Assembly: GCA_902793605.1 (NCBI GenBank)
Contig: CADBEB010000009.1
Coordinates: 25,149 to 89,148 of the forward strand
DNA: 64,000 nucleotides
Origin: an uncultured Eubacteriales bacterium
GTDB lineage: Bacteria; Bacillota; Clostridia; Christensenellales; Aristaeellaceae
Direction of reading: 5' to 3'
A model generated the notes under the pieces. That model saw only the letters and a list, made by a program, of their open reading frames with translations. It searched no databases and was not told the DNA's origin. A program made the position numbers and the translations under genes. Shown here one piece after another: positions 1 to 64,000 of this stretch. Position 1 is the stretch's first letter; every line of letters starts with the position of its first letter.

Positions 1-501
1 CATGTTGTCAGCCCGGAGGAAAAAGAAGAGGACGTAATTCAGGAAAAGCGCCGGGGTGCCGATCAGCAGGATGCGAAGATACTCCTGCGCGGCGGCAAAA
101 AGTGCGCTGTCCGACAGATCGGCGCCGAGCAAAGACAGCAGCTGCGGCAGAAACAGGTTTCCTGCCGCGGCGATCAGGATTCCGCTTATGGCGGCCACAC
201 AAACGACGCCGTGGAACCCGGAAAGCGCCTCCTTACGGCGGCCCTGCGCCATGCGTGAGGCGTAACGGACGCTGCCTCCGGTGCCCAGGGCGATCATGAT
301 GACGTTGAACACCTCGGCCACAGGCATAACCAGCGCAAGGGCAGCCAGGCCGACGGAACCGATGCTGTTTCCGAGCACAAAACTGTCCGCCACGTCGCCG
401 AACGACAGCGCGACGGCGGAAATCAGCGCCGGCAGAAACTGCCTGGAAAACATCCGCCTGGTGAAATAGCGGTCGATATCCCGGGTGTTTTCATTCTTCA
501 T
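1..501 (-). CDS. MATE-family multidrug/organic cation exporter, C-terminus outside window
   Basis: The frame is open from an ATG at 501 to the window edge, giving 167 N-terminal residues. The start reads MKNENTRDIDRYF, followed by hydrophobic helices typical of MATE exporters; visible landmarks are SFGDVADSFVLGNSIGS (the membrane-entry segment of helix 1) and the GTGGSVRYASRMAQG loop. MATE proteins export drugs or metabolites using Na+ or H+ gradients in the cytoplasmic membrane; the substrate cannot be told. The start codon overlaps the end of the upstream DUF2156 gene by 11 bases, so the two are probably translated together. About 280 further residues would be expected beyond position 1. 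Confidence 0.85.
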   Translation of the reverse strand, partial: MKNENTRDIDRYFTRRMFSRQFLPALISAVALSFGDVADSFVLGNSIGSVGLAALALVMPVAEVFNVIMIALGTGGSVRYASRMAQGRRKEALSGFHGVVCVAAISGILIAAAGNLFLPQLLSLLGADLSDSALFAAAQEYLRILLIGTPALFLNYVLFFFLRADNM

Positions 502-1360
502 ACGCACTGAACATTTCAATCCTTCCGATCGGGTTTTCAAGAAGCTTTGACTGGCGCAGGCCGGGAATGCCCAGGTCCTCCTCACCGTTAATGATCCTGT
601 ATTGCTCCGGCAGGGAGGATATCAGTTCCCGGCGGACGTAAAACTGAAGTCCTCTCTCCCGCTCCGGCGCTTTGGAAAAAGCGATGTCGTAGGAGCTCCC
701 GCTGAGCGGAAAGCCTGACGCCATGGCTGCCGCTTCGCCGTCCACATAAACGATCACGCCGCTCATATCAAGAACGCTGTAGTTTTCCAGCATCAGCACG
801 GACGTTTTGTGGTCGGCGGAAAAGTACTCGCTTTCGGAGCGGGGTTCCCATCGCGCCAGCATCTGGCCGGCGGCCTCCAGGTTTTCCGCCGCCAGCGCTT
901 CGGTCCGGAGATCGTGCTGCTTTTTCAGGTGGTTGATGCTCCACCGTATATCCTCATATTTGCGCCCCGGCATCCGGAGATACTCCTCCCGGTCGTACAG
1001 GTATTCCGACGCATCCTCCGCCGGGAGGATACGGAACCTTCCGGGCCAGCGCCCGTTCAGCAGCTCCTTGTCCTGTTCGCGCAGATAGAGGAAATGAACG
1101 GGGTGTTCCTCCCGCAAAAGCTCGTCCAGGAAAGCCAGGACTGCCTTTTCCTCGCCGCAGGGGAAAAACCATGTGTGGTCTCCCCAGTACGTGCTGCGTA
1201 TCGCATACATTTCCTCCCGCAGGCAGACGGACAGCCCGAGGTCCTTCTGCCACAGGAAAACGGATGGGAATGAATGGGACGCGCTTTCATGGCCGCAGGC
1301 CGTTCTGATCTGTGTGATCCGTTCCCGAAGGCCCGGCTGAATGGATTGTGTCGTAATCAT
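491..1360 (-). CDS. DUF2156 (phosphatidylglycerol lysyltransferase C-terminal-like) protein
   Basis: 289 residues starting MITTQSIQPG; the frame extends 37 codons further upstream, but that part is Arg-rich and unlike a protein start, so the ATG at 1360 is preferred. The body (for example WSINHLKKQHDLRTE, YSVLDMSGVIVYVDGEAAAMASGF, and near the end RIINGEEDLGIPGLRQSK) is the GNAT-fold DUF2156 pattern found in the soluble half of MprF-like aminoacyl-lipid synthases. There are no membrane helices, so it is not a flippase-containing MprF; many such stand-alone proteins are uncharacterised. It overlaps the following MATE gene by 11 bases. The family is clear, the acceptor substrate unknown. Confidence 0.8.
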   Translation of the reverse strand: MITTQSIQPGLRERITQIRTACGHESASHSFPSVFLWQKDLGLSVCLREEMYAIRSTYWGDHTWFFPCGEEKAVLAFLDELLREEHPVHFLYLREQDKELLNGRWPGRFRILPAEDASEYLYDREEYLRMPGRKYEDIRWSINHLKKQHDLRTEALAAENLEAAGQMLARWEPRSESEYFSADHKTSVLMLENYSVLDMSGVIVYVDGEAAAMASGFPLSGSSYDIAFSKAPERERGLQFYVRRELISSLPEQYRIINGEEDLGIPGLRQSKLLENPIGRIEMFSAYEE

Positions 1361-2124
1361 ATTATTCCCGGAGTTCAGAGTCCGCGAAGTCCGCCTCCTT
1401 CTGTCCTGCCGCCGGCAAAGCAGCCTGTGCGCCGCCTCCCGGGGCTGTGACAAATTCCTGGGATCCCTCACTTTCCTGGCACCGCATGGTCGCCCGCAGG
1501 TAAAGTACGAAACTGTTTCTACTATTGTACCACATCCTGCCCGTCAAAAAATGCCTCAGATAATTTTTTCATGCGCGGGCACAGTTTTCGGGCGTCTTCC
1601 TCCGGGCCGCAGGCCCTGCCGGCTTTGTTTTTCAGCCCTGCTCTACCCAAAAAGAAAAAAAGGTCGCTGTTTTGATATGTACCCTCTTTTCCGGGTTTTA
1701 CTGCAGATCCGTCCGGATCATATATACTGTCACCGTTTTCAGCGCTTCGACGCATCCTGCCATCTTCCCCCGGATTCTGTTCTTCTGTTTTATCAATAGG
1801 TTCTGGGTTTTTATTTTGCCTCGTGACCAGCTTGTGGTTCGTCTTTTTCTTCACTCATTCCTGTCAGTATCTCTATTTATTTTATTATACCAATCTGCTT
1901 TTATATATCCTTTCATATCATTGCTTTCGATATTGATTTCATGTCCGCGCAGCGGTTTTATCAGAAAAACGGTTTTTCGTCCGCATGGCTTCCCTGTCCC
2001 TTGTGAAATCCCTCCGCCGGGAGTATAATATCCGGGAAAGATGACTTGTCCGAGCGGACAGCCGTCGTACTGTTTGCCGCAAAAACGATATGAACGCAGA
2101 ATCCGTTCCGGAAGAGGTGTCCCG
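1361..2124. other. Intergenic region between divergent genes
   Basis: About 760 bases between the divergent DUF2156 and GGDEF-EAL genes. It contains the possible minus-strand -10 noted above and a GC-rich inverted repeat near 1603-1616 followed by a T-rich stretch. The open frames here (for example 1522-1854 minus) lack a recognisable domain or good ribosome binding site. No RNA gene was recognised. Confidence 0.5.
1524..1529 (-). promoter_or_regulatory. Probable extended -10 for the DUF2156-MATE pair
   Basis: Read on the minus strand, TGGTACAAT gives an extended -10 element about 160 bases before the start at 1360. No good -35 at the right spacing was seen, so this is a weak call. Confidence 0.35.
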
Positions 2125-4716
2125 GTGAAGAAAAAAAACAGTCTCAGCCTGACGATGACAGCCGTTGTCGTCCTGTGCGCTGTGGTCGTTCTGATCACAG
2201 GGCTGATTGGCTTTGTGCTTTCTTCCCAGTCCAGCGACGCCTTGCGGACGCTGATCAACCAACGGATGCTCGACATTTCGAACACCGCCGCGGACATGCT
2301 GGACGGGGACGCCCTTGCCGGTCTGACAGCAAAGGATGTGGATACGCCGGCGTACCGGGAGGGCATGCGGATCCTGCGCACCTTCTACGACAATATTGAG
2401 CTGGAATTTATTTACTGTATCTACGACCGCGGAAACGGCCTGTACGTTTTCGGCATCGATCCGTCCGACGATCCGGGCACCTTTGAGGATCCGGTCATTA
2501 CGACGCCGGCGCTGGTAGCTGCCTTTGACGGGATCGGCGGTGTGGACCGGGAAGCTTACGAGGACGCGTGGGGCGTCTTTTACAGTTCCTACAGCCCGGT
2601 TTTTACCTCGGATGGAAAAGTCGCCTGCGTAGTAGCTGTGGATTTTGACGCGAACTGGTATAACGACAGACTGACAAAGCAGCTGTGGATCGTTCTGACC
2701 GCCGTATTCCTGACGCTGGCAGCCGGCATCGGCATGACACTGATGATTTCGGGCCGTCTGAGGTCGCGGCTTCGCCGGGTCAGCCAGGAAGCGGTGGAAC
2801 TGGGGAACGACGTGGAACAGCTGGCGCGGGCGATCCGTCTGGAAGCGGACGGGGGCCCCGGCACGGATCCCGAAAGTGCTGCCCAGGACCGTGACATCGA
2901 AGCCATCCGGGAACGCCTGCAGAGGACCCAGAGCCGTCTGAAGGAATACATCCTTTATACCAATGCCCAGGCGAAGCGCGATCTGATGACCGGCGCGGGC
3001 AGCCGGAATGCATACCTGGAAAAGGTGGACCATCTGAACCGACAGATCACGGACGGGAAAGCTTCCTTCGCCATCGGAATTTTCGATATCAACAACCTGA
3101 AGCAGATCAACGACCTCTGCGGACATGAAACCGGCGACCGGATCATCATTCAGGCGTCCGATGCTCTCACGGAGGTTTTCGGCAGGGAGAGCGTCTTCCG
3201 GATCGGCGGGGACGAGTTCGTCGCTGTCGTGGAAGGCGCGGACAGCGAGCAGGTGGACCGTCTGGGCGCGCAGCTGCAGGAAACCATTCTCCGGATGAAC
3301 CGGCAGCCGATCCATCCGGATGCGGAGCTTACGGTTTCCAAGGGCTTCGCGGTGTTCGACCCGCATTCGGACGCCGACTACCTGGCCCTTTTCCGCCGGG
3401 CGGATCAGGATATGTATTCCGACAAAGAATCCTTCTACCGCAGCGAAGGCATCCGCCGGATACTGGCGGACACCAGCTCCAGCGAAGCGCGGAACCGGGC
3501 CCGGAGGCAGTACATCGCCGACCACCTGGAAGAGGCCATCGCGAAGGGGCAGATTCGCGCCTGGATCCAGCCAATCGTTCGGCTGGTTAACAACCGGGTC
3601 TGTGCGGAGGAGGCCCTGGCCCGGTGGAACGATCCGGACCGGGGTATGATCTCCCCTGCAGAGTTTATCCCCGCGCTGGAGGAGGCCCGCCTGGCTTACA
3701 AGCTTGACCTGCACATGGTGGAAGAAGTGGCGAACTTCCTGCGGATGAAGATGGAGGACGGCATCCCGCTGGTCCCTGTGTCTGTCAACCTGAGCCGAAC
3801 GGATTTCGACGCTTGCGACATGGTGGAGGAGATTGCGAAGCGGGTGGACCGGGCCGGCGTGGACCGGGGCCTGATCCGGCTCGAGATCACGGAAAGCGTG
3901 ATCGGATCCGATTTCGACTTCATGCGGCGGCAGATCGAGCGCTTCGGGGAAGAAGGATTCAAGGTGTGGATGGATGACTTCGGCAGCGGCTTCAGCTCGC
4001 TGGATGTGCTCCAAAGCCTCCCCTTCGACACCATCAAGCTGGATATGCGTTTCATGCGGGAGTACGACGGTTCCGAACGGAGCCGCGTCATCCTGACAGA
4101 GCTGGTCAGCATGGCCCTGGGCCTGGGAATCAACACGGTCGTGGAAGGCGTGGAAAGGGAGGACCAGGTCCGGTTCCTGGAGGAGATTGGAGCCGGCAAG
4201 GTTCAGGGCTATTTCTACAGTGCTCCGGTGAGCCAGGACGAGCTGCGGGAACGGCGGGAAACCGGATACCGGATCGGGCTGGAAAACCCCGGGGAAACTG
4301 AGTATTACAACAGCATCAGCAAGATCAATCTCCGTGATCCTTCCATGGTCGCGAAAACGGAAGGCGCGGGACCGGATTACAGCAGCTATTTCCGGACGCT
4401 TCCCATGGCGGTCATGGAAGTAGACGCGCATTCGGCGGTCATCATCCGCGCCAACCGGAGCTACCGCGAGTTCCTGGCCCGGCACATCGGTTTCAGGCTG
4501 GAGGAGAACCCGCAAAACACCATGCCACTGGACGACCCGGCAAAGTCAAGCCCCTTTGTGGAAGCCGTCATCCGCCGCCGGGACAAGGGCGGATGGGAAA
4601 ACCTTCAGGAACCCCTGCCGAACGGGGATACTATGCACGCCTTTATCCGCCACCTGGCCTCGAACCCCGTCACCGGCAAAACCGCCCTCGCGGTCGTCGT
4701 GCTGACAGTCATGTAA
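2125..4716 (+). CDS. Membrane GGDEF-EAL cyclic-di-GMP signalling protein
   Basis: 863 residues from a GTG at 2125 preceded by GGAAGAGG; the longer frame from 2041 adds an unlikely Arg-rich leader. Order: TM helix (about 10-30), an extracytoplasmic Cache-like region (about 30-190), a second TM (about 195-217), a short HAMP-like linker, GGDEF domain, EAL domain, then about 100 C-terminal residues that look PAS-like (MAVMEVDAHSAVIIRANRSY). The cyclase signature is intact (RIGGDEFVAVV), as is the phosphodiesterase set: EEALARW, VNLS, RLEITES, DDFGSG, KLDMRF, VVEGVE, QGY. Both synthesis and breakdown of c-di-GMP are therefore chemically possible. No partner gene lies beside it. Confidence 0.92.
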   Translation: MKKKNSLSLTMTAVVVLCAVVVLITGLIGFVLSSQSSDALRTLINQRMLDISNTAADMLDGDALAGLTAKDVDTPAYREGMRILRTFYDNIELEFIYCIYDRGNGLYVFGIDPSDDPGTFEDPVITTPALVAAFDGIGGVDREAYEDAWGVFYSSYSPVFTSDGKVACVVAVDFDANWYNDRLTKQLWIVLTAVFLTLAAGIGMTLMISGRLRSRLRRVSQEAVELGNDVEQLARAIRLEADGGPGTDPESAAQDRDIEAIRERLQRTQSRLKEYILYTNAQAKRDLMTGAGSRNAYLEKVDHLNRQITDGKASFAIGIFDINNLKQINDLCGHETGDRIIIQASDALTEVFGRESVFRIGGDEFVAVVEGADSEQVDRLGAQLQETILRMNRQPIHPDAELTVSKGFAVFDPHSDADYLALFRRADQDMYSDKESFYRSEGIRRILADTSSSEARNRARRQYIADHLEEAIAKGQIRAWIQPIVRLVNNRVCAEEALARWNDPDRGMISPAEFIPALEEARLAYKLDLHMVEEVANFLRMKMEDGIPLVPVSVNLSRTDFDACDMVEEIAKRVDRAGVDRGLIRLEITESVIGSDFDFMRRQIERFGEEGFKVWMDDFGSGFSSLDVLQSLPFDTIKLDMRFMREYDGSERSRVILTELVSMALGLGINTVVEGVEREDQVRFLEEIGAGKVQGYFYSAPVSQDELRERRETGYRIGLENPGETEYYNSISKINLRDPSMVAKTEGAGPDYSSYFRTLPMAVMEVDAHSAVIIRANRSYREFLARHIGFRLEENPQNTMPLDDPAKSSPFVEAVIRRRDKGGWENLQEPLPNGDTMHAFIRHLASNPVTGKTALAVVVLTVM

Positions 4717-5073
4717 AACCTGCCGGTGCCGGTTACCGGGAGGACCTTTCCGTTCGGTTCCGGGGCCGTAAATCCCGTTTTTACGAAAATCCATCAACAT
4801 TAAACCAGATTCCATTTCAATATGCTGCGCTGCTGGCGTCCCTTTTCTGCCTGAAAATCACTTAGCATCTGATAGCCTTGCATATTCAGGCATTTCGAAA
4901 ATATTTCTTTTCGGAACCAGAGATACGGAATCGAAAACTGCCATCGCCCGGTCATGGTGTGTCATGAATTAACCGTTTCTTATGTTTCACTCATTCCTCT
5001 GCAGGATAAAGGAAAATGCCCCTGAGATGATCATACAGTATCTGTCTGAAGAAGAGAAAGATTGTGATAAACA
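4717..5073. other. Intergenic region, nothing recognised
   Basis: 357 bases between two plus-strand genes. It becomes AT-richer toward 4850-4990. No clear terminator, RNA or credible small gene was seen. Confidence 0.5.
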
Positions 5074-5853
5074 ATGCTTGAATTCTATGAACCAATCCTG
5101 AATCTGTCCGATTCGCTTCACCACAACACCATGGGTGTGATTCTGTCCCTGAAGGATCCCGTAAACGGAAGCATCCTCCAATCCGTTGTAGAAAAGCTTC
5201 GGGTGCGTTTTCCGTATTTTTATGTGAAGGCGGCATACAGGGGAAACGACCTGGTAACCGTTCCGAACAGTCTTCCCATGACGGTGCGGCACACCTGGGA
5301 TCCTGTCTCCTTCAACACGGAATCGTCAAACTATCACCTGGCGGCCTGGAAATATAAAGAATACCGGCTGGCGTTCGAAATCTCCCATTCTCTGACAGAC
5401 GGATCGGGTGTACTGCCTTATGTGCAGAGTGTCCTGTATCTGTATCTGTCAAAGGTCACCGGTCATTCCTTTGATCCGGCGGGGTTCCGACTGCCTGGGC
5501 AGCCAATCCCGGAATCGGAAACCGGAAATCCGTTCAAGGGCCTGAATATCGATGGAGCGGCTGCGCCATTGTATCAAAAGAAGCCGATATCTGATTTTTT
5601 CCGCCTTGCCGGCGGCAGAAGTTTCGGACCGCTGGACCCCTGGATCGACGAGTTGTATATCATGACATCCCTGTCTAAAATCACAGATGTTCTGTGCCTG
5701 ATCACCTGTATTGGTCACAGTTTTTTCCTCGCGTTTATTCAGCCATTCTCTTCGCCGGATTACTTCCGGTGTTTTCTGAATGAACTGGTTTCAGCCGGAA
5801 TTCAGTATGAAATGCTCCGCAGTGAACCACTGAGACTTTGCGGAATCGGATAA
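5074..5853 (+). pseudogene. Condensation/alcohol acetyltransferase-like protein with central part missing
   Basis: 259 residues starting MLEFYEPILNLSDSLHHNTMG. The N-terminal half matches the BAHD/condensation-like acyltransferase fold, including the HxxxDG catalytic motif as HSLTDGSG. Family members are usually about 400-450 residues. Here, after about residue 200, the chain passes straight into a segment (LCLITCIGHSFFLAFIQPFSSPDYFRCFLNELVSAGI) that resembles the extreme C-terminus of the family. The other frames after 5640 close quickly, so this looks like an in-frame internal deletion of roughly 150 residues rather than a frameshift. It may be a decayed gene or a minimal variant. Confidence 0.55.
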
Positions 5854-5982
5854 GTATCATCATACTGCGGTGAAAACCAAGCAGTTTCCGCCTTTTGACA
5901 AGCAAAAAAGGATCCGGTTCAGCTCCGGGGCAAAAATTTGACAGTCCTTTCCCTGCCGACCAGAAAGGAAAACGTGTTTTCA

Positions 5983-6011
5983 TTGTGAAATCAATGACTT
6001 TAAGGTATAAT
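5983..6011 (+). promoter_or_regulatory. Sigma-A-type promoter of the MscS-like gene
   Basis: TTGTGA (5983-5988), a 17-base spacer, then a perfect TATAAT (6006-6011), about 70 bases before the start at 6084. Confidence 0.75.
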
Positions 6012-6083
6012 CTGAATAACCATGGAAAATGAAAGCAAAGATGGATACACTCTTGAAATCATGAACATGGAGGGAACACTGGC

Positions 6084-9062
6084 ATGAAGCATCTGAAAAA
6101 AAGGTTGATCGGCAGCATTGTCGTCCTTCTGGTGTTCACCGGTGTCCTTGGGATCGCCCTTTTCCATACATATCAGGCCATCAATCAATCCAGATACAGC
6201 AAAGAAGGGCTGGCGGACATCCGGGCAATCCAGAAGACCGCTCACAAAGCACTGGATCTTTACCGGCAGGCCAGCGAGAGTGTAGACCATACATACAGGG
6301 CGAAGGCTGAGCTATCAGCGGTCACGTACCGGAACGATCCGGACAGCGAATTTGCCCGGAAACCTTCGCTGCTGCCGGGAGGCGCAGTGATTCGGGTCGA
6401 GGGTGGGAAGGTCACCGTTCCGGACGGTTTTCCCGGGGATTTGAAGCTGAACGCCGGCATGTTTGCAGAACTGTCCGGGATCGCCACAATTATCCCCGAT
6501 GAGGCAGCACGACAGAGCGGCGGCAGCCCGGCGGCGAACGGAGAAACCCCGGGGGACCGGATGACTTACTTCGTTTACTACAGCCAGATTGACGAACCGT
6601 TTTATTATATCGAATGGAAAGACCGGGACTTAATCAGGCAGGAGAAACTGAGCTGTTTCGACATCTATGAAAGCCTGGGCGGGATTGAGAAAATCTACAA
6701 CGCCAACTTTGTTATGTTTGATGTTTCGGGAATCGAAAAAGCGGGACCGAACTGCAAGTATTCCTCCCGTGATATGAAGCCCTACGTTGACGCAATGGAG
6801 AAAAAGGCCGCGGAACTGCTGAAAAGCAACGAGGCAGGATTCGATCCGGAAACGCCGCGTATGGTGGAGCTCGAGGGAGTCTCCTATCGCCTGTATGTTC
6901 AGCAGAACGACGCGCTGCAGGTGGTGATTGCATACCTGTTCCCGCTTGCGCAGAACAATTCGGCGGTGACGGAGCAGACAGTATTCCTGATGGCAGTGTT
7001 CCTGTTCATCTGCGCTGTATACCTGGTTTGGTTCCTTTCCGTGGTGTGGGTTGTCCGGAATCATTCGCTGAACGACAGGCAGAAGATCGAATTCAGGCCA
7101 AAGAGAATAAAGCGGGTTTCGAGAGCTTTTGTCATCCTCGGAGGCCTTGTGATCCTTGCGGCAGCGATCCTGGGCCAGTGTCTGTTCAGGCTCTACGACA
7201 AATATGAGCAGGTGGGCGATACGATCAACCTGCTGTATCAGAAAATTGATGAATATGAAATCCAGAAAAATGCCGCCAAGGTAACAAAGCGCAAAGCCTA
7301 TGAAGAGTGCGCCGAATCTATTGCTGAGCTGCTGGGTGATCATCCGCATCTGAGAACGCCCGAACAGCTTCAGGCATATTGCGATATTCTCGGAACAGAT
7401 TATCTGATGCTCTTTGACAAAGATGGCCGGGAAACCGTCACGAATTCCGAGTACAGAGGGCTTTCCCTGAGCACGACCCCGGCCAATTCCTCCCATGACT
7501 TCAGGCGGCTGCTTGCCGGGGTTCCCGTGATCTCCCATGACGTGGAGCCCGAGCCGCTGAGCGGGATTGAACGCATGATGGTCGGGGCCAGGATCACCAT
7601 GAAGGACGAAGCAGAGGGACCTTATCAGGCGATCCTGATGGCGGTTCCGGTCAGCCGGATTGCCGAAAGCGACCCGCAGACCGCCAGCGATATCATGACG
7701 GAGATGGCGACGGATTCCATGCTGATCTTCTCCATGGATCCGCAGAGCCAGAAGATTACAGCGTCCAGCAGGAAGGAAATGATCGGGGAAGACGCGGTCC
7801 GCGTAGGAATTTCGCCGTCCTGCATACGCGACGATCTGATGGACTTCGTGATGATCAACGGAGTCCAGTATTACTGCGAAGCGCAGAAGGGGAACGACGG
7901 GCAACTCTACTTCTGCGCGGCGGAAAAGGACGGTATGTACAGCAATGTAAAGCTGTATGCGGTGATCTGCTGCGGAATTTCCATGCTGTTTATGTTGATG
8001 ATAGCGCTTTACTCGGTGAAAGGATACGAGAAGGACTTCATGAGCAGTCCAGACAGCGGCGACAAGCTGAGGAATATGACAAACGAGATCGATGTTGCGA
8101 ACGGCAGACGGAAATGGTCCGTGGATCCGTCGAAAAGATGGCTGCCGGCCTTCACGGATTACGGGAACCGGACGCCGATCCGCAACGCCCTGATTACAGT
8201 GCAGGGCATCTTCGCATTCGGCGCGCTGATGACGACGGTGCTGCTGGTTGCCCCGTCCTCAGGCAAGCGGATGCCGCTTTTTGCCTATATCTTTTCAGAC
8301 CAGTGGGCGAGGGGGGTGAACCTGTTTGCCGTCACCAGCATCCTGATTCTGCTGCTGGAGGTCGTGGCAGTCCTGATCCTGCTGAAACTGATCGTCCAGG
8401 TCATCAGCATGATATGCGGCACCAGGGGAGAGACGATCTGCAGGCTGATCCTGAACCTGATGAATTACATCGCAGTCATTGTATTCCTGTTCTTCGCTCT
8501 GCAGTATATCGGCATTGACGTGACAACGCTGCTGGCTTCTCTCGGCCTGCTGACATTTGCCATCTCCCTGGGCGCGAAAGACCTGGTAACGGACATGCTT
8601 GCCGGCATCTCGATCATCTTTGAGGGCAATTTCCAGGTCGGCGATATTATCGAAGTCAACGGCTACTGGGGAAGAGTGCTGGAGATCGGCGTTCAGACGA
8701 CAAAGCTGGAAGGCCTGGGCGGCAACATCAAGATCATCGGAAACCGGGATATCAACAACGTGGTGAACAAGACGCGGATGAACTCCTGGTACGCGCTTGA
8801 GATCGGCGTTCCGTCCGAGCAGATCAAAGAGGTTGAGGAAATGCTGCTGAAAGGGTTTCCGGACATTGGAGCGACGATTCCGGAGATTGTCAGCGGGCCA
8901 TATTACAAGGGCATTGAGTCTTTCACATCCTCCGCCGGCAAGGGTGTTTTAAGAATCCTGATTACTGCCGAGTGCAACGAGAACGACTACCGCCATGTGA
9001 AGCACAAGCTCAACCACGCCATTGCCGTGCTTTTCGATGAACACAATATTCCGATCATGTAA
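6084..9062 (+). CDS. Very large MscS-type mechanosensitive channel with two extracytoplasmic sensor regions
   Basis: 992 residues. The last about 190 are a clear MscS module: pore-lining helix rich in Gly/Ala (LLASLGLLTFAISLGAKD), then the beta domain (GNFQVGDIIEVNGYWGRV) and C-terminal alpha/beta domain. Before it lie a TM at about 8-27, an extracytoplasmic region (30-295), two TMs (about 300-324 and 347-367), a second extracytoplasmic region (370-620) with Cache-like appearance, a TM (624-646) and more helices (702-800). Classical MscS has 286 residues, so this is a sensor-equipped channel, and gating by ligand as well as tension is plausible. It has its own promoter at 5983 and converges on the glycan cassette with only 11 bases between the two. 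Confidence 0.85.
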   Translation: MKHLKKRLIGSIVVLLVFTGVLGIALFHTYQAINQSRYSKEGLADIRAIQKTAHKALDLYRQASESVDHTYRAKAELSAVTYRNDPDSEFARKPSLLPGGAVIRVEGGKVTVPDGFPGDLKLNAGMFAELSGIATIIPDEAARQSGGSPAANGETPGDRMTYFVYYSQIDEPFYYIEWKDRDLIRQEKLSCFDIYESLGGIEKIYNANFVMFDVSGIEKAGPNCKYSSRDMKPYVDAMEKKAAELLKSNEAGFDPETPRMVELEGVSYRLYVQQNDALQVVIAYLFPLAQNNSAVTEQTVFLMAVFLFICAVYLVWFLSVVWVVRNHSLNDRQKIEFRPKRIKRVSRAFVILGGLVILAAAILGQCLFRLYDKYEQVGDTINLLYQKIDEYEIQKNAAKVTKRKAYEECAESIAELLGDHPHLRTPEQLQAYCDILGTDYLMLFDKDGRETVTNSEYRGLSLSTTPANSSHDFRRLLAGVPVISHDVEPEPLSGIERMMVGARITMKDEAEGPYQAILMAVPVSRIAESDPQTASDIMTEMATDSMLIFSMDPQSQKITASSRKEMIGEDAVRVGISPSCIRDDLMDFVMINGVQYYCEAQKGNDGQLYFCAAEKDGMYSNVKLYAVICCGISMLFMLMIALYSVKGYEKDFMSSPDSGDKLRNMTNEIDVANGRRKWSVDPSKRWLPAFTDYGNRTPIRNALITVQGIFAFGALMTTVLLVAPSSGKRMPLFAYIFSDQWARGVNLFAVTSILILLLEVVAVLILLKLIVQVISMICGTRGETICRLILNLMNYIAVIVFLFFALQYIGIDVTTLLASLGLLTFAISLGAKDLVTDMLAGISIIFEGNFQVGDIIEVNGYWGRVLEIGVQTTKLEGLGGNIKIIGNRDINNVVNKTRMNSWYALEIGVPSEQIKEVEEMLLKGFPDIGATIPEIVSGPYYKGIESFTSSAGKGVLRILITAECNENDYRHVKHKLNHAIAVLFDEHNIPIM

Positions 9063-9073
9063 TCAGGAAGAAA

Positions 9074-12000
9074 TTACAAATAACAATCCATTGTGTGAGA
9101 GACCGCTTTCGAGGCAGCGCAGGTCTGCCTCAGAAGGGCGGTCTTTCTCAGCTCTGTCAGGATAACGTCCCTGCCTGTCGGATTCTCAAACCAGGATTCC
9201 GGCCGGGTATTGGGGCCATAGGCCGGGAACCACACGACTTCCCAGTTATCTCCGGCCATAATCTCCTCCAGGATGAGCCTTGCCCGCGGAATGTGGAACC
9301 CCCCGGTCAGAAAACCGACCCGAAGGCTTCCTCTTTTCCGGTCTGACAGCGTTCCGTCCGCCTGAAACTTCCGGAGGATCTGTGCTGCGAACTCCAGGTT
9401 CTGCCTGGTATAGCGGGCCCTGTTCTCGAGATGGATATCTGACGCCGCCACGCCATGCTCTTTCAGGCGGTCGTAGAGAAACTCAGCTTCCGAGCAGCTT
9501 TGGTCCCAGATCAGGTTCGCGCCGCTGACGATATACTTCATACCGGGGTTTCTTTTTCCGATCTCAACGGCCGCATCCGCCTTGTAGGCGCAGTTTCGGC
9601 TTCCCAGAATTACCAGAACGTCGACCGGAGCGCTGCTGTCATAGGGCCCGCCGAAGACCATCCGGTTGATCTCCGGCAGGTTCTCATCCCGCTCCCCGGG
9701 ATACTCGGCAAAGCGGTCGATGGTTTTCTCAGTTTCACGGAGAAGATCGTAGGCACTGAAATCCATCCGTTCCTCCTGCGAAGTACCCTTCGACAGAGCG
9801 AAGAAACAGCAGATCTTCTCCTCATGCAGCCGCATGACCCGGCGGAAAAAATGCGGGAAGCTTTTCGTCGACTGGGACAGCCGGTCCCGCTGTATATAAC
9901 GGAGCATCACCAGAGAGCTTGTGATCACCGCGGGATGGAGATCCTGTCCTTCCAGCAGGCGCAGATAGCCGTAATTGAACAGGCGATCCTCGCCGAAATC
10001 GATGCCCTCCTCAAAGCGGAGACGCGCCTGCTCAATGATGCTGCGGCAGTAGAATTTGTTACAGTTGGAATAGACCAGAAGATTCCGGCTCCGGATATAA
10101 TCGTCCGCAAACTCGGAGATATTGTCATAGGTTCGGTCCGGAACAGTCCAGAATTCGCTGTTCCCTTCCAGGTGGATACGTTCGATGCCCAGGATATAGA
10201 GACCCGCCTGCTTTTCCAGCAGTGGCAGGCTCTTTTGCAGGAATCCCTGTTCCAGGCAGTCGTCGCAATCCAGAAAAGTGATATACTTTCCGCGGGCAAG
10301 ATCCAGCCCGTAATTTCTGGCTCCCGAGACTCCGGCGTGATCCCGGTACGCGATCCGAAGATTTTCCTTCCTGCCCTCGTACCGTTTCAGGATCTCCGCC
10401 GACGCGTCCGACGAGCCGTCATCCACAACGATCAGTTCGCAGTCTTCCGTAAGCTGCAGCAAAACGTTCTCCAGCGTCTGGGTCAGGAAGGCCTCGCAGT
10501 TGTAGGCAGGCAGAATGACGGACAGCCGCGGGGAGTCTTTTTTCATCCCGCAGCAGCTGCCGGCATCCGGCGCCAGCGCCCGCCAGATCCGCGCCGCCTC
10601 CTGCGAGGCAAGCTGATCCAAGGCAAAAAAATCCTCCTCCGAAACGCAGAGCCGTTCACCGTCTTCGCTGTATGGCAAAAGCCCGAGCTTTTCCGCATCC
10701 GGCTGGGGAAACCGTTCTGTGCTCCGCTCCGTTTGGAGCAGAATGAGGTTCCCCTCCTCAAGATACCGGATGCTGCAGTGCTTTTTTACGACAGGCCGGG
10801 GTGTAATGAACTTCCGGCCGAAAAACTCCACGCCGTGCCTGTGCAGCGCCGACTGCAGCAGGATCAGATAGAGCCTTTTGACATGAGGAAGGGAACTCCC
10901 GACCCCGACGAAAGGTTCGGAAACAAAGACCGTCTCTGTATCGTAACGGACGCCCTCCATCCCGAAGGCAAGCAGCTCTTCCGTTTCCGCCCGGATCCCG
11001 ATTCCCGCGGTGCATTCCTTTATCTGCTGCAGGGAATATATGAAAGCGGAGATATTGTTGGCCTCCACGATAACCGGTCCCTTATCCGTAACGGCGACGT
11101 CCCAGCCGATGTAGCGCATTTCAGGAATGAAAAGCGCCTCTTTCCGGCAGCATTCCAAGCATGCCGAAATCCCCGGCAGCTTTCTGCCGCGCCGGAACAG
11201 GTAGCCGGTATCGCGATGCCTGTCCGCTGCCTGCCAAGGGCCTCCGGGTTCCTGCTGATATGCCTGGATAATGCTCCCGTCCTCGGAAAGGAGGACACGG
11301 TACCTGACCGAGGAAGCGGATATGTCTGTCACCGCCCCGCTTCCTCCGACCGAAAGCACAACGGGCAGAAAAATCCTCACACCGCTGCCGCTGCGCACGG
11401 TATGGATGCGGACCGTGTTGAGGCTGTCCGGATAGATCGCCTGGTACGCGCCGTGCTGGCGGATATAAGGCTCCAGGATATCGGCGCCGTCAGAGCGGAT
11501 CTGCCCGGCCGGGTCCTTCCCGTTGTCCGTGTAGATCCGAAAGCCCTCTCCGGCAGAGGAGTTTCTTTTTCCCACAATCTTTCCCCAGGTCTGCAGGAAC
11601 TGCCGGATTTCCTCATCGGACGAAGCAGCGGGAACCAGAGCCGGCCTGCGCATGAGTTCCCGAAGGCCCGGACGCAGGAACATATTGATTTTATCCATCA
11701 GAAAGGCCTTCATGCTCATATCGTTGAGATCCATCGCGCGGTCCAGATACTCTTCCATGGAGATTCGGGTTTCCGGCGCGCAACCCTCCGAGCCTGGATG
11801 ACCCGCAGGCTGACTGCAGGCCGCGCCGGGAGCAGCCGGCTGGTCAACCTTCTTCACCTCCCGCAGCACCTCCGCGATAACGCTTTCCCTGTGCTCCTGA
11901 TCCAGCGGCAGGATTTCCTCGGCCAGTCCGGTGTTTTCCAGAACAATCCCGGCGTGAAACCGCATCGCCTTTTCCCGGATCCCGGCGTCTCCGGTATACA

Positions 12001-13513
12001 CGTAGAAGATGAGATCCCCGTCAGGGAAAAAGACATTCTCATCCCTGAGCCTTCTTTTTCTTATCCTGATCGGGACCAACCGCGCGAGCTGCTCTTCGCG
12101 GTTCTCCCTGTCAAAGCAGAGATCGCTCCGGGAATCCAGGAAAATGACGATATCCTCCTCCCCGAGCGCGTCCAGGAAGCCGCTTACGGTAAGTGCGTTC
12201 GCCTGTTTCTCCGGCTGCTCCGGCAAGCCGGCTCCGGGAAGGTCTGCCGTTTCCCGTGCAGTATCCGGCTCCGGCGTTTTGACGCCCTTCACTTCCACTC
12301 TGCGGTACGCAAACGAAAGCGCCTTTTCCTTTGTCTGAAAATAATCGCTTTTAAAAGCGCGGTCATCGATGAGCCAAACCTGGCGGCCGGCTGTTTCCTT
12401 TTTCAGCGCGGTCTCATGGACAAAGGGGAGCGTGACCTTCAAAGAATACTCGGCGAGCGCTTCAAGAAGGGTAACGTCCACGCCGAAGGTATGGACGGGG
12501 CGCAGATCCGTCTCTTCCAGCTCCGAAAGCAGTTTCACGGCAAAATAGTACCGGTCGCACGCCCGGAAGGTGTTCGGAAAATCATAGCCGCAGACAATAT
12601 TCTTCCTGAAGATGCCCCGAAGATTGCGGACAGAGGAGGAGGAAACCGTGAAGGAAGTATCCGGAATCCGGTCCAGCAGAACTGTCATCAGCTCCGCGGG
12701 GAACCTCCCGCGAATCGTTCTCGCCTCCGGGAAGAAGCGGGCGTAATCCACGGTATCGTCCGGGTGAGACTTGAAGATCAGAGAACGGTCCCGGAGGAAA
12801 AAGTCGGCGCAGACCTGGTAAATGGCGATCTGATCCTCCAGCGTCGTGGTATACAGATTTGAGAACTGCTGCGTAAAAACCAGCACCGCGTCTTCCGGAA
12901 TGCCCCGGATGGGCTCCAGCCGGTAAAAACGCATGACGGCGCAGATTGTCTCCGGGTTGAGGTGCGTGATTTCTGATGCCGGATCAAAATCCTTCCATTT
13001 CGGATCGCCGGAGATAAAACTCTGGGCGGAGAAGTTGCAGATGGCGTCACGGATATATTCGTTTCTTCCGTCCAGAAGCCCGTAGGTCTGGGCAATATCC
13101 GCTATAACTGGTGTGACGTCCCTGATGATGTCGTACAGTATTTTCGGTTTGGAAAGCATCCCTCCGCCGTCTTCAAACATGTGGAAGGAAACGCCGTTCG
13201 AGATCAGGTACAGGGAAAAACTGTAGTAAGCAGCGGCAACGTAAATATGTTCGAACTCCGTGATCCCGTAAGGCACACTGTCCCTGTACGCTTGCTCCGT
13301 CTCTTCCAGGATAGTCTCCGGGTCGTTGGAAACCGATCGGTAAGGGAACAACAGGACTTCATCGAAAAACGCCTCCAGTTCCCTGTAGTCATGATATTTC
13401 TTCGCTGAGAAATCCGCCAGCAGCAGGATACAGCGCTCCTCCGCATGAACCCTTTCCCGGTGAATGATCGCTTCCAGTACCTGGTACATCGTTGCGCAAT
13501 GGTATAAAATCAA
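9074..13513 (-). CDS. Four-domain glycan assembly protein: polysialyltransferase-like, ATP-grasp, GT2, DUF218
   Basis: 1479 residues from a TTG at 13513 preceded by GGAGGAGG. Residues 1-345 resemble GT52/polysialyltransferase-type enzymes (LVFTQQFSN, IFKSHPDDTVDY, TSFTVSSSSVRN), which use CMP-activated acidic sugars. Residues 345-580 are unassigned. Residues 585-850 match sugar-transfer-associated ATP-grasp (KRNSSAGEGFRIY, LNTVRIHTV, GWDVAVTDKGPVIVEANN). Residues 850-990 are unassigned. Residues 996-1240 are a GT2 glycosyltransferase (SVILPAYNCEAF, VVDDGSSDAS, FLDCDD). Residues 1297-1465 are a DUF218/YdcF-like domain (DVLVILGSRN, LENRARYTRQNL, FLTGGFHIPRA). No TM segment is evident, so it should act in the cytoplasm. 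It is last in a four-gene run with a CMP-sugar synthetase, a deacetylase and a ligase. I know of no such four-part arrangement. Confidence 0.82.
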   Translation of the reverse strand: MILYHCATMYQVLEAIIHRERVHAEERCILLLADFSAKKYHDYRELEAFFDEVLLFPYRSVSNDPETILEETEQAYRDSVPYGITEFEHIYVAAAYYSFSLYLISNGVSFHMFEDGGGMLSKPKILYDIIRDVTPVIADIAQTYGLLDGRNEYIRDAICNFSAQSFISGDPKWKDFDPASEITHLNPETICAVMRFYRLEPIRGIPEDAVLVFTQQFSNLYTTTLEDQIAIYQVCADFFLRDRSLIFKSHPDDTVDYARFFPEARTIRGRFPAELMTVLLDRIPDTSFTVSSSSVRNLRGIFRKNIVCGYDFPNTFRACDRYYFAVKLLSELEETDLRPVHTFGVDVTLLEALAEYSLKVTLPFVHETALKKETAGRQVWLIDDRAFKSDYFQTKEKALSFAYRRVEVKGVKTPEPDTARETADLPGAGLPEQPEKQANALTVSGFLDALGEEDIVIFLDSRSDLCFDRENREEQLARLVPIRIRKRRLRDENVFFPDGDLIFYVYTGDAGIREKAMRFHAGIVLENTGLAEEILPLDQEHRESVIAEVLREVKKVDQPAAPGAACSQPAGHPGSEGCAPETRISMEEYLDRAMDLNDMSMKAFLMDKINMFLRPGLRELMRRPALVPAASSDEEIRQFLQTWGKIVGKRNSSAGEGFRIYTDNGKDPAGQIRSDGADILEPYIRQHGAYQAIYPDSLNTVRIHTVRSGSGVRIFLPVVLSVGGSGAVTDISASSVRYRVLLSEDGSIIQAYQQEPGGPWQAADRHRDTGYLFRRGRKLPGISACLECCRKEALFIPEMRYIGWDVAVTDKGPVIVEANNISAFIYSLQQIKECTAGIGIRAETEELLAFGMEGVRYDTETVFVSEPFVGVGSSLPHVKRLYLILLQSALHRHGVEFFGRKFITPRPVVKKHCSIRYLEEGNLILLQTERSTERFPQPDAEKLGLLPYSEDGERLCVSEEDFFALDQLASQEAARIWRALAPDAGSCCGMKKDSPRLSVILPAYNCEAFLTQTLENVLLQLTEDCELIVVDDGSSDASAEILKRYEGRKENLRIAYRDHAGVSGARNYGLDLARGKYITFLDCDDCLEQGFLQKSLPLLEKQAGLYILGIERIHLEGNSEFWTVPDRTYDNISEFADDYIRSRNLLVYSNCNKFYCRSIIEQARLRFEEGIDFGEDRLFNYGYLRLLEGQDLHPAVITSSLVMLRYIQRDRLSQSTKSFPHFFRRVMRLHEEKICCFFALSKGTSQEERMDFSAYDLLRETEKTIDRFAEYPGERDENLPEINRMVFGGPYDSSAPVDVLVILGSRNCAYKADAAVEIGKRNPGMKYIVSGANLIWDQSCSEAEFLYDRLKEHGVAASDIHLENRARYTRQNLEFAAQILRKFQADGTLSDRKRGSLRVGFLTGGFHIPRARLILEEIMAGDNWEVVWFPAYGPNTRPESWFENPTGRDVILTELRKTALLRQTCAASKAVSHTMDCYL

Positions 13514-13542
13514 ACCGGTCTTCCTCCTCCGGAACGCTGCTT

Positions 13543-14949
13543 CTATCGCTTCCCGCCGTCCCTGTCCGGGACCGGGAGCTTTCTCTTCGCGATCTTCCCG
13601 TTCGCCTCTCGGGGAATGCTGTCTACCTTCATAAAACAGGCCGGGATCATATAGGATGGAAGCCGCCCGGCGGCAAGCCTTTCAGCCTCCTCGACGGATC
13701 TCTTCGGCTCCTGCGCATAGTACGCGCAGAGATAGGGGTGCCCCTGGTCAAAGATGCCTCTGACCCCAACCCAGTCGACCTCCAGGAGCTCCCGGAAGAC
13801 CGATTCAATCTCAGCGGGTTCGATGCGGTTTCCCCGGATTTTGATCATTTCATCGGCTCTGCCGATGATCACGATACTCCCGTCCGCCTGGATCGATCCT
13901 CGGTCTCCCGAGCGGATATAACCATTCAGCCGGACCTGCTCCGTGAGTTCAGGCAAGCCGATATAGCCCCGGAAATATGGCGCCCGATAACAGAGATTTC
14001 CCGTTTCTCCGTCCGGAAGCACGTTTCCGCCGTCGTCCATGATACAGATCTCCGATTTATGCTCCCCGGTCCTGCCGACCGGCGTGACATCATATTCCCG
14101 GTCAATCAGAAACGTCGAGATATTGAAGCCGGATTCCGACTGACCGTAGCCGCAGAAGATCTCCACCCGGTCGCTGAAGATCTTCCTTGCCGGTTCTCCT
14201 CCGACAACGATCTTGGTCAGGGAAGCGGGGATCCGCTTCAGATGCTTCAGCATGGAGGGAACGATAAAGAGGTTCGTGAGCTGCAGGTTCTCGATGTATT
14301 CAGGTAAACGGTCCGGATCCCTGACGACGTCCTTCGGGACCACGGCCAGCGTTTGCGCGTTATAGAGAATCGGCGGTATGATGAGCATGCTGACCACAAA
14401 ATAGAGCGGAGTGATCAGGGCAAACCTGCCGTCGATCACCGGGCGTTCTCCGCAGAAATGCAGCCTGATGCACATTTCCAGGGTGCCAAATTCATGCATC
14501 ACGCCCTTGGGATTTCCCGTCGTCCCGGAGGTATAGATCAGATAGGCGAGATCGTGAAGGGACGTTTCCTCATATCCCTCCAGGGTGCTGCCGGCCATGA
14601 TCCCGGAAAACAGCGCCTCGTCGATCTTCAGCACGCAGCCCGCGTCCTGCTGAATGTACTCCATCCTTTCAGGTTCATAGTCCGCCTCCAGCATGACGGC
14701 CGCGGCGCCCGCGCGCCAGATACCAATCAGGGCGACGACCGGGTCGTTTCCCCGCGGGAGTGCGATCATCACCGTGTTTTCCTTCCCGATTCCTTTCTGT
14801 CTGAGAAAACGGTAAACACGGCCGGAGCATTCCCACAGCCTGGCATAGGTCATGCTTTTTCCGGCTTCCGCCGAGATCAGCGCGACGTCATCCGGGTGAC
14901 AGGCGCAGTTTTTCTCCAGCTTTTCAATAAAACGCAAATCTGTACTCAT
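13543..14949 (-). CDS. Stand-alone adenylating enzyme (acyl/aryl-AMP ligase, ANL superfamily)
   Basis: 468 residues with the ANL motif series: LIYTSGTTGNPKGVMH (phosphate loop), FCGYGQSESG (A5), SGDRGS (A7), GRADEMIKIRGNRIEPAEIE split around the hinge, and the catalytic Lys in REANGKIAKRKL. It activates a carboxylate as an acyl-adenylate. No carrier-protein domain is fused and none lies nearby. In the substrate-binding segment (TPLYFVVSM) the position occupied by Asp in amino-acid-activating relatives such as DltA is Val, so an alpha-amino acid is unlikely; this rests on my alignment by eye. Its ATG overlaps the preceding deacetylase stop as ATGA (14946-14949), and the large glycan protein starts 29 bases downstream. 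Confidence 0.85.
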   Translation of the reverse strand: MSTDLRFIEKLEKNCACHPDDVALISAEAGKSMTYARLWECSGRVYRFLRQKGIGKENTVMIALPRGNDPVVALIGIWRAGAAAVMLEADYEPERMEYIQQDAGCVLKIDEALFSGIMAGSTLEGYEETSLHDLAYLIYTSGTTGNPKGVMHEFGTLEMCIRLHFCGERPVIDGRFALITPLYFVVSMLIIPPILYNAQTLAVVPKDVVRDPDRLPEYIENLQLTNLFIVPSMLKHLKRIPASLTKIVVGGEPARKIFSDRVEIFCGYGQSESGFNISTFLIDREYDVTPVGRTGEHKSEICIMDDGGNVLPDGETGNLCYRAPYFRGYIGLPELTEQVRLNGYIRSGDRGSIQADGSIVIIGRADEMIKIRGNRIEPAEIESVFRELLEVDWVGVRGIFDQGHPYLCAYYAQEPKRSVEEAERLAAGRLPSYMIPACFMKVDSIPREANGKIAKRKLPVPDRDGGKR

Positions 14950-16055
14950 TTTCTCAGCAAATCTCCATACGCGCCTTCACTATCCTCGACAGCGATAACG
15001 TCGGCGACTTTTTCAACGACCCTTCTCTCCGCCGGGGAGACAGAGCCGCTGACCGCATATCTAAAACCCTGATCCTTCAGATAGCGGAAGGACTTTTGAA
15101 CCAGCAGCGTGTTGATCCCGAGGCCTCGGGCTTCAGGAAGGGTGCCGCCCGGCCCGGCATAATCCGGTGCAATGGCTCCCACGCAGCCGAAGGCGAGAAT
15201 CCGGCCCTCGCGTACCGCCGTGTAACAGACCCCGTTCATCATCGCAGCGAGGGCTTCGTCGGCCCAGGACTGCGCGAAGTTGTCTCTGATAAACTCGTAA
15301 ACCTGCGTGAAGTCGGGCGGCATCACCCGTTTGACCCGGATCCCCTTCGCCGCCAGGGAAGCCTCCAGCGAGGAGTCCTCACGCAGGGTATAAAGCTTTG
15401 CGATCAGATCCGGATTATAGCCGATCTTTCGCGCGTCCACCTTCAGATAGCACTCGGCGTATTTGCATTTCGGGTCCGAGAGCATCTGTGTGCCGCGGAG
15501 AAGATTCAGCGTCAGATTGATCTCCTCCTGCTCGCTCTGATCCGCGTGAAAACGGATCAGCCGCCGCTTTTCTTCCAGAAGCCCCGTAATGTCGATGCAG
15601 TGCGTCGGCCGGTAAAACGGCGTAACGATCTCATACATAAAGCATTCCGCCTGCGCCTTCTGGCGTCGGATTGCCTTGCAGCACATCAGCGCCGCGGCCT
15701 TGTGATCCGGATGAGGACTCTCATGCCAGGGAAGAAAGATCTTCGTGTACGGAGTAAAATCGATTCGGTCGGCGGCATCCCCATGCTTCGTGAGGGTCGT
15801 GTCCTCGATACCGAACCATTCCCAGGAACGCGGGTTCACCGCCTCCATTTCGGTTTTGAACTGAAGCCGGCGGATCTTTGCCTCTTCCGCGATGCTGATC
15901 TCCGGGTTCCCGTGGCTTCCGTCTGTGAGCACGAAGACGTCGGTCCGGTCGGGCGCAAGGATCAGGGGGGCAGCCGCGCCGAGGCATTCGTCGTCAGGAT
16001 GCGGCGCGATCACGGCAATCCGGTCATTTTTTTCAAAGACGATTCTCTCTCTCAT
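14946..16055 (-). CDS. PIG-L deacetylase fused to GNAT acyltransferase
   Basis: 369 residues. Residues 1-205 are a PIG-L/LmbE zinc deacetylase: APHPDDECLGA carries the first metal ligands and catalytic Asp, and SPHPDHKAA the second metal-binding His. Residues about 230-360 are a GNAT domain (VYEFIRDNFAQSWADEALAAMM, then EARGLGINTLLVQKSF as the CoA loop). PIG-L enzymes remove N-acetyl groups from aminosugars, and GNATs add acyl groups to amines, so one chain may exchange an N-acyl group. The gene is second in the cassette: it starts 36 bases after the CMP-sugar synthetase stop and overlaps the adenylating ligase by 4 bases. The start follows TGGAGAAT. Confidence 0.87.
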   Translation of the reverse strand: MRERIVFEKNDRIAVIAPHPDDECLGAAAPLILAPDRTDVFVLTDGSHGNPEISIAEEAKIRRLQFKTEMEAVNPRSWEWFGIEDTTLTKHGDAADRIDFTPYTKIFLPWHESPHPDHKAAALMCCKAIRRQKAQAECFMYEIVTPFYRPTHCIDITGLLEEKRRLIRFHADQSEQEEINLTLNLLRGTQMLSDPKCKYAECYLKVDARKIGYNPDLIAKLYTLREDSSLEASLAAKGIRVKRVMPPDFTQVYEFIRDNFAQSWADEALAAMMNGVCYTAVREGRILAFGCVGAIAPDYAGPGGTLPEARGLGINTLLVQKSFRYLKDQGFRYAVSGSVSPAERRVVEKVADVIAVEDSEGAYGDLLRK

Positions 16056-16091
16056 AGCATTCTCCAGGCGATTTTTTATTCTTCAGTTGGA

Positions 16092-16829
16092 TCACCTGCG
16101 ATCCAACTGATTGCCTATTATGGATCTGACAATTTCAAGATCCTTGGGCGTGTCTACAGATACAGTTTTGCAGGTCACTTCCACCATCCTCACAGGTATC
16201 TCCTGATCAATGAATCTAATCAAATCACATCCTTCAAGTATTTCCAGTTTGCTTTTAGGGGCTTCATTGTACAGTGTTAATGCTTTTGACGAATAAGCCG
16301 CTATACCCACGAACTTCATATAGTCAAAATCCAGTCCTCCCTTTGGATAAGGAAGCGGGCTTCTTGTTGTGATAATCAGATTGCCTTTTGTGTTTGTAAC
16401 TACTTTAAGATTTGTAACGTCTATGACTTCCGGAGCTGACTTTATGATTGTCATAGCGTTCACACAGTCCATACCGGTTCTCTTTGCTTCTTCGGTAACG
16501 GCATCAATGGCGTCCGGTTCGATTAAAGGCTCGTCACCGCCGATAAATACATAGTAATCATAACGCATCTTCGTCGCAACCTCATACATTCTCGAGGTGG
16601 GCGAATCATGATCCGGAGACGTCATGATATATTTCATGCCGTATTTCTTGCACGCTTCAGCTATACGCTGATCGTCTGTCGCAACGATAAGATCATCCAA
16701 TGAGCTTGCCTTTAACGCTTGCTGATATACCCACCAGATCATAGGTTTGCCGCATAGATCCGCAAGCGGCTTGCCCGGAAACCTGCTTGACTGATATCTT
16801 GAAGGTATGATTCCTAAAAACGTTTTCAT
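16092..16829 (-). CDS. KdsB-like CMP-sugar synthetase (cytidylyltransferase)
   Basis: 245 residues, the usual KdsB length. The nucleotide-binding start is IIPSRYQSSRFPGKPLADL, followed by WVYQQALKA, VATDDQRIAEA, FIGGDEPLIEP and SVDTPKDLEIV, all landmarks of 3-deoxy-manno-octulosonate cytidylyltransferase and its relatives. It couples CTP to a keto-sugar acid to give CMP-sugar. No Kdo, lipid A or other LPS genes are present, and Bacillota lack LPS, so the product is more likely a CMP-activated acidic sugar for a capsule or wall glycan, which fits the polysialyltransferase-like domain in the same operon. The coding sequence is visibly AT-richer than its neighbours, which suggests transfer. Start follows AGGAGGAAAG. 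Confidence 0.88.
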   Translation of the reverse strand: MKTFLGIIPSRYQSSRFPGKPLADLCGKPMIWWVYQQALKASSLDDLIVATDDQRIAEACKKYGMKYIMTSPDHDSPTSRMYEVATKMRYDYYVFIGGDEPLIEPDAIDAVTEEAKRTGMDCVNAMTIIKSAPEVIDVTNLKVVTNTKGNLIITTRSPLPYPKGGLDFDYMKFVGIAAYSSKALTLYNEAPKSKLEILEGCDLIRFIDQEIPVRMVEVTCKTVSVDTPKDLEIVRSIIGNQLDRR

Positions 16830-17322
16830 ACAATTCTTTCCTCCTGTTCACCGGTGGGTTGACGTTTTATCCGATTCTGACAGACAGCATCCTGTGCGTC
16901 AGGGCTTCCCTCCATCATACGGATTCTCCGCTGTCCAGGATAAACTCCCGCATAAAGGCCGCCCCTGCAACTTCATCAATGCTTTTCATGTCGCAAACGG
17001 AAAAAATGTCATGTTTTATTTATTTCATAAATAAATATAAGCTCTGTAATTGATTTAGTCAACTGTGACCATGACAGCTCCTCGCGAAAAGCTATGCCAA
17101 CTGCGCCTGCGCCCGACTTTCATCACTCCGTCTGTTTTCCGATATACCGCCCTGTTATATACGATTTTCGCGGAAAGCAACCAGGGACAGATCGGAATGT
17201 CGAATTGACATAATAAGTGGTAAGAGATTATTATGCAGGTGAGAGAGTCCGGAACAGATAGCTGAATAAAGAGACAAGTCATAACTCATATGACTGTCAT
17301 ATGTTTTCACAAGGAGGCAAAC
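16830..17322. other. Intergenic region upstream of the glycan cassette and the PAP2 gene
   Basis: 493 bases. It holds a 24-codon open frame on the minus strand (16915-16989, MKSIDEVAGAAFMREF...), which could be a leader peptide or gene remnant; an AT-rich inverted repeat (about 17013-17036) of two 9-base arms around TTC that could be an operator; and the PAP2 promoter. No cassette promoter could be fixed with confidence. Confidence 0.45.
17205..17234 (+). promoter_or_regulatory. Promoter of the PAP2 gene
   Basis: Perfect TTGACA (17205-17210), 18-base spacer and TATTAT (17229-17234), about 90 bases before the start at 17323. Confidence 0.7.
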
Positions 17323-18216
17323 ATGAAGAAAAAAACGGTTATGGCCATGCCGGCAGGCTGCTTTTGCGGAGTTGCTGCAGTATGTATCCTCGGCATCATC
17401 CTGGGTTCATTCCACGATTATGACATCAACGTGGCTCTGGCCAACAAAACAGATCTCGGGGCCTTCTTTGCCACCTACGGTTCTTTCTTTTCCTACTGCC
17501 TGTATCCGGCTGCCGGCGCCTGCCTGTACGTCGGACTGAAAGCAAAGGGCGACAGGTTCCATCTGCTGGCCTGGGTCCTTCTTCTGCTGGGATGCTTTAT
17601 GGCGGTCTATTACTCCAACAGTTATAACGGCAAAACTGTCCGTGCTTTGTTCGGATACACAGCGGGCGAATCCGGTACCTTCCTCTCCGTGTTAAGCTGG
17701 CTGTTCTGGGCCGTGCTGTATGCCTGGGTACCCTTCGTGGTGATCCGGCTTCTGGATCATGCGGACCCTGATAAACTGATTGCGGTAGGCGCTGCCATCC
17801 TGATCGCCGGAATCGCGGCGGATAATGTGAACCTGTGGCTCAAGCAGGTGGCATCGCGCCCACGCTACAAGTATCTGATCACCCTGGAGGATCCCGCTTC
17901 TGAATACAGGAACTGGTGGCAAATGATTCCGAACCTGGCAGGCAGCAATGATAATTTCAAGAGCTGGCCCAGCGGTAACATGACTATTGCCAGCATGATG
18001 TTCTCCCTGCCGATGCTCACGGACGTAATGAAGATCCGGAGTTCAAAGAAAAACCTGTTCGCCTTTGTTATCGCCTGCCTGTTTGTGGCGGTCTACGGCT
18101 ATAACCGCATTCACATGACAAATCATTTCCTGTCAGATGTCTGCTTCGGCACGCTCATCACATATATCCTTTATGCGGTGGTCAGTACAGCTTTCCTGAA
18201 AGCAGCAGAAGAGTAA
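17323..18216 (+). CDS. PAP2-family membrane phosphatase with altered PSGH motif
   Basis: 297 residues from an ATG at 17323 preceded by AAGGAGG (the frame opens 11 codons earlier without a site). Multiple hydrophobic segments and the PAP2 signature are present: KQVASRPR (first motif) and RIHMTNHFLSD (third motif, with catalytic His and Asp). The second motif, normally PSGH, reads WPSGNMT, so the His is replaced by Asn. PAP2 proteins dephosphorylate lipid phosphates such as phosphatidic acid or undecaprenyl pyrophosphate at the membrane. The substitution may lower activity or reflect a non-phosphatase role. Monocistronic with its own promoter; no partner is suggested by context. Confidence 0.85.
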   Translation: MKKKTVMAMPAGCFCGVAAVCILGIILGSFHDYDINVALANKTDLGAFFATYGSFFSYCLYPAAGACLYVGLKAKGDRFHLLAWVLLLLGCFMAVYYSNSYNGKTVRALFGYTAGESGTFLSVLSWLFWAVLYAWVPFVVIRLLDHADPDKLIAVGAAILIAGIAADNVNLWLKQVASRPRYKYLITLEDPASEYRNWWQMIPNLAGSNDNFKSWPSGNMTIASMMFSLPMLTDVMKIRSSKKNLFAFVIACLFVAVYGYNRIHMTNHFLSDVCFGTLITYILYAVVSTAFLKAAEE

Positions 18217-18315
18217 CAGTCACTGAAACCTGATTCCTGTTGACAGTATATGCTTTACACGGCATGCCTGCCAAAAAACGGTCCGAACTTTCTTCCAATG
18301 GCAGAGAAAATTTGA

Positions 18316-18834
18316 CTATCTGCCTTTCCCCGGATTCGGAATCCGGACAAAATAATGCGCTTCATCCTGGCTGACAACCCTGCCGCCGTTGTTCAGCATC
18401 ACATGCAGGGAAGCGGGATTATCCAGGTTGACCCGAAGGTAAATCTCTTCTTCCGGCACAATGGAATGCGCTTCCTCCAGCGTCAGGCGCAGGCCTTCTG
18501 TTCCCATTCCCTGCCCACGGAACGGTTTTGCGATAAAATAGCCGATATGCCCTGCGCCGGTGCGCAGCGATTCACAAAGATAATGGCGGATCCGGAATTG
18601 GCCAACAATCTCATCATCCCTCCACAGGAAAAAGAAAGTTTCCGGCACGTATCCTTCCGGAAGCTCCCTGCCTTCCGCGAACTTCAGCATGGAAGGAAGC
18701 GCTTCGTTCTCAAAATCTTCCCGGGAAACCCCGTGCCAGGCGTTGGTCAGGCCGTTTTCATTCTCCGGCATTTCCCGGACAAACAGCCATTCCTTTTCGA
18801 GATCTTCCGGGTTGGCTTTTTTCAGGCAAATCAT
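18316..18834 (-). CDS. GNAT-family N-acetyltransferase
   Basis: 172 residues with a GNAT layout: IVGQFRIRHYL (beta 4), GHIGYFIAKPFRGQGMGTEGLRL (CoA-binding loop RGQGMG), and VNLDNPASLHVMLNNGGRV (alpha 4 and beta 6/7). It resembles the YjcF/RimJ-like predicted acetyltransferases of unknown substrate common in Clostridia. Single gene; start ATG at 18834. Confidence 0.85.
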   Translation of the reverse strand: MICLKKANPEDLEKEWLFVREMPENENGLTNAWHGVSREDFENEALPSMLKFAEGRELPEGYVPETFFFLWRDDEIVGQFRIRHYLCESLRTGAGHIGYFIAKPFRGQGMGTEGLRLTLEEAHSIVPEEEIYLRVNLDNPASLHVMLNNGGRVVSQDEAHYFVRIPNPGKGR

Positions 18835-18990
18835 GTTGTTTCTCCTGAACTCCTGTTTTCTGATCCTCTTTCATATACTACGGAAGAACAGTGAAGTCAA
18901 TCCCGATGCTGCCGGCAGCCTGCAGGGAATATGGGCATGACCGGCGAAAGGATTAGTATTCAGAAACTGAAAAAACACGGGAGGCCAGCT

Positions 18991-19869
18991 ATGAATAGGC
19001 ATCTGAGAAGACATGCACGGCAATGGATATTGTTCTGTATCATGATTACTTTGTTTACGCCGTTTTCTGCGTTCACTGTCCGGGCGGAGCATATCCGGAC
19101 AGTTGTTGAGGAACTGGTGGTTTATTACGGCACCTACGGCGCCGAGGCGGAACAGAAAACTTCGGAATTGCTGGATGATCTGCACAAAGCCGATCCGGCG
19201 GCGGAAGCGAAGTGGAAAAAGATCATGAACCTCTGGAAAACCGTGAATACCGATCCGGAGATTCATGAAGGTATTCTTCCCGACGGTCTGCCGGAGACGG
19301 ATGAGCTGTGTCTGGTGGTTCTTGGCTTCCAGCTGAATCCGGACGGCAGCATGAAGGACGAGCTGATTGAAAGGCTGAAAGTCGCAAAAGCCAGCGCGGA
19401 GAAGTACCCCCATGCCCTGATCGTCTGCACCGGCGGCGGAACCGCGGCAGAGAATCCGGACGTTACGGAAGCCGGCAGAATGGCTGACTGGCTGATTGCA
19501 ACCGGCATCGATGCGCAGCGGGTGATCGTGGAAGACCAGTCGCTGACCACCGCACAAAATGCGATCTTCACCTGGAAGATCCTGACGGAACAGTATCCGC
19601 AGGTGAAACAGCTGGCAATTGTTTCCAGTGACTACCACATTGCGACCGGTACCCTGCTCTTTAACGCGGAGGCAATCCTGCAGGCAGAGGACGCCGGAAA
19701 GGAAATCATGCCGGTGGTTTCCAACGCCGCCTGGCATGCGCCTTCCGGAACCCTGTCTCCCATGTTCCAGGCCGGCGCGCTGATCGAACTGTCCGGAGAT
19801 AAAGAAACCGCTTTCGAGATTTATTACGAAACCTATGACATCCATGAGCTTCCTCCGCTGAATCCCTGA
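18991..19869 (+). CDS. Secreted or membrane-anchored DUF218 (YdcF-like) protein
   Basis: 292 residues from an ATG at 18991 preceded by GGGAGG. An N-terminal hydrophobic segment (WILFCIMITLFTPFSAF) followed by VRAEH looks like a cleavable signal peptide. After about 75 linker residues comes the DUF218 core: CLVVLGFQLNPDGS, IVCTGGGTAAEN, EAGRMADWLIATGI, VEDQSLTTAQNAIF and IVSSDYHIATG. DUF218 includes the vancomycin-resistance protein SanA and YdcF, which binds S-adenosylmethionine; the activity is otherwise unknown. The same domain forms the C-terminus of the large glycan protein at 9074-13513. Followed by a strong terminator. Confidence 0.85.
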   Translation: MNRHLRRHARQWILFCIMITLFTPFSAFTVRAEHIRTVVEELVVYYGTYGAEAEQKTSELLDDLHKADPAAEAKWKKIMNLWKTVNTDPEIHEGILPDGLPETDELCLVVLGFQLNPDGSMKDELIERLKVAKASAEKYPHALIVCTGGGTAAENPDVTEAGRMADWLIATGIDAQRVIVEDQSLTTAQNAIFTWKILTEQYPQVKQLAIVSSDYHIATGTLLFNAEAILQAEDAGKEIMPVVSNAAWHAPSGTLSPMFQAGALIELSGDKETAFEIYYETYDIHELPPLNP

Positions 19870-19892
19870 AGGCAGCGGATCGCTGAAAGCAA

Positions 19893-19933
19893 AGGGACCA
19901 TCCGGATTTCTGAAAATCGGATGGCCCCTTTTC
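19893..19933. terminator. Bidirectional terminator between DUF218 and ylmH
   Basis: A stem of about 15 pairs with one bulge, GGGACCATCCGGATTT against AAATCGGATGGCCCC, followed by TTTT on the plus strand and TTTGCTTT on the minus strand. It lies between two convergent genes. Confidence 0.8.
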
Positions 19934-19976
19934 TATAACCGGCGACACATTACCGGATCCGGAAAATCCTGCTTCT

Positions 19977-20726
19977 TCAGATCAGTTTCCGGAGCCTGAC
20001 CCAGAGCCTGTTCTTTTTTGTCTCGTATTCAATCCCATCGTAAACAGCCTTCCCGAAGCCCCGGACAGACAGCGCATCTCCTTCCTTCAGGCGGGTGCTC
20101 CGGTCCGTCACCGTCCGGCCGTTCACAAAGACCTTCTCCGCGCTGAACAGTTTCTCCGCCTGCGTCCGGGAGCAGGCGGCAAAGGCAGCCGTGACCGCGT
20201 CCAGGCGCTCCGATGCCACATTCAGGCGCAGCGGTATATATCTTGGCTGCAGTTCCGGCACGTCCGGCGTTGTCACAGCTGCTGTGACGGCCGTCCTGCG
20301 CACCTGGACCAGGGAAGATGTGATCATTTCCGCCGCTGAGGAAAGGCAGAAGAACCAGGCGTGTTTATCCCGGACGATGACATCGCCGATCAGGCCGCGT
20401 TCGATTCCAAGCCCCAGGATCGCCCCCAGATAATCCCGGTGTGTCAGTTCCTCCGCGAATTTTACCGACTTTGGTGCCACAGCGATCACGGAGACCGGCA
20501 CCTCAGGCGGTCCCTGTTCCGTTTCGTTTCCGGCAGCCAGGATCTTCCGCTCCGCGCTTTCATATCCGCCGGTCAGGAAAAAAGAATACCCCGCGGCATC
20601 AGCACAGGAGAGCAGGTCATCCTGTTCCGCCGGAGACAGGAACGCTGAATACTGCCACGTTCCTGTTCTCTCGCTTTTCCGGCACAGATCCAGCAGATGC
20701 CGGAGCATTGCATCGTTTGTCATCAT
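19977..20726 (-). CDS. YlmH/RqcP2-like S4-domain RNA-binding protein
   Basis: 249 residues with the YlmH layout: an N-terminal domain (PAEQDDLLSCADAAGYSFFLTGGYESAERKI), the middle segment HRDYLGAILGLGIERGLIGDV, and a C-terminal S4 domain (SERLDAVTAAFAACSRTQAEKLF, VFVNGRTV, GDALSVRGFGKA). Family members bind stalled 50S subunits in ribosome quality control. In most Firmicutes the gene lies in the division cluster beside sepF and divIVA; here it stands alone beside a regulator gene. The start could be the second Met (20723). Confidence 0.88.
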   Translation of the reverse strand: MMTNDAMLRHLLDLCRKSERTGTWQYSAFLSPAEQDDLLSCADAAGYSFFLTGGYESAERKILAAGNETEQGPPEVPVSVIAVAPKSVKFAEELTHRDYLGAILGLGIERGLIGDVIVRDKHAWFFCLSSAAEMITSSLVQVRRTAVTAAVTTPDVPELQPRYIPLRLNVASERLDAVTAAFAACSRTQAEKLFSAEKVFVNGRTVTDRSTRLKEGDALSVRGFGKAVYDGIEYETKKNRLWVRLRKLI

Positions 20727-20754
20727 TCCTGTATCACAACAGTTTCAGGTATCA

Positions 20755-21771
20755 TTATGTCGACTCCCTCCGGATCAGGCGGGCGTCCAGCAATACGCTT
20801 CGCTCTTCGATCTCCTCCCGGTCAACGATCTTCTTCAACCGGGAGAAAGCGACCCTGCCGATCTTTTCAAGCGGCTGATCGATGGTCGTCAGCGAAGGGG
20901 ATACAAATGAAGCGAAATCATAGTTGTCAAATCCGACGACCGCGATATCCCCGGGAATGCTTTTCCCCGCCTGCCTGATCGCTTTGCATACGCCCAGCGC
21001 GATGTGATCGCTCTGGCAGAATACCCCGTCCGGCGGCGGATCCAGCTGCAGCAGCTTTGTCATTCGTTCACAGCTGCGTTCGATATCCCAGTCGCCGGTC
21101 ACGACCATCCGCAGATCCACCGGCAGCCCAGCGTCAATCAGTGCCCGCTGATAACCGGAGAGGCGTTTCGTCATCGGGATGGAATTGATCGGCCCGCTGA
21201 TCATGGCAATCCGTTTCTTTCTCAGGGAGATCAGTTCCTGCACCGCTATATAGGCTCCCTGCTGATCATTGGTGTTTACGCTCGGCGCCCCGTCGTTCGT
21301 ATAGCAGTAGGCATAGATTACCGGAAAGGGCACCACCGGAATCACACCGGTCACGTCCCTGGGATACTGGGAAATGTAGACCGCCCCGATGATCCCGCTG
21401 TCCACATGGCGCAGGATCTCTTCCATCTTTCTCCGTACACGCTCCCGCGGAGTGTTATAATCATCGTTTTCATACAGCAGGTCCAGGTTGTACAAAACGG
21501 CCCGGTACCCCGAGTATTCAGCCGCGCGGCTCACCCCCTCCGCAATTTTGCAGCAAAACGGGATTGCGAGGCTTTCCATAAACACCGCGACGGTCTTCCG
21601 CTGTGGAGTCAACCGGAGCCGGCCAAAATCGTATCCCATTTCATTGGCCTTATCGATGATCGCCTGGCGATTGGCTTCGCTCACCCTTCCCTTCCCTGTC
21701 AGGGCGTTGGAAACCGTAGCCGTCGACAGATTCAGCGCCTGTGCGATATCATTGATCGTAATCATCATCAA
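20755..21771 (-). CDS. LacI-family transcriptional regulator of the arabinoside locus
   Basis: 338 residues. The N-terminal helix-turn-helix and hinge are typical (TINDIAQALNLSTATVSNALTGKGRVSEA), followed by a periplasmic-binding-like sensor domain (VAVFMESLAIPF, VPVVPFPVIYAYCY, ISGPINSIPMTKRL, GVFCQSDHIALGVCKAI, VVGFDNYDFASFVSPSLTTIDQP). It should repress sugar genes and release DNA on ligand binding. It is divergent from the AraC gene; the 15-base motif at 21841-21855 lies in the shared upstream region and recurs before the binding-protein promoter, which makes this locus its likely target. Confidence 0.92.
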   Translation of the reverse strand: MMMITINDIAQALNLSTATVSNALTGKGRVSEANRQAIIDKANEMGYDFGRLRLTPQRKTVAVFMESLAIPFCCKIAEGVSRAAEYSGYRAVLYNLDLLYENDDYNTPRERVRRKMEEILRHVDSGIIGAVYISQYPRDVTGVIPVVPFPVIYAYCYTNDGAPSVNTNDQQGAYIAVQELISLRKKRIAMISGPINSIPMTKRLSGYQRALIDAGLPVDLRMVVTGDWDIERSCERMTKLLQLDPPPDGVFCQSDHIALGVCKAIRQAGKSIPGDIAVVGFDNYDFASFVSPSLTTIDQPLEKIGRVAFSRLKKIVDREEIEERSVLLDARLIRREST

Positions 21772-21840
21772 ATCACCGTCTTCATCATACCCTGTTTGCC
21801 ATCGGTTTTCAATACTTTTTGTGAATTTAACAAAAAAATA

Positions 21841-21855
21841 TTAATCATATTAATC
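21841..21855. promoter_or_regulatory. Candidate operator, copy 1
   Basis: TTAATCATATTAATC in the lacI/araC divergent region. It matches 14 of 15 bases of the sequence at 22772-22786 and is partly palindromic (TAATCATATTA). The assignment to either regulator is inference. Confidence 0.5.
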
Positions 21856-21959
21856 ATCTTTTTCTGCATTTTTAACTTGATTTTCAGCTTATACCATATT
21901 ACAATAAGCGCAGCGAAACAAATCAGATGGTCCATCCTTTTCTCAGGAGCGTGTGATTT

Positions 21960-22766
21960 ATGGCCAGCGAAATCATGTCAGTCAGCCTTCCGGCCCGTTT
22001 CCTGTCTGCCGGGCAGGGCCCGTTTCCCGGCTGGCGGAACATGCCCGGCTCCGTCCCGGATTCCCTTCTCTTGGCCGTTCGGGAAACCGGTTCCGAACCC
22101 GGGGCGTGCAGCTGTATTCCGCAGCGGCAGATTCACCTGCTGCCGCCCGGTGTTTCCCTGCCGGACGTTTCCCGGGCTGACAGGGGAAGCCGCTGGTACT
22201 GGATCCGTTTCCGCAGCGCCGTCAGTCCGGACGCCGTCCAGGCCCGGCTCGGTCCGTTGCCCGCCCTTCTTTCCGAACCCGCATTCAACCGCTTCTCCTA
22301 CGGTTTTCATCAGTTGCTCCGGGAAAGCGAAGGTCTCTCCCCGTTTTCGGATCTCTGTGATTATATGCTCTCGGCTCTTCTGCTTTCCCTGCAGGATGAT
22401 CCTCACCGGGCACACCCGACCGCCGTTGTGACCAGCCTGCTGGAGTATATCCATCTCCATTGCTGTGAGCCGCTGACCCTCCCGGATGTCTCCCGGGCCC
22501 TCGGTTACAGCGAGGATTATCTTTCCCGTCTGCTGCACCATCAGGTTTCCTGCTCCTTCCGGCAGTATATCCACCGTCTTCGCATGCAGCGCGCAAAAAA
22601 GGAGCTCCTGTCCGGTTTCAGGTCCATCCGTGAAATCGCTGAGGATTGCGGCTATACCAACGCCAAATTCTTCAGCACTTCCTTTTTGAAATACGAGGGG
22701 TTGACTCCCTCCGCCTACCGGAACCTGTACGCTTCCGGATCCGGCCGGAACGAAACCGCAAATTGA
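21960..22766 (+). CDS. AraC-family transcriptional regulator
   Basis: 268 residues from an ATG preceded by AGGAGC. The N-terminal 150 residues look like a cupin-type sensor (SCIPQRQIHLLPPGVSLPD). The C-terminal AraC domain has both helix-turn-helix units: LTLPDVSRALGYSEDYLSRLLHHQ and SIREIAEDCGYTNAKFFSTSF, with GLTPSAYRN at the end. It probably activates the binding-protein operon that begins 170 bases downstream. A copy of the putative operator lies just after its stop codon. Confidence 0.9.
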   Translation: MASEIMSVSLPARFLSAGQGPFPGWRNMPGSVPDSLLLAVRETGSEPGACSCIPQRQIHLLPPGVSLPDVSRADRGSRWYWIRFRSAVSPDAVQARLGPLPALLSEPAFNRFSYGFHQLLRESEGLSPFSDLCDYMLSALLLSLQDDPHRAHPTAVVTSLLEYIHLHCCEPLTLPDVSRALGYSEDYLSRLLHHQVSCSFRQYIHRLRMQRAKKELLSGFRSIREIAEDCGYTNAKFFSTSFLKYEGLTPSAYRNLYASGSGRNETAN

Positions 22767-22771
22767 TTATC

Positions 22772-22786
22772 TTAATCATTTTAATC
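22772..22786. promoter_or_regulatory. Candidate operator, copy 2
   Basis: TTAATCATTTTAATC, one mismatch from copy 1, placed about 70 bases before the -10 of the sugar-transport operon. Confidence 0.5.
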
Positions 22787-22850
22787 GCGGAATAAGCCGG
22801 AAACAGAAACCTTTTCCCTTATTCAAACCCTGTCATAGGTTAATAACCAC

Positions 22851-22859
22851 TGCTATACT
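22851..22859 (+). promoter_or_regulatory. Extended -10 of the arabinoside transport operon
   Basis: TGCTATACT is an extended -10. The -35 position (TGTCAT) is poor, which suits an activator-dependent promoter. It is about 80 bases before the start at 22937. Confidence 0.6.
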
Positions 22860-22936
22860 GGTATCAGTCAGACAGCCCGGCCGGATCCCGCAGGCAGGGG
22901 TGTCGAAAAACGGAAAACAGAAAGAGAGGAAAAAAA

Positions 22937-24268
22937 ATGAAGAAGCTGCTCTGTGTACTCCTGTCGCTGTGCCTCCTCCTGACAGCGCTTCCCGCGCTCG
23001 CCGAGGAAGAGATCACCCTGACCTTCTCCTCCTGGGGAGATGCCGCCGAAAAACAGATCCTGGAAGGCGCCCTCGCCCGTTTCACGGAGGAAACCGGCAT
23101 CAAGGTCGAATACCTCTACACTCCCGAGGATTATGTGACCAAGATGACTACCATGGCCGCCGCCAATGAGCTCCCGGATGTCGGTTATCTCTCCGAGCCG
23201 ATCGTCGTCCAGTGGGCTAATGAAGGCATGCTGAAGGATCTGACCCCCGCCCTCCAGAGCGGTAATGTGGATGCCAAAATGGACAGCAACAAGTTCATTG
23301 ACAAAAACGGCAATGTTGTCGGCGTTTCCGTGGCGGATGAAGTGGTCATGATCTTCTATAACCCCACCTACTTTGACCAGATGGGCATTCCCTATCCTCC
23401 GTCCAAAGCGGAAGACGCCTGGACCTGGGAGGAGTTCGTCGATGTCTGCAGAAAGCTCACCGTTGACGTCAACGGCAAGCATCCCGGTGAGGAGGGCTTC
23501 GATGAGAAGAACATCCGGACCTACGCTGTGAAGATGGACGACCGCGACTATGTTTATGAGTCTTTCCTCTACTCCAACGGCACAGGCCTGTTTACCGAAG
23601 ACGGCAAGGGCATCGCCCTGTACGATGACGCTGCCGTGGAAGTGTTCCAGGCCATCGCGGACCTCGTGAATGTGGAGCATGTCATGCCCTCTGCAGAGGA
23701 TGCCGCGAACAATATGGACATGAGCGCCTGCTTCCTCAGCAATTCCTGCGCCATGGTGATCAGCGGCCAGTGGAACTTCCAGTCCATGGCGATCGCCGCT
23801 GAAGAGGACGGCATCACCTACGATGTCGGCGTCCTGCCCTACTTCAAGGAGCCCAAGACCGCCAACACCGGTACCCCGGTCGTGGTCTTCCGCGATACCA
23901 AGCATTATGAAGAAGCTCTCCTGCTGGCTTCCTATATCATGAACACTGACTTCGTCATGAACTTCATCACCTCCGGTCTGTGGATGCCCGTTTCCGAGGA
24001 GTGGTACACCGATGAAGCGCTGATCAGCAAATGGATCACGGAAGGCGTACATCCTGCGCATTACCGTGAAGCATGCATCGACTGGGCGCTGAAAAACACC
24101 CATCAGTCGGCCTACTTCACCTACGGTTGTGTCCAGCAGCTTGAGGATCTCTATATCCCCGCCCTGGACAACGTGCTCCTGGGAACCCAGACCGCAAAGG
24201 AAGCCATGGAAGGCATCCGAGGAGAACTGGACAAGGTTATGAGTGACTACCTGGCCAGTCTTCAGTGA
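22937..24268 (+). CDS. Sugar ABC transporter substrate-binding protein (arabinoside locus)
   Basis: 443 residues with a clear signal peptide (KKLLCVLLSLCLLLTALPALAEE; Ala-X-Ala cleavage, no lipobox Cys). Family 1 extracellular solute-binding features follow: ITLTFSSWGDAAEKQIL, FTEETGIKVEYLY, ANELPDVGYLSEPIV, ITSGLWMPVSEEW. It captures a sugar outside the cell and delivers it to the two permeases encoded next. No ATPase gene is in the operon, so a shared MsmK-type ATPase elsewhere is likely. A strong hairpin follows the stop, probably raising the level of this mRNA segment over the permease part. Confidence 0.92.
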   Translation: MKKLLCVLLSLCLLLTALPALAEEEITLTFSSWGDAAEKQILEGALARFTEETGIKVEYLYTPEDYVTKMTTMAAANELPDVGYLSEPIVVQWANEGMLKDLTPALQSGNVDAKMDSNKFIDKNGNVVGVSVADEVVMIFYNPTYFDQMGIPYPPSKAEDAWTWEEFVDVCRKLTVDVNGKHPGEEGFDEKNIRTYAVKMDDRDYVYESFLYSNGTGLFTEDGKGIALYDDAAVEVFQAIADLVNVEHVMPSAEDAANNMDMSACFLSNSCAMVISGQWNFQSMAIAAEEDGITYDVGVLPYFKEPKTANTGTPVVVFRDTKHYEEALLLASYIMNTDFVMNFITSGLWMPVSEEWYTDEALISKWITEGVHPAHYREACIDWALKNTHQSAYFTYGCVQQLEDLYIPALDNVLLGTQTAKEAMEGIRGELDKVMSDYLASLQ

Positions 24269-24280
24269 TCAACCGCATAC

Positions 24281-24315
24281 AGGGATTGTGGGGGCTTCAG
24301 GCCCCCACAATCCCT
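24281..24315 (+). promoter_or_regulatory. Intercistronic hairpin after the binding-protein gene
   Basis: A perfect 15-base-pair stem (AGGGATTGTGGGGGC and its complement) with a 5-base loop, directly after the stop and not followed by a T-run. It fits an mRNA-stabilising or partly terminating element that sets the ratio of binding protein to permease. Confidence 0.75.
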
Positions 24316-24342
24316 TCTCCCTGACGGAAGGATGTGAACCGG

Positions 24343-25284
24343 ATGAGCAATGAAAGCATCAGCAGGGTTATCGCCGCGCCAAAGCGCCGTCATTTTTCGG
24401 TCATGCGGAGAAATGAAGCCATCGCCGGCTATTTGTTCATGCTGCCCCTGCTGCTGGGCATCGTGTTTCTGACTTACGGGCAGTTTGTTTACAGCCTGTA
24501 TATTTCCTTTACGGACCAGAGCGTTTTCGGTGCAGCCAATTTTGTCGGTTTCCAGAACTATGTAAAGCTCCTGACCGAGGATTTCTTCTTCTGGAAGTCC
24601 ATCAAAGCCACCCTGCTCTATGCTTTCGGCTCTGTCATTGCGACACAGCTGACCGCCCTGGCCATTGCTCTCCTGCTGAACAGCAAACACCTGCATGGAA
24701 AGACCTTCTTCCGCACCGTGTTCTATATCCCCTCCATCGTTCCCGCGGTCGCCTCCTGCCTCCTGTGGATGTGGATGTTCAACCCGGATTTCGGTCTCTT
24801 CAACGCTTTCCTGAAAGCACTCGGCCTGCCGACCAGCAAATGGATTTACGCGGAAAGCAGCGCCGTTCCTTCCCTGGTACTCATGAGCGCCTGGGCTTGC
24901 GGTGCACCGATGGTAATCTATCTTTCCGGGCTTGCCAACGTGCCCCCATCCCTACTGGAAGCAGTGGAGATCGATGGGGGCGGCGTCTGGTCGAAGTTCA
25001 TCCATATTACCATCCCGATGATCTCCCCCGTTCTGTTTTACAATACGCTTATGGGTGTCATCGGCGGTTTCATGACCTTTACCAATTCCTATGTGATGAC
25101 CGAAGGAGGCCCGAACAACGCGACCCTCTTCGTTAACTACCTGATCTACCGGGATGCATTCCAGTATAACGAATTCGGATACGCCAGCGCTTTGGCCTGG
25201 ATCGTTTTCATTGTGCTGGCGGTTTTCACGCTGATTATTTTCCGGTTCTTTGGAAAGAAGGTGTATTACGGTGACAGGGATTAA
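24343..25284 (+). CDS. Sugar ABC transporter permease (MalF/UgpA type)
   Basis: 313 residues from an ATG at 24343; a GTG at 24334 in the same frame is only one base from the GGAAGGA site, so is less likely. There are six hydrophobic segments (first at about 27-50, MLPLLLGIVFLTYGQFVYSL), the inner-membrane ATPase-contact loop EAVEIDGGGVWSKFIHITIPMI and the MalF-like segment TEGGPNNATLFVNYLIY. It forms the channel with the next gene product, with which it overlaps by 14 bases. Confidence 0.9.
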   Translation: MSNESISRVIAAPKRRHFSVMRRNEAIAGYLFMLPLLLGIVFLTYGQFVYSLYISFTDQSVFGAANFVGFQNYVKLLTEDFFFWKSIKATLLYAFGSVIATQLTALAIALLLNSKHLHGKTFFRTVFYIPSIVPAVASCLLWMWMFNPDFGLFNAFLKALGLPTSKWIYAESSAVPSLVLMSAWACGAPMVIYLSGLANVPPSLLEAVEIDGGGVWSKFIHITIPMISPVLFYNTLMGVIGGFMTFTNSYVMTEGGPNNATLFVNYLIYRDAFQYNEFGYASALAWIVFIVLAVFTLIIFRFFGKKVYYGDRD

Positions 25285-26128
25285 TCTGCCCCGGAAACGG
25301 AAAAAGCTCCGCCCCGCAACCATGATCCTTTACGTGATCCTTCTCGCGGGTACGGCCGTCTGTATCGTACCGCTGTACTGGATGCTCCGTTCCTCCCTCA
25401 TGAGCAACGCGGAGATCTTCGTCTTCCCGCCGCGCTTCTTCCCCAGCACCTGGCGTTGGAACAACTACGTCAAAACCTTCCAGAATTTTGAAGCGCTGAT
25501 GTATTTCACCAACACCATGAAAATTCTTGTTCCCTGTGTCATCGGCACCGTACTCACCTCTTCCATGGCAGGCTATGCCCTCGGTCGGCTGAGGTTCCCG
25601 GGAAAGAAAATCTGGTTTGCCCTGACCATCGGCGCCATGATCCTCCCCGGGCATGTCGTATTGATCCCGCTCTACCTCACCTATTCCTTCATCGGCGCCA
25701 CGAATACCTACACGCCCTTCTATCTCGCTGCCTGGTGCGGTGGAGGCGCTGCCAATGTTTTCCTCATGCGCCAGTTCATGCGCACACTCCCCCGGGAATA
25801 TGATGAGTCGGCCATGATCGACGGTGCTTCCAGGCTGCAGATTTTCCTGAAGATCCTGGTCCCGCTCTGCGCTCCGATCATGATCACCGTCGCCATCTTC
25901 ACCTTCATGTTCTACTGGAATGATTTCCAGGGACCGCTGATCTATCTGCGCAGCGACAACAAGTTTACGCTTGCGCTCGGGATTCTTTCCCTGCGCGGAG
26001 CCTATGCGTCCAAATGGAACTATATCATGGCCGCATCCCTGGTGATGGTCGTGCCGGCCGTTCTGCTCTTCGCCATCGGGCAGCGATACTTCATTGAGGG
26101 AATCGTGCTGACCGGCGTCAAGGGCTGA
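25271..26128 (+). CDS. Sugar ABC transporter permease (MalG type)
   Basis: 285 residues from a GTG at 25271 (VTGINLPRKRKK) preceded by GAAAGAAGG; a TTG at 25250 is the alternative. It has six TM segments, the EAA loop (ESAMIDGASRLQIFLKILVPL) and the C-terminal GIVLTGVKG typical of MalG-type permeases. It overlaps the MalF-type gene. A GC-rich hairpin (GGACCG with CGGTCC) follows the stop before the GH127 gene. Confidence 0.9.
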   Translation: MTGINLPRKRKKLRPATMILYVILLAGTAVCIVPLYWMLRSSLMSNAEIFVFPPRFFPSTWRWNNYVKTFQNFEALMYFTNTMKILVPCVIGTVLTSSMAGYALGRLRFPGKKIWFALTIGAMILPGHVVLIPLYLTYSFIGATNTYTPFYLAAWCGGGAANVFLMRQFMRTLPREYDESAMIDGASRLQIFLKILVPLCAPIMITVAIFTFMFYWNDFQGPLIYLRSDNKFTLALGILSLRGAYASKWNYIMAASLVMVVPAVLLFAIGQRYFIEGIVLTGVKG

Positions 26129-26190
26129 TCCCGGACCGGACGGTACGTTCCCGGTCCCTTTGGAAACTACAGAACAGGAGACCCGCAAAT

Positions 26191-28149
26191 ATGGATAAAT
26201 CGATTCTGACTCTGGAACAGACCCGCATTGAGGACCCGTTCTGGTTCCGTGTGCGTGAGACGGTCCGCCGCGAAGGCATCCCCTACCAGTGGAAAGCCCT
26301 CAACGATGAGATCCCCGGCGCCGAGCCCAGCCGCTGTATGCGGAACTTCCGCATCGCCGCCGGCAAAATGCAGGGAGAACATGCCGGTTTCATCTTCCAG
26401 GACAGCGATATCGCCAAGTGGATCGAAGGCGCCGCCTTTTCCCTCCGCTGGTATCCGGATCCCGAACTGGAAAAGATCGTCGACGGTGCCATTGAGGAAG
26501 TCGTCGCCGCACAGCAGCCAGACGGCTACCTGGATACGTACTATATCATCAACGGCCTGGACAAGCGCTGGACCAATCTGAAGGATAACCATGAGCTTTA
26601 TTGCGCCGGCCATATGATCGAAGCGGCTGTTGCTTATTACCAGGTGACCGGCAAGCGCGTCCTCCTGGACGCTGTCATCCGCCTGGTCGACCACATCGAT
26701 TCCGTCCTCGGCGCGGAAGAAGGCAAGCTACCGGGCTATCCCGGCCATCCCGTCATCGAAATGGCTCTCATGCGCCTGTATCAGGTGACCGGGAATCCGA
26801 AACACCTGAACCTTGCCCGCTATTTCGTGGACCAGCGGGGCCGTTCCCCCCTCTTCTTCGAGGAAGAAGACAAGCGCAACGGGAATAAATTTTACTGGAA
26901 GGACAGTTACTTCCGCTATCAGTACTACCAGGCCGGCAAGCCGGTCCGCGAGCAGGAGGACGCGGAAGGACACGCCGTCCGTGCCATGTACCTTTATTCC
27001 GGCATGGCCGACGTTGCCAGGGAAACCGGGGATTCCTCCCTGGCAGACTCCTGCCGCCGTCTCTGGCGCAGCGTGGTTTCCCGCCGAATGTACATCACCG
27101 GCTCCATCGGTTCCTCCGAATACGGCGAGGCGTTCACCTTTGATTACGACCTGCCCAACGATACGGTCTACGGGGAAACCTGTGCCGCCATCGGCCTGGT
27201 CTTTTTTGCCCGGCGCATGCTTTCCCTGGAGCCGAAAGCGGAGTACGCTGACGTCATGGAGCGTGCCCTTTACAACGGCGTCATTTCCGGTATGCAGCTG
27301 GACGGCCGCAGATTCTTCTACGTCAATCCGCTCGAGGTCCTTCCCGAAGCCTCCCTCAAGGATCACGGCAAACACCATGTGAAGGTGGAACGGCAGAAGT
27401 GGTTCGGATGTGCTTGCTGCCCGCCGAATGTCATCCGCCTCGTTTCCTCCCTGGAGGATTATATCGCGTCCGTCCGCGGAGATGCGCTGTATCTGCATCT
27501 CTATACCGGCGGCGATCTGAAACTTTCCGTGGGCGGAACACCTGTTTCCCTGAAGACGGAAACCGATTATCCATGGAGCGGAGCCATCTCCGTCACCGTC
27601 ACGTCGGAAACGCCGGTCTCCTTTGCACTGAACCTGCGCGTCCCGGCCTGGTGTTCCTCCTGGACGCTGAAACTGAACGGCCGGGCGGTCACCCCGGACC
27701 TTACTGATGGATACCTTACCCTTTCCCGCACCTGGAATCCGGGGGACCGTCTGGAGCTCTCCCTGGATATGCCCGTTTCCTTCGTTTCCGCCAATCCCCG
27801 GGTTTACGAGGATGCCGGAAAGGTCGCCGTGACCCGCGGCCCCCTGGTTTATTGCCTCGAAGAACCGGACAACGGAAAGGATCTCCATCTTCTCCGGCTC
27901 GGGGCTGTCCGTCCGGAGGATTGCCGGGTCGAATGGAAGCCGGAAAAGCTGGGAGGGATCATGGAGATCACTACCCCCGGCATCCGGGAAAGCGACGCGG
28001 GCTGGGGCGACACGCTTTACAGTTCCGAAAAGGCCATTGCCTCCGCGCCGGTCTCCCTGACCTGGATCCCGTACTATGCCTGGGCAAACCGCGACCCCGG
28101 TGAAATGCGCGTCTGGATCCGGAAAGATACCATTTCCCCTTCCGCCTGA
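26191..28149 (+). CDS. GH127 beta-L-arabinofuranosidase
   Basis: 652 residues from an ATG preceded by AGGAGAC, with no signal peptide, so it acts in the cytoplasm on imported oligosaccharides. GH127 motifs are plain: the Zn-binding/nucleophile Cys cluster WFGCACCPPNVIR, and YGETCAAIG carrying further metal ligands, with GEAFTFDYDLPND holding the likely acid/base Glu. Characterised members release beta-L-arabinofuranose from hydroxyproline-linked and related arabinans. It is last in the operon after the binding protein and two permeases, so the transporter probably imports arabinofuranosides. Confidence is high for family, moderate for exact substrate. Confidence 0.92.
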   Translation: MDKSILTLEQTRIEDPFWFRVRETVRREGIPYQWKALNDEIPGAEPSRCMRNFRIAAGKMQGEHAGFIFQDSDIAKWIEGAAFSLRWYPDPELEKIVDGAIEEVVAAQQPDGYLDTYYIINGLDKRWTNLKDNHELYCAGHMIEAAVAYYQVTGKRVLLDAVIRLVDHIDSVLGAEEGKLPGYPGHPVIEMALMRLYQVTGNPKHLNLARYFVDQRGRSPLFFEEEDKRNGNKFYWKDSYFRYQYYQAGKPVREQEDAEGHAVRAMYLYSGMADVARETGDSSLADSCRRLWRSVVSRRMYITGSIGSSEYGEAFTFDYDLPNDTVYGETCAAIGLVFFARRMLSLEPKAEYADVMERALYNGVISGMQLDGRRFFYVNPLEVLPEASLKDHGKHHVKVERQKWFGCACCPPNVIRLVSSLEDYIASVRGDALYLHLYTGGDLKLSVGGTPVSLKTETDYPWSGAISVTVTSETPVSFALNLRVPAWCSSWTLKLNGRAVTPDLTDGYLTLSRTWNPGDRLELSLDMPVSFVSANPRVYEDAGKVAVTRGPLVYCLEEPDNGKDLHLLRLGAVRPEDCRVEWKPEKLGGIMEITTPGIRESDAGWGDTLYSSEKAIASAPVSLTWIPYYAWANRDPGEMRVWIRKDTISPSA

Positions 28150-28270
28150 CCGAACAATAAAACCCATCGGTTTCAGCATCTTCGGCGGACAATTGGAAAG
28201 GCTTGACCGAAAAACCTGCATCGTGTAAGCTGAAACTGCCGAATATTCCGGAAATCAATGGGAGCAAAGA

Positions 28271-28966
28271 ATGGATACGATCACAGCAGAATTATTCCGT
28301 TTGCAGGATACAGGCTATGCGGCCATACAGGTACGGATCATCCCGACAGTGTCGGCGGACCGGATCATCGGTGTCCGGACGCCGGCGCTCCGTGCCTTAG
28401 CGAAGGAGCTGGCCAGGGATCCGGGAGCAGCCTCGTTCCTGTCATCCCTTCCGCACCGATACTTCGATGAAAACCAGCTGCACGCCTTTGTGATCTCCCT
28501 GGAAAAAGATTTTGACACATGCGTTGCACAGGTTGAAGCCTTTCTTCCGTATATCGACAACTGGGCCACCTGCGATCAGCTTTCTCCGAAAGCGTTCAAA
28601 AAAACACCGGAGAAGCTGCTTCCGTATGTCCGGAAATGGATCCGGTCGGACAGGGTTTACACGGTCCGGTTTGCGATCGGCATGCTCATGCAGCATTTTC
28701 TGGACGAGCGGTTCGATCCCGTCTGTGTGGAATGGGTAGCGGCCGTCCGGTCCGAAGAATACTATATCAACATGATGATCGCCTGGTATTTTGCAACGGC
28801 CCTGGCGAAACAGTATGACGCCGTCCTTCCATACCTGGAGGAAAGGAAGCTCGCCATCTGGACCCATAACAAAGCGATTCAGAAAAGCCTGGAGAGCTAC
28901 CGGATCACGCCGGAACAGAAAGTGTACCTGAGAACCCTGAAGATCCGGCCGGCTTCAGGCCGCTGA
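28271..28966 (+). CDS. AlkD-like DNA alkylation repair protein
   Basis: 231 residues of HEAT-like helical repeats in the AlkD family (VRTPALRALAKEL, NWATCDQLSPKAF, YTVRFAIGMLMQHF, AIQKSLESYRI). The Trp and Asp in NWATCDQ fit the DNA-interaction residues of AlkD glycosylases, which excise positively charged N3- and N7-alkylpurines. Start preceded by GGGAGC. It stands alone between GH127 and a GNAT gene. Confidence 0.87.
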   Translation: MDTITAELFRLQDTGYAAIQVRIIPTVSADRIIGVRTPALRALAKELARDPGAASFLSSLPHRYFDENQLHAFVISLEKDFDTCVAQVEAFLPYIDNWATCDQLSPKAFKKTPEKLLPYVRKWIRSDRVYTVRFAIGMLMQHFLDERFDPVCVEWVAAVRSEEYYINMMIAWYFATALAKQYDAVLPYLEERKLAIWTHNKAIQKSLESYRITPEQKVYLRTLKIRPASGR

Positions 28967-29024
28967 TCACGGTCGCGTTTCCCCCGGCAAAAAACAAACA
29001 GACAATAAAGGCAGATGAGCGATC

Positions 29025-29534
29025 ATGATCCGTCTGGAAAGGATCAGCGGAAACAATATATGGGAAATTCTCAAACTGACTGTCGGCGATGATCAAAAGA
29101 GCTTCGTTGCTGCAAATGACGTCAGTATCATCGAGGCTTATATCGCGCTGACATCGGGAGGCCATGCTTTCCCCTTCGGGATCTATGACGAAGAGACCCC
29201 GGTCGGCTTCTGCATGATCGGTTACGGCACCGACGATTCCTGGGAGGATGCCCCGGCGGTCGCGCAGAACAGCTATAACCTCTGGCGGTTTATGATCGAC
29301 CGGCGGTACCAGGGAAAAGGCTACGGGAAGGCTGCCATGAGGCTGATTCTTGACTTCATCGTCACGCAGCCCTGCGGCCCGGCCGAGCTCTGCTGGCTTT
29401 CCTATGGGCCGGAAAACTCCGCTGCCAAAGCCCTGTATGCGGCCTTTGGTTTCCGGGAGACCGGCGAATGGGATGGAGACGAGGTTATCGCCGTCAAACC
29501 GCTGGGAAAAAACCCTGATCTGAACCGTGTATAA
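29025..29534 (+). CDS. GNAT acetyltransferase, PaiA/BltD (polyamine)-like
   Basis: 169 residues. The pattern ALTSGGHAFPFGIYDEETPVGF, YNLWRFMIDRRYQGKGYGKAAM (CoA loop QGKGYG) and WLSYGPENSAAKALYAAFGFRETGEW is the spermine/spermidine acetyltransferase-like subfamily. Substrate not certain. Converges on the beta-mannosidase gene. Confidence 0.85.
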   Translation: MIRLERISGNNIWEILKLTVGDDQKSFVAANDVSIIEAYIALTSGGHAFPFGIYDEETPVGFCMIGYGTDDSWEDAPAVAQNSYNLWRFMIDRRYQGKGYGKAAMRLILDFIVTQPCGPAELCWLSYGPENSAAKALYAAFGFRETGEWDGDEVIAVKPLGKNPDLNRV

Positions 29535-29577
29535 AGACAGGCGCAATGGCGGAAACCGACACTGCCGGTATTTCCGC

Positions 29578-31956
29578 TCATTCAATCCAGTGCAGTCGGA
29601 TCTCTTCCTGCGTCAGTTCCCGGTCTGCCCGGACGGTTCGGGTCTCACCCGGATACAGCGCAAACCAGTTGTCGGAAAACCGGGCATCCCGTGCCTGGAG
29701 CTCCACGCCCATACAGAAAGCATCTACGGTCAGGGATATCTGATCGCCGTCGCAGCGGATCCGGATATCCGGCCGTTCAAAAGGAAAATACTTCGGCAAA
29801 ACAGCGAGGGCTTCCCTTTCGCTCACTGTCGTGCCGTTCTCATCTTCCAGCAGGATCTGGCCGATGGGGCAGTCTGTCCCGGCCGGAGGCCGGATCGCTC
29901 CGATCCGGACCGTGCTCAGCGGTGAACACCGGACTGCTGTCCGCGCTTCACCGCATTTCAGCCCCTTCTCATCCCGGCAGATACACACTGCCGTTCCCCG
30001 GAATTCCCGGCGGGTTTCGTTCGTCACCCAGACGCTGAACCCGCTCTCTTCTTTTTTCAGACTCGCAGCCACCGGCGCGAAAAAGTGTGCCGATTCGTAC
30101 TGCAGCGCTTTCCACCGGCCCATGGAATCGATGCTGGACCAGCTTGCCACCGGCCAGCAGTCGTTCAGTTGCCAGTAGATCGCGCCCATACAGCGCCCCC
30201 GGTTCCTGCGCCAGTGCTCAACCCCCGCCCGGATTGCCTCCGCCTGGAGCCACTGGCTTGCGTGAACAAGCTTCTCCATGGAGAAGGGATAGCGCAGGGT
30301 CTGGGACAGGTAATAGAGCATCGTGGCATTGCCGCTGCGGCATTTCTGATGACTTTCCATCACCCGCGAAAACGGATTCATCTCCCGCTCGTCATGTACA
30401 AATGTGTTCAGCGTATCCATGCAAGGGAAGGATTCAAACCCGAATTCCGAGCAGAACCGGGGAAAGCGCTCCTCAAAGTCGGAAAACGGTTTCCTGCCGT
30501 GCCAGACGGACCAGTCGTGTACGTCACCCCGGTCCAGGTCATTCGGCTGGTCAAACCCGCCGCCCGAAGAGGGAGAGGACGGCCAGTAGAAACTGTCCGG
30601 CGCCTCCTGTTCGCAGACTTCCCGCAGAACGCTCTCAAACTGTTCCAGATAGTCTTTTTTCAGACTTTCAGGCTGTTCCCGCACGTTTCCCCATTCGATC
30701 CAGGCCGTTTCCATCTCATTGTTGCCGCAGATCAAGCCGAGGGACGCGTGATGGCGGATCCGGCGCAGGTTGTCCTTTGCTTCCCGCCGGATATTCTCCC
30801 GGAACGCCTCTGTCATCTTATAGGTATTGCACGCAAACATCAGGTCCTGCCAGACCACCAGTCCGTACTCGTCGCACAGGTCGTAAAAATCATCTGAAGG
30901 ATAGATCCCGCCTCCCCAGACGCGGATCGTGTTGAAATGGCAGTCCCTGCAATCCCGTAGCAGCCGGGCCGTCCTCTCCCGGTTCATCCGCGTGACCAGG
31001 TTATCCTCGGGAATATAATCCGCGCCCATGGCAAAGAAATCCGTCCCGTTGCAGCAGAAAGAAAAGCTTTCGCCCCATTCATCCTTTTTCCGGGACACGG
31101 TGATCGTCCTGAGCCCCAGGCGAAGCGTCCGTTCATCCTCGATGTTGTCTCCTGTCACCGCCCGAACCTTCAGCGTGTACAGCGGCTGGCCACCCAGGCC
31201 GTTCGGCCACCACAGCCTCGGTTCCTGAACGTGCAGGCTCAGTGTTTCACCGGACACCGCCGCACCTTCCGCTGTGATGCCGCCCTCCGGATCCAGCAGT
31301 GTTGCCTCCATTCGTTCCGCCCCGGTTTCCACCGTGACCGCAACGGTGACTTCCCCCGCCCTGTGTTCCTGCCGGATCCGGAGATCCCCGATCCGGCTGT
31401 CGTAAAACTCCAGTCGGCATGGCCGCCAGATCCCGGCATCCGGCAGACAGGGACCCCAGTCCCATCCGAACATATAATGTGCTTTCCGGATGGCTCCGGT
31501 CCAGAGAAGCTCACTGCCGCCGGTATAGGTAATATCCGGGTTTTCCTCCGCCGCCCGGCGGATCTCCGCCAGCGCCGGAAAAAAGGTGACCTTCAGACGG
31601 TTGATCCCCGGCTTCAGCTGGTCCTTCACCGGAATCCGCCAGGTGCGGTGCATGTTGTCTGTCCTGGCCACCATCCTGCCGTTGAGCTCGATCTCCGCAA
31701 GCGTATCCAGCCCTTCAAACACCAGATCCGCATGGGCCGCGCCCAGTTGTTCCGCGGTCACGGAAAACTCCCGCTCAAAGTGCCAGGTTGTTTCCGTCTG
31801 CGCACAGGCCGCCGTTTCGTTCATTTCATCGTAGGGATCACGGATCGCGCCGTTTTCCAGCAGCGTGCCCAGCACCGTGCCGGGAACGGAAGCCTGAAAA
31901 CGCCGTCCGTCCTCACCGGTCATGGTCCAGGGGCCGCACAGAGACAGTTTATTCAT
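29578..31956 (-). CDS. GH2 beta-mannosidase
   Basis: 792 residues from an ATG at 31956 preceded by GGAAAGGAG; the frame extends 18 codons further upstream without a site. The order is N-terminal sugar-binding domain (WTMTGEDGRRFQASVPGTVL, TTWHFEREF), immunoglobulin-like domain, and a TIM barrel with acid/base Glu in ICGNNEMETAW and nucleophile Glu in CSEFGFESFP. The WGGGIYPSDDFYDLCDEYGLVVWQD stretch is diagnostic of beta-mannosidases. No signal peptide, so it hydrolyses terminal beta-mannosyl residues from imported mannooligosaccharides or N-glycan cores. No transporter is adjacent. Confidence 0.92.
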   Translation of the reverse strand: MNKLSLCGPWTMTGEDGRRFQASVPGTVLGTLLENGAIRDPYDEMNETAACAQTETTWHFEREFSVTAEQLGAAHADLVFEGLDTLAEIELNGRMVARTDNMHRTWRIPVKDQLKPGINRLKVTFFPALAEIRRAAEENPDITYTGGSELLWTGAIRKAHYMFGWDWGPCLPDAGIWRPCRLEFYDSRIGDLRIRQEHRAGEVTVAVTVETGAERMEATLLDPEGGITAEGAAVSGETLSLHVQEPRLWWPNGLGGQPLYTLKVRAVTGDNIEDERTLRLGLRTITVSRKKDEWGESFSFCCNGTDFFAMGADYIPEDNLVTRMNRERTARLLRDCRDCHFNTIRVWGGGIYPSDDFYDLCDEYGLVVWQDLMFACNTYKMTEAFRENIRREAKDNLRRIRHHASLGLICGNNEMETAWIEWGNVREQPESLKKDYLEQFESVLREVCEQEAPDSFYWPSSPSSGGGFDQPNDLDRGDVHDWSVWHGRKPFSDFEERFPRFCSEFGFESFPCMDTLNTFVHDEREMNPFSRVMESHQKCRSGNATMLYYLSQTLRYPFSMEKLVHASQWLQAEAIRAGVEHWRRNRGRCMGAIYWQLNDCWPVASWSSIDSMGRWKALQYESAHFFAPVAASLKKEESGFSVWVTNETRREFRGTAVCICRDEKGLKCGEARTAVRCSPLSTVRIGAIRPPAGTDCPIGQILLEDENGTTVSEREALAVLPKYFPFERPDIRIRCDGDQISLTVDAFCMGVELQARDARFSDNWFALYPGETRTVRADRELTQEEIRLHWIE

Positions 31957-32048
31957 CTTTTTCTGCTCCTTTCCGGTCGTTATTTTATGCCCCGGTCTGT
32001 TTCCTGTCAATTCCGCTTATGATTGCTGCGGAACCGATCCGGTTTCAA

Positions 32049-32077
32049 TAGACAGAACCGGTCCGGGAGAGTATAAT
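32049..32077 (+). promoter_or_regulatory. Promoter of the NRPS gene
   Basis: TAGACA (32049-32054), 17-base spacer, perfect TATAAT (32072-32077), 55 bases before the start at 32133. Confidence 0.7.
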
Positions 32078-32132
32078 CCCGGTATCGGAACATTGCGTTG
32101 TGCGTCAGAAACAAAGAAGCCGGAGGAGCATT

Positions 32133-35036
32133 ATGAACACCATCCAGCGCCTTCTTTATGAATCCATGCGGGCCCATGCGGACCGGAGAGCGATCGTTGA
32201 CTCCGGAAGCAGGAACAGCCTGACCTATTCGGAGCTTTATGACAGGGCTTCCTCCGTCGCCGGCTATCTTCGGTCCCAGGGGATGGACACCGGGGATTAT
32301 GCGGTCATCGCGCTGACGAAGTCCGTTCCCTATATCATCGTGGAAGCCGCCTGTTTCCTGTTCGGTTTCGGCGCGGTTCCCATGGATGCCGGCTATCCGG
32401 AGGACCGGATCGCTTACACGGCAGAGAACGTCGGCGCGAAGATCATCATCCGCCCGACCATGCTGGAGGAGATCCTGTCCTGGCCGCAGAAAGCCGAATA
32501 CCGGGAAGTGCCGGAAGACACTCCGGCCGTGGTCGTCTACACCTCCGGTTCGACCGGCAAACCCAAGGGAATTCTGCACGACCAGGAGAGCCTCTACAAT
32601 TCCGTCACGCGCCGACAGACCATCCTGAAACCTGAACCGGATGACATCGCCGGTCTGGTGCCGCCCTTTACCTTTATCGCCGGCGTGATTACCACGATGA
32701 ACCCGCTGACCTGCGGCGCGTGCGTGACGCCGATCCCCCGGGAAGTCATCATGAACCCGCGGGAACTCGCCCTGTTCATCGACCGGATGGGCATCACCTG
32801 GACCTACCTGTCCCCGAAAGTCCTGAAGGTCTTCCGGGAAACCGGACAGACCCTCCGGATGGTGACCACGGGCTCCGAACGGGTGTCCGGCATCGCGCCG
32901 CGGCGCTACCCGATCATGAATACCTACGGTATGTCGGAGACCGCCTCCGCCGTAGCCGGTTTCCTGATCGACAAAGCCTACGACAGTACCCCGCTCGGGC
33001 ACGCGCTGGACGGCGTTTCGATCTATATCCTGGATGAGCACTGCAATAAGGTCAACGAAGGCGAAATCTGCGTCGCCGGGCATCTGCTGTCCCGCTATAT
33101 CGGCCTGCCGGAGCTTACGGCGGAAAGGATCATCCCGAATCCGTTCCGGGCGGAGGATGGTCATGAACGCCTGCTGCGGACCGGAGACCTCGGCCGGTGG
33201 GATGAGGAAGGCCGCCTGGTCTATATCAACCGGATGGACTGGATGGTCAAGATCAACGGCCAGCGCGTGGAACCCGGTGAGATCGAGGCAGTCATCAAGT
33301 CTGTTCACGGGGTTACGGACGCCGCCGTCAAGGGTTTCACGAAAGGCAACGGCCAGACATACCTGTGCGCCTATTATGTCGCAGCTGCGGAGGTAAAGGA
33401 GGACATCCTCCGCGCCGCTGTTTCCCGGAAGCTCCCCTTCTATATGATGCCGGCGCATTTCATCCCGCTGGACGCCATGCCCGTGAACGCTAATGGCAAG
33501 CTGGACCGGCTGTCCCTGAAGGAGCCGGAGGAGGAGCAGTTCGCTTCAGAGTATGCCGCGCCGACCAATCCGACGGAGGAGCGCCTCTGCCGCGTCATGG
33601 CCGGGGTCCTGGGGGTTGACCGGGTCGGGATCAATGACGACTTCTTCCGGATCGGCGGGGATTCCATCTCCTGCATGTCCCTGATCGCCCAGCTGAACGA
33701 GCTGAGGGTCAGCGTCCGGCTGCTCTATAAGCACAGGACCCCCGCCGCCATCGCGCAGGCGCTGAAAGACGCGCAGGCGATCACCGAAGCGGACAACGAG
33801 GACGAGGAGAACCGACTCGCGCTGAAGCAGGATCAGCCGCTGACCCCCTATCAGCTGTATTACCTGGATTACCAGCTCTATTCCCCGGAACTGATCGTGA
33901 CCAACCTCCCCTACCTCTGCTCCTTCCCGCGGGAAGCAGTTGATCCGCAGGCGCTGAAGAAAGCCGTGGATCATGTAACGCACCACTTTGCGGCCTTCGG
34001 CACCGTGTTCATGTTCAACGACGCGGTCGAACTGATCCAGCGATACTGCCCGGACCGGATCCCGGAGATCGGGATCACCGAAACGACCGAGGCGCAGTTC
34101 ACGGAAGAGAAAAAGGCCTTTATCCGCCCCTTCCGGATGATGAACGAGCTTCTCTGGCGCGCGCACATCTTCGTGACGGAATCCTATGTCCGCCTGCTGA
34201 TGGATTTCGACCATGCCATTGCCGACGGCACCACGATCCGGCGGGTCTTCTGGCTGATCTTCGAGGCGCTGAACGGGCGGGAGTTGTATAAGGATCAGTA
34301 TTATCTGTTCCTGCGCCGCCTCGCCCTGCACGCAAAGACGCCGGAAGCCCGGGCGGAGCATGAGCTGGTCCGGAAGCTGTACGACGGCCAATGGTCCCGG
34401 TACCCGCAGCCGGATTACGATTCCCGCGGAAACAGCAACCTGACGTATGCCGTTCCGACAAAACACACCCTCCGGGAATGCCAGGCCGCGGCGGAAGCAA
34501 GCAGCATCTCCCTGGGCGACGCGCTGGTGACTGCCGGGATGATGGCGTTGAGCCGCTTCAACGGAAATCCGCGTGTCTCTGTGGAATGGATCTTCAACGG
34601 CCGGGATGAGCAGTGGAAGAAAGACCTGGTCGGGCTTACGCTCTGCGGCATCCCGGCGGTCATGGATTTTGACCGGTGCAAAGACCGGGAGTCGATCCTC
34701 GCTGAAGCCCGAAAGCAGAATGAGCTCGGCCTCCAGTATGCGGAATACTCCTTCGCGCTGGAAAACATGTCGCCCGGACAGATCGAAAGCATGAAAATCG
34801 TCTACGAGCACGGCCTCGACCTGCCGGACAACATGCCGGCCGGGACCACCCTCGAGTGGGACGGCGGCTACTACAGCGGCATGCTCTGCCTCTTCCAGTT
34901 CCTTATCAATGAAGGCACTGCGGATGAGCCGCTGACCCTCGTCGCGGTCTGTCAGGGCAGCCGCTACTCGGAAGAAAGCGCGCAGCGCATGACCGCCTTG
35001 TTTTCTGACGCGCTGGAGGAGCTTTTGTTCCCTTAA
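32133..35036 (+). CDS. Single-module nonribosomal peptide synthetase, A-T-C order, no release domain
   Basis: 967 residues from an ATG at 32133 preceded by GGAGGAG. The adenylation domain (about 1-475) has VVYTSGSTGKPKG, NTYGMSETAS, RTGDLGRW, KINGQRVEPGEIE and NANGKLDRLS. The carrier domain (about 490-560) has the phosphopantetheine Ser in FRIGGDSISCM. The condensation domain (about 590-960) has the second His and Asp of its active-site motif in DFDHAIADGTT, but the first His of HHxxxDG is Asp. No thioesterase or reductase follows. In the A domain, PPFTFIAGV places Ile where amino-acid-activating enzymes carry Asp, which suggests an unusual acid. The next gene is 22 bases away but unrelated in function. 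Confidence 0.9.
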   Translation: MNTIQRLLYESMRAHADRRAIVDSGSRNSLTYSELYDRASSVAGYLRSQGMDTGDYAVIALTKSVPYIIVEAACFLFGFGAVPMDAGYPEDRIAYTAENVGAKIIIRPTMLEEILSWPQKAEYREVPEDTPAVVVYTSGSTGKPKGILHDQESLYNSVTRRQTILKPEPDDIAGLVPPFTFIAGVITTMNPLTCGACVTPIPREVIMNPRELALFIDRMGITWTYLSPKVLKVFRETGQTLRMVTTGSERVSGIAPRRYPIMNTYGMSETASAVAGFLIDKAYDSTPLGHALDGVSIYILDEHCNKVNEGEICVAGHLLSRYIGLPELTAERIIPNPFRAEDGHERLLRTGDLGRWDEEGRLVYINRMDWMVKINGQRVEPGEIEAVIKSVHGVTDAAVKGFTKGNGQTYLCAYYVAAAEVKEDILRAAVSRKLPFYMMPAHFIPLDAMPVNANGKLDRLSLKEPEEEQFASEYAAPTNPTEERLCRVMAGVLGVDRVGINDDFFRIGGDSISCMSLIAQLNELRVSVRLLYKHRTPAAIAQALKDAQAITEADNEDEENRLALKQDQPLTPYQLYYLDYQLYSPELIVTNLPYLCSFPREAVDPQALKKAVDHVTHHFAAFGTVFMFNDAVELIQRYCPDRIPEIGITETTEAQFTEEKKAFIRPFRMMNELLWRAHIFVTESYVRLLMDFDHAIADGTTIRRVFWLIFEALNGRELYKDQYYLFLRRLALHAKTPEARAEHELVRKLYDGQWSRYPQPDYDSRGNSNLTYAVPTKHTLRECQAAAEASSISLGDALVTAGMMALSRFNGNPRVSVEWIFNGRDEQWKKDLVGLTLCGIPAVMDFDRCKDRESILAEARKQNELGLQYAEYSFALENMSPGQIESMKIVYEHGLDLPDNMPAGTTLEWDGGYYSGMLCLFQFLINEGTADEPLTLVAVCQGSRYSEESAQRMTALFSDALEELLFP

Positions 35037-35058
35037 CACTTTCACCAGGGAGTATCGG

Positions 35059-36270
35059 ATGCTGACCATCACTCGCGAACAGGCACGGCAGTTCGTCCTG
35101 CTCAAACAGGGGCTGCTCGGGAAACACCGTTTCATCGGAAAAAACGGTGCCTTTCAGTATGTCCGCCAGGCTGGCTGCATCCAGTACGATCCCGTGGATG
35201 TATGCGGGAAAAATGCCGAACTGACCCTGCAGTCCCGGGTAAAAGGTTTTACAAAGCAGACGCTGCACGATCTTCTCTACCTGGATCGTCTCCTGGTGGA
35301 TTACTCTGACAAGGAACTGTCCATCTGGCCCAGTGAAGACTGGCCCTTCTTCTCCGGATACCGGGAAAGGAGCAAAGCGCTCAGCCGCACCTTTGCAGGC
35401 ATTCCCGATCTGGAGGAAAAAGCGATCGCCTATATCCGGGAAAACGGTCCCGTCAGCAGCGATACCCTTCCCATCGAAGGGACGATCTTCTGGCATTCCT
35501 CCATGCACTGGAGCGGCCACTGGGACCGGGAATCGCAGGCCGCGCGTTCCGTGCTGGAGCAGCTCTATACGGACGGCGTCCTGCTGATCCACCACAAGGC
35601 CGGATCCCGGAAGTTCTATGACCTGGCCGAAAAGTACCTCCCGGCCGGTCTGCTGGCGGCGCCGAATCCCTGCCCGGATGAGGCTTCCTGGCTGGCCTGG
35701 CGCGTGAAACGAAGGATTGGGGCGGTCGGCCTGCTCTGGAACCGCCGTTCCGACGCATGGCTCGGGATTGATATGACTCCGGAGCAACGGGAGGCTGCTT
35801 TCCGCCGTCTGGAAAAGGAAAGAACCATCACAGCGGTTCAGGTGGAAGGCCTGCGCTTCCCGATCTTCATGATGAGCGAGGATATACCGCTCCTGGAGTC
35901 CGTCCTCTCCGGACAGGTCCCGCCGGTCGCAAGGCTTGAATTCCTGGCTCCGCTCGATCCGATGCTGTGGGACCGGAACCTGATCGAGGCCCTCTGGGAT
36001 TACCGGTATTCGTGGGAGATCTACACTCCGGTCGCAAAGCGGAAATACGGCTACTATGTCCTGCCGATGCTCTGCGGCGACCGGTTCGTCGGCAGGATCG
36101 AGCCAAAGGCGGACAAAAAAACAAAGGCTCTCACCGTCCGTAATGTCTGGTTCGAGCCGGGTGTCCGTCAGACGAAGAAACTCTCCGCGCTGATCGACAA
36201 GGCCGTTCAGCGCCTGGCGAAGTTCAACGGCTGCGAAGTACAGCGATCGTTTACAGCGCCTTCCCCATGA
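35059..36270 (+). CDS. YcaQ/AlkX-like winged-helix DNA glycosylase
   Basis: 403 residues from an ATG preceded by AGGGAG. The HTH_42 (DUF1006) family includes YcaQ and AlkZ, which unhook interstrand DNA crosslinks. The catalytic segment reads GCIQYDPVDVCG, the Q-aromatic-D form found in the YcaQ subfamily rather than the Q-x-Q form of AlkZ. Other landmarks are LEFLAPLDPMLWDRNLIEALWDYRYSWEIYTP split around the core, and YGYYVLPMLCGDRFVGRIEPK. It starts 22 bases after the NRPS stop and its 3' end overlaps the convergent dehydrogenase gene by 20 bases. Such enzymes are sometimes linked to genotoxin gene clusters. Confidence 0.88.
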   Translation: MLTITREQARQFVLLKQGLLGKHRFIGKNGAFQYVRQAGCIQYDPVDVCGKNAELTLQSRVKGFTKQTLHDLLYLDRLLVDYSDKELSIWPSEDWPFFSGYRERSKALSRTFAGIPDLEEKAIAYIRENGPVSSDTLPIEGTIFWHSSMHWSGHWDRESQAARSVLEQLYTDGVLLIHHKAGSRKFYDLAEKYLPAGLLAAPNPCPDEASWLAWRVKRRIGAVGLLWNRRSDAWLGIDMTPEQREAAFRRLEKERTITAVQVEGLRFPIFMMSEDIPLLESVLSGQVPPVARLEFLAPLDPMLWDRNLIEALWDYRYSWEIYTPVAKRKYGYYVLPMLCGDRFVGRIEPKADKKTKALTVRNVWFEPGVRQTKKLSALIDKAVQRLAKFNGCEVQRSFTAPSP

Positions 36271-37663
36271 TCAGCTCTGTGGGCTGTTCATACCCGGGGA
36301 AGGGCAGGTCCAGTGCACCACAGTCGGTATAGCCGATCGCCCGGTAGAAAAACTGCGCTTCTTCATCTTTCTGGGTGGAGGTCATCACCAGGCCATACCC
36401 TTTGGCCTTCATCTCCTTCTCCCAATGTTTCATCAGCATATGGCCGAAACCGTTACGCTGCTCGTTTTCCTGAACATACAGCATCGTGCAGAACGGGATG
36501 CTGTCCCAGAAAAGCATATAACGAAGAATGGCAATCGGCTGATCGCCTTTCATCAGCACATAGCCCATCCGGTCCCTCACCTTCCGGTCAAACTCTTCCT
36601 TGTCCAGATGGCGATCCAGGGAAAACCAGAAATCCTTGTCCGCATCCGTCACGGAACGAACGCTGACGGATGCGTTTTTTTCCGTCTCCGTCCCGGCCGG
36701 ATGCCCGGTCCTGCGGTCCACCCGCCGGATCAGCGGCCGGCCCGAACAATAGTTTTCGAAGTCTTCCAGGAGCAGTTCGACAATCCGGTCCACGGTATAA
36801 GGAAGTGAGGTATTCCCGGCGACGTGTGGCGTAATGACCAGTCGGGGACAGTCCCAAAGCGTGGAATCCTGCGGGATCGGTTCCTCCTCGAAAACATCCA
36901 GCCCGGCATACAGCCGGCCGGCTCTCAGCTCTTTTTCAAGCGCCGGTTGGTCGATCACGGTCCCGCGGCCCACGTTGATAATCACTGCGTCGTCCGGAAG
37001 GAGTTTCAGCTGTCTTTCGGAGATCATCCGGCAGGTGTCCTGTGTCCCGGGAAGGGAAATGATCAGAAGATCCGTTTCTGGCAGGACCTCCTCCAACTGC
37101 TCCCTTCTCACGATCCGGTCAAAGAGGCCGCCGGGATTGCAGCCCTTGCGGTTCACGCCGATGATCTGCCGGGGCCTGAACCCACGGAGTCGCCGAAGCG
37201 TTTCCTGGCCGATATCCCCGGTGCCCAGGAGCGTGATCCTGCTGCCATGGATGGAGCGGACTGGAAGCCAGCGGATCCATTCGCGCTTTTCAATATGCGC
37301 CTGGTATTCCGGCTGCCTGCGGAGGATCTCAGTCAGCAGCATGATCACATGCTCCGAGATCGTTACCCCGTAGGCGCCGGAGGAATTTGTCAGCTCTGCG
37401 CCCGGACAGGCAAAAGCATCGTCGGTGATAAATCGATCCGTGCCCGCGAAGGGGCTGCAGAGCCAGCGCAGATTCGGAGCATTCTGCGACAGGACCGGAT
37501 CCGAGCCGACCACCACCTCCGCGTCTTTCAGGTACGGCAGACTTTCGGACGGCTCACCGAAAAACCGGCAGTCAAACCCGTGCCTTTCCGCCGCTTCACG
37601 GATACGGACCCGGTGGTTTTCTGTCAGATCCGGGATCACCACGACCAGTTTCCGGTACATCAT
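36251..37663 (-). CDS. D-2-hydroxyacid dehydrogenase fused to a GNAT acetyltransferase
   Basis: 470 residues from an ATG at 37663; an ATG at 37675 that overlaps the previous stop is possible but has no spaced ribosome site. The first about 315 residues are an NAD-dependent D-isomer 2-hydroxyacid dehydrogenase: dinucleotide loop LLGTGDIGQETL, and catalytic Arg, Glu and His in NVGRGTVID, GLDVFEEEP and ITPHVAGNT. From about 335 onward comes a GNAT domain (VSVRSVTDADKDFWFSLD, QRNGFGHMLMKHW, QKDEEAQFFYRAIGYTDCG). I do not know a characterised protein with this fusion. It is coupled to the HTH-desulfoferrodoxin gene upstream. Substrates are unknown. Confidence 0.85.
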   Translation of the reverse strand: MMYRKLVVVIPDLTENHRVRIREAAERHGFDCRFFGEPSESLPYLKDAEVVVGSDPVLSQNAPNLRWLCSPFAGTDRFITDDAFACPGAELTNSSGAYGVTISEHVIMLLTEILRRQPEYQAHIEKREWIRWLPVRSIHGSRITLLGTGDIGQETLRRLRGFRPRQIIGVNRKGCNPGGLFDRIVRREQLEEVLPETDLLIISLPGTQDTCRMISERQLKLLPDDAVIINVGRGTVIDQPALEKELRAGRLYAGLDVFEEEPIPQDSTLWDCPRLVITPHVAGNTSLPYTVDRIVELLLEDFENYCSGRPLIRRVDRRTGHPAGTETEKNASVSVRSVTDADKDFWFSLDRHLDKEEFDRKVRDRMGYVLMKGDQPIAILRYMLFWDSIPFCTMLYVQENEQRNGFGHMLMKHWEKEMKAKGYGLVMTSTQKDEEAQFFYRAIGYTDCGALDLPFPGYEQPTELIMGKAL

Positions 37664-37671
37664 GCAATACC

Positions 37672-38274
37672 TCATTCCTGTTTCTTTTTATCCAGCCGGC
37701 ACCTGTACAGGCCGTGCTGATTGCAGTACGTGTAGATCCAGCCGGCCCCGCGGTAGAAAAAACGCGCTTCCGCGTTTCCTTCCGGGTAAAGGATACAGGT
37801 CTCACAGCGGTCCGGCGTCATGTAGGTGATGAAGGACAGGGAATGTTCCTTGCTCATGGGATGGGATGCGGTCACATAGATCTCGTCCTCGATCTGCTCC
37901 ACTCCCACGGCGTGCGCTTCATCCGCCTCCTCCGCCTCCAGCGCAGGCAGCCGGATCCCGCAGCAGGAGATCATCGCTTCCCCCCGTGCAAAGATCACAT
38001 TGCCGCATACGGGGCATACGTAGAACAGGCTTTTCAGCATGTTCGACCCACGGTTGCGGTTGGTGATCGTCTGCCCGCACAGCAGTTCCGGAACGGAGAT
38101 ATGCAGAGCCTTTCCGATCGGTTCCAGCAGCGAAACGTCCGGGAATCCCCGGCCGTTCTCCCATTTCGATACTGCTTTATCGCTCACGCACAGTTTATCT
38201 GCCAGTTCTGCCTGAGTCATGCCCAGCTTCTCGCGCAGCGCTTTGATCGTTGCGCCGGTCACATAGTGATCCAT
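37672..38274 (-). CDS. XRE-type HTH regulator fused to a desulfoferrodoxin (superoxide reductase) domain
   Basis: 200 residues. Residues 6-62 are a Cro/CI helix-turn-helix (IKALREKLGMTQAELADKL, VSKWENGRGFPDVSLLEPI). Residues 80-112 carry a desulforedoxin-like CxxC...CC site (YVCPVCGN, ISCCGIRLPAL). Residues about 120-195 match the superoxide reductase iron centre: SHPMSKEHS supplies two His and the active-site loop Lys, and YCNQHGLYR supplies the Cys and His ligands. This is therefore a full two-iron desulfoferrodoxin behind a DNA-binding domain. It may sense superoxide or iron status, or be a DNA-tethered reductase. The dehydrogenase-GNAT gene follows directly, with overlapping or near-overlapping stop and start. 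Confidence 0.88.
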   Translation of the reverse strand: MDHYVTGATIKALREKLGMTQAELADKLCVSDKAVSKWENGRGFPDVSLLEPIGKALHISVPELLCGQTITNRNRGSNMLKSLFYVCPVCGNVIFARGEAMISCCGIRLPALEAEEADEAHAVGVEQIEDEIYVTASHPMSKEHSLSFITYMTPDRCETCILYPEGNAEARFFYRGAGWIYTYCNQHGLYRCRLDKKKQE

Positions 38275-38354
38275 TGTTCACCACTCCTTTCGCGGAACAG
38301 GATAACAGGAGATCACGCCGGGAAACAACCTACGCTCCGTAGAGGATGCCGGGA

Positions 38355-40811
38355 TCATCCCCGGCTGCCTTTTGTCAGCGTCAGAATATTGACAGACAGT
38401 GCCGGCGCTTCATAGGTGAAGCTCCGGGATGCCCCGGCCGCCTGGAGCAAGACGTCGTGAACATGTTCCGGATCCTCCAGGCTGTTCTCGTCCGCCGCGT
38501 TTCCTGTCAGCAGGCCGACGGTATATTCCGGCTCCACGTCGCAGTCCAGCGTGATCTCCACCGGCTCTTCCCGGTCGTCAAAATTGACGATCTTGATGAT
38601 CACCTGCTCATCGGTATCCGTGGCGACACAGCCCATTGCCGGATAGGAGGGCAGTTCCGCCGTGTCGATCACTTCGCCGTTCACCTCGAGTGTCACCCTG
38701 TGCCCGGCCACCGTGTATTTCAGATGGTTGAATTCATTCACTTTCAGCCCGGCATTCTTGGGCTCCGAGTAGGGCTTTGGCGGAAAGCTGTCCCGCGCAA
38801 TATAGCTTTTCCCTCCGCTCAGGATCCACCGGGAAACCTCCAGGAAGCGCATGCTCCAGGGATCGCACGGGTTCGGGTTCGTGCGGTCGTAGTAGGACAG
38901 CGGTTTCGGGGAAACCAGGATGCCGAGGGCAATATCCTTCCCTTCCTCGTAGAAGGCATCCACCTCAAACGTTCCCTCCCGGCATTCCGGATCCCCGTCC
39001 AGCACGACCAATGGATAAACTTTAAAGGAAAACTCCGGCATATCCGGTTCCGTCTTCCGGAAGACAGTGATCCCGTCCTCCTTCACCTCCGCCCCGGCCA
39101 GGACCATGCGCTCCGGCTTTACGGAGGTTCCGTTCCACACCGGGTTCCGGTACCGGATGCCGTCGTCCCCGGACAGTGCCGGCTGGCCGTGGATGTCGTA
39201 CGGGATCCTCCGGACCGTTTCCTCCGCAGCTATCACCCGGCTGCCCCGGTTGCCGCCGAACAGGCGCCAGCTGTAGTAGGTCGGGATTACATAACTCCGG
39301 TGGTTGTTGTAAATGATCAGGTTCGGGAACCAGGAGCCATACCGGACATGCTGGAACAGCGGCGCGTAGGAGGCCAGCCGGACCTTGTCCTGGTTGCGCT
39401 CAAAGCCCACCATGAACATCGCCTCGGCAATCGCGGCCCGGAGCTGGCCTTCATAGGTCTGGTTGACCGAGAACTCGCCGACAAACACGTCCGCATCCTG
39501 CCGGTCGTAGCGGTCGTACAGGGTGATGCCTTCGGCAAAGAATTCCGGCATGTTGTAGTAGTGATCGTCCGCGATATCCGCCTCCAGCCTGCGGGTGCGG
39601 CCGCGGTCGTTGGTAACGATGGTCAGGTCCGGCCAGCGCTCCAGCACTGCCTTTTTCACCGTATCAAACCGCCATTCGTATTCCGGACCGAAATTCTCGT
39701 TCCCGATCTCCAGGTAGTCCAGGCGGAAAGGTGCCTCATGCCCCATTTTTGCGCGCAGCGAACCCCATTTCGAATCGGCAGGCCCCAGCGCGTATTCGAG
39801 CGCGGCCAGAATATCCTCCAGCATGTCTTCCTGTTCTTCTTCGTTGAAATACCGGGGATTCCTCCCCTGGCAGGTCATACCGCAGTTGCACACGTACAGC
39901 GGCGCTACATGAAGGTCCTCGCACAGCTGGAGGTATTCGTGGAAGCCCAGACCGTTGGTCGCCCGGTAATGCCACAGCAGCCAGTGGGATGGACGCTCCC
40001 ATACGGGACCGACTGTGTTGCGGAAATACCACACCGTCTCCATCGAGAACCCCTCGACGATGCATCCGCCGGGAAACCGCATGAACGCGGGATGGATGTC
40101 CCTCAGCTTCTCCGCCAGGTCCTTCCGGAGGCCGTGACCCATAAAGGTCTCTTCGGGCATCAGGGAGGTGAAACCAAACCATACCGTTGCTTCCTCGGTA
40201 CAGCGGATGCGGAATTCCGCGTCGCCTGCGGAACCGGAAGCGGTAAACACCGCATCGTAACGGGTCCAGTCCCCCGGCCGGACCGTAATCTTCGCCGTGC
40301 TGAGCACCTGTCCGTTTTTTTCGGTGGTCAGCGTCAGTTCAGCCTCCTGTTCCGACCGTGCAAATACATAGAAGCGATAGTTCTTACCTTCTTCCTGCGG
40401 GATTCCGCCGAAACCGATGTTCCGGATACTGCCGCCGGTGGCAAAGTCCACCCGGAGGGATACCCTGCGCCGGGGGTTCAGGGCTGCTTCACGGTCCAGG
40501 GTCATCTCTGCCTGGTCGCTGTACCAGGCTGGAACCGGTGTAGGAATGATCCGGTTGTCCTTCACCCACTGGTTCATTCCCTCGCCGTTGTTGAATTCGT
40601 CCACCCATCCGGTCGGCGAAACAAAGGTCCTGCCGCCGTCGTTGGTCACGCAGCCTTCCGGCAGCAGCGAATCCTCAAAGGATCGGTTGCGAAGCATCTC
40701 GGGATAGAGGCCGCCGTCTCCCGCCCGGCTGATATCTTCAAAAAAGAGGCCGTAAAGGTCGGGGGCCACCGGGAAACGTTTCTCACCGGTTCGGATGTTC
40801 AGTCTGCTCAT
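38355..40811 (-). CDS. GH51 alpha-L-arabinofuranosidase
   Basis: 818 residues from an ATG at 40811 preceded by GGAGG; 13 upstream codons are unlikely. A carbohydrate-binding-like region (about 95-215) is followed by the GH51 barrel with acid/base Glu in EIGNENFGPEYEWR and nucleophile Glu in FVGEFSVNQTYEGQ. The C-terminal beta domain contains an insert of about 130 residues (around YPLVVLDGDPECREGTFEVD to DTAEL) that looks like a lectin-like or CBM domain. There is no signal peptide. It removes alpha-L-arabinose from arabinoxylan or arabinan fragments and complements the GH127 enzyme of the window. Confidence 0.9.
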   Translation of the reverse strand: MSRLNIRTGEKRFPVAPDLYGLFFEDISRAGDGGLYPEMLRNRSFEDSLLPEGCVTNDGGRTFVSPTGWVDEFNNGEGMNQWVKDNRIIPTPVPAWYSDQAEMTLDREAALNPRRRVSLRVDFATGGSIRNIGFGGIPQEEGKNYRFYVFARSEQEAELTLTTEKNGQVLSTAKITVRPGDWTRYDAVFTASGSAGDAEFRIRCTEEATVWFGFTSLMPEETFMGHGLRKDLAEKLRDIHPAFMRFPGGCIVEGFSMETVWYFRNTVGPVWERPSHWLLWHYRATNGLGFHEYLQLCEDLHVAPLYVCNCGMTCQGRNPRYFNEEEQEDMLEDILAALEYALGPADSKWGSLRAKMGHEAPFRLDYLEIGNENFGPEYEWRFDTVKKAVLERWPDLTIVTNDRGRTRRLEADIADDHYYNMPEFFAEGITLYDRYDRQDADVFVGEFSVNQTYEGQLRAAIAEAMFMVGFERNQDKVRLASYAPLFQHVRYGSWFPNLIIYNNHRSYVIPTYYSWRLFGGNRGSRVIAAEETVRRIPYDIHGQPALSGDDGIRYRNPVWNGTSVKPERMVLAGAEVKEDGITVFRKTEPDMPEFSFKVYPLVVLDGDPECREGTFEVDAFYEEGKDIALGILVSPKPLSYYDRTNPNPCDPWSMRFLEVSRWILSGGKSYIARDSFPPKPYSEPKNAGLKVNEFNHLKYTVAGHRVTLEVNGEVIDTAELPSYPAMGCVATDTDEQVIIKIVNFDDREEPVEITLDCDVEPEYTVGLLTGNAADENSLEDPEHVHDVLLQAAGASRSFTYEAPALSVNILTLTKGSRG

Positions 40812-40886
40812 GTCGTGTCCTCCGCTTTCTGTTCTTGCTTCAGAAGTCATTATACCCGGGGACGGGCCTGATTGAAAGATGGTTCT

Positions 40887-42791
40887 TCATCTCTCCGTTT
40901 CTTCCTTCAGTATGATCACCGCGTCCGGATCGAATTTTCGGGCCATGGTATGCGCCGCCTTCCGGTTCGCCACCGTGTCGAAGACGATCGAGAAGTCGTA
41001 GTCCGGCGGATACAGTTCCGCTGCCGGAACAAGCAGTTTCAGCCGGTGATGCCGGACAGTCATCTTCTTTCCCTGAATCTGGATCACGACGTTGCCCTCG
41101 TCGTCCGCGGGTCGGTACACGATCGCGTTCTTTTTGTCCGGCAGCAGCAGTACGCTGTCGCCCATGGTGAATCGTTCAAATGTCCCTTCGGCCCGGACCG
41201 GACAGCGCTGCAGGCGCCCTGTCGGGATCCGCATCGACTTCCGGTCCTGTTCCGGTTTCGTGTTCAGGCCGCAGTCGGCCACTTGCCTGGCCCGGCAAAG
41301 CAGGCCCTCATGCATACCGAGGCGGCGTGCGATCTCGATCGCGCAGCTTTCCCCGCTCATCCCCAGCTCCAGCCGGTACAGCGGCATCAGGGAAGCCCGG
41401 TCGAAGGCCATCCGCGCGGAGATCACATGCTCCGTCTCCTCCGCCCATTGCTTGATTTGTGGGTCGTGGGTCGTGACCATGAAAAAGCATCCGCGCCGGA
41501 GCAGTTCCTCAAGAATGGCCGCAGCAAGTCCCAAACCCTCCGCGGGATCCGTTCCGCTGCCCAGCTCATCTAGCAGGACCAGGCTCTCGCAGCTGCATTC
41601 ACCGAGGATGCGGATCACGTTGGTCATATGGCCGGAGAAGGTGGACAGGTTCTGACTGATGCTCTGGCTGTCGCCGATGTCGCACAGGACACGGTCCATC
41701 ATGGCGATCACGGTTCCTTCCTCGCAGGGTATATGCAGGCCGCTCTGTGCCATCAGGGTCAAAAGTCCTACGGTCTTCAGACATACGGTCTTCCCGCCGG
41801 TGTTCGGTCCGGTGACCGCGATCCCGCAGTCCGGCAGCGACAGCTCCAGGTTCAGCGGCACGCAGGTATCCCGGTCCAGCAGCGGGTGCCGGGCTTCCAC
41901 CAGCCGGATCATCCGCCCGGCTGACAGCTTCGGCGGATACGCCCCCATCTCCAGGCTCAGTTTGGCCCGGGCAAAGAGCACGTCCAGGTCCGTCATCACC
42001 CGGAGCGCGTCGCGCAGGGCGTTCTCTTCGGCAGCGACCTGGCCGCTGAGTTCCCACAGAATCCGCCGCTCTTCCCCGTCAATTTCGATCAGCAATTCAT
42101 CCAGGGCTTGCCGCAGCGCCTGCACCGCGGTTGGTTCCATGAAAACCGTGCTCCCCTTGGCGGATGTATCGACGGCCCGTCCGGGAAAACTGCTCTGCCA
42201 GCGCTTCTGTACGGGAATGACATAGACCCCGCCGCGCTGGGTGATATAGTTGTCCGCCAGTTCCGTTCTGTGGTGCAGCAGGATCTGGTTGAGTTTTTCG
42301 CGGATCGCCTGCTCCGTATGTTCCCGCTGCCGGCGTAGGTTCCGGAGCGCCGGGGACGCGTCGTCCAGAATGGCGTCCTCACGGATGGAACGTTCGATCT
42401 CCTCCTCCAGTCTGCCCGGTTCCGGAAGCTCTGTATGCCAGGACGCGATGCCGGCGCTGTGGATCTGTGCGTTCTGCAGGTACCGGCGCATCCGGCGGAT
42501 CGTACTGCAAAAGCGTGCGATGGACCCGAGTTGCGCAGGCAGCAGCATGCCGCCCTGCGTCGCCTGGACCAGGCCGGTCTCCGCTCCGTCCGTCTCCGTC
42601 AGCGGCGGAGTGCCGGCGTTCTCGATCACTTTACGCGCAGCAGTGGTCTCTTCCATCCGCGCCATGCAAAGGCTCTCGTTCAGGATCGGTTCCGTTTCCG
42701 CCAGCTGTTCGCGGGCCGCCTGGGAAACCGCCTGTTCCTTCAGTTTTTCGATGATCTGGTCAAAGCCGAGTGTAATCATATCCTGTGTCAT
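40887..42791 (-). CDS. MutS2-like ATPase lacking a usual Smr nuclease domain
   Basis: 634 residues from an ATG at 42791 preceded by AGAGGGA. Core, lever and clamp regions precede the ATPase: Walker A in VTGPNTGGKTVCL, Walker B in LVLLDELGSGTDPAEG, and the conserved STFSGHM. After about residue 530 there is a KOW-like segment (FTMGDSVLLLPDKKNAIVY), then only about 45 residues. Bacillus MutS2 has about 785 residues and ends in an Smr domain with the HGKGTG-type motif, which is absent here. MutS2 proteins act in recombination suppression or collided-ribosome rescue; this short form would have to act without the nuclease. Confidence 0.87.
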   Translation of the reverse strand: MTQDMITLGFDQIIEKLKEQAVSQAAREQLAETEPILNESLCMARMEETTAARKVIENAGTPPLTETDGAETGLVQATQGGMLLPAQLGSIARFCSTIRRMRRYLQNAQIHSAGIASWHTELPEPGRLEEEIERSIREDAILDDASPALRNLRRQREHTEQAIREKLNQILLHHRTELADNYITQRGGVYVIPVQKRWQSSFPGRAVDTSAKGSTVFMEPTAVQALRQALDELLIEIDGEERRILWELSGQVAAEENALRDALRVMTDLDVLFARAKLSLEMGAYPPKLSAGRMIRLVEARHPLLDRDTCVPLNLELSLPDCGIAVTGPNTGGKTVCLKTVGLLTLMAQSGLHIPCEEGTVIAMMDRVLCDIGDSQSISQNLSTFSGHMTNVIRILGECSCESLVLLDELGSGTDPAEGLGLAAAILEELLRRGCFFMVTTHDPQIKQWAEETEHVISARMAFDRASLMPLYRLELGMSGESCAIEIARRLGMHEGLLCRARQVADCGLNTKPEQDRKSMRIPTGRLQRCPVRAEGTFERFTMGDSVLLLPDKKNAIVYRPADDEGNVVIQIQGKKMTVRHHRLKLLVPAAELYPPDYDFSIVFDTVANRKAAHTMARKFDPDAVIILKEETER

Positions 42792-43058
42792 GGTATCCCT
42801 CTTTTTCTGTTGTTTAATCGACATGAACAGGATCGAGGAATGCACCACAGGAAAAAAGCATACAAAAAAATGCCCGGCTTCAGTCCGCAGCGCGTCATGG
42901 CATCAGCAAACACGCGATCATGTCATCGCGTTGATCGTTCAACCATGTTCCCCGTTAACGAACCGACTCCAAACACACCTCCGGGAGAGTGCCTGCTCCT
43001 GCAGGATCTCCGCTGGCATGATTATAGACCGGCAAAGTCCCCTTGTCAATGCTCCGCA
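42792..43058. other. Intergenic region upstream of the cobalamin riboswitch
   Basis: About 270 bases between divergent mutS2-like and btuF-like transcription units; the whole gap to 43515 is 724 bases, and its second part holds a promoter, riboswitch and expression platform. No gene recognised in this first part. Confidence 0.5.
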
Positions 43059-43087
43059 TTGACGTCCGGTTTCCGCAAACATATAAT
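43059..43087 (+). promoter_or_regulatory. Promoter of the cobalamin riboswitch transcript
   Basis: TTGACG (43059-43064), 17-base spacer, TATAAT (43082-43087); the riboswitch begins about 20 bases later. Confidence 0.8.
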
Positions 43088-43107
43088 ATTCCTGACAAAT
43101 GAATAGC

Positions 43108-43285
43108 CGGTGTATCTGCGCAGCGATGCGCGGCGCGATCCGGAAGGACCGCGTCACAGGAACACGGATGAAAGTTCCGGGCTATCCCAGTAACCGTGAA
43201 GCGGACGAAAGCACGGAGAAGCCATTGCGAAAGCGAGAAGGTGTGCTGGTAGGATGAGGCAAAGCCGGGAGACTTGTTTACACCG
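43108..43285 (+). promoter_or_regulatory. Cobalamin riboswitch aptamer
   Basis: The aptamer carries the conserved core: ACGGATGAAAGTTCCGGGC, GAAGCCATTGCGAAAGCG (GCCACTG box variant), GGTAGGATGAGGC and AAAGCCGGGAGACTTG. The P1 helix closes as CGGTGTA (43108-43114) with TACACCG (43279-43285). It responds to adenosyl- or hydroxocobalamin and controls the BtuFCD-type operon beginning at 43516, which fixes the likely substrate of that transporter. Confidence 0.92.
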
Positions 43286-43306
43286 TGAAATATCATTCCC
43301 CTGGGG

Positions 43307-43343
43307 GAGGACGTGTCCAAATCTCTGATTTGGACACGTCCCC
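43307..43343 (+). other. Strong hairpin between aptamer and terminator
   Basis: A stem of at least 14 perfect pairs (GGACGTGTCCAAAT with its complement) closed by a CTCTG loop. There is no T-run after it. It may be part of the expression platform or an inserted palindromic repeat of the kind also seen at 60-62 kb. Confidence 0.7.
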
Positions 43344-43410
43344 TGCAACAGCTGTCAAAGGCGCGAAGCGGCTTTGGTCACAGCGATCGCAGATGGGATA
43401 TGCTATAAAG

Positions 43411-43440
43411 CTTGCGGGACTCGTCCCCGCAGGTTTTGTT
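43411..43440 (+). terminator. Riboswitch intrinsic terminator
   Basis: CTTGCGGG pairs with CCCGCAGG (one G-T wobble) around a short loop, followed by TTTTGTT. It sits between the aptamer and the btuF-like start and is the likely off-switch. Confidence 0.65.
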
Positions 43441-43450
43441 GGCGTGCCTC

Positions 43451-43508
43451 GGGGAGGGACACTTTTTGCTTCCTCCCGCTGATTCATTTGATCACTGTTA
43501 TGAGGAGG
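43451..43508 (+). promoter_or_regulatory. Possible SD-sequestering/anti-sequestering elements
   Basis: TCCTCCC (43471-43477) is complementary both to GGGGAGGGA (43451-43459) and to the SD region GAGGAGGGA (43502-43510) of the btuF-like gene. The two pairings are mutually exclusive, as expected for a translational switch. Confidence 0.45.
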
Positions 43509-43515
43509 GACAAAG

Positions 43516-44436
43516 ATGTCCAAAAAACTGGTTTCCCTGTTCCTGGCGCTGCTGATCGTTTTCAGCATGACCGCCTCCCTGGCCGAAGGTTCCGGCATCA
43601 CGGTAACGGATATGTACGGCCGTGAAGTGACGCTGACAGAGCCCGCTACCCGCATCGTGGTGATGCAGCCTTCCGACTGCGAGATCCTCTGTGCCATCGG
43701 ATGCGAAGATGCCATCGTCGGCCGCGGGCAGTATGTGGATTATCCCGCTTCCATCCTGGAAGTGCCGGTCGTCCAGTCCGGTGAGAACACCAACATCGAA
43801 GAGATCCTGGCGCTCAACCCCCAGGTGGTCCTGATGAACGACATGAGCCAGTCGGAAGAGCAAGTCAAGCAGCTGGAAGACAACGGCGTCAAGGTCGTTG
43901 TCAGCAAGGCTGCCGATATTGAAGGCGTTTACTTTGCGATCCGTATGATCGGCAAACTGATGGGGAAGGGCGATGCCGCGGAAGCCGTCATCGCTGACAT
44001 GCAGGCGACCTTTGACGAGATCAAAGCCAACAGCAAAAATGAAGGCAAGAGCGTTTATTTCGAGGTGTCTCCGCTCCAGTGGGGCCTGTGGACGGCCGGC
44101 AAGGGCACGTTCATGGATGAGCTGGCTGAAATGTGCGGCCTCACCAACGCTTTCGCCGATCTGAATGACTGGGCTTCCATCAGCGAGGAGCAGGTGCTCG
44201 CCCGCGATCCCGATTATATCGTGACGATCACCATGTACTACGGCGAGGGACCCACCCCCGTCGAAGAGATCCAGGGCCGCAAAGGCTGGGGAGAACTGAA
44301 GGCCGTGAAGAACGGGGATATCCTGAATGCGGAATCCAATGCGATCTCCCGTCCCGGCCCGCGTCTGAAGGATGCCGCCATCGAACTGTATAACTTTATC
44401 AACGGGATCAAAACCGAGGAAAAGCCGGCTGCCTGA
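43516..44436 (+). CDS. btuF: BtuF-like cobalamin ABC transporter substrate-binding protein
   Basis: 306 residues from an ATG with GAGGAGG. Signal peptide (KKLVSLFLALLIVFSMTASLAEG), then a class III periplasmic-binding fold: ITVTDMYGREVTLTEPATRIVVMQPS split, ILALNPQVVLM, and VPVVQSGENTNIEEIL. The family covers B12, haem and siderophore binders; the upstream cobalamin riboswitch makes B12 or cobinamide the likely ligand. Cleavage looks like a plain signal peptidase I site, not a lipobox. Followed by a strong hairpin and then the permease gene. Confidence 0.87.
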   Translation: MSKKLVSLFLALLIVFSMTASLAEGSGITVTDMYGREVTLTEPATRIVVMQPSDCEILCAIGCEDAIVGRGQYVDYPASILEVPVVQSGENTNIEEILALNPQVVLMNDMSQSEEQVKQLEDNGVKVVVSKAADIEGVYFAIRMIGKLMGKGDAAEAVIADMQATFDEIKANSKNEGKSVYFEVSPLQWGLWTAGKGTFMDELAEMCGLTNAFADLNDWASISEEQVLARDPDYIVTITMYYGEGPTPVEEIQGRKGWGELKAVKNGDILNAESNAISRPGPRLKDAAIELYNFINGIKTEEKPAA

Positions 44437-44447
44437 TCCCCTGTCCT

Positions 44448-44478
44448 CCGGGGAGCCGGAACTGCTCCGGCTCCCCGG
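44448..44478 (+). promoter_or_regulatory. Intercistronic hairpin after the btuF-like gene
   Basis: A perfect 13-base-pair stem (CCGGGGAGCCGGA with its complement, loop ACTGC), 12 bases after the stop, without a clear T-run. Same position as the hairpin in the sugar operon at 24281. Confidence 0.7.
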
Positions 44479-44496
44479 TCTGATTAAGAGGTAACT

Positions 44497-45540
44497 ATGC
44501 GGGACCTGCGTCAACTCAGGCGGGAAAAATTCGCGCCGCTGACTTATCTTCTTCTGACATTTGCTCTGTTTCTCACCATGATCCTGTGCATCTGCGTCGG
44601 CAGTGTCAGTATCTCTGTTTCCGATACGCTGACCACCATCTGGAACTCGGTCTGGAAACTGCCTGTACCTGAAAGCATCGCAAAGAATATCATTCTGAAT
44701 GTTCGTCTGCCCCGGGTCCTGTGCGTTACCCTGGCCGGGGCAGCTTTATCCCTGTGCGGCACGGCCATGCAGGGACTGCTTCGCAATCCGCTGGCCGACG
44801 GCTCCACCATGGGCGTTTCTTCCGGCGCCGCCCTGGGCGCCGTCACGGCCATGGCAACCGGCTTCACCCTGCCCGGTTCATCCTACGGCGGGATCATGAT
44901 CACCGCCATGGCCTTCGCCTTCGGCTCCCTGATCCTGATCCTCTCCCTGGCCTATGCGCTGGACCGTTCATTGAGCACCAGCAGCATCATCCTGATCGGC
45001 GTCATCTTCACGATGTTTATCTCCTCCATCATTTCGCTGATCATCACCTTTGCCAGCGATCATACCCGGTCCCTGAGCTTCTGGACACTGGGCTCCTTTT
45101 CCGGCGTGAACTATGAGCAGGCAGCGCTTCTCCTGCTGGCCCTGGTCCTCTGCGGCGGGATCCTTTTCCGCTTCAGTCCGGAGCTGAACGCCTTTGCCAT
45201 CGGGGAAGACAATGCGCGCCATGTCGGGGTGAATGTGAAGCGGGTCAAACTGATTATCCTGATCACCGTTTCCGTGCTTATCGGCGTCTGCGTATCCATC
45301 TCAGGCACGATCAGCTTTGTCGGCCTGGTCATGCCGCACATTGCCCGGATGCTGGTCGGCCCGAACCATAAGCGCCTCCTGCCGGCATCTCTGTTCTCCG
45401 GAGCGATTTTCCTCCTGCTCGCCGATCTGATCTCCCGCACGATCCTCAGCCCGATCGAGCTTTCCATCGGCGTGATCACTTCCCTGGTCGGAGCGGTCGC
45501 GTTCGTCATCATATTCTACCAGACAAGAAAGGCCAGGTGA
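44497..45540 (+). CDS. btuC: BtuC-like FecCD-family ABC permease
   Basis: 347 residues, the usual FecCD length, with about ten TM helices. Landmarks are VRLPRVLCVTLAGAALSLCG, MQGLLRNPLADGSTMGVSSGA split, and the C-terminal SGTISFVGLVMPHIARMLVGP and NHKRLLPASLFSGA. Forms the channel for cobalamin uptake with the downstream ATPase. The stop overlaps the next start by 4 bases (GTGA). Confidence 0.9.
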   Translation: MRDLRQLRREKFAPLTYLLLTFALFLTMILCICVGSVSISVSDTLTTIWNSVWKLPVPESIAKNIILNVRLPRVLCVTLAGAALSLCGTAMQGLLRNPLADGSTMGVSSGAALGAVTAMATGFTLPGSSYGGIMITAMAFAFGSLILILSLAYALDRSLSTSSIILIGVIFTMFISSIISLIITFASDHTRSLSFWTLGSFSGVNYEQAALLLLALVLCGGILFRFSPELNAFAIGEDNARHVGVNVKRVKLIILITVSVLIGVCVSISGTISFVGLVMPHIARMLVGPNHKRLLPASLFSGAIFLLLADLISRTILSPIELSIGVITSLVGAVAFVIIFYQTRKAR

Positions 45541-46322
45541 TCCGCGTGCCTGATGTAATTCGCGCACTTGAAGGAAACAACGTCACGGTTCGGTACGATC
45601 GCGTTGTAGCGGTCGATGCGCTTTCCTTTCATCTGGATGAAGGGGAATGGCTGATGCTGGCCGGTCCGAACGGCGCCGGCAAGTCCACCCTGATCGAAGC
45701 GATCGCGCAGGGCATCCCCTATACGGGATCCATCCGCTGGAAGGGAAGGGATCTCAAAACGCTGAAAGCTTCCGATCTGGCACAGCGGATCGGGGTCCTG
45801 TCCCAGAAGAATCATGTGGGTTACGCCTATACGGTGGAAGAAGTGGTCGGTCTGGGGCGCTATGCCTGGAAAGCCGGGTTGTTTTCCGGCCGGGACGACC
45901 GGGGAAAGGACGAAGTGGAAAAAGCGCTGGAGATCACAGGTCTCACAGCGCTTCGGCATGCCAGTATGCTGACGCTCTCCGGCGGGGAGATGCAGCGCGT
46001 CTTCCTGGCCCAGGTATTTGCCCAGGACCCGCAGGTGTTGATCCTGGACGAGCCGGCCAACCATCTGGACATGAACTATCAGCAGCAGATCTTCTCCCTG
46101 ATCCTGAAGTGGCTGAAAGAGCCGGGTCGGGCTGTCCTGTCCGTGGTGCATGATCTGAGCCTGGCCCGGCGCTACGGCACCCACGCCGTTTTGCTGGACC
46201 GCGGAAAGTGCGTCTCGCAGGGGCTGATCAGCGAGGTCATGACGCCCGAAAACCTGCGTCAGGTCTACGGAATGGATGTATATGCCTGGATGCGGGAAAT
46301 GCTGTCCCAATGGCAGGAATGA
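45537..46322 (+). CDS. btuD: BtuD-like ABC transporter ATP-binding protein
   Basis: 261 residues from a GTG that overlaps the permease stop; AGAAAGG lies just upstream. Walker A GPNGAGKST, Q-loop LSQKNH, signature LSGGEMQRV, Walker B VLILDEPANHLD and H-loop VVHDLS are all intact. It powers the B12 importer. Its stop codon lies inside the terminator stem at 46316-46339. Confidence 0.9.
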   Translation: MIRVPDVIRALEGNNVTVRYDRVVAVDALSFHLDEGEWLMLAGPNGAGKSTLIEAIAQGIPYTGSIRWKGRDLKTLKASDLAQRIGVLSQKNHVGYAYTVEEVVGLGRYAWKAGLFSGRDDRGKDEVEKALEITGLTALRHASMLTLSGGEMQRVFLAQVFAQDPQVLILDEPANHLDMNYQQQIFSLILKWLKEPGRAVLSVVHDLSLARRYGTHAVLLDRGKCVSQGLISEVMTPENLRQVYGMDVYAWMREMLSQWQE

Positions 46323-46347
46323 CACAGAAACGTCATTCCTTCTTTTT
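46316..46347. terminator. Terminator between the B12 operon and the MFS gene
   Basis: GGAATGAC (46316-46323) and GTCATTCC (46332-46339) form a perfect 8-base-pair stem, followed by TTCTTTTT on the plus strand. It overlaps the btuD stop and lies beside the convergent MFS stop. Confidence 0.8.
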
Positions 46348-47517
46348 CGCTGTTCTTGTCAGCAAAACCAGGGAGATGATCAGCACCAGCGGAAAGATAC
46401 TTCCCGCCAGCATTCCGGTCTGCATATGATCGCTCGCCTGCTGGGAGACGGTTCCGACCAGTCCCGGGCCGAACGCTCCGCCCAGGTCACCGGCCATGGC
46501 CAGCAGGGCAAAGAGGGCGGTCCCGCCCTTGGGAATCCGCGGCGAGGTGATGCTGATCGTACCGGGCCACATGATGCCCACGGAAAAGCCACAGCATACG
46601 CAGCCGACCAGGCTGAGGACCGGGGTCTTTGACAGGCTCGCCAGCAGGTAGCAGCACAGGCACAGGACGCCGGACCCGATCATGAATTTTGTCAGGTTCA
46701 GCTTCGGGCCAAACTTGCCGTAGAACACCCGGCAGATTCCCATCGTTACTGCAAACAGGCAGGGGCCGGCGAGATCGCCCACGATCTTGGTAAAACCGAG
46801 GGCTGCTTCCGTAAACGCGGAAGCCCACTGCGCCATCGCCAGCTCGGAGGCCCCGGCGCAGACCATCAGCAGAATCGCCAGCCAGAAGATCGGCAGCCGG
46901 AACAGCGTCCGGATCGTCATGCCCTCCCCCTTCTCGGTCAGGTGCTCGATGGGGCAGGTGGAGAAGTTGATAATGTTGTATAGCGGGATCAGTGCCCATA
47001 TGCAGGCAAGCCATTTCCAGTGTTCGATCCCGAACGCAGCAAAAAACAGCGTGCTGAGCAGGATCACGCCCACAGATCCCCAGCAATAGAAGGAATGCAG
47101 CAGGCTCATGACCGCGTCCTTATGTTCGAAAGGACAGGCCTCCACGATCGGGCTGCCGAGCACCTCGATCAGGCCGCTGCCGATGGCATAGATGACCACG
47201 CAGATCATTACACCGATAAAGGGATCCGCGAACAGATCCGGAATAAACGCCAGCCCAGCCAGTCCGAGGCCGGCGGTGACTTCGGAAGCAATCACGCTGC
47301 GCCGGTATCCGATGGAGTCCACAAATCGCGCGCAGAACACGTCGACCAGCAGCTGAGTAAGGAAAAAAACCGTCGGGATCAGCGCGATCTGCCCCAGGGA
47401 AATCTCATAGTCCGTATGGAATTTCAGAAACAGCAGCGGCGCGAAGTTCGCGCAGATCGCCTGGGTAATGAAGGCGAGATAGCAGGCCCGCAGCGTTTTC
47501 CGGTAGTTTTTTTCCAT
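46333..47517 (-). CDS. Major facilitator superfamily transporter
   Basis: 394 residues from an ATG at 47517 preceded by GGAGGAAACC; the frame's 46 upstream codons have no hydrophobic content. Twelve hydrophobic segments and the MFS loop FVDSIGYRRSVIASE are present, with the C-half SVGIMWPGTISITSPRIPKGGTALFALLAMAGDLGGA resembling sugar/fucose-type permeases (FucP/YfkF-like). Substrate unknown. The 3' end converges on the B12 operon. Confidence 0.87.
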   Translation of the reverse strand: MEKNYRKTLRACYLAFITQAICANFAPLLFLKFHTDYEISLGQIALIPTVFFLTQLLVDVFCARFVDSIGYRRSVIASEVTAGLGLAGLAFIPDLFADPFIGVMICVVIYAIGSGLIEVLGSPIVEACPFEHKDAVMSLLHSFYCWGSVGVILLSTLFFAAFGIEHWKWLACIWALIPLYNIINFSTCPIEHLTEKGEGMTIRTLFRLPIFWLAILLMVCAGASELAMAQWASAFTEAALGFTKIVGDLAGPCLFAVTMGICRVFYGKFGPKLNLTKFMIGSGVLCLCCYLLASLSKTPVLSLVGCVCCGFSVGIMWPGTISITSPRIPKGGTALFALLAMAGDLGGAFGPGLVGTVSQQASDHMQTGMLAGSIFPLVLIISLVLLTRTAKKKE

Positions 47518-47570
47518 GGTTTCCTCCGTATTTTCTCCTCGTATCTTCCCGAGTATAGTCGAAGGATCTT

Positions 47571-48617
47571 TTACACCTTCATCTCCATATACCGCCTGTA
47601 GGTCGTAAACCCGACCGTTTCGTAAAACGCCAGGGCACCCCGGTTGAACTCCCACATGTTCAGCTCCAGCCGCCTGAACCCCTCTTCTTTGGCGTATTCA
47701 CGTATGAATCCGATCAGCGCGCTCGCGACGCCCTGCCGCCGGCTGTTCTCATCCACGCAGAATTCATCCACGTCGAGGTAATCCCGTTCAAACATAAAGG
47801 GATTTTCCGGACGGGTGATATGGTTCAGTACGGCAATTCCGCTGATCCTGCCGTTCACTTCGGCGACAACGACCTTCTGCCGTGGATCGTTCCAGATCGT
47901 CCGGAGGTGGTCCCGCAGCTCGTCGCTGAAGCCGGGCTTGAACACCTCGGGTTTCCCGGCCACATGCACGTCGTTGACCAGCCGGCGCAGCTCGTTCACG
48001 CGGTCCAGTTCCTCCTCGCGCGCAAAGCGGACCGTGACCTGTGCCTTTTCCCGGATTGGTTTCTCTTCCCTGTCGCCGCGCAGAATGCCGTACCGGACCT
48101 CGTCACAAAAACCCAGGTTATTCTTCCCCGCTGCGCGCATGATCCCCTCGAACTTCATCCCGGCCTTTTGCATGACTCGGCCGCTCTTGGGATTGTTCAC
48201 GTCGTGGCAGGCGGTCACCCGGTTGACGCCCACAGTATCGAACAGGAAGTCCGTCACCGCCCGCAGCGCTTCAGGCATGATGCCCCGGCCCCAGTATGTC
48301 CTGCTCATACAATATCCGATCTCGGCGGTCTCCAATTCTTCGATGAACCTGACCACGGAGATGTTGCCGATCACCCGGCCGTTCTCCTTCCATTCCATCG
48401 CCCAGTTGAAGAAGCCGTCGTCCCGGTATTTCAGGATCCAGTCGTTCAGGAGCATCCGCGTGACCTCGATGCTCCGGTGTGCCGGCCAGGTCAGGAAGCG
48501 GGTGACCTCCGGATCCGATGCCCAGTTCCCGAACATATCTTCCGCGTCTTCGATCCTGAACGGCCGCAGGATCAGCCGGTGCGTTTCGATCCTCTGTGTT
48601 CCCGTCTTGTTCATCAT
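47571..48617 (-). CDS. Tandem two-domain GNAT acetyltransferase
   Basis: 348 residues from an ATG at 48617 preceded by GGAGGAG. Domain 1 (about 5-180) is RimJ/RimL-like (ETHRLILRPFRIEDAEDMFGNW, YWGRGIMPEALRAV, DVNNPKSGRVMQKAGM). Domain 2 (about 195-345) is a second GNAT (VTVRFAREEELDRVNEL, VDENSRRQGVASALIGF, RGALAFYETVGFTTY). Each has an intact CoA loop. The first type usually acetylates N-terminal amines or ribosomal proteins; the second is unassigned. It lies 53 bases upstream of the MFS gene. Confidence 0.85.
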   Translation of the reverse strand: MMNKTGTQRIETHRLILRPFRIEDAEDMFGNWASDPEVTRFLTWPAHRSIEVTRMLLNDWILKYRDDGFFNWAMEWKENGRVIGNISVVRFIEELETAEIGYCMSRTYWGRGIMPEALRAVTDFLFDTVGVNRVTACHDVNNPKSGRVMQKAGMKFEGIMRAAGKNNLGFCDEVRYGILRGDREEKPIREKAQVTVRFAREEELDRVNELRRLVNDVHVAGKPEVFKPGFSDELRDHLRTIWNDPRQKVVVAEVNGRISGIAVLNHITRPENPFMFERDYLDVDEFCVDENSRRQGVASALIGFIREYAKEEGFRRLELNMWEFNRGALAFYETVGFTTYRRYMEMKV

Positions 48618-48710
48618 CTTCTTCTCCTCCCGGTCATATGATAATACAGGATTTCCCTTCCGCGGCATCGAATCTGTTCCCGGAAAAAAGACTTTCCGGA
48701 GGATTCCGCC

Positions 48711-49142
48711 ATGAAACCATACCTGCACAAAGTCCAGTATTACGAAACAGATATGATGGGCGTCGCCCATCACGCCAATTATATCCATTGGATGGAGGAA
48801 GCCCGGATCGATTTAATGGATCAGCTCGGTTTCCCCTACTCGGAAATGGAACGGAAAGGCATCTTCTCCCCGGTCAGGGCGCTTTCCTGCGAGTATAAGC
48901 AGCCCTGCACCTTCGGGGATGAGATCAGCGTCACCGTATCGGTCGATTCCTTCAACGGCGTGATCATGACCATCGTATATGAGATGAAAAACCAGAATGG
49001 ACAGACGATCTGCGAAGCCCGTTCGGAGCATGTGTTCCTGACCCGGGACGGCCGTTTTGCCCGCCTGAAGCGGGACCTGCCGGAGTTCTGTGCTGCAGTG
49101 GAAAACACAAAGGGTGTATCTTCCCTGACCCCTGACCCCTGA
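48711..49142 (+). CDS. YbgC-like acyl-CoA thioesterase (hotdog fold)
   Basis: 143 residues from an ATG preceded by GGAGG. The 4HBT signature is intact (YETDMMGVAHHANYIHWMEEARID; Asp and His catalytic region). Family members hydrolyse short acyl-CoA. The last codons and stop fall inside a 7-base tandem repeat (49125-49159), so the C-terminal tail SSLTPDP is probably repeat-derived. Confidence 0.88.
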   Translation: MKPYLHKVQYYETDMMGVAHHANYIHWMEEARIDLMDQLGFPYSEMERKGIFSPVRALSCEYKQPCTFGDEISVTVSVDSFNGVIMTIVYEMKNQNGQTICEARSEHVFLTRDGRFARLKRDLPEFCAAVENTKGVSSLTPDP

Positions 49143-49159
49143 TCCCTGACCTCTACTCC
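49125..49159. repeat. Seven-base tandem repeat, CTRAYYC-like, array 1
   Basis: Five consecutive units CTGACCC, CTGACCC, CTGATCC, CTGACCT, CTACTCC. The array starts inside the thioesterase gene and supplies its stop codon. A second array with the same unit and orientation is at 55087-55121. Confidence 0.8.
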
Positions 49160-49647
49160 CTGCTCTCCATCTCCAGCAGCATTCTCTTCCTCTCAATCCC
49201 GCCGCCATAGCCAGTCAGTCCGCCGTCTGCGCCGATGACCCGATGGCAGGGGATGATCAGCGCAATGGGATTATGTCCGACTGCTCCGCCGACAGCCTGC
49301 GCGGACATCCGGGACAGACGCATCTGCTTTGCCGCGCGCGCTGCAACCTCCCCGTATGTTACGGTCTTTCCATACGGAATGGTCAGCAGGATCTCCCATA
49401 CGGTCTTCCGAAACGCGGTCGCCCGGATGCCGAGTCTCGGTACAAATCCCGGATCCCGTCCGCTGAAATAGGTATCCAGCCACTGCTTCGTTTCTTCGAG
49501 AACCGGCAGTGTTCCGTCTTCCGCCGGCTGGCCCGGCTCTGCCGGTCGGTGTTTTGAATCGTCAAACCACAGGCCGGTCAGCGTTTCCCCGTCGCTGGCA
49601 AGCACAATTCCGCCCACCGGGGAATCATAATGATCTGTATATTCCAT
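49153..49647 (-). CDS. ogt: Methylated-DNA-protein cysteine methyltransferase (Ogt type)
   Basis: 164 residues from an ATG at 49647 preceded by AAGGAGAG. The active-site IIPCHRVIGADGGLTGYGGG contains the acceptor Cys, and RLSRMSAQAVGGAVGHNPIA split contains the DNA-binding helix and Asn hinge. It removes O6-alkyl groups from guanine in a suicide reaction. It follows the M20 peptidase gene, whose stop lies 14 bases upstream of the start. Confidence 0.9.
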   Translation of the reverse strand: MEYTDHYDSPVGGIVLASDGETLTGLWFDDSKHRPAEPGQPAEDGTLPVLEETKQWLDTYFSGRDPGFVPRLGIRATAFRKTVWEILLTIPYGKTVTYGEVAARAAKQMRLSRMSAQAVGGAVGHNPIALIIPCHRVIGADGGLTGYGGGIERKRMLLEMESRE

Positions 49648-49661
49648 GATGCTGTCTCTCC

Positions 49662-51101
49662 TTAGCGGCGCATGGCTTCGATCAGGTTTTTGTAGAAATC
49701 CACCGCGCCGGGCAGGCAATTATATTCGATGTTTTCGTTCAGCCCGTGCATGCCCTTCATCTGTTCCGGCCCGTAGATCACCGGAGCAAACCGCACCACG
49801 TTCGGGCAGATCCTCTGGCAGAAGCGGGAATCTGTGGCACCGGTCATTACATAGGGACTTCCCGCACACCCCGGGAAGGTCTTTTCGATCACCTGTTGCA
49901 CCGTCCGGAAAGCCTCGCCGTGGATATCCACCGGCTCCGTATAATCGTTGGCAGTCAGCACCTCCGTTTCCAGGCCGTGCTTGCTCGCCAGTTTCCGGAT
50001 GATCTCCAGGCTTTCCTTCATCCCCTGATGCGGAATAAACCGCATATTGGCGGAGACCGTCGCCTTCTGGGGCATCACATTGCAGGCATCCGAGCCGCTC
50101 ATCATCGTAAAGGCGATCGTCGTGCGGATCATGGCCCCTGCCTGTGCGCTGATCAGCGGCAGCGCCTTCAGCAGGACCGGTCTGAACAGCCACAGGTTCG
50201 AGAACACCAGTTTCAGCGGGAAGCTTGCGTAAGGAGCGAGCGTTTCAAACATTGCCGCCACTTCCTTCGGTATCTTCCGCCGGAAGATCGGCCGCGTTTC
50301 CGCTTCGTTCACAAAGGCCGCCAGCCGCGCCACCGGGGAATGCGCCTTCGGTGTGCTGGAATGCCCGCCCTCGGAAGTCGCTGTAAACCGCACGTCCGCC
50401 TTGCCTTTTTCAAACACGCCCACCATGGCGAAGTTGCCATGGATACCGCCGATGGGATCGGTAATGATCCCGCCGCCTTCATCGCAGACGAGCCAGGGCT
50501 TCACCCCACGCTTTTCCAGTTCCGCCACGAGCTTCGGGCAGCCTTCTCCGCCCCATTCCTCCGTACAGGAGGTAAGCAGGTAAACGTCCTGCGGCGGTGT
50601 ATAACCCTCCGCAAGCAGTTCTTCCACCGCCTGGAAAAAAGCCATGACCGAGCACTTGGTATCGGAGGCCCCGCGTCCCCATACCTTTCCGTCCGCAATA
50701 TCCCCGGAGAAAGGTTCATGAAGCCACTCTCCCTCTGCGGGCACCACATCCTGATGGCTCATCAGCACCAGCGGCCGGTCACTCTGTTCACCCTTCCAGC
50801 GATACAGCAGGTTGCCGTCGATCTCCGTCTTTTCCAGCCGCCGGTGTACCAGCGGAAAAAGTTTCTCCAGCACCGCGTGAAATGCCAGGAACTTGTACTG
50901 CAGATCCTCATCTGGGGCGGAAACCGTCTCGCACCGGACCATGGCTGACAGCTTCTTTGCATATTCCTCCGCCCGCTCCGGGTTCGGCGCCGGTTCGTAA
51001 TCCGACCGTTTTCCGGGTTCAAGCAGGGTTCGGATCACCGCCGCCAGCAGCAGGAACAGAAGCAGGCCGAGACAGCCGATAACAACCCACAGGATGATCA
51101 T
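49662..51101 (-). CDS. Membrane-anchored M20-family peptidase/amidohydrolase
   Basis: 479 residues. An N-terminal TM (WVVIGCLGLLLFLLLAAVI) is followed by the M20 dizinc catalytic set: MSHQDVVPAEGEW, GRGASDTKCSV, TEEWGGEGCP, CDEGGGI and the late MHGLNENIEY His. The layout resembles carboxypeptidase S/PM20D1-type enzymes, which hydrolyse dipeptides or N-acyl amino acids. Its start overlaps the stop of the membrane protein before it by 4 bases, so transport and hydrolysis may be coupled. Confidence 0.88.
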   Translation of the reverse strand: MIILWVVIGCLGLLLFLLLAAVIRTLLEPGKRSDYEPAPNPERAEEYAKKLSAMVRCETVSAPDEDLQYKFLAFHAVLEKLFPLVHRRLEKTEIDGNLLYRWKGEQSDRPLVLMSHQDVVPAEGEWLHEPFSGDIADGKVWGRGASDTKCSVMAFFQAVEELLAEGYTPPQDVYLLTSCTEEWGGEGCPKLVAELEKRGVKPWLVCDEGGGIITDPIGGIHGNFAMVGVFEKGKADVRFTATSEGGHSSTPKAHSPVARLAAFVNEAETRPIFRRKIPKEVAAMFETLAPYASFPLKLVFSNLWLFRPVLLKALPLISAQAGAMIRTTIAFTMMSGSDACNVMPQKATVSANMRFIPHQGMKESLEIIRKLASKHGLETEVLTANDYTEPVDIHGEAFRTVQQVIEKTFPGCAGSPYVMTGATDSRFCQRICPNVVRFAPVIYGPEQMKGMHGLNENIEYNCLPGAVDFYKNLIEAMRR

Positions 51102-51784
51102 TTTCTGACCGCTCCCTTCGTTTCCCTGCGGTACTTGAACCAGCTCAGGGCGATCGCCAGCGCGCCGCTGGGGATGATCATGAAGCTGGTGGAGGAGGTC
51201 AGGGACGGCACCAGCGTGAACAGTACGATCATCACCGTCAGCGGAATCAACGCGAGCAGCGGGTCCTTCCGGTAGTACTTGTACGCCATTGCGCCGAACA
51301 AAGCCGGCACAACGTTATCAAACGCCGGCGCCAGCACAGGGCTCTGCAGCACCGGCTGCAGCGGGATCAGGAGCACCACGCCCAGCGCGAGGACCACGAT
51401 CGTCACCAGCGCGGACGTCGCGATGGACAGGGTGGCGATTACCTCGTTCTCCGCCGTGCCGCTCTTGGCGTTGACCAGTTCCTTGGCGTTCATCGCGCAG
51501 GGGATTTTCATGTTGATCAGGTTGCCGGTGATAAAGGCCAGATAGCTTCCGCCGGCGCCAAGCATCGGCGTATAGACCAGGAATTCCACCACGCTGGACA
51601 CCGTCCAGACGAGGCCCACGGACAGGAAAGCCCGGGCTACCGCGCCAAGATCCGGCTCCGCGCCGAGCAGGGCGCCGATCGCGAACGGCGCGCCGACCAG
51701 CAGGATCAGCGTGATCACGGAAACGATCCGCCCCAGCCGATGGGTGGACTTCAGATAGGCTTCATACGTTTTCTGGTTTTCCAT
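51098..51784 (-). CDS. Six-TM membrane protein, partner of DUF5058 (unknown function)
   Basis: 228 residues, nearly all hydrophobic helices, e.g. VSVITLILLVGAPFAIGALL, LSVGLVWTVSSVVEFLVY and ALVTIVVLALGVVLLIPL. A conserved-looking loop NMKIPCAMNAKELVNAKSGTAENEV sits in the middle. I do not recognise a named family. It lies between a DUF5058 gene (16 bases upstream) and an M20 peptidase (4-base overlap), which suggests that it is half of a two-component permease for the peptidase's substrate. Confidence 0.75.
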   Translation of the reverse strand: MENQKTYEAYLKSTHRLGRIVSVITLILLVGAPFAIGALLGAEPDLGAVARAFLSVGLVWTVSSVVEFLVYTPMLGAGGSYLAFITGNLINMKIPCAMNAKELVNAKSGTAENEVIATLSIATSALVTIVVLALGVVLLIPLQPVLQSPVLAPAFDNVVPALFGAMAYKYYRKDPLLALIPLTVMIVLFTLVPSLTSSTSFMIIPSGALAIALSWFKYRRETKGAVRK

Positions 51785-51800
51785 CTCCTCATCCCCCTTC

Positions 51801-52550
51801 TTACTGTCCGATCAGCACCGCCGCCAGCATGCCGATCAGCATGCTGCCCGCGACGGAAAAGTTGTCCAGCCATTCCTTCCCCTTCTTCTCGGAGAAGTAC
51901 GTGAACATGGCCATGGCCAGCGCGGCCGCCGCCACGACCACCAGCGGTGTCCAGCTGCCTTTGAAGGAAAACAGCCCGTTGCCGGAGATGAACCCGCCCA
52001 CATAACTGCCGATATAGGCGCTCACCATACCGATGAACATGGCGGCCATTGCCTTGTCGCCAAAGCCTCCGCCCTTGCCGGTTTTCCTCGTTTTGCCCTG
52101 CTGCAGGCGGTTCAGGTACCGGCGGTTGAACATCGTGGAAAGGATCATTCCCCACATGATGCAGATGCTCATCAGCAGCGCGATCGTCGGGAAGGCCTGT
52201 ACCGTCATCTGGCCGGAACTCAGGGATATGCCCACCTGCTCTGCTGCGGCATGGGCCACCTGGGTTTCATAATGCAGCGCACCAATGACTGACAGCCGCA
52301 GCCACGGCCACGGAACCCCCAGGCTTCCGCTCAGCGCCAGCACACCCAGCAGGATGCCCACGCTCGGCAGCACGGAAAAGGTCGCGCTGGCCGTCACCGC
52401 CCGTTTCATCCGGGTAGTATCCATCCCAAGTGCCTTCCCGGCACGCCAGGCCCGGACCATGAAGATCACGCAGACCACCGCGATAAACGCCACGATCGAT
52501 CCGCAGATCAGGTATACTCCGCCGCTGTTCAGTTGTTCCAGAACGCTCAT
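51801..52550 (-). CDS. DUF5058-family membrane protein
   Basis: 249 residues from an ATG at 52550 preceded by GAAGGAAGG. Hydrophobic segments include GGVYLICGSIVAFIAVVCVIF split, FSVLPSVGILLGVLALSGSLG and TIALLMSICIMWGMILSTMF, and the sequence matches my recollection of DUF5058. Function is not established. First gene of a three-gene run with the membrane protein and M20 peptidase; the repeated co-occurrence of such proteins with peptidases in Clostridia is from memory and needs a neighbourhood search. Confidence 0.75.
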   Translation of the reverse strand: MSVLEQLNSGGVYLICGSIVAFIAVVCVIFMVRAWRAGKALGMDTTRMKRAVTASATFSVLPSVGILLGVLALSGSLGVPWPWLRLSVIGALHYETQVAHAAAEQVGISLSSGQMTVQAFPTIALLMSICIMWGMILSTMFNRRYLNRLQQGKTRKTGKGGGFGDKAMAAMFIGMVSAYIGSYVGGFISGNGLFSFKGSWTPLVVVAAAALAMAMFTYFSEKKGKEWLDNFSVAGSMLIGMLAAVLIGQ

Positions 52551-52707
52551 TGCAGTCCCTTCCTTCATCAAAATACTGACCGATCATACCATACCGCCCC
52601 TTGTTTTTCAAATTTGGTTCAGCGGAAAAAAAGGCATGAATTCTTTCCGGTTTTCGGGTATAATCAGAGCAGTATAGTACAAAGTAAAAGAAAAGGAATG
52701 ATCACAA

Positions 52708-53832
52708 ATGTCAGAAAGCTTCCGGGAAAACCCTCTCCGTCTCGCTTTCGGCCTGATGCGCCTGCCGAAACTGCCGGACGGCTCCATCGACATTCACCAG
52801 GTCTGTGAGATGGCAGACCGCTTCATCGCCGCCGGCGGCACCTATTTTGATACCGCCTTTGTCTATGACGGAGGAGACAGCGAGAAAGCCTTCAAAGCAG
52901 CGGTGGCGGACCGTTATCCCCGGGATGCTTATACCCTGGCCACCAAGCTGCACGCCACCATGGGCGCCACGGATGAAAAGAGCGCCAGGCAGGAGTTCAC
53001 AACCAGTCTGGAGCGCACCGGCGCCGGCTTCTTTGATTATTACCTGCTCCATGCCATGCAGCGCTCCATGTACAAAAAATACGATGAGTATGGCCTGTGG
53101 GACTTTGTGAAGGAGCAGAAAGCAAAAGGCCTGATCCGCCACTGGGGCTTTTCCTTCCATGCGGATCCCGACCTGCTGGAGGAGCTGTTGGAAGCCCATC
53201 CGGACGCCGAATTCGTCCAGCTGCAGATTAACTACGCCGACTGGGAAAACCCCGGCGTCGCTTCCCGCCGCAACTGGGAAATCTGTAAGGCCCACGGGAA
53301 GCCCGTCATGATCATGGAGCCGGTCAAGGGCGGGATCCTCGCCGATCCCATTCCCGAAGTGAAGTCCGTCTTCGATGCTTCCGGCGCGGATGTCTCCTAT
53401 GCCAGCTGGGCGCTGCGCTTTGCCGCCGGGCTGGATAATGTCCATGCCGTCCTCAGCGGCATGAGCAACCTCGCTCAGATGGAGGACAACCTGAAAACCA
53501 TGAAGGACTTCCGTCCCCTTGATGAAAAGGAAATGCAGCTGATCCATCAGGCACAGCAGGCTCTGGACGCGGACAAGTCCATTCCCTGTACCGCCTGCCA
53601 CTACTGTACCAAGGGCTGCCCCATGGAGATCCCGATCCCCGAGATCTTCAACGTCATCAACCGCCGCAAGGGAAGCCCCGAATTCCGGACCATCCGGGAA
53701 TACACTATCGTCACGACGGACCGGGGTACCGCCGGATCCTGCGTCGCCTGCGGCCAGTGTGAGAGCGCCTGTCCCCAGGGACTGCCGGTCATCTCCCTCC
53801 TGCAGAAATGCGCCGCCGAACTGGAAAAATAA
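52708..53832 (+). CDS. Aldo/keto reductase with two 4Fe-4S clusters
   Basis: 374 residues from an ATG with AAGGAA. The AKR barrel has the catalytic Asp/Tyr in YFDTAFVYDGGDSEKA and Lys in LATKLHA. Two Cys-rich motifs at the C-terminus (CTACHYCTKGCP and CVACGQCESACP) bind 4Fe-4S clusters, as in ferredoxin-linked AKRs of anaerobes. Substrate unknown. Its own promoter (TATAAT near 52655) and a strong terminator mark it as monocistronic. Confidence 0.9.
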   Translation: MSESFRENPLRLAFGLMRLPKLPDGSIDIHQVCEMADRFIAAGGTYFDTAFVYDGGDSEKAFKAAVADRYPRDAYTLATKLHATMGATDEKSARQEFTTSLERTGAGFFDYYLLHAMQRSMYKKYDEYGLWDFVKEQKAKGLIRHWGFSFHADPDLLEELLEAHPDAEFVQLQINYADWENPGVASRRNWEICKAHGKPVMIMEPVKGGILADPIPEVKSVFDASGADVSYASWALRFAAGLDNVHAVLSGMSNLAQMEDNLKTMKDFRPLDEKEMQLIHQAQQALDADKSIPCTACHYCTKGCPMEIPIPEIFNVINRRKGSPEFRTIREYTIVTTDRGTAGSCVACGQCESACPQGLPVISLLQKCAAELEK

Positions 53833-53837
53833 TAGCA

Positions 53838-53880
53838 GCCCCTGCGTTCGTCACGTGCCACGCAGGGGCCTAATCTTATT
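53838..53880 (+). terminator. Terminator of the aldo/keto reductase gene
   Basis: GCCCCTGCGT (53838-53847) pairs perfectly with ACGCAGGGGC (53860-53869), followed by CTAATCTTATTT. Confidence 0.8.
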
Positions 53881-54363
53881 TATCTAAGTAAACCGTATTC
53901 ATCGGAATCTTTCCGGGCCTTCCCGGGGTTCCTTCAGATCTGCTGCGTTTCTTCCATCCTTTGCCGTTCGCGGGGAAACCTCTTCCATGAACGCCTCCGG
54001 CAGCTACCGCGCAGCCACGGACCGGTATTCCTGATTCACCACGACTCCCTTAATCCTTTCACCTCCCGTATTCTGTTTCGAACATCTCTTGTTTGTGACA
54101 TCATTATTGCACACTATTTTTCATTTGTCAACACTTTTTTAATATTTTTTTAATATTTTTTATAATTTTGTAAAATTGACGCAAAACCCTTGATTTTGCT
54201 ATACTTTCAGTATTGTAAACTTCATCATTCAGGGTGTGGGGCGCATCCCCGCCGCCGTTTTTCTCCGTCCCTCATGCCGAACAATCAGCAATACGGTTCT
54301 GCTGCAGCATGGAGAAGGGAACAGGGGGAAAGGGCGGTAACCCGGAATCAGGGAGAAAAGAAC
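53881..54363. other. Intergenic region with AT-rich segment
   Basis: About 480 bases. The part at 54100-54185 is strikingly AT-rich with runs of T, likely an UP-type region, and a promoter follows. No gene recognised. Confidence 0.55.
54176..54205 (+). promoter_or_regulatory. Promoter of the CBM9-like gene
   Basis: TTGACG (54176-54181), 18-base spacer and TATACT (54200-54205), with an A/T-rich tract directly upstream. It lies about 160 bases before the start at 54364. Confidence 0.7.
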
Positions 54364-54960
54364 ATGAGTAAATCTTATCTCATCCGTTCCGTCGCCGGTG
54401 AACCGGACTGGGATCTTATCCCTCTGCTTCACGTCGATCAGGTCCTCTGGAAACCGGACTGTGGCGTCCGTGCTTACGGCCAGTTCTGCCGTGATTCCGA
54501 ATCCCTCTGTGTCCACCTGTGCGCAATCGAGGCGGACATCCGCGCGGAATATACCGCTCCCCTCTCTCCGGTCTGCCGGGACAGCTGCCTGGAATTCTTC
54601 TTCATGCCGGAGAAGGAAACCCGGTATTTCAACTTTGAGATCAACCCGAACGGCTGCCTCTGGATCGGTTTCGGCCACAGCCGGGAGGACAGCACCGTCC
54701 TGTACCGCAGCGGTATGGAACAGCTCTTCGATATCCGGACCGGAAGGACCCGGGATGGCTGGGAGGTGTTCTACCGGATCCCCCTCTCCTTCCTGCGCCT
54801 GTTCCTTCCGGACTTCGCCTTTGCCGGCATCCTTCGCGCCAACGTGTATAAATGCGGCGACCTGACAGCGCATGAGCATTATCTGTCCTGGAACCCCGTC
54901 ACCTCCGAAACGCCGGACTTCCACCGTCCGGCGGACTTCGGTCTCATGACCCTCGAATAA
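54364..54960 (+). CDS. CBM9-like carbohydrate-binding protein (cytoplasmic)
   Basis: 198 residues from an ATG at 54364 preceded by GGGAG. The sequence (VLWKPDCGVRAYGQF, CRDSCLEFFFMPEKET, YFNFEINPNGCLWIGFG, WEVFYRIPLSFLRLF, NVYKCGDLTAHEHYLSWNPV) matches family 9-like carbohydrate-binding proteins. No signal peptide and no catalytic domain. Function unknown; a role in sensing or sequestering sugar is possible. Followed by a terminator. Confidence 0.8.
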   Translation: MSKSYLIRSVAGEPDWDLIPLLHVDQVLWKPDCGVRAYGQFCRDSESLCVHLCAIEADIRAEYTAPLSPVCRDSCLEFFFMPEKETRYFNFEINPNGCLWIGFGHSREDSTVLYRSGMEQLFDIRTGRTRDGWEVFYRIPLSFLRLFLPDFAFAGILRANVYKCGDLTAHEHYLSWNPVTSETPDFHRPADFGLMTLE

Positions 54961-54963
54961 AAC

Positions 54964-55001
54964 AGATCCGGGAGCATATCTGCTTCCGGATCTTCCGTTT
55001 T
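54964..55001 (+). terminator. Terminator of the CBM9-like gene
   Basis: GATCCGGGAGCA (54965-54976) pairs with TGCTTCCGGATC (54981-54992, one wobble) and is followed by TTCCGTTTT. Confidence 0.75.
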
Positions 55002-55051
55002 CTCCCGTGTCATCCCGGGCATAGTCGGGGGATCTCCCCGCCGCAGCGTCC

Positions 55052-55087
55052 GTGTCTTTCTGAGCCGAAGGCGACAAATCTTCCCAC
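55052..55087. repeat. Dispersed intergenic repeat fragment
   Basis: GTGTCTTTCTGAGCCGAAGG and the next bases resemble the common gut-Clostridia repeat, related in pattern to the element at 62610-62650. Borders uncertain. Confidence 0.4.
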
Positions 55088-55121
55088 TAATCCCTAACCC
55101 CTGACTCCTGACTCCTAATCC
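55087..55121. repeat. Seven-base tandem repeat, CTRAYYC-like, array 2
   Basis: Five units CTAATCC, CTAACCC, CTGACTC, CTGACTC, CTAATCC. On the minus strand the last unit provides the stop codon of the kinase gene. Same unit and strand as array 1 at 49125. Confidence 0.8.
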
Positions 55122-56227
55122 CTGTATATCCCCGTCAGCATCGCCCGCATCTCTTCCTGATGCTTTTCCATATCCGCCAGCAGGGCAAACTGCGTCCTCG
55201 CCCGGTCCAGGTTCTGTCCGGGCCGGTGGATCCGGAAGTACTTGTCCCCATTCAGGTGATCCGCCAGGAACCGCATCCCATTCTCAAAGGTCATCAGCCG
55301 CGCGCCCGCCTCCAGGGACAGCACTTCCTCCTCCGAAAGCGCACCTTTCAGTTCGCCCAGGAAACCGCGGGCAAAAGCTTCCGCCTTTTGCAGTTCCAGC
55401 CGGACCTTCTCCAGGTCCCGCTCATCCTCCTCCGCGCTGCAGGCGCCGACCCGGATCGCGTCTCCGAAATCGTATGCCAGCAGTCCCGGCATCACCGTGT
55501 CCAGATCGATCACACAGACCGCCTTTCCCGTATCCCTGTCGAGCAACACGTTGTTGACCTTCGTATCGTTGTGCGTCACGCGCAGCGGCAGCTTCCCGGC
55601 CGCGTGGGCTTCCACCAGGATCCGCGTCTCCGCTTCCCGCGCGCGGGCAAAGGCGATCTCCTCCGCCACGTCCTTCACCCGGCCGCAGGGATCCGCGCTG
55701 ATCGCGTCCTCCAGCTGGCGCAGTCGGTTCGGTGTGTCATGGAACGCAATGATGGTCTCGTGCAGTGTGGCCGCCGGAAAATGGTTCAGCCGGCGGCTGA
55801 AACAGCCGAATGCCTTCCCGCATTCCTCCAGCACATGCAGGTCGTCCGGGTGCTGCGGGCTGACGGTATCCGGCACGCACAGCATTACCCGCCAGACCTC
55901 ACCCTCCTCATCCTTAACCCAGGGCTCCCCGGTCACGGACGGAACCAGGCGGATCGTCTCCCGGTCCGGATTGCCGCCCTCCTCGCGGATCCGCTCCTGC
56001 AGGTATTCCGTGATGTGCAGCATGTTCTCCATGACTTCCTGCGGTCGGACGAACACATAGCTGTTGATGCGTTGTAAGATGTAGCGCTCCTTCACACCGT
56101 CGATCGTGATCAGGTACGTATTGTTGATATGGCCGTTCCCGAAGGGCACGGCTGTTTTTTCTCCGGCCGGGAGGGCGAACTTTTCCAATAAGCAGAGAAT
56201 ACTGTCCAAGATAAGGGCTCCTTTCAT
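55115..56227 (-). CDS. N-acetylhexosamine 1-kinase-like (NahK) phosphotransferase
   Basis: 370 residues with the aminoglycoside phosphotransferase fold in its NahK form: PFGNGHINNTYLI (nucleotide loop), YILQRINSYVFVRPQEVMEN split, LRVTHNDTKVNNVLLD (catalytic Brenner motif) and VIDLDTVMPGLLAYDFGDAIR (metal-binding Asp). NahK phosphorylates GlcNAc or GalNAc at C1 in the lacto-N-biose pathway. It follows two permeases of a sugar transporter with no gap (start 2 bases after the stop), so the transporter probably imports an N-acetylhexosamine-containing sugar. A TTG at 56209, spaced after AAAGGAG, is an alternative start. Confidence 0.85.
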   Translation of the reverse strand: MKGALILDSILCLLEKFALPAGEKTAVPFGNGHINNTYLITIDGVKERYILQRINSYVFVRPQEVMENMLHITEYLQERIREEGGNPDRETIRLVPSVTGEPWVKDEEGEVWRVMLCVPDTVSPQHPDDLHVLEECGKAFGCFSRRLNHFPAATLHETIIAFHDTPNRLRQLEDAISADPCGRVKDVAEEIAFARAREAETRILVEAHAAGKLPLRVTHNDTKVNNVLLDRDTGKAVCVIDLDTVMPGLLAYDFGDAIRVGACSAEEDERDLEKVRLELQKAEAFARGFLGELKGALSEEEVLSLEAGARLMTFENGMRFLADHLNGDKYFRIHRPGQNLDRARTQFALLADMEKHQEEMRAMLTGIYRD

Positions 56228-56228
56228 C

Positions 56229-57806
56229 TCATCCTTTCACGCCGCCGGCTGTTAGCCCGGCCGCCAGATGCTTCTCAATCAGCATGAACAGGATCACCAC
56301 CGGGACTGTCGCCAGCAGCGCCGCAGCAAACAGGTACTGCCACTCGATCATATTGAAGGATGAGAACTGAGTGATTCCGACAGTAATCGGCCGATTGGTC
56401 GCCGTGGAAATCAGCACCGTAGAAACCGTATATTCGTTCCATGCATTGATGAATACGAAGATCAGCGTCGTCACAATACCAGGTGCCGCCATGGGCAGGA
56501 GGATTCTCAGCATCGCGCCCAGTACGCTGCACCCGTCAATGCAGGCTGCCTGTTCCATTTCCGAAGAGATGGACACGAAAGTTCCGCGCAGCAGCCAGAT
56601 GGCAAAGGCCTGGTTAAACGCCGCATTGATAAACATCAGTCCCGCCAGTGTATCGTTCATGTGCAGCGTGTTCATCAGCCGGGAGATACCGACCAGCAGG
56701 ACCACCGGGGAGAACATCTGGCTCATGATCACGAAACCGAGATAGATCTTCCGCCCTTTGAAATCCATCCGTGCCATGGCATAGGCCGCGGGGATGCCGC
56801 AAAGCATGGCGATACCCGTTGCCCCGCCGGCGATCAGCAGGCTGTTGATCAGGTAGCGCAGAACGCCCCGGTCCAGCGTATCCCCCAGGTTGCTGAACAC
56901 CCAGTTGACCGGCAGGATGTGCAGGAAATGCATGTCCGTCGTTTCCGCGTTGCTCCGGAACGCGGTAATGAACATCACGAAGAAGGGATAAAGGATGAAC
57001 AGCGAGAACAGGATCACGCTTACATAGAGTGCAACCCGCAGCAGCGTTTTTTTCAGCGGTCTGCGGCATCCGAGAATGGAAGCGCAGATCGTGATGAACG
57101 CCGGGATCAGCAGCAGGATAAGTGCCGGGAGGATCGAATAGTTCAGCGCGGACAGCATGGTCTCCAGCTGGTCGCCGGCCTCCCCGCCGAACAGGAATCT
57201 ATCCAGCGCAGGCAGCAGGCTTTCGATCCCGCGCACCTCTTCCCCAGCCAGGTACAGGTCCACCGCCCGGGAAAGGTTCAGGTTCAGCTGCAGGGGAACG
57301 ATCGGAATCAGGAAGAACGAGGCCAGCGCACAGATGAAGGCTGCAATCCCGAAAGCATTCCTGACGTTCCCGCCGATCACCGGCGGAAGAGAGATCAGCG
57401 TAAGCACCCAGGCCGCCGCCCCAAGCGCCAGCGCGAGGATCAGCCACCGGGAGGCCGGCAGCCCCGCAGTCATTACGGACCAGCCGCTTCGCTTGTTCGC
57501 GGCGTTGATCGTGAAGATGATCATCGAGGTCTTTTCGTTCTTGCTGTTGACCCGCTCGATCACCTGCTCGTCGATCACGCCGTCGATCCCCTGCGCACGG
57601 AACGTTTCAAGCTGTGCCTCGACCGCTTCGCGAGCAGACAGGTATTTCTCGTCCCCGACAAAGGTATTCGGGGAGCGTTTCACATACATCTGGGATGAGA
57701 ACTGCAGGAAGGGCAGCGAGCAGAAGGCCGCTGTAAGCAGGATCGCCAGGGCGATCAGGATCAGGACCCGCATCCGGGAGGATCGGCTTTCCGGCAGTCT
57801 TTTCAT
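56229..57806 (-). CDS. Sugar ABC permease (MalG type) with long N-terminal extension
   Basis: 525 residues from an ATG at 57806 that overlaps the preceding permease stop (ATGA). The C-terminal about 280 residues are a MalG-type permease (EQAACIDGCSVLGAMLRILLPM as EAA loop; terminal GLTAGGVKG). Ahead of it, an N-terminal extension has a TM (about 14-30), an extracytoplasmic part (NTFVGDEKYLSAREAVEAQL, about 85 residues), and at least three more TMs (about 115-135, 145-170 and 220-240). Typical MalG proteins have about 290 residues. The extension is unexplained. Confidence 0.87.
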   Translation of the reverse strand: MKRLPESRSSRMRVLILIALAILLTAAFCSLPFLQFSSQMYVKRSPNTFVGDEKYLSAREAVEAQLETFRAQGIDGVIDEQVIERVNSKNEKTSMIIFTINAANKRSGWSVMTAGLPASRWLILALALGAAAWVLTLISLPPVIGGNVRNAFGIAAFICALASFFLIPIVPLQLNLNLSRAVDLYLAGEEVRGIESLLPALDRFLFGGEAGDQLETMLSALNYSILPALILLLIPAFITICASILGCRRPLKKTLLRVALYVSVILFSLFILYPFFVMFITAFRSNAETTDMHFLHILPVNWVFSNLGDTLDRGVLRYLINSLLIAGGATGIAMLCGIPAAYAMARMDFKGRKIYLGFVIMSQMFSPVVLLVGISRLMNTLHMNDTLAGLMFINAAFNQAFAIWLLRGTFVSISSEMEQAACIDGCSVLGAMLRILLPMAAPGIVTTLIFVFINAWNEYTVSTVLISTATNRPITVGITQFSSFNMIEWQYLFAAALLATVPVVILFMLIEKHLAAGLTAGGVKG

Positions 57807-58693
57807 ATGCCGCCATCCTCCTTCCGCATCGTAATCATCATATAGATGCCGGAGGCGATGCACAGGATCACGAACCCGATCACGGACAGCGCCGTGGCCG
57901 GCCCCTTCCGTTGGTCGTAGAAGGCCAGCATATAGAGGTATGTGACCATCGTGTCCGTCTTGTTCGCCGGCGCGCCTTTGGTAATGGTGTAGATGATCGG
58001 GAATGAATTGAAAACGTAAATAATATTCAATACGGTGGAAACGGTGAGAGACGGTTTTACCAGTGGGAGTGTCACATGGCGCAGCTTGTTCCAGAAACCT
58101 GCGCCGTCCACCGTCGCCGCCTCGTAATAGGCTGTATCGATCGACTGGAGCCCGCTCAATACCGTGAAGGTCACAAAGGGAATCGTGACGATGATACCGA
58201 TCGCGCATTCCCAGATAAACTCTACCTGGTAGCTGATACGCCAGTTGACCGGATCCTGCAGGAATCCCAGGTTCAACAGAATGTTGTTCAGGTTACCATA
58301 CTCCATTTTGATGATGTAGTTCCAGACGGAAGCTTGGATCACCAGGGATGCCGCCCAGGGAAAGACCATGATGGACCGCGCAATCTTCCGCCCGAAGAAA
58401 GTCTGGTTCAGCACCATCGCGCAGATAAATCCGATCAGCGTGGACAGCCCGACCACGGAGACCACCCAGATCAGGGTGTTCAGCATGACCTGCGGGAAGG
58501 CGGCGGAAGAGACTGCGTCCTGGAAGTTTCTCAGTCCGATAAAGTCTCCGACCACACCAGCCCGGCTGATGTTGCTGAATGCCAGCCGGAATACGATCCC
58601 GATCGGGAACACGACAAAGATCAGCATCAGCAGGATGCTGGGCAGGATCCAGAGATATGGTTCCCACCGATGGCGGACAAAGACAGAACGCAT
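57803..58693 (-). CDS. Sugar ABC permease (UgpA/MalF type)
   Basis: 296 residues from an ATG at 58693 preceded by AGGGGTGA; an ATG at 58714 is also in frame. Six TMs, first WILPSILLMLIFVVFPIGIV; the loop YYEAATVDGAGFWNKLRHVTLPL contacts the ATPase. Partner of the next gene, with which it overlaps by 4 bases. Confidence 0.9.
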   Translation of the reverse strand: MRSVFVRHRWEPYLWILPSILLMLIFVVFPIGIVFRLAFSNISRAGVVGDFIGLRNFQDAVSSAAFPQVMLNTLIWVVSVVGLSTLIGFICAMVLNQTFFGRKIARSIMVFPWAASLVIQASVWNYIIKMEYGNLNNILLNLGFLQDPVNWRISYQVEFIWECAIGIIVTIPFVTFTVLSGLQSIDTAYYEAATVDGAGFWNKLRHVTLPLVKPSLTVSTVLNIIYVFNSFPIIYTITKGAPANKTDTMVTYLYMLAFYDQRKGPATALSVIGFVILCIASGIYMMITMRKEDGGI

Positions 58694-58715
58694 GATCTCA
58701 CCCCTATCATACATG

Positions 58716-58746
58716 AAAAAGGAGGCCGGGATTGCCCGGCCTCCTG
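58716..58746 (-). terminator. Intercistronic terminator/attenuator after the binding-protein gene
   Basis: On the minus strand GGAGGCCGGG (58744-58735) pairs with CCCGGCCTCC (58730-58721), followed by TTTTT. It lies between the binding-protein stop and the permease start, so it limits read-through. Confidence 0.85.
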
Positions 58747-58756
58747 AGAATACTGA

Positions 58757-60019
58757 TTATTTGCCGGTGATCTTCGCCTGCAGCGCGTCCAGCAGCTCCT
58801 TCACGTTGCCGCCGGTCAGCGCCTGCTGCTCAACATCGATGACACCCTGCTTCACATCGTTCCACTCAGCCTTGGTGGTCGGATAGAACTTGGCGCCGCC
58901 CAACACATCCAGCCAGGCCTGGAAGGAAGGATCAGACTCAACCAGCGCGCCGACAGCAGAATTGACAGCGGGCAGGAAGCCTTCCATGGAAACCCAGCCG
59001 ACATAGTTGACCGGATCATAGAAGAAGGTCAGGAACTTGCCGATGGCTTCGTTCCGGGCCGCCTGGTCGGGAGCCGCGTCGTCCTTGAAGGCCATGATGC
59101 GGTCCATAACGCCGACGGAACTGGAGGTCGCGCCTTCATTGTGCGGCACGCCGGCAGTCGCCAGGTTGACCTTGCCTTCCTTGTCGGCGACGTAGGTGGG
59201 CAGTTGGTTCGGAGCGATCAGCATCGCCAGCTTGCCGGCCGCGAACATATCCTGCAGGTCATAGCGGGTCTGGGTGGCGGGGTTTGGATTGGTGAATCCC
59301 TTGTTGACAAGGCCGATGGCATACTCGATGGCTTCGACGTTCGCGTCGGAGTTCAGCGCCCATTCGCCGTTGTCGTCCACGAATCCACCCTTGTTGCCCC
59401 AGGTGTAGTAGGCAAACGCAGCTTGGCCTTCGTCGGTGGTCATGTCGATGCCCCAGGGATACACATCGCCGCCGTAAGCGTCGATGATCGCCTGGGAAGC
59501 GTCTTCCAGCTCAGCCCAGGTCTCCGGCGCCTTCTCGACGCCTGCTTCCTTGAGCAGGTCCACATTATAGAACAGTGCGCGGGCGGAAGCCAGATCCGGC
59601 ACGGCCCAGCAGGTCCCGTCGATCACGGACTGGTCAATAAAGGACGGGAAGAAATCCTTGAACAACTCTTCGGGGCAGTAGTCGCTCACGGGCATTAGCA
59701 GGCCTTCATTGGCATAGTCCGCAAACACGTCGATATTCAGGATGTCAGGTGCGTTGTTGTTGCTGATCCGGGTGGAAACAACCGTGTACAGGTCATTCCA
59801 GGAAACGACTTCCAGATTCAGCTTGATGCCGGGATTGGCTGCCTCGAATTTCTCAACGAAATTGGAGCCGTCCATGCCCTTGCCCAGGAACCATTCCTGC
59901 GTGTTGGGGCCGTACTGGGCGATGATGACGTCCAGCGTGATGTCTTCCGCGTTGGCGGAGACAACGGCCAGAGACAGGAACATGGTCAGGGCCAGAATGA
60001 TGGATAGGAACTTCTTCAT
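58757..60019 (-). CDS. Sugar ABC transporter substrate-binding protein (NahK operon)
   Basis: 420 residues from an ATG at 60019 with GGAGGG in front; the ATG 5 codons upstream lies within the site itself. Signal peptide KKFLSIILALTMFLSLAVVSANAED, no lipobox Cys. Family 1 solute-binding features: NFVEKFEAANPGIKLNLEVV, APDILNIDVFADYANEG and GVMDRIMAFKDDAAPD. It supplies the UgpA/MalG pair and NahK-like kinase encoded after the hairpin. No ATPase gene in the operon. Confidence 0.9.
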   Translation of the reverse strand: MKKFLSIILALTMFLSLAVVSANAEDITLDVIIAQYGPNTQEWFLGKGMDGSNFVEKFEAANPGIKLNLEVVSWNDLYTVVSTRISNNNAPDILNIDVFADYANEGLLMPVSDYCPEELFKDFFPSFIDQSVIDGTCWAVPDLASARALFYNVDLLKEAGVEKAPETWAELEDASQAIIDAYGGDVYPWGIDMTTDEGQAAFAYYTWGNKGGFVDDNGEWALNSDANVEAIEYAIGLVNKGFTNPNPATQTRYDLQDMFAAGKLAMLIAPNQLPTYVADKEGKVNLATAGVPHNEGATSSSVGVMDRIMAFKDDAAPDQAARNEAIGKFLTFFYDPVNYVGWVSMEGFLPAVNSAVGALVESDPSFQAWLDVLGGAKFYPTTKAEWNDVKQGVIDVEQQALTGGNVKELLDALQAKITGK

Positions 60020-60110
60020 GGCTAAACCCTCCATATGTTTTTTTCGCAGCTTGTCTGCGCTGCTTTTCCATCATTATATCTTCTGTGTTTTGCTTTGTCA
60101 ATTTCAGGAA

Positions 60111-60152
60111 CAAAGGGACGATCCCCTCGACAGGCAAAGGGACGATCCCCTC
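60111..60152. repeat. Direct repeat pair
   Basis: CAAAGGGACGATCCCCTC occurs twice, 24 bases apart (60111-60128 and 60135-60152). Each unit has the palindromic core GGGACGATCCCC. The second copy enters the 3' end of the next minus-strand gene. Confidence 0.75.
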
Positions 60153-60867
60153 ACCTCGGCAACACCTTATACCACTTCATCATCAGCAGCACATCACTGT
60201 ACGTCAGCCCTTTGATGATGGTCGACCCGTTTTCTTCTGTAATTCCCGGTTCCTCAATCAACCGCAAATACGGCAGGATCCCTTCGTCATCAACGTTTTT
60301 CCTGATTTCCTCCAACACTTCGTTGATTTGCTTCACCTTAAACGGCACAATCACTTCGTTCGGATATTTCCCCGCCAGCTCTTCTACCGAATAATAGATA
60401 TCGTCAAACAACCTTCTCAGCAAAATATAGCTCAAGTTATTTACAGAACAGCCGAAGGGGGCTCGGGGGGCGACCGGAAAGCCCCCCGATTCAGAACCGT
60501 CCCCGACGTTCCGCCCGTCGTCACGTAGCTCGTTCAATCCATTGATAACTCTGTCAACAATCTCCTCCGGGCTTCTCCGAATCTCCTGCATCCGCCTTTT
60601 TATCTCACATCCCCTCAGAAATTCATCCCTCACCTCCTCCGGCACCTCGTTCTCCGGAAACAGCTGGAAATACATCTCATTCGGGAACATCCTCCCCGGA
60701 TTCACCGGATCCACCTTCCCGATCACTCGCCGCGTCACCCGGGTATCCCCTTTATCTTCCGAACGGTTCCTGTCGATTTCATATTCGACTGTTTTTTCTC
60801 TTCGGATAACAACCCGTCTGTCATCCGGGATCGGCACGGTCATTTCCTTCATATAATATCCGGCCAT
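60151..60867 (-). CDS. Uncharacterised protein resembling transposase-associated N-terminal region, interrupted by in-frame repeat
   Basis: 238 residues from an ATG with AAAGGAG in front. The N-terminal half (VVIRREKTVEYEIDRN, TRRVIGKVDPVNPGRMFPNEMYF) resembles the leading region of IS1634-type transposases, but no DDE catalytic domain follows. A helical C-terminal part (YPNEVIVPFKVKQINEVLEEI) is of unknown role. At codons about 120-142 the sequence is a palindromic repeat (60446-60512), which separates the two halves and leaves the frame open. Whether it belongs to the phage region is unclear. Confidence 0.6.
   Translation of the reverse strand: MAGYYMKEMTVPIPDDRRVVIRREKTVEYEIDRNRSEDKGDTRVTRRVIGKVDPVNPGRMFPNEMYFQLFPENEVPEEVRDEFLRGCEIKRRMQEIRRSPEEIVDRVINGLNELRDDGRNVGDGSESGGFPVAPRAPFGCSVNNLSYILLRRLFDDIYYSVEELAGKYPNEVIVPFKVKQINEVLEEIRKNVDDEGILPYLRLIEEPGITEENGSTIIKGLTYSDVLLMMKWYKVLPR
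60446..60512. repeat. Palindromic repeat inserted in the 60151-60867 gene
   Basis: Contains the hairpin TCGGGGGGC/GCCCCCCGA and ends (60492-60512) with a 21-base sequence starting CAGAACCGTCCCC that also occurs at 62085-62105. Confidence 0.65.
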
Positions 60868-60885
60868 TTTCTGCTCCTTTCGGGA

Positions 60886-60927
60886 TAGTGTTCATTAGTG
60901 TGTAGTGTTCATTAGTGTGCTAGTGTT
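60886..60927. repeat. Short tandem repeat
   Basis: The 17-base unit TAGTGTTCATTAGTGTG is repeated twice in tandem (60886-60902 and 60903-60919) and followed by a partial third unit. Confidence 0.75.
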
Positions 60928-60968
60928 TACGCCCCCGTGCATCCCAAGCGGGGGACGGCCAGAGCGTC

Positions 60969-61032
60969 GGTACAAGGGGACTGTTACTGCAGTTCCACGA
61001 ATGTGGAACGAAGTGACTGTCCCCGCCGTACC
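60969..61032. repeat. 64-base imperfect palindrome
   Basis: It begins GGTACAAGGGGACTGT and ends GACTGTCCCCGCCGTACC, with a central GTTCCAC GAAT GTGGAAC hairpin, in the gap after the holin gene. It has the same general design as the palindrome at 62041-62106. Confidence 0.7.
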
Positions 61033-61057
61033 AAAGCGACTCCTGCCCGTTGCTTGT

Positions 61058-61321
61058 TTACTTATCATCCACCCAAGGTTCTTCATACTGAAGTGCCCTC
61101 TCACTGTCCCCGATCCCGGCCGTCGTCGGGTCCACGATCACCCCGATCAGCCCCAGGAACGTCAGCACCTGGTTTACCAGCTGGACAATATGGTTCTGCG
61201 TCACCTCCGGATAAACGTCGAACAGCGCCAGCATCGAATACACAAACCCCACGATCAGGCTCAGGAAGCTCCCCAGCCAGACCTTATTCTTAAAGCGCAC
61301 TTTCCAGTTGATTTTCGTCAT
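61058..61321 (-). CDS. Phage holin, phi LC3-like
   Basis: 87 residues from an ATG with AAAGGAGG. KINWKVRFKNKVWLGSFLSLI at the N-terminus and VIVDPTTAGIGDSERALQYE at the C-terminus are hallmarks of the phi LC3 holin family, with two TM helices between. Forms the membrane lesion at lysis. Lies 18 bases after the small helical protein gene and downstream of the endolysin. Confidence 0.85.
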   Translation of the reverse strand: MTKINWKVRFKNKVWLGSFLSLIVGFVYSMLALFDVYPEVTQNHIVQLVNQVLTFLGLIGVIVDPTTAGIGDSERALQYEEPWVDDK

Positions 61322-61339
61322 AAGGCATACCTCCTTTCC

Positions 61340-61624
61340 TCAATCGTCGTCGGATACTTCCGTCGGCAGCCCGCCCGGGATCATCGGCAGGTGCCGGAAA
61401 GTTTTCCGCAGATCCCTCATATCCCCGTTCCCCTTCAGGGCCTTGTACTGGGTATAGACGTTTTCCATATTGGACCGATCATCCAGATCGGCATACCCCT
61501 GGGAGATATAGTGCTTATATCCCTGCAGCAGCCGGTCCCGCAGCATCGCCCGGACCGCCAGGTTGATCGCCCGGTTCTGCGACATCTGGACCCGGATAAA
61601 GCCGAAGAGTCCCGCCACCTTCAC
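61340..61624 (-). CDS. Small helical phage protein between endolysin and holin
   Basis: 94 residues from a GTG at 61624 that overlaps the endolysin stop as GTGA; an ATG at 61585 is the alternative. It is mostly helical, with MSQNRAINLAVRAMLRDRLL and NMENVYTQYKALKGNGDMRD. A short protein with an EAYHSLGGNG-type motif is common next to phage holins in Firmicutes; its function is not known. Confidence 0.7.
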   Translation of the reverse strand: MKVAGLFGFIRVQMSQNRAINLAVRAMLRDRLLQGYKHYISQGYADLDDRSNMENVYTQYKALKGNGDMRDLRKTFRHLPMIPGGLPTEVSDDD

Positions 61625-62550
61625 CCTCTTCCCACAGCCGACAGGATCCGCTCGCACAGGTCCTGCAGCTCCTGATACACATCCGCCAGCAAGGCCAGCG
61701 CTTCATCCTTCTCCGTTTCTTCAGTTTCCGACTGAAGGGGGTTCGGCCGAAGGGGGTCCGGCGATGTCGCGCGCGGTGCGTGAGCCGGCACACCGGCCGC
61801 GGTGCGCGTGCGTTCCCTTGCGGAAAGCCCCCCGATAAAATCATTCTTCATCCATCCCGTCAGCCCGCTGCAGATGCATTTCGACCAGTTCTCCCGCTGA
61901 TCGACGATCTCCATCTCCGTTCCCACCGGGATATCCCAGTAGATTGGACAGTCCGTGCCCGGCTTCTGCCGCAGCTTCACCGTGCTGCCGCTCTTCGCGG
62001 TTACAGTTCCCTTCATTCTTTTCTCCTCCTTCTCTCCGTTGGGAACAAGGGAACGGTTTTGTCCGTTCCGTGAATGCGGAACTGCAGAACCGTCCCCGAC
62101 GTTCCCGTACTCGAACACATCCAGCAATCCCACCCGGTTCCAGCCGCCGTTCGGGATCGTCCGATCCTTAAACTTCGAGGTACAGACGCAGCCCCGGCTG
62201 TGACTGGAGTGGATCGCGCCGTCTCCCCGGCCGGTCTTCACGCCCATATGGGTGATGTCCCCGACCCCATCGTCCCAGAACTTCCCGGGTGTGCTCGCGC
62301 TGACTTCCTCCCGAATGAAAAGAAGCGCACCCTTCGGTACGCTCCCGAACTCCCGGAGGCACTCCTCCGGCGTCCCGACCCAGCCGTTTTTCAGGCATTC
62401 CCGGTACCAGCTGTTGCTCCCGCCCAGATCCCGCTTATATCCGACCGCGGCCATCATCCGCTCCACGAGCGCCTGGCAGTCCATCTCCTCATACGAACGG
62501 CCGAGGAACTGATCCCCGGCCCTGCTGAATTCTTCCGCGCTGTACTTCAT
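61621..62550 (-). CDS. Phage endolysin: NlpC/P60-like amidase plus SH3 domain, with in-frame repeat
   Basis: 309 residues from an ATG with AAAGGAGG. Residues 1-150 resemble an NlpC/P60 cell wall hydrolase, with the Cys in EEMDCQALVERMM and the His in DITHMGVKTG. At about residues 149-170 a 22-codon palindromic repeat (62041-62106) is translated in frame. Then come an SH3-like wall-binding domain (MKGTVTAKSGSTVKLRQKPG, GWMKNDFI) and a Glu-rich coiled tail. It cleaves host peptidoglycan at lysis. Its first 38 bases are duplicated at 62648-62685. Confidence 0.78.
   Translation of the reverse strand: MKYSAEEFSRAGDQFLGRSYEEMDCQALVERMMAAVGYKRDLGGSNSWYRECLKNGWVGTPEECLREFGSVPKGALLFIREEVSASTPGKFWDDGVGDITHMGVKTGRGDGAIHSSHSRGCVCTSKFKDRTIPNGGWNRVGLLDVFEYGNVGDGSAVPHSRNGQNRSLVPNGEKEEKRMKGTVTAKSGSTVKLRQKPGTDCPIYWDIPVGTEMEIVDQRENWSKCICSGLTGWMKNDFIGGLSARERTRTAAGVPAHAPRATSPDPLRPNPLQSETEETEKDEALALLADVYQELQDLCERILSAVGRG
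62041..62106. repeat. 66-base palindromic repeat inserted in frame in the endolysin gene
   Basis: Starts GGGAACAAGGGAACGGTTTT and ends GAACCGTCCCCGACGTTCCC, with an inner GTTCCG TGAATG CGGAAC hairpin. At 66 bases it adds exactly 22 codons. Confidence 0.8.
62513..62550. repeat. Direct repeat, copy 1 (active endolysin start)
   Basis: 38 bases identical to 62648-62685. They encode the first 12 codons of the endolysin. Confidence 0.85.
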
Positions 62551-62572
62551 CCAATCCTCCTTTCCCGCATAA

Positions 62573-62606
62573 GAAAAGGACCTCCCATCACATGAGAGAT
62601 CCTTAC
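62573..62606 (-). terminator. Probable terminator before the endolysin
   Basis: On the minus strand an imperfect stem (GGATCTCTCAT with ATGGGAGGTCC) is followed by TTTTCTT. It lies in the segment that separates the two direct repeats. Confidence 0.6.
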
Positions 62607-62609
62607 AGG

Positions 62610-62650
62610 TGTCATTTCGACCGGAGCGTCAGCGGAGTGGAGAAATCTCC
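62610..62650. repeat. Dispersed repeat element
   Basis: TGTCATTTCGACCGGAGCGT and following bases to AGAAATCTCC resemble a repeat known from many gut Clostridia genomes (from memory). It lies between the two 38-base repeats. Confidence 0.5.
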
Positions 62651-62685
62651 CCGGCCCTGCTGAATTCTTCCGCGCTGTACTTCAT
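62648..62685. repeat. Direct repeat, copy 2 (orphan endolysin start)
   Basis: Identical to 62513-62550. The ATG here overlaps the stop of the tail protein gene (ATGA), but the frame closes after 17 codons. It looks like the ancestral coupled start. Confidence 0.8.
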
Positions 62686-63122
62686 GTGACCCGTACACCT
62701 CCCGTCACGGGATATAAATTCTTCACCGCCGCCGGCTGCGTTCCCGCCCCGGTCACGGTGACCGTTCCGTTTCGGTTATCGTTCTCCACGCTCCCGACCT
62801 GCAATCGTTCCGTGATCCCCGGTACCGCCTTGTTCGTCCCGTCCCAGCCCCAGCGGATCAGCTTCTTCCGGATGAAGTCCCGATACACTTCATCCGTCGC
62901 CGCCGCCCCGGCCGACGTGTCCAGCCGGCTCAGCCCCAGGCTCTCCCCGAGGGCGTCCAGCTGCGCACCCTGTGCGGACTCCGGAGCAAACGCCGCGTTC
63001 ACTTCCCCGACTACTGCTTGCAGATCCACCACCTGCTGCAAAACAGCAGAAGTCACGGCCATAAACCGCAGCTTTTCCCTGGTGCTTCCTGGAAACAATC
63101 CCAGATAATCTTCAAGTGTCAT
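62682..63122 (-). CDS. Phage tail/baseplate protein (DUF2612/YmfQ-like)
   Basis: 146 residues from an ATG at 63122 preceded by GAGGGA. The central segment (FMAVTSAVLQQVVDLQAVVGE, GAQLDALGESLGLSRL) is the pattern of the DUF2612/YmfQ tail proteins encoded directly after baseplate J in phages and tailocins. Starts 8 bases after the baseplate J gene. Exact subfamily uncertain. Confidence 0.75.
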   Translation of the reverse strand: MTLEDYLGLFPGSTREKLRFMAVTSAVLQQVVDLQAVVGEVNAAFAPESAQGAQLDALGESLGLSRLDTSAGAAATDEVYRDFIRKKLIRWGWDGTNKAVPGITERLQVGSVENDNRNGTVTVTGAGTQPAAVKNLYPVTGGVRVT

Positions 63123-63130
63123 ATGTTCCC

Positions 63131-64000
63131 TCAATCCCGATACGTAATGGTGAGTCCCCCGCTGTTCAGGATCGACAGCTTCCCGTTCCACGGGCAGGTG
63201 ATCTCATCCCTCGTATACCCGCTGTCGCCCGTGACGTTCGCATAGATATCCGCGACGGCGAAGGTCTTCGCCAGCTCCGGATCGGCATTGTACGCCACGG
63301 CATAGAGGATCGGGATCTGCAGCCCTTCCGCAACCCCTAACTGATTGTTGATATAATCGTTCACCGCCGCCGTCACCGCTTCCGTGACGGCGGTTTCATC
63401 AATCCCCGGCAGCCGCCGGATGCTCATCCAGACGAAGGTCCTCCGGGAGGCCGTTCGCGAAAAACAGATCCGGTGAGTGTTGCCGTTTTCGTCGACTATA
63501 TCCTCATACGCGCTCCCGTACGTCCCGATGCCCGGCGCCTTGGTCTCATAGATCGCCCGCGCCACCGCCGGCCCGTTTCCGCCGTAGATCACGGCGGCGA
63601 CAGAGTGCGCCGGGATCCCGTTGGCGTCCGTCGTATCGGTGCTGTTTTCATACACTTTGCATGAACGGACAAACTGACAAAGAGAAACGGCAGCCCGGAT
63701 CGAATCCAGGCTCCCGGCCCCGCGGGCGGACAGGGAATCCGAGATCCTCTTCCGCACCGTCGCGTCGTCCTCTCCCGCCTCCCGGGCGAGGCCGTACAGG
63801 GGCAGCAATAAATCCAGCGCCTGCCCGGACGCATACAGCGGATTCCGGCTGTTATACGCCTGCAAAACCATGGCGGACGTATCGTCAAGCGCCTTCGCAA
63901 ACACACTCAGCAACTGGTAATCTGGCACGGATTCCGACAGCTCCGAATCGATCCCGAAAATGGACCGGTACGCCGTCACCAGGTCCGAAAGCCGGTCCTC
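63131..64000 (-). CDS. Baseplate J-like protein, N-terminus outside window
   Basis: The frame is open to the window edge, with 289 residues visible. RLSDLVTAYRSIFG, YNSRNPLYASGQALDLLLPL and GLAREAGEDDATVRKRI match gpJ/gp47-type baseplate proteins, as does the C-terminal part with ITITYRD-type ending (LTITYRD). Most members have 350-400 residues, so perhaps 60-100 residues lie beyond 64000; a GTG at 63979 is in frame but is unlikely to be the start. Assembles the baseplate wedge of contractile tails. Confidence 0.85.
   Translation of the reverse strand, partial: EDRLSDLVTAYRSIFGIDSELSESVPDYQLLSVFAKALDDTSAMVLQAYNSRNPLYASGQALDLLLPLYGLAREAGEDDATVRKRISDSLSARGAGSLDSIRAAVSLCQFVRSCKVYENSTDTTDANGIPAHSVAAVIYGGNGPAVARAIYETKAPGIGTYGSAYEDIVDENGNTHRICFSRTASRRTFVWMSIRRLPGIDETAVTEAVTAAVNDYINNQLGVAEGLQIPILYAVAYNADPELAKTFAVADIYANVTGDSGYTRDEITCPWNGKLSILNSGGLTITYRD

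Follow-up and report, generated by a model that had tools for sequence, protein, structure and literature searches.

We propose that a compact four-gene cassette in the genome of an uncultured Clostridia bacterium activates an acidic sugar, probably not Kdo, as its CMP derivative, likely swaps an N-acetyl group, and attaches the sugar to a glycan precursor in the cytosol using what is probably a new polysialyltransferase-like branch of GT-B enzymes. We give this reading, taken as a whole, about an even chance of being right. The cassette was studied within a window, by which we mean the whole stretch of DNA analyzed, 64,000 nucleotides in length. The CMP-sugar core of the reading, already put forward in the preliminary description of this DNA, is well supported. 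The first domain of the large cassette protein is like CMP-dependent polysialyltransferases in its model and motifs, and a cytidylyltransferase lies within 3 kb of a copy of that domain in 7/7 class genomes where the domain was found, the window's included. The supply of the substrate is the main gap.

In the proposed pathway, the KdsB-like enzyme would first couple CTP to a 2-keto acid sugar. The PIG-L deacetylase would then de-N-acetylate either the sugar or the acceptor, the ligase would turn an acid without an alpha-amino group into acyl-AMP and then acyl-CoA, and the fused GNAT would place this ligase-derived acyl group on the freed amine. Finally, the first domain of the large protein is predicted to transfer the CMP-sugar, the GT2 domain to add a second sugar, and the ATPgrasp_ST domain to ligate a further group.

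Organization of the Cassette

The cassette occupies 16829 to 9074 of the minus strand as four co-directional open reading frames with intergenic gaps of 36, -4 and 29 bp, which bears out the single direction and the spacing of -4 to 36 bases first reported for it. The identities given to the three smaller proteins also held in Pfam (CTP_transf_3, PIG-L, GNAT at its cut-off, and AMP-binding). The features are as follows.

16830..17214, minus strand: region upstream of the operon, with a sigma70-like match at 17062-17034
16092..16829, minus strand: KdsB-like cytidylyltransferase, 245 aa (CTP_transf_3 E 8e-41; KpsU 1gq9 E 3e-49)
14946..16055, minus strand: PIG-L deacetylase fused to a GNAT acyltransferase, 369 aa (PIG-L E 4e-10)
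13543..14949, minus strand: stand-alone NRPS-type adenylating ligase, 468 aa (AMP-binding E 4e-58)
9074..13513, minus strand: large multidomain protein, 1479 aa (TTG start, ggaggagga upstream)
12479..13513, minus strand: its residues 1-345, probable polysialyltransferase/GT52-like GT-B domain (relatives, motifs, model)
11834..12478, minus strand: its residues 346-560, uncharacterized second domain (no Pfam match)
11051..11605, minus strand: its residues 637-821, ATPgrasp_ST domain (PF14397 E 8e-16; EANN motif)
10028..10522, minus strand: its residues 998-1162, GT2 glycosyltransferase (PF00535 E 6e-33)
9194..9622, minus strand: its residues 1298-1440, DUF218 (PF02698 E 2e-16)
8936..17214, no strand assigned: block shared with genome G029 (97.75% nucleotide identity over 8,280 columns), where it lies at another genomic place

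The window's assembly (G000) holds 3.25 Mb in 78 contigs and is 96% complete. Between two species, dN/dS is 0.25 for the large protein, 0.13 for the ligase, 0.06 for PIG-L+GNAT and 0.03 for the KdsB-like protein, and the four genes therefore look real and used. In GC3 the KdsB-like gene, at 0.45, stands apart from its three neighbors (0.70-0.72), which makes assembly of the cassette from genes of different origins probable. Sigma70-like matches in the upstream region are not in excess, with 4 found and 5.1 expected from shuffles. In hydropathy, three of the four proteins remain well below a PAP2 control at 2.33, and a single stretch in the core of the ligase reaches 2.13; export would therefore need other genes, and none of the four is an exporter gene. 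The cassette has no match to a defense system in PADLOC at E 0.001. Two proteins were queried against phage families; the large protein matched in its GT2 region only, and the KdsB-like protein had no match.

The large protein had been described as having four domains, and five parts are now counted: the first and second domains, ATPgrasp_ST, GT2 and DUF218. The second is weakly shared with a relative in genome G050 (BLASTP E 3e-5 in one pairwise comparison, to locus L162), and EANN is present in 20/20 homologues of the large protein. These 20, one of them a 99% copy, include 17 of 937-997 aa that end after the ATP-grasp and 3 that carry GT2-DUF218, in a search where shorter forms could not appear among the 20. 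A second DUF218 protein is encoded near the cassette, at window 18931-19869 on the plus strand.

Linkage in Other Genomes

The cytidylyltransferase partner of the first domain is of the KdsB type in G000, G702, G1038, G905 and G954. It is PseF-like in G988 and G868, where it overlaps the transferase gene by a few bases (PF02348 was tested in G988 only). Counting the window's genome throughout, the KdsB type is rare, with 10/391 genomes in the class, 5/308 in the family and 1/151 in the order sample, the last being the window's own. The overlap of five genomes between first domain and KdsB type has a P of 7e-8, or 2e-6 without the window's genome, and 6e-5 when one genome per genus is also imposed. 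A further pair of the same kind, in G050, was located by way of KdsB and does not count as independent. There, an FkbH-like protein (L162 10-1788, minus strand) adjoins the KdsB-type and first-domain proteins, and this neighbor may be a sign that a related system uses a carrier-bound acyl group.

The four genes had been expected to co-occur. This holds for the transferase-cytidylyltransferase pair, but the full set was seen in only 2/308 family genomes. A literature search, in which sources were available in part, found no described system with this set, as the preliminary description had suggested. In metagenomes, close homologues of PIG-L+GNAT and of the large protein occur at 69-86% identity. 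The three listed homologues that bear a name come from a Clostridia bacterium, Lachnospiraceae and Oscillospiraceae. Entries P0018 and P0135 have the same source and the same longest contig (11149), which hints at linkage of the genes. Around the PIG-L relatives of L006-L010 (47-60% best-segment identity), the DNA examined held none of the other cassette genes, and GNAT was absent from both of the two relatives read. The best 80 matches of a scan of genome contigs held PIG-L relatives and no second cassette copy, together with a weak pair on a Deltaproteobacteria contig (L080; PIG-L 24%, KdsB 28%). Bearing on the earlier suggestion of a capsule or wall polymer, the L145 relative adjoins ABC genes like those exporting teichoic acid or galactan.

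The Deacetylase, the Acyltransferase and the Ligase

The PIG-L domain scores 40.7 bits, over the Pfam cut-off of 28.2, and keeps PHPDDE and HPDH; PHPDDE and H[PS]D[HY] are both found in 114/120 homologues listed of the 245 found. Its closest solved relatives are diacetylchitobiose deacetylases or similar (best E 1.5e-6). The cassette protein shares PIG-L de-N-acetylation with one of these deacetylases, 3wl4, and differs in its fused GNAT and in adjoining a CMP-sugar enzyme. The PIG-L deacetylases of mycothiol and bacillithiol synthesis, which are followed by later acyl or ligase steps, compare with it in the same way. The GNAT part scores 20.7 bits, exactly the Pfam cut-off, and reaches 22.9 bits in a scan limited to the C-terminal 155 aa. 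It also exists as a stand-alone protein: 14/16 family genomes matched by the fusion align only from residue ~209 onward.

The ligase matches AA-adenyl-dom at 190 bits, below the cut-off of 317, and has no carrier domain. It aligns a Val where both LgrA adenylation domains have the Asp of the A4 motif, and in NRPS adenylation domains this Asp holds the alpha-amine. Given these two features, the substrate is more likely to be an acid that carries no alpha-amino group. Taken with the PIG-L+GNAT fusion, the carrier-less ligase makes a change of N-acyl group plausible. The genome holds two paralogues of the ligase, one within a 978-aa NRPS-like protein with adenylation, carrier and condensation domains (window 32100-35036, plus strand), the other at the start of a 995-aa open reading frame at G000:C23 (L180 8807-11794), the ligase-like part of which was examined.

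The same genes could instead form two unrelated modules, one a CMP-sugar pair (KdsB-like and large protein), the other a pair for acylation or a natural product (PIG-L+GNAT and ligase) with another target. Only the KdsB-like/large-protein pair is seen linked in other genomes, the base composition of the KdsB gene differs, and one ligase paralogue belongs to an adenylation-carrier-condensation protein, all of which suit such a division. However, the ligase and deacetylase genes stand between the CMP-sugar genes at gaps of -4 to 36 bp, lie in the same shared block, and are under purifying selection together with the other two. We regard two separate modules as unlikely.

The KdsB-like Cytidylyltransferase

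The closest solved structure to the KdsB-like protein is KpsU, annotated as 3-deoxy-manno-octulosonate cytidylyltransferase. The protein resembles the CMP-Kdo synthetases KdsB and KpsU in fold family, in its 245 aa and in the GDEP and VDTP motifs, the Asp of both being kept alongside the CTP_transf_3 domain match. It differs from KpsU and from a KdsA-linked enzyme in three motifs, having GGDEP for QGDEP, KFVG for KHVG or KHIG, and CDLIR for LEQLR. The replaced residues are ones that we take to contact Kdo. Among the nearest 120 of 6896 proteins, the first motif position is Gly in 106, Ser in 14 and Gln in 0; at the second, 116 have Phe and 4 are unmatched by the pattern. According to the available part of PMC3149649, two strictly conserved Asp bind Mg in KdsB, and by our own mapping this pair would correspond to the Asp of GDEP and VDTP.

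In the tree, KpsU and the KdsA-linked enzyme form a group separate from the KdsB-like protein with a support of 83/98, which falls under the tree's own mark of 95/80, the bootstrap being rough and not settled and the branches long. The protein misses the cut-offs of both NCBIfam kdsB equivalogs (TIGR00466, 136.8 of 155.2 bits; NF003948, 143.7 of 281 bits). Of the subfamily models, it passes the Kdo-cytidylyltransferase model NF003952 (231.7 bits, cut-off 193), falls just under NF009905 (248.5 of 255 bits) and under NF003950 (178.2 of 234 bits).

It is conceivable that Kdo itself, scavenged or made by an unrecognized enzyme, is activated and put on the glycan, the motif changes being drift. The nearness of KpsU and the passed NCBIfam model favor this, as does a motif in the first domain of the large protein. 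In the available part of PMC12887879, QXXXD is the nucleophile motif of retaining Kdo transferases, a group spanning GT99, GT107 and GT140; the window's first domain has QVCAD at Q233-D237, and QXXXD is found there in 20/20 close homologues and in L162, but 13 residues before the HP His rather than 34 as in KrkA, and it is absent at the equivalent place from 8/12 family rows. The first motif, though, is changed in all 120 listed homologues and the second in 116 (4 unmatched), the KpsU group stands apart at the support already given, and no KdsA was found in the genome. Because the three motifs differ and KdsA was not found, Kdo is judged less likely as the sugar, and we rate its direct use as rather improbable. 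The preferred reading is an acidic sugar that is probably other than Kdo.

The Source of the Sugar

The search for KdsA (Kdo-8-P synthase) in the window's 96% complete genome gave two PF00793 matches. Both were read by us as DAHP synthases on the basis of their sequences, helped in one case by a prephenate-dehydrogenase-like neighbor. The search for a NeuB-type synthase gave a single PF03102 match, a DAHP synthase-like gene on contig C15, and a sialic-type sugar made through NeuB was rejected on this ground. NanA acting in reverse was also rejected, the sole DHDPS-family gene found being, as we read it, DapA-like and placed ahead of a DapB-like gene. The HMGL-like aldolase of relatives was rejected as supplier as well, since searches of G000 and G029 at E 1e-6 did not find it. 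With no supplier of the aldolase, NeuB, KdsA or NanA type found, the substrate would therefore be scavenged, made by an unrecognized enzyme, or not an ulosonic acid.

In the class, a carbon-carbon bond enzyme adjoins 9/10 KdsB-type genes, the window's being the sole exception. These neighbors are an HMGL-like aldolase in 7 (6 called by profile, that of G954 by 60% identity to that of G702), KdsA in 1 and a DHDPS-family protein in 1. KdsB-type genes are paired with an HMGL-like aldolase at the following eight loci.

L145 4327-6647
L146 13579-15917
L147 13928-16191
L148 4317-6571
L161 9404-12591
L175 9997-12323
L176 10100-12449
L177 10024-12403

The aldolase is ~510-540 aa, HMGL-like and 4-hydroxy-2-oxovalerate-aldolase-like, and it adjoins the KdsB type (one open reading frame away in L161); a HAD_2- or KdsC-type phosphatase is present in 6/8 loci. 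Judged by gene content, these loci look like a pathway that reaches a CMP-ulosonic acid without KdsA, and a literature search found none of this kind described. The same aldolase type also occurs at L149 7521-9799 and L150 8995-11228 with a PseF-like cytidylyltransferase and two first-domain-family transferases. The sps legionaminic acid pathway of Bacillus subtilis, as given in the available part of PMC7439481, is likewise Gram-positive and makes a CMP-nonulosonate with a cytidylyltransferase (spsF) and an acetyltransferase (spsD), but its starting point is UDP-linked precursors and it includes dedicated steps for making the sugar, none of which is recognized in the cassette.

The First Domain of the Large Protein

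Pfam gave no match in the first ~600 residues when the full-length protein was scanned at E up to 1. Residues 1-345 alone matched A-2_8-polyST (PF07388) at E 0.039 and 13.9 bits, under the cut-off of 23.3, with no PF07922 row. The domain is therefore assigned as a glycosyltransferase from its relatives, its motifs and a model, and it may work like a GT38/GT52 enzyme without being filed as a member. The profile of its family matches a polyST-like family. Against solved structures, the first-domain profile has only matches of E 0.19 or worse, and that of the polyST-like neighbor family none at E up to 10.

The domain carries FEDGGG at 113-118, KSHP at 248-251 and SSS at 291-293. Under the definition of the D/E-D/E-G and HP motifs in the available part of PMC2169525, both types are present in 20/20 close homologues, and across 12 family rows KxHP is kept in 12/12 and strict D/E-D/E-G in 5/12. 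A model of the domain has a GT-B fold like solved GT38/GT52 members, at middling confidence and with UDP-sugar GT-B enzymes close behind, and in this form the proposed glycosyltransferase fold was upheld. An AlphaFold2 model of residues 1-980 was set aside (pLDDT 46.7). A viral structure library gave weak matches only, the best (E 3.5e-5) being a functionally uncharacterized phage protein, and no relative of the domain was found in viral contigs.

Like the GT38/GT52 polysialyl- and LOS sialyltransferases, the domain has a GT-B-like model, D/E-D/E-G and KxHP, and a genetic link to a cytidylyltransferase. It differs in falling under the Pfam cut-offs, in its fusion to ATPgrasp_ST, GT2 and DUF218, and in a genome where a sialic acid synthase was not found. 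It is probably a new branch of polysialyltransferase-like GT-B enzymes. That it is an ordinary UDP-sugar GT-B enzyme, tied to the cytidylyltransferase through shared membership of a glycan island, is very unlikely given the KxHP motif, the profile match to the polyST-like family, and a 7/7 linkage to cytidylyltransferases whose KdsB type is rare (10/391).

A Block Shared between Two Species

Two genomes, that of the window and G029 from a second species of the same genus, carry this block at different positions, and we infer from this that it moves as a unit. The background identity between window and G029 is 80.1% for the MscS gene and 77.6% for an AlkZ-like gene, the only two genes compared. 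In the window, the cassette is 11 bp from the MscS gene; the G029 copy includes the last ~127 bp of this window-type gene and is ~40 kb from G029's own full-length MscS, its left end being a contig end. The best reading of these sequences would be that the block was recently transferred, the origin being either a window-like donor or a common source. Where the block ends in G029, repeat-like sequence starts (L102 8380-8520), which may be the end of an insertion element. A plasmid collection had no match to the KdsB region as DNA or to the first domain as protein. The MscS-type channel itself (window 6084-9062, plus strand) is 992 aa with a long N-terminal part, and it is matched at E 1e-60 in 5/41 genus genomes, the window's included. 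At window 491-1471 on the minus strand is a protein with an LPG_synthase_C domain (phosphatidylglycerol lysyltransferase, C-terminal).

Implications

A broader view is possible, which we hold only tentatively. The glycan would be built from a CMP-acidic sugar that no known pathway supplies, with a fused deacetylase-acyltransferase exchanging an N-acyl group and an orphaned NRPS adenylation enzyme feeding it. The whole would be a self-contained surface-remodeling island moving between species of Clostridia. Its transferase domain would found a new Clostridia family of CMP-sugar transferases, whose other partners include a KdsA- and NeuB-independent route to 3-deoxy-ulosonic acids that runs through a pyruvate aldolase. 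If the main reading is right, a donor type could be assigned to a clade of Clostridia transferases, and the KdsB-like subfamily would require a new name and substrate. The aldolase-KdsB operon of the relatives would be a new way to acidic surface sugars, and an entire CMP-sugar decoration step could pass between species as one small block.
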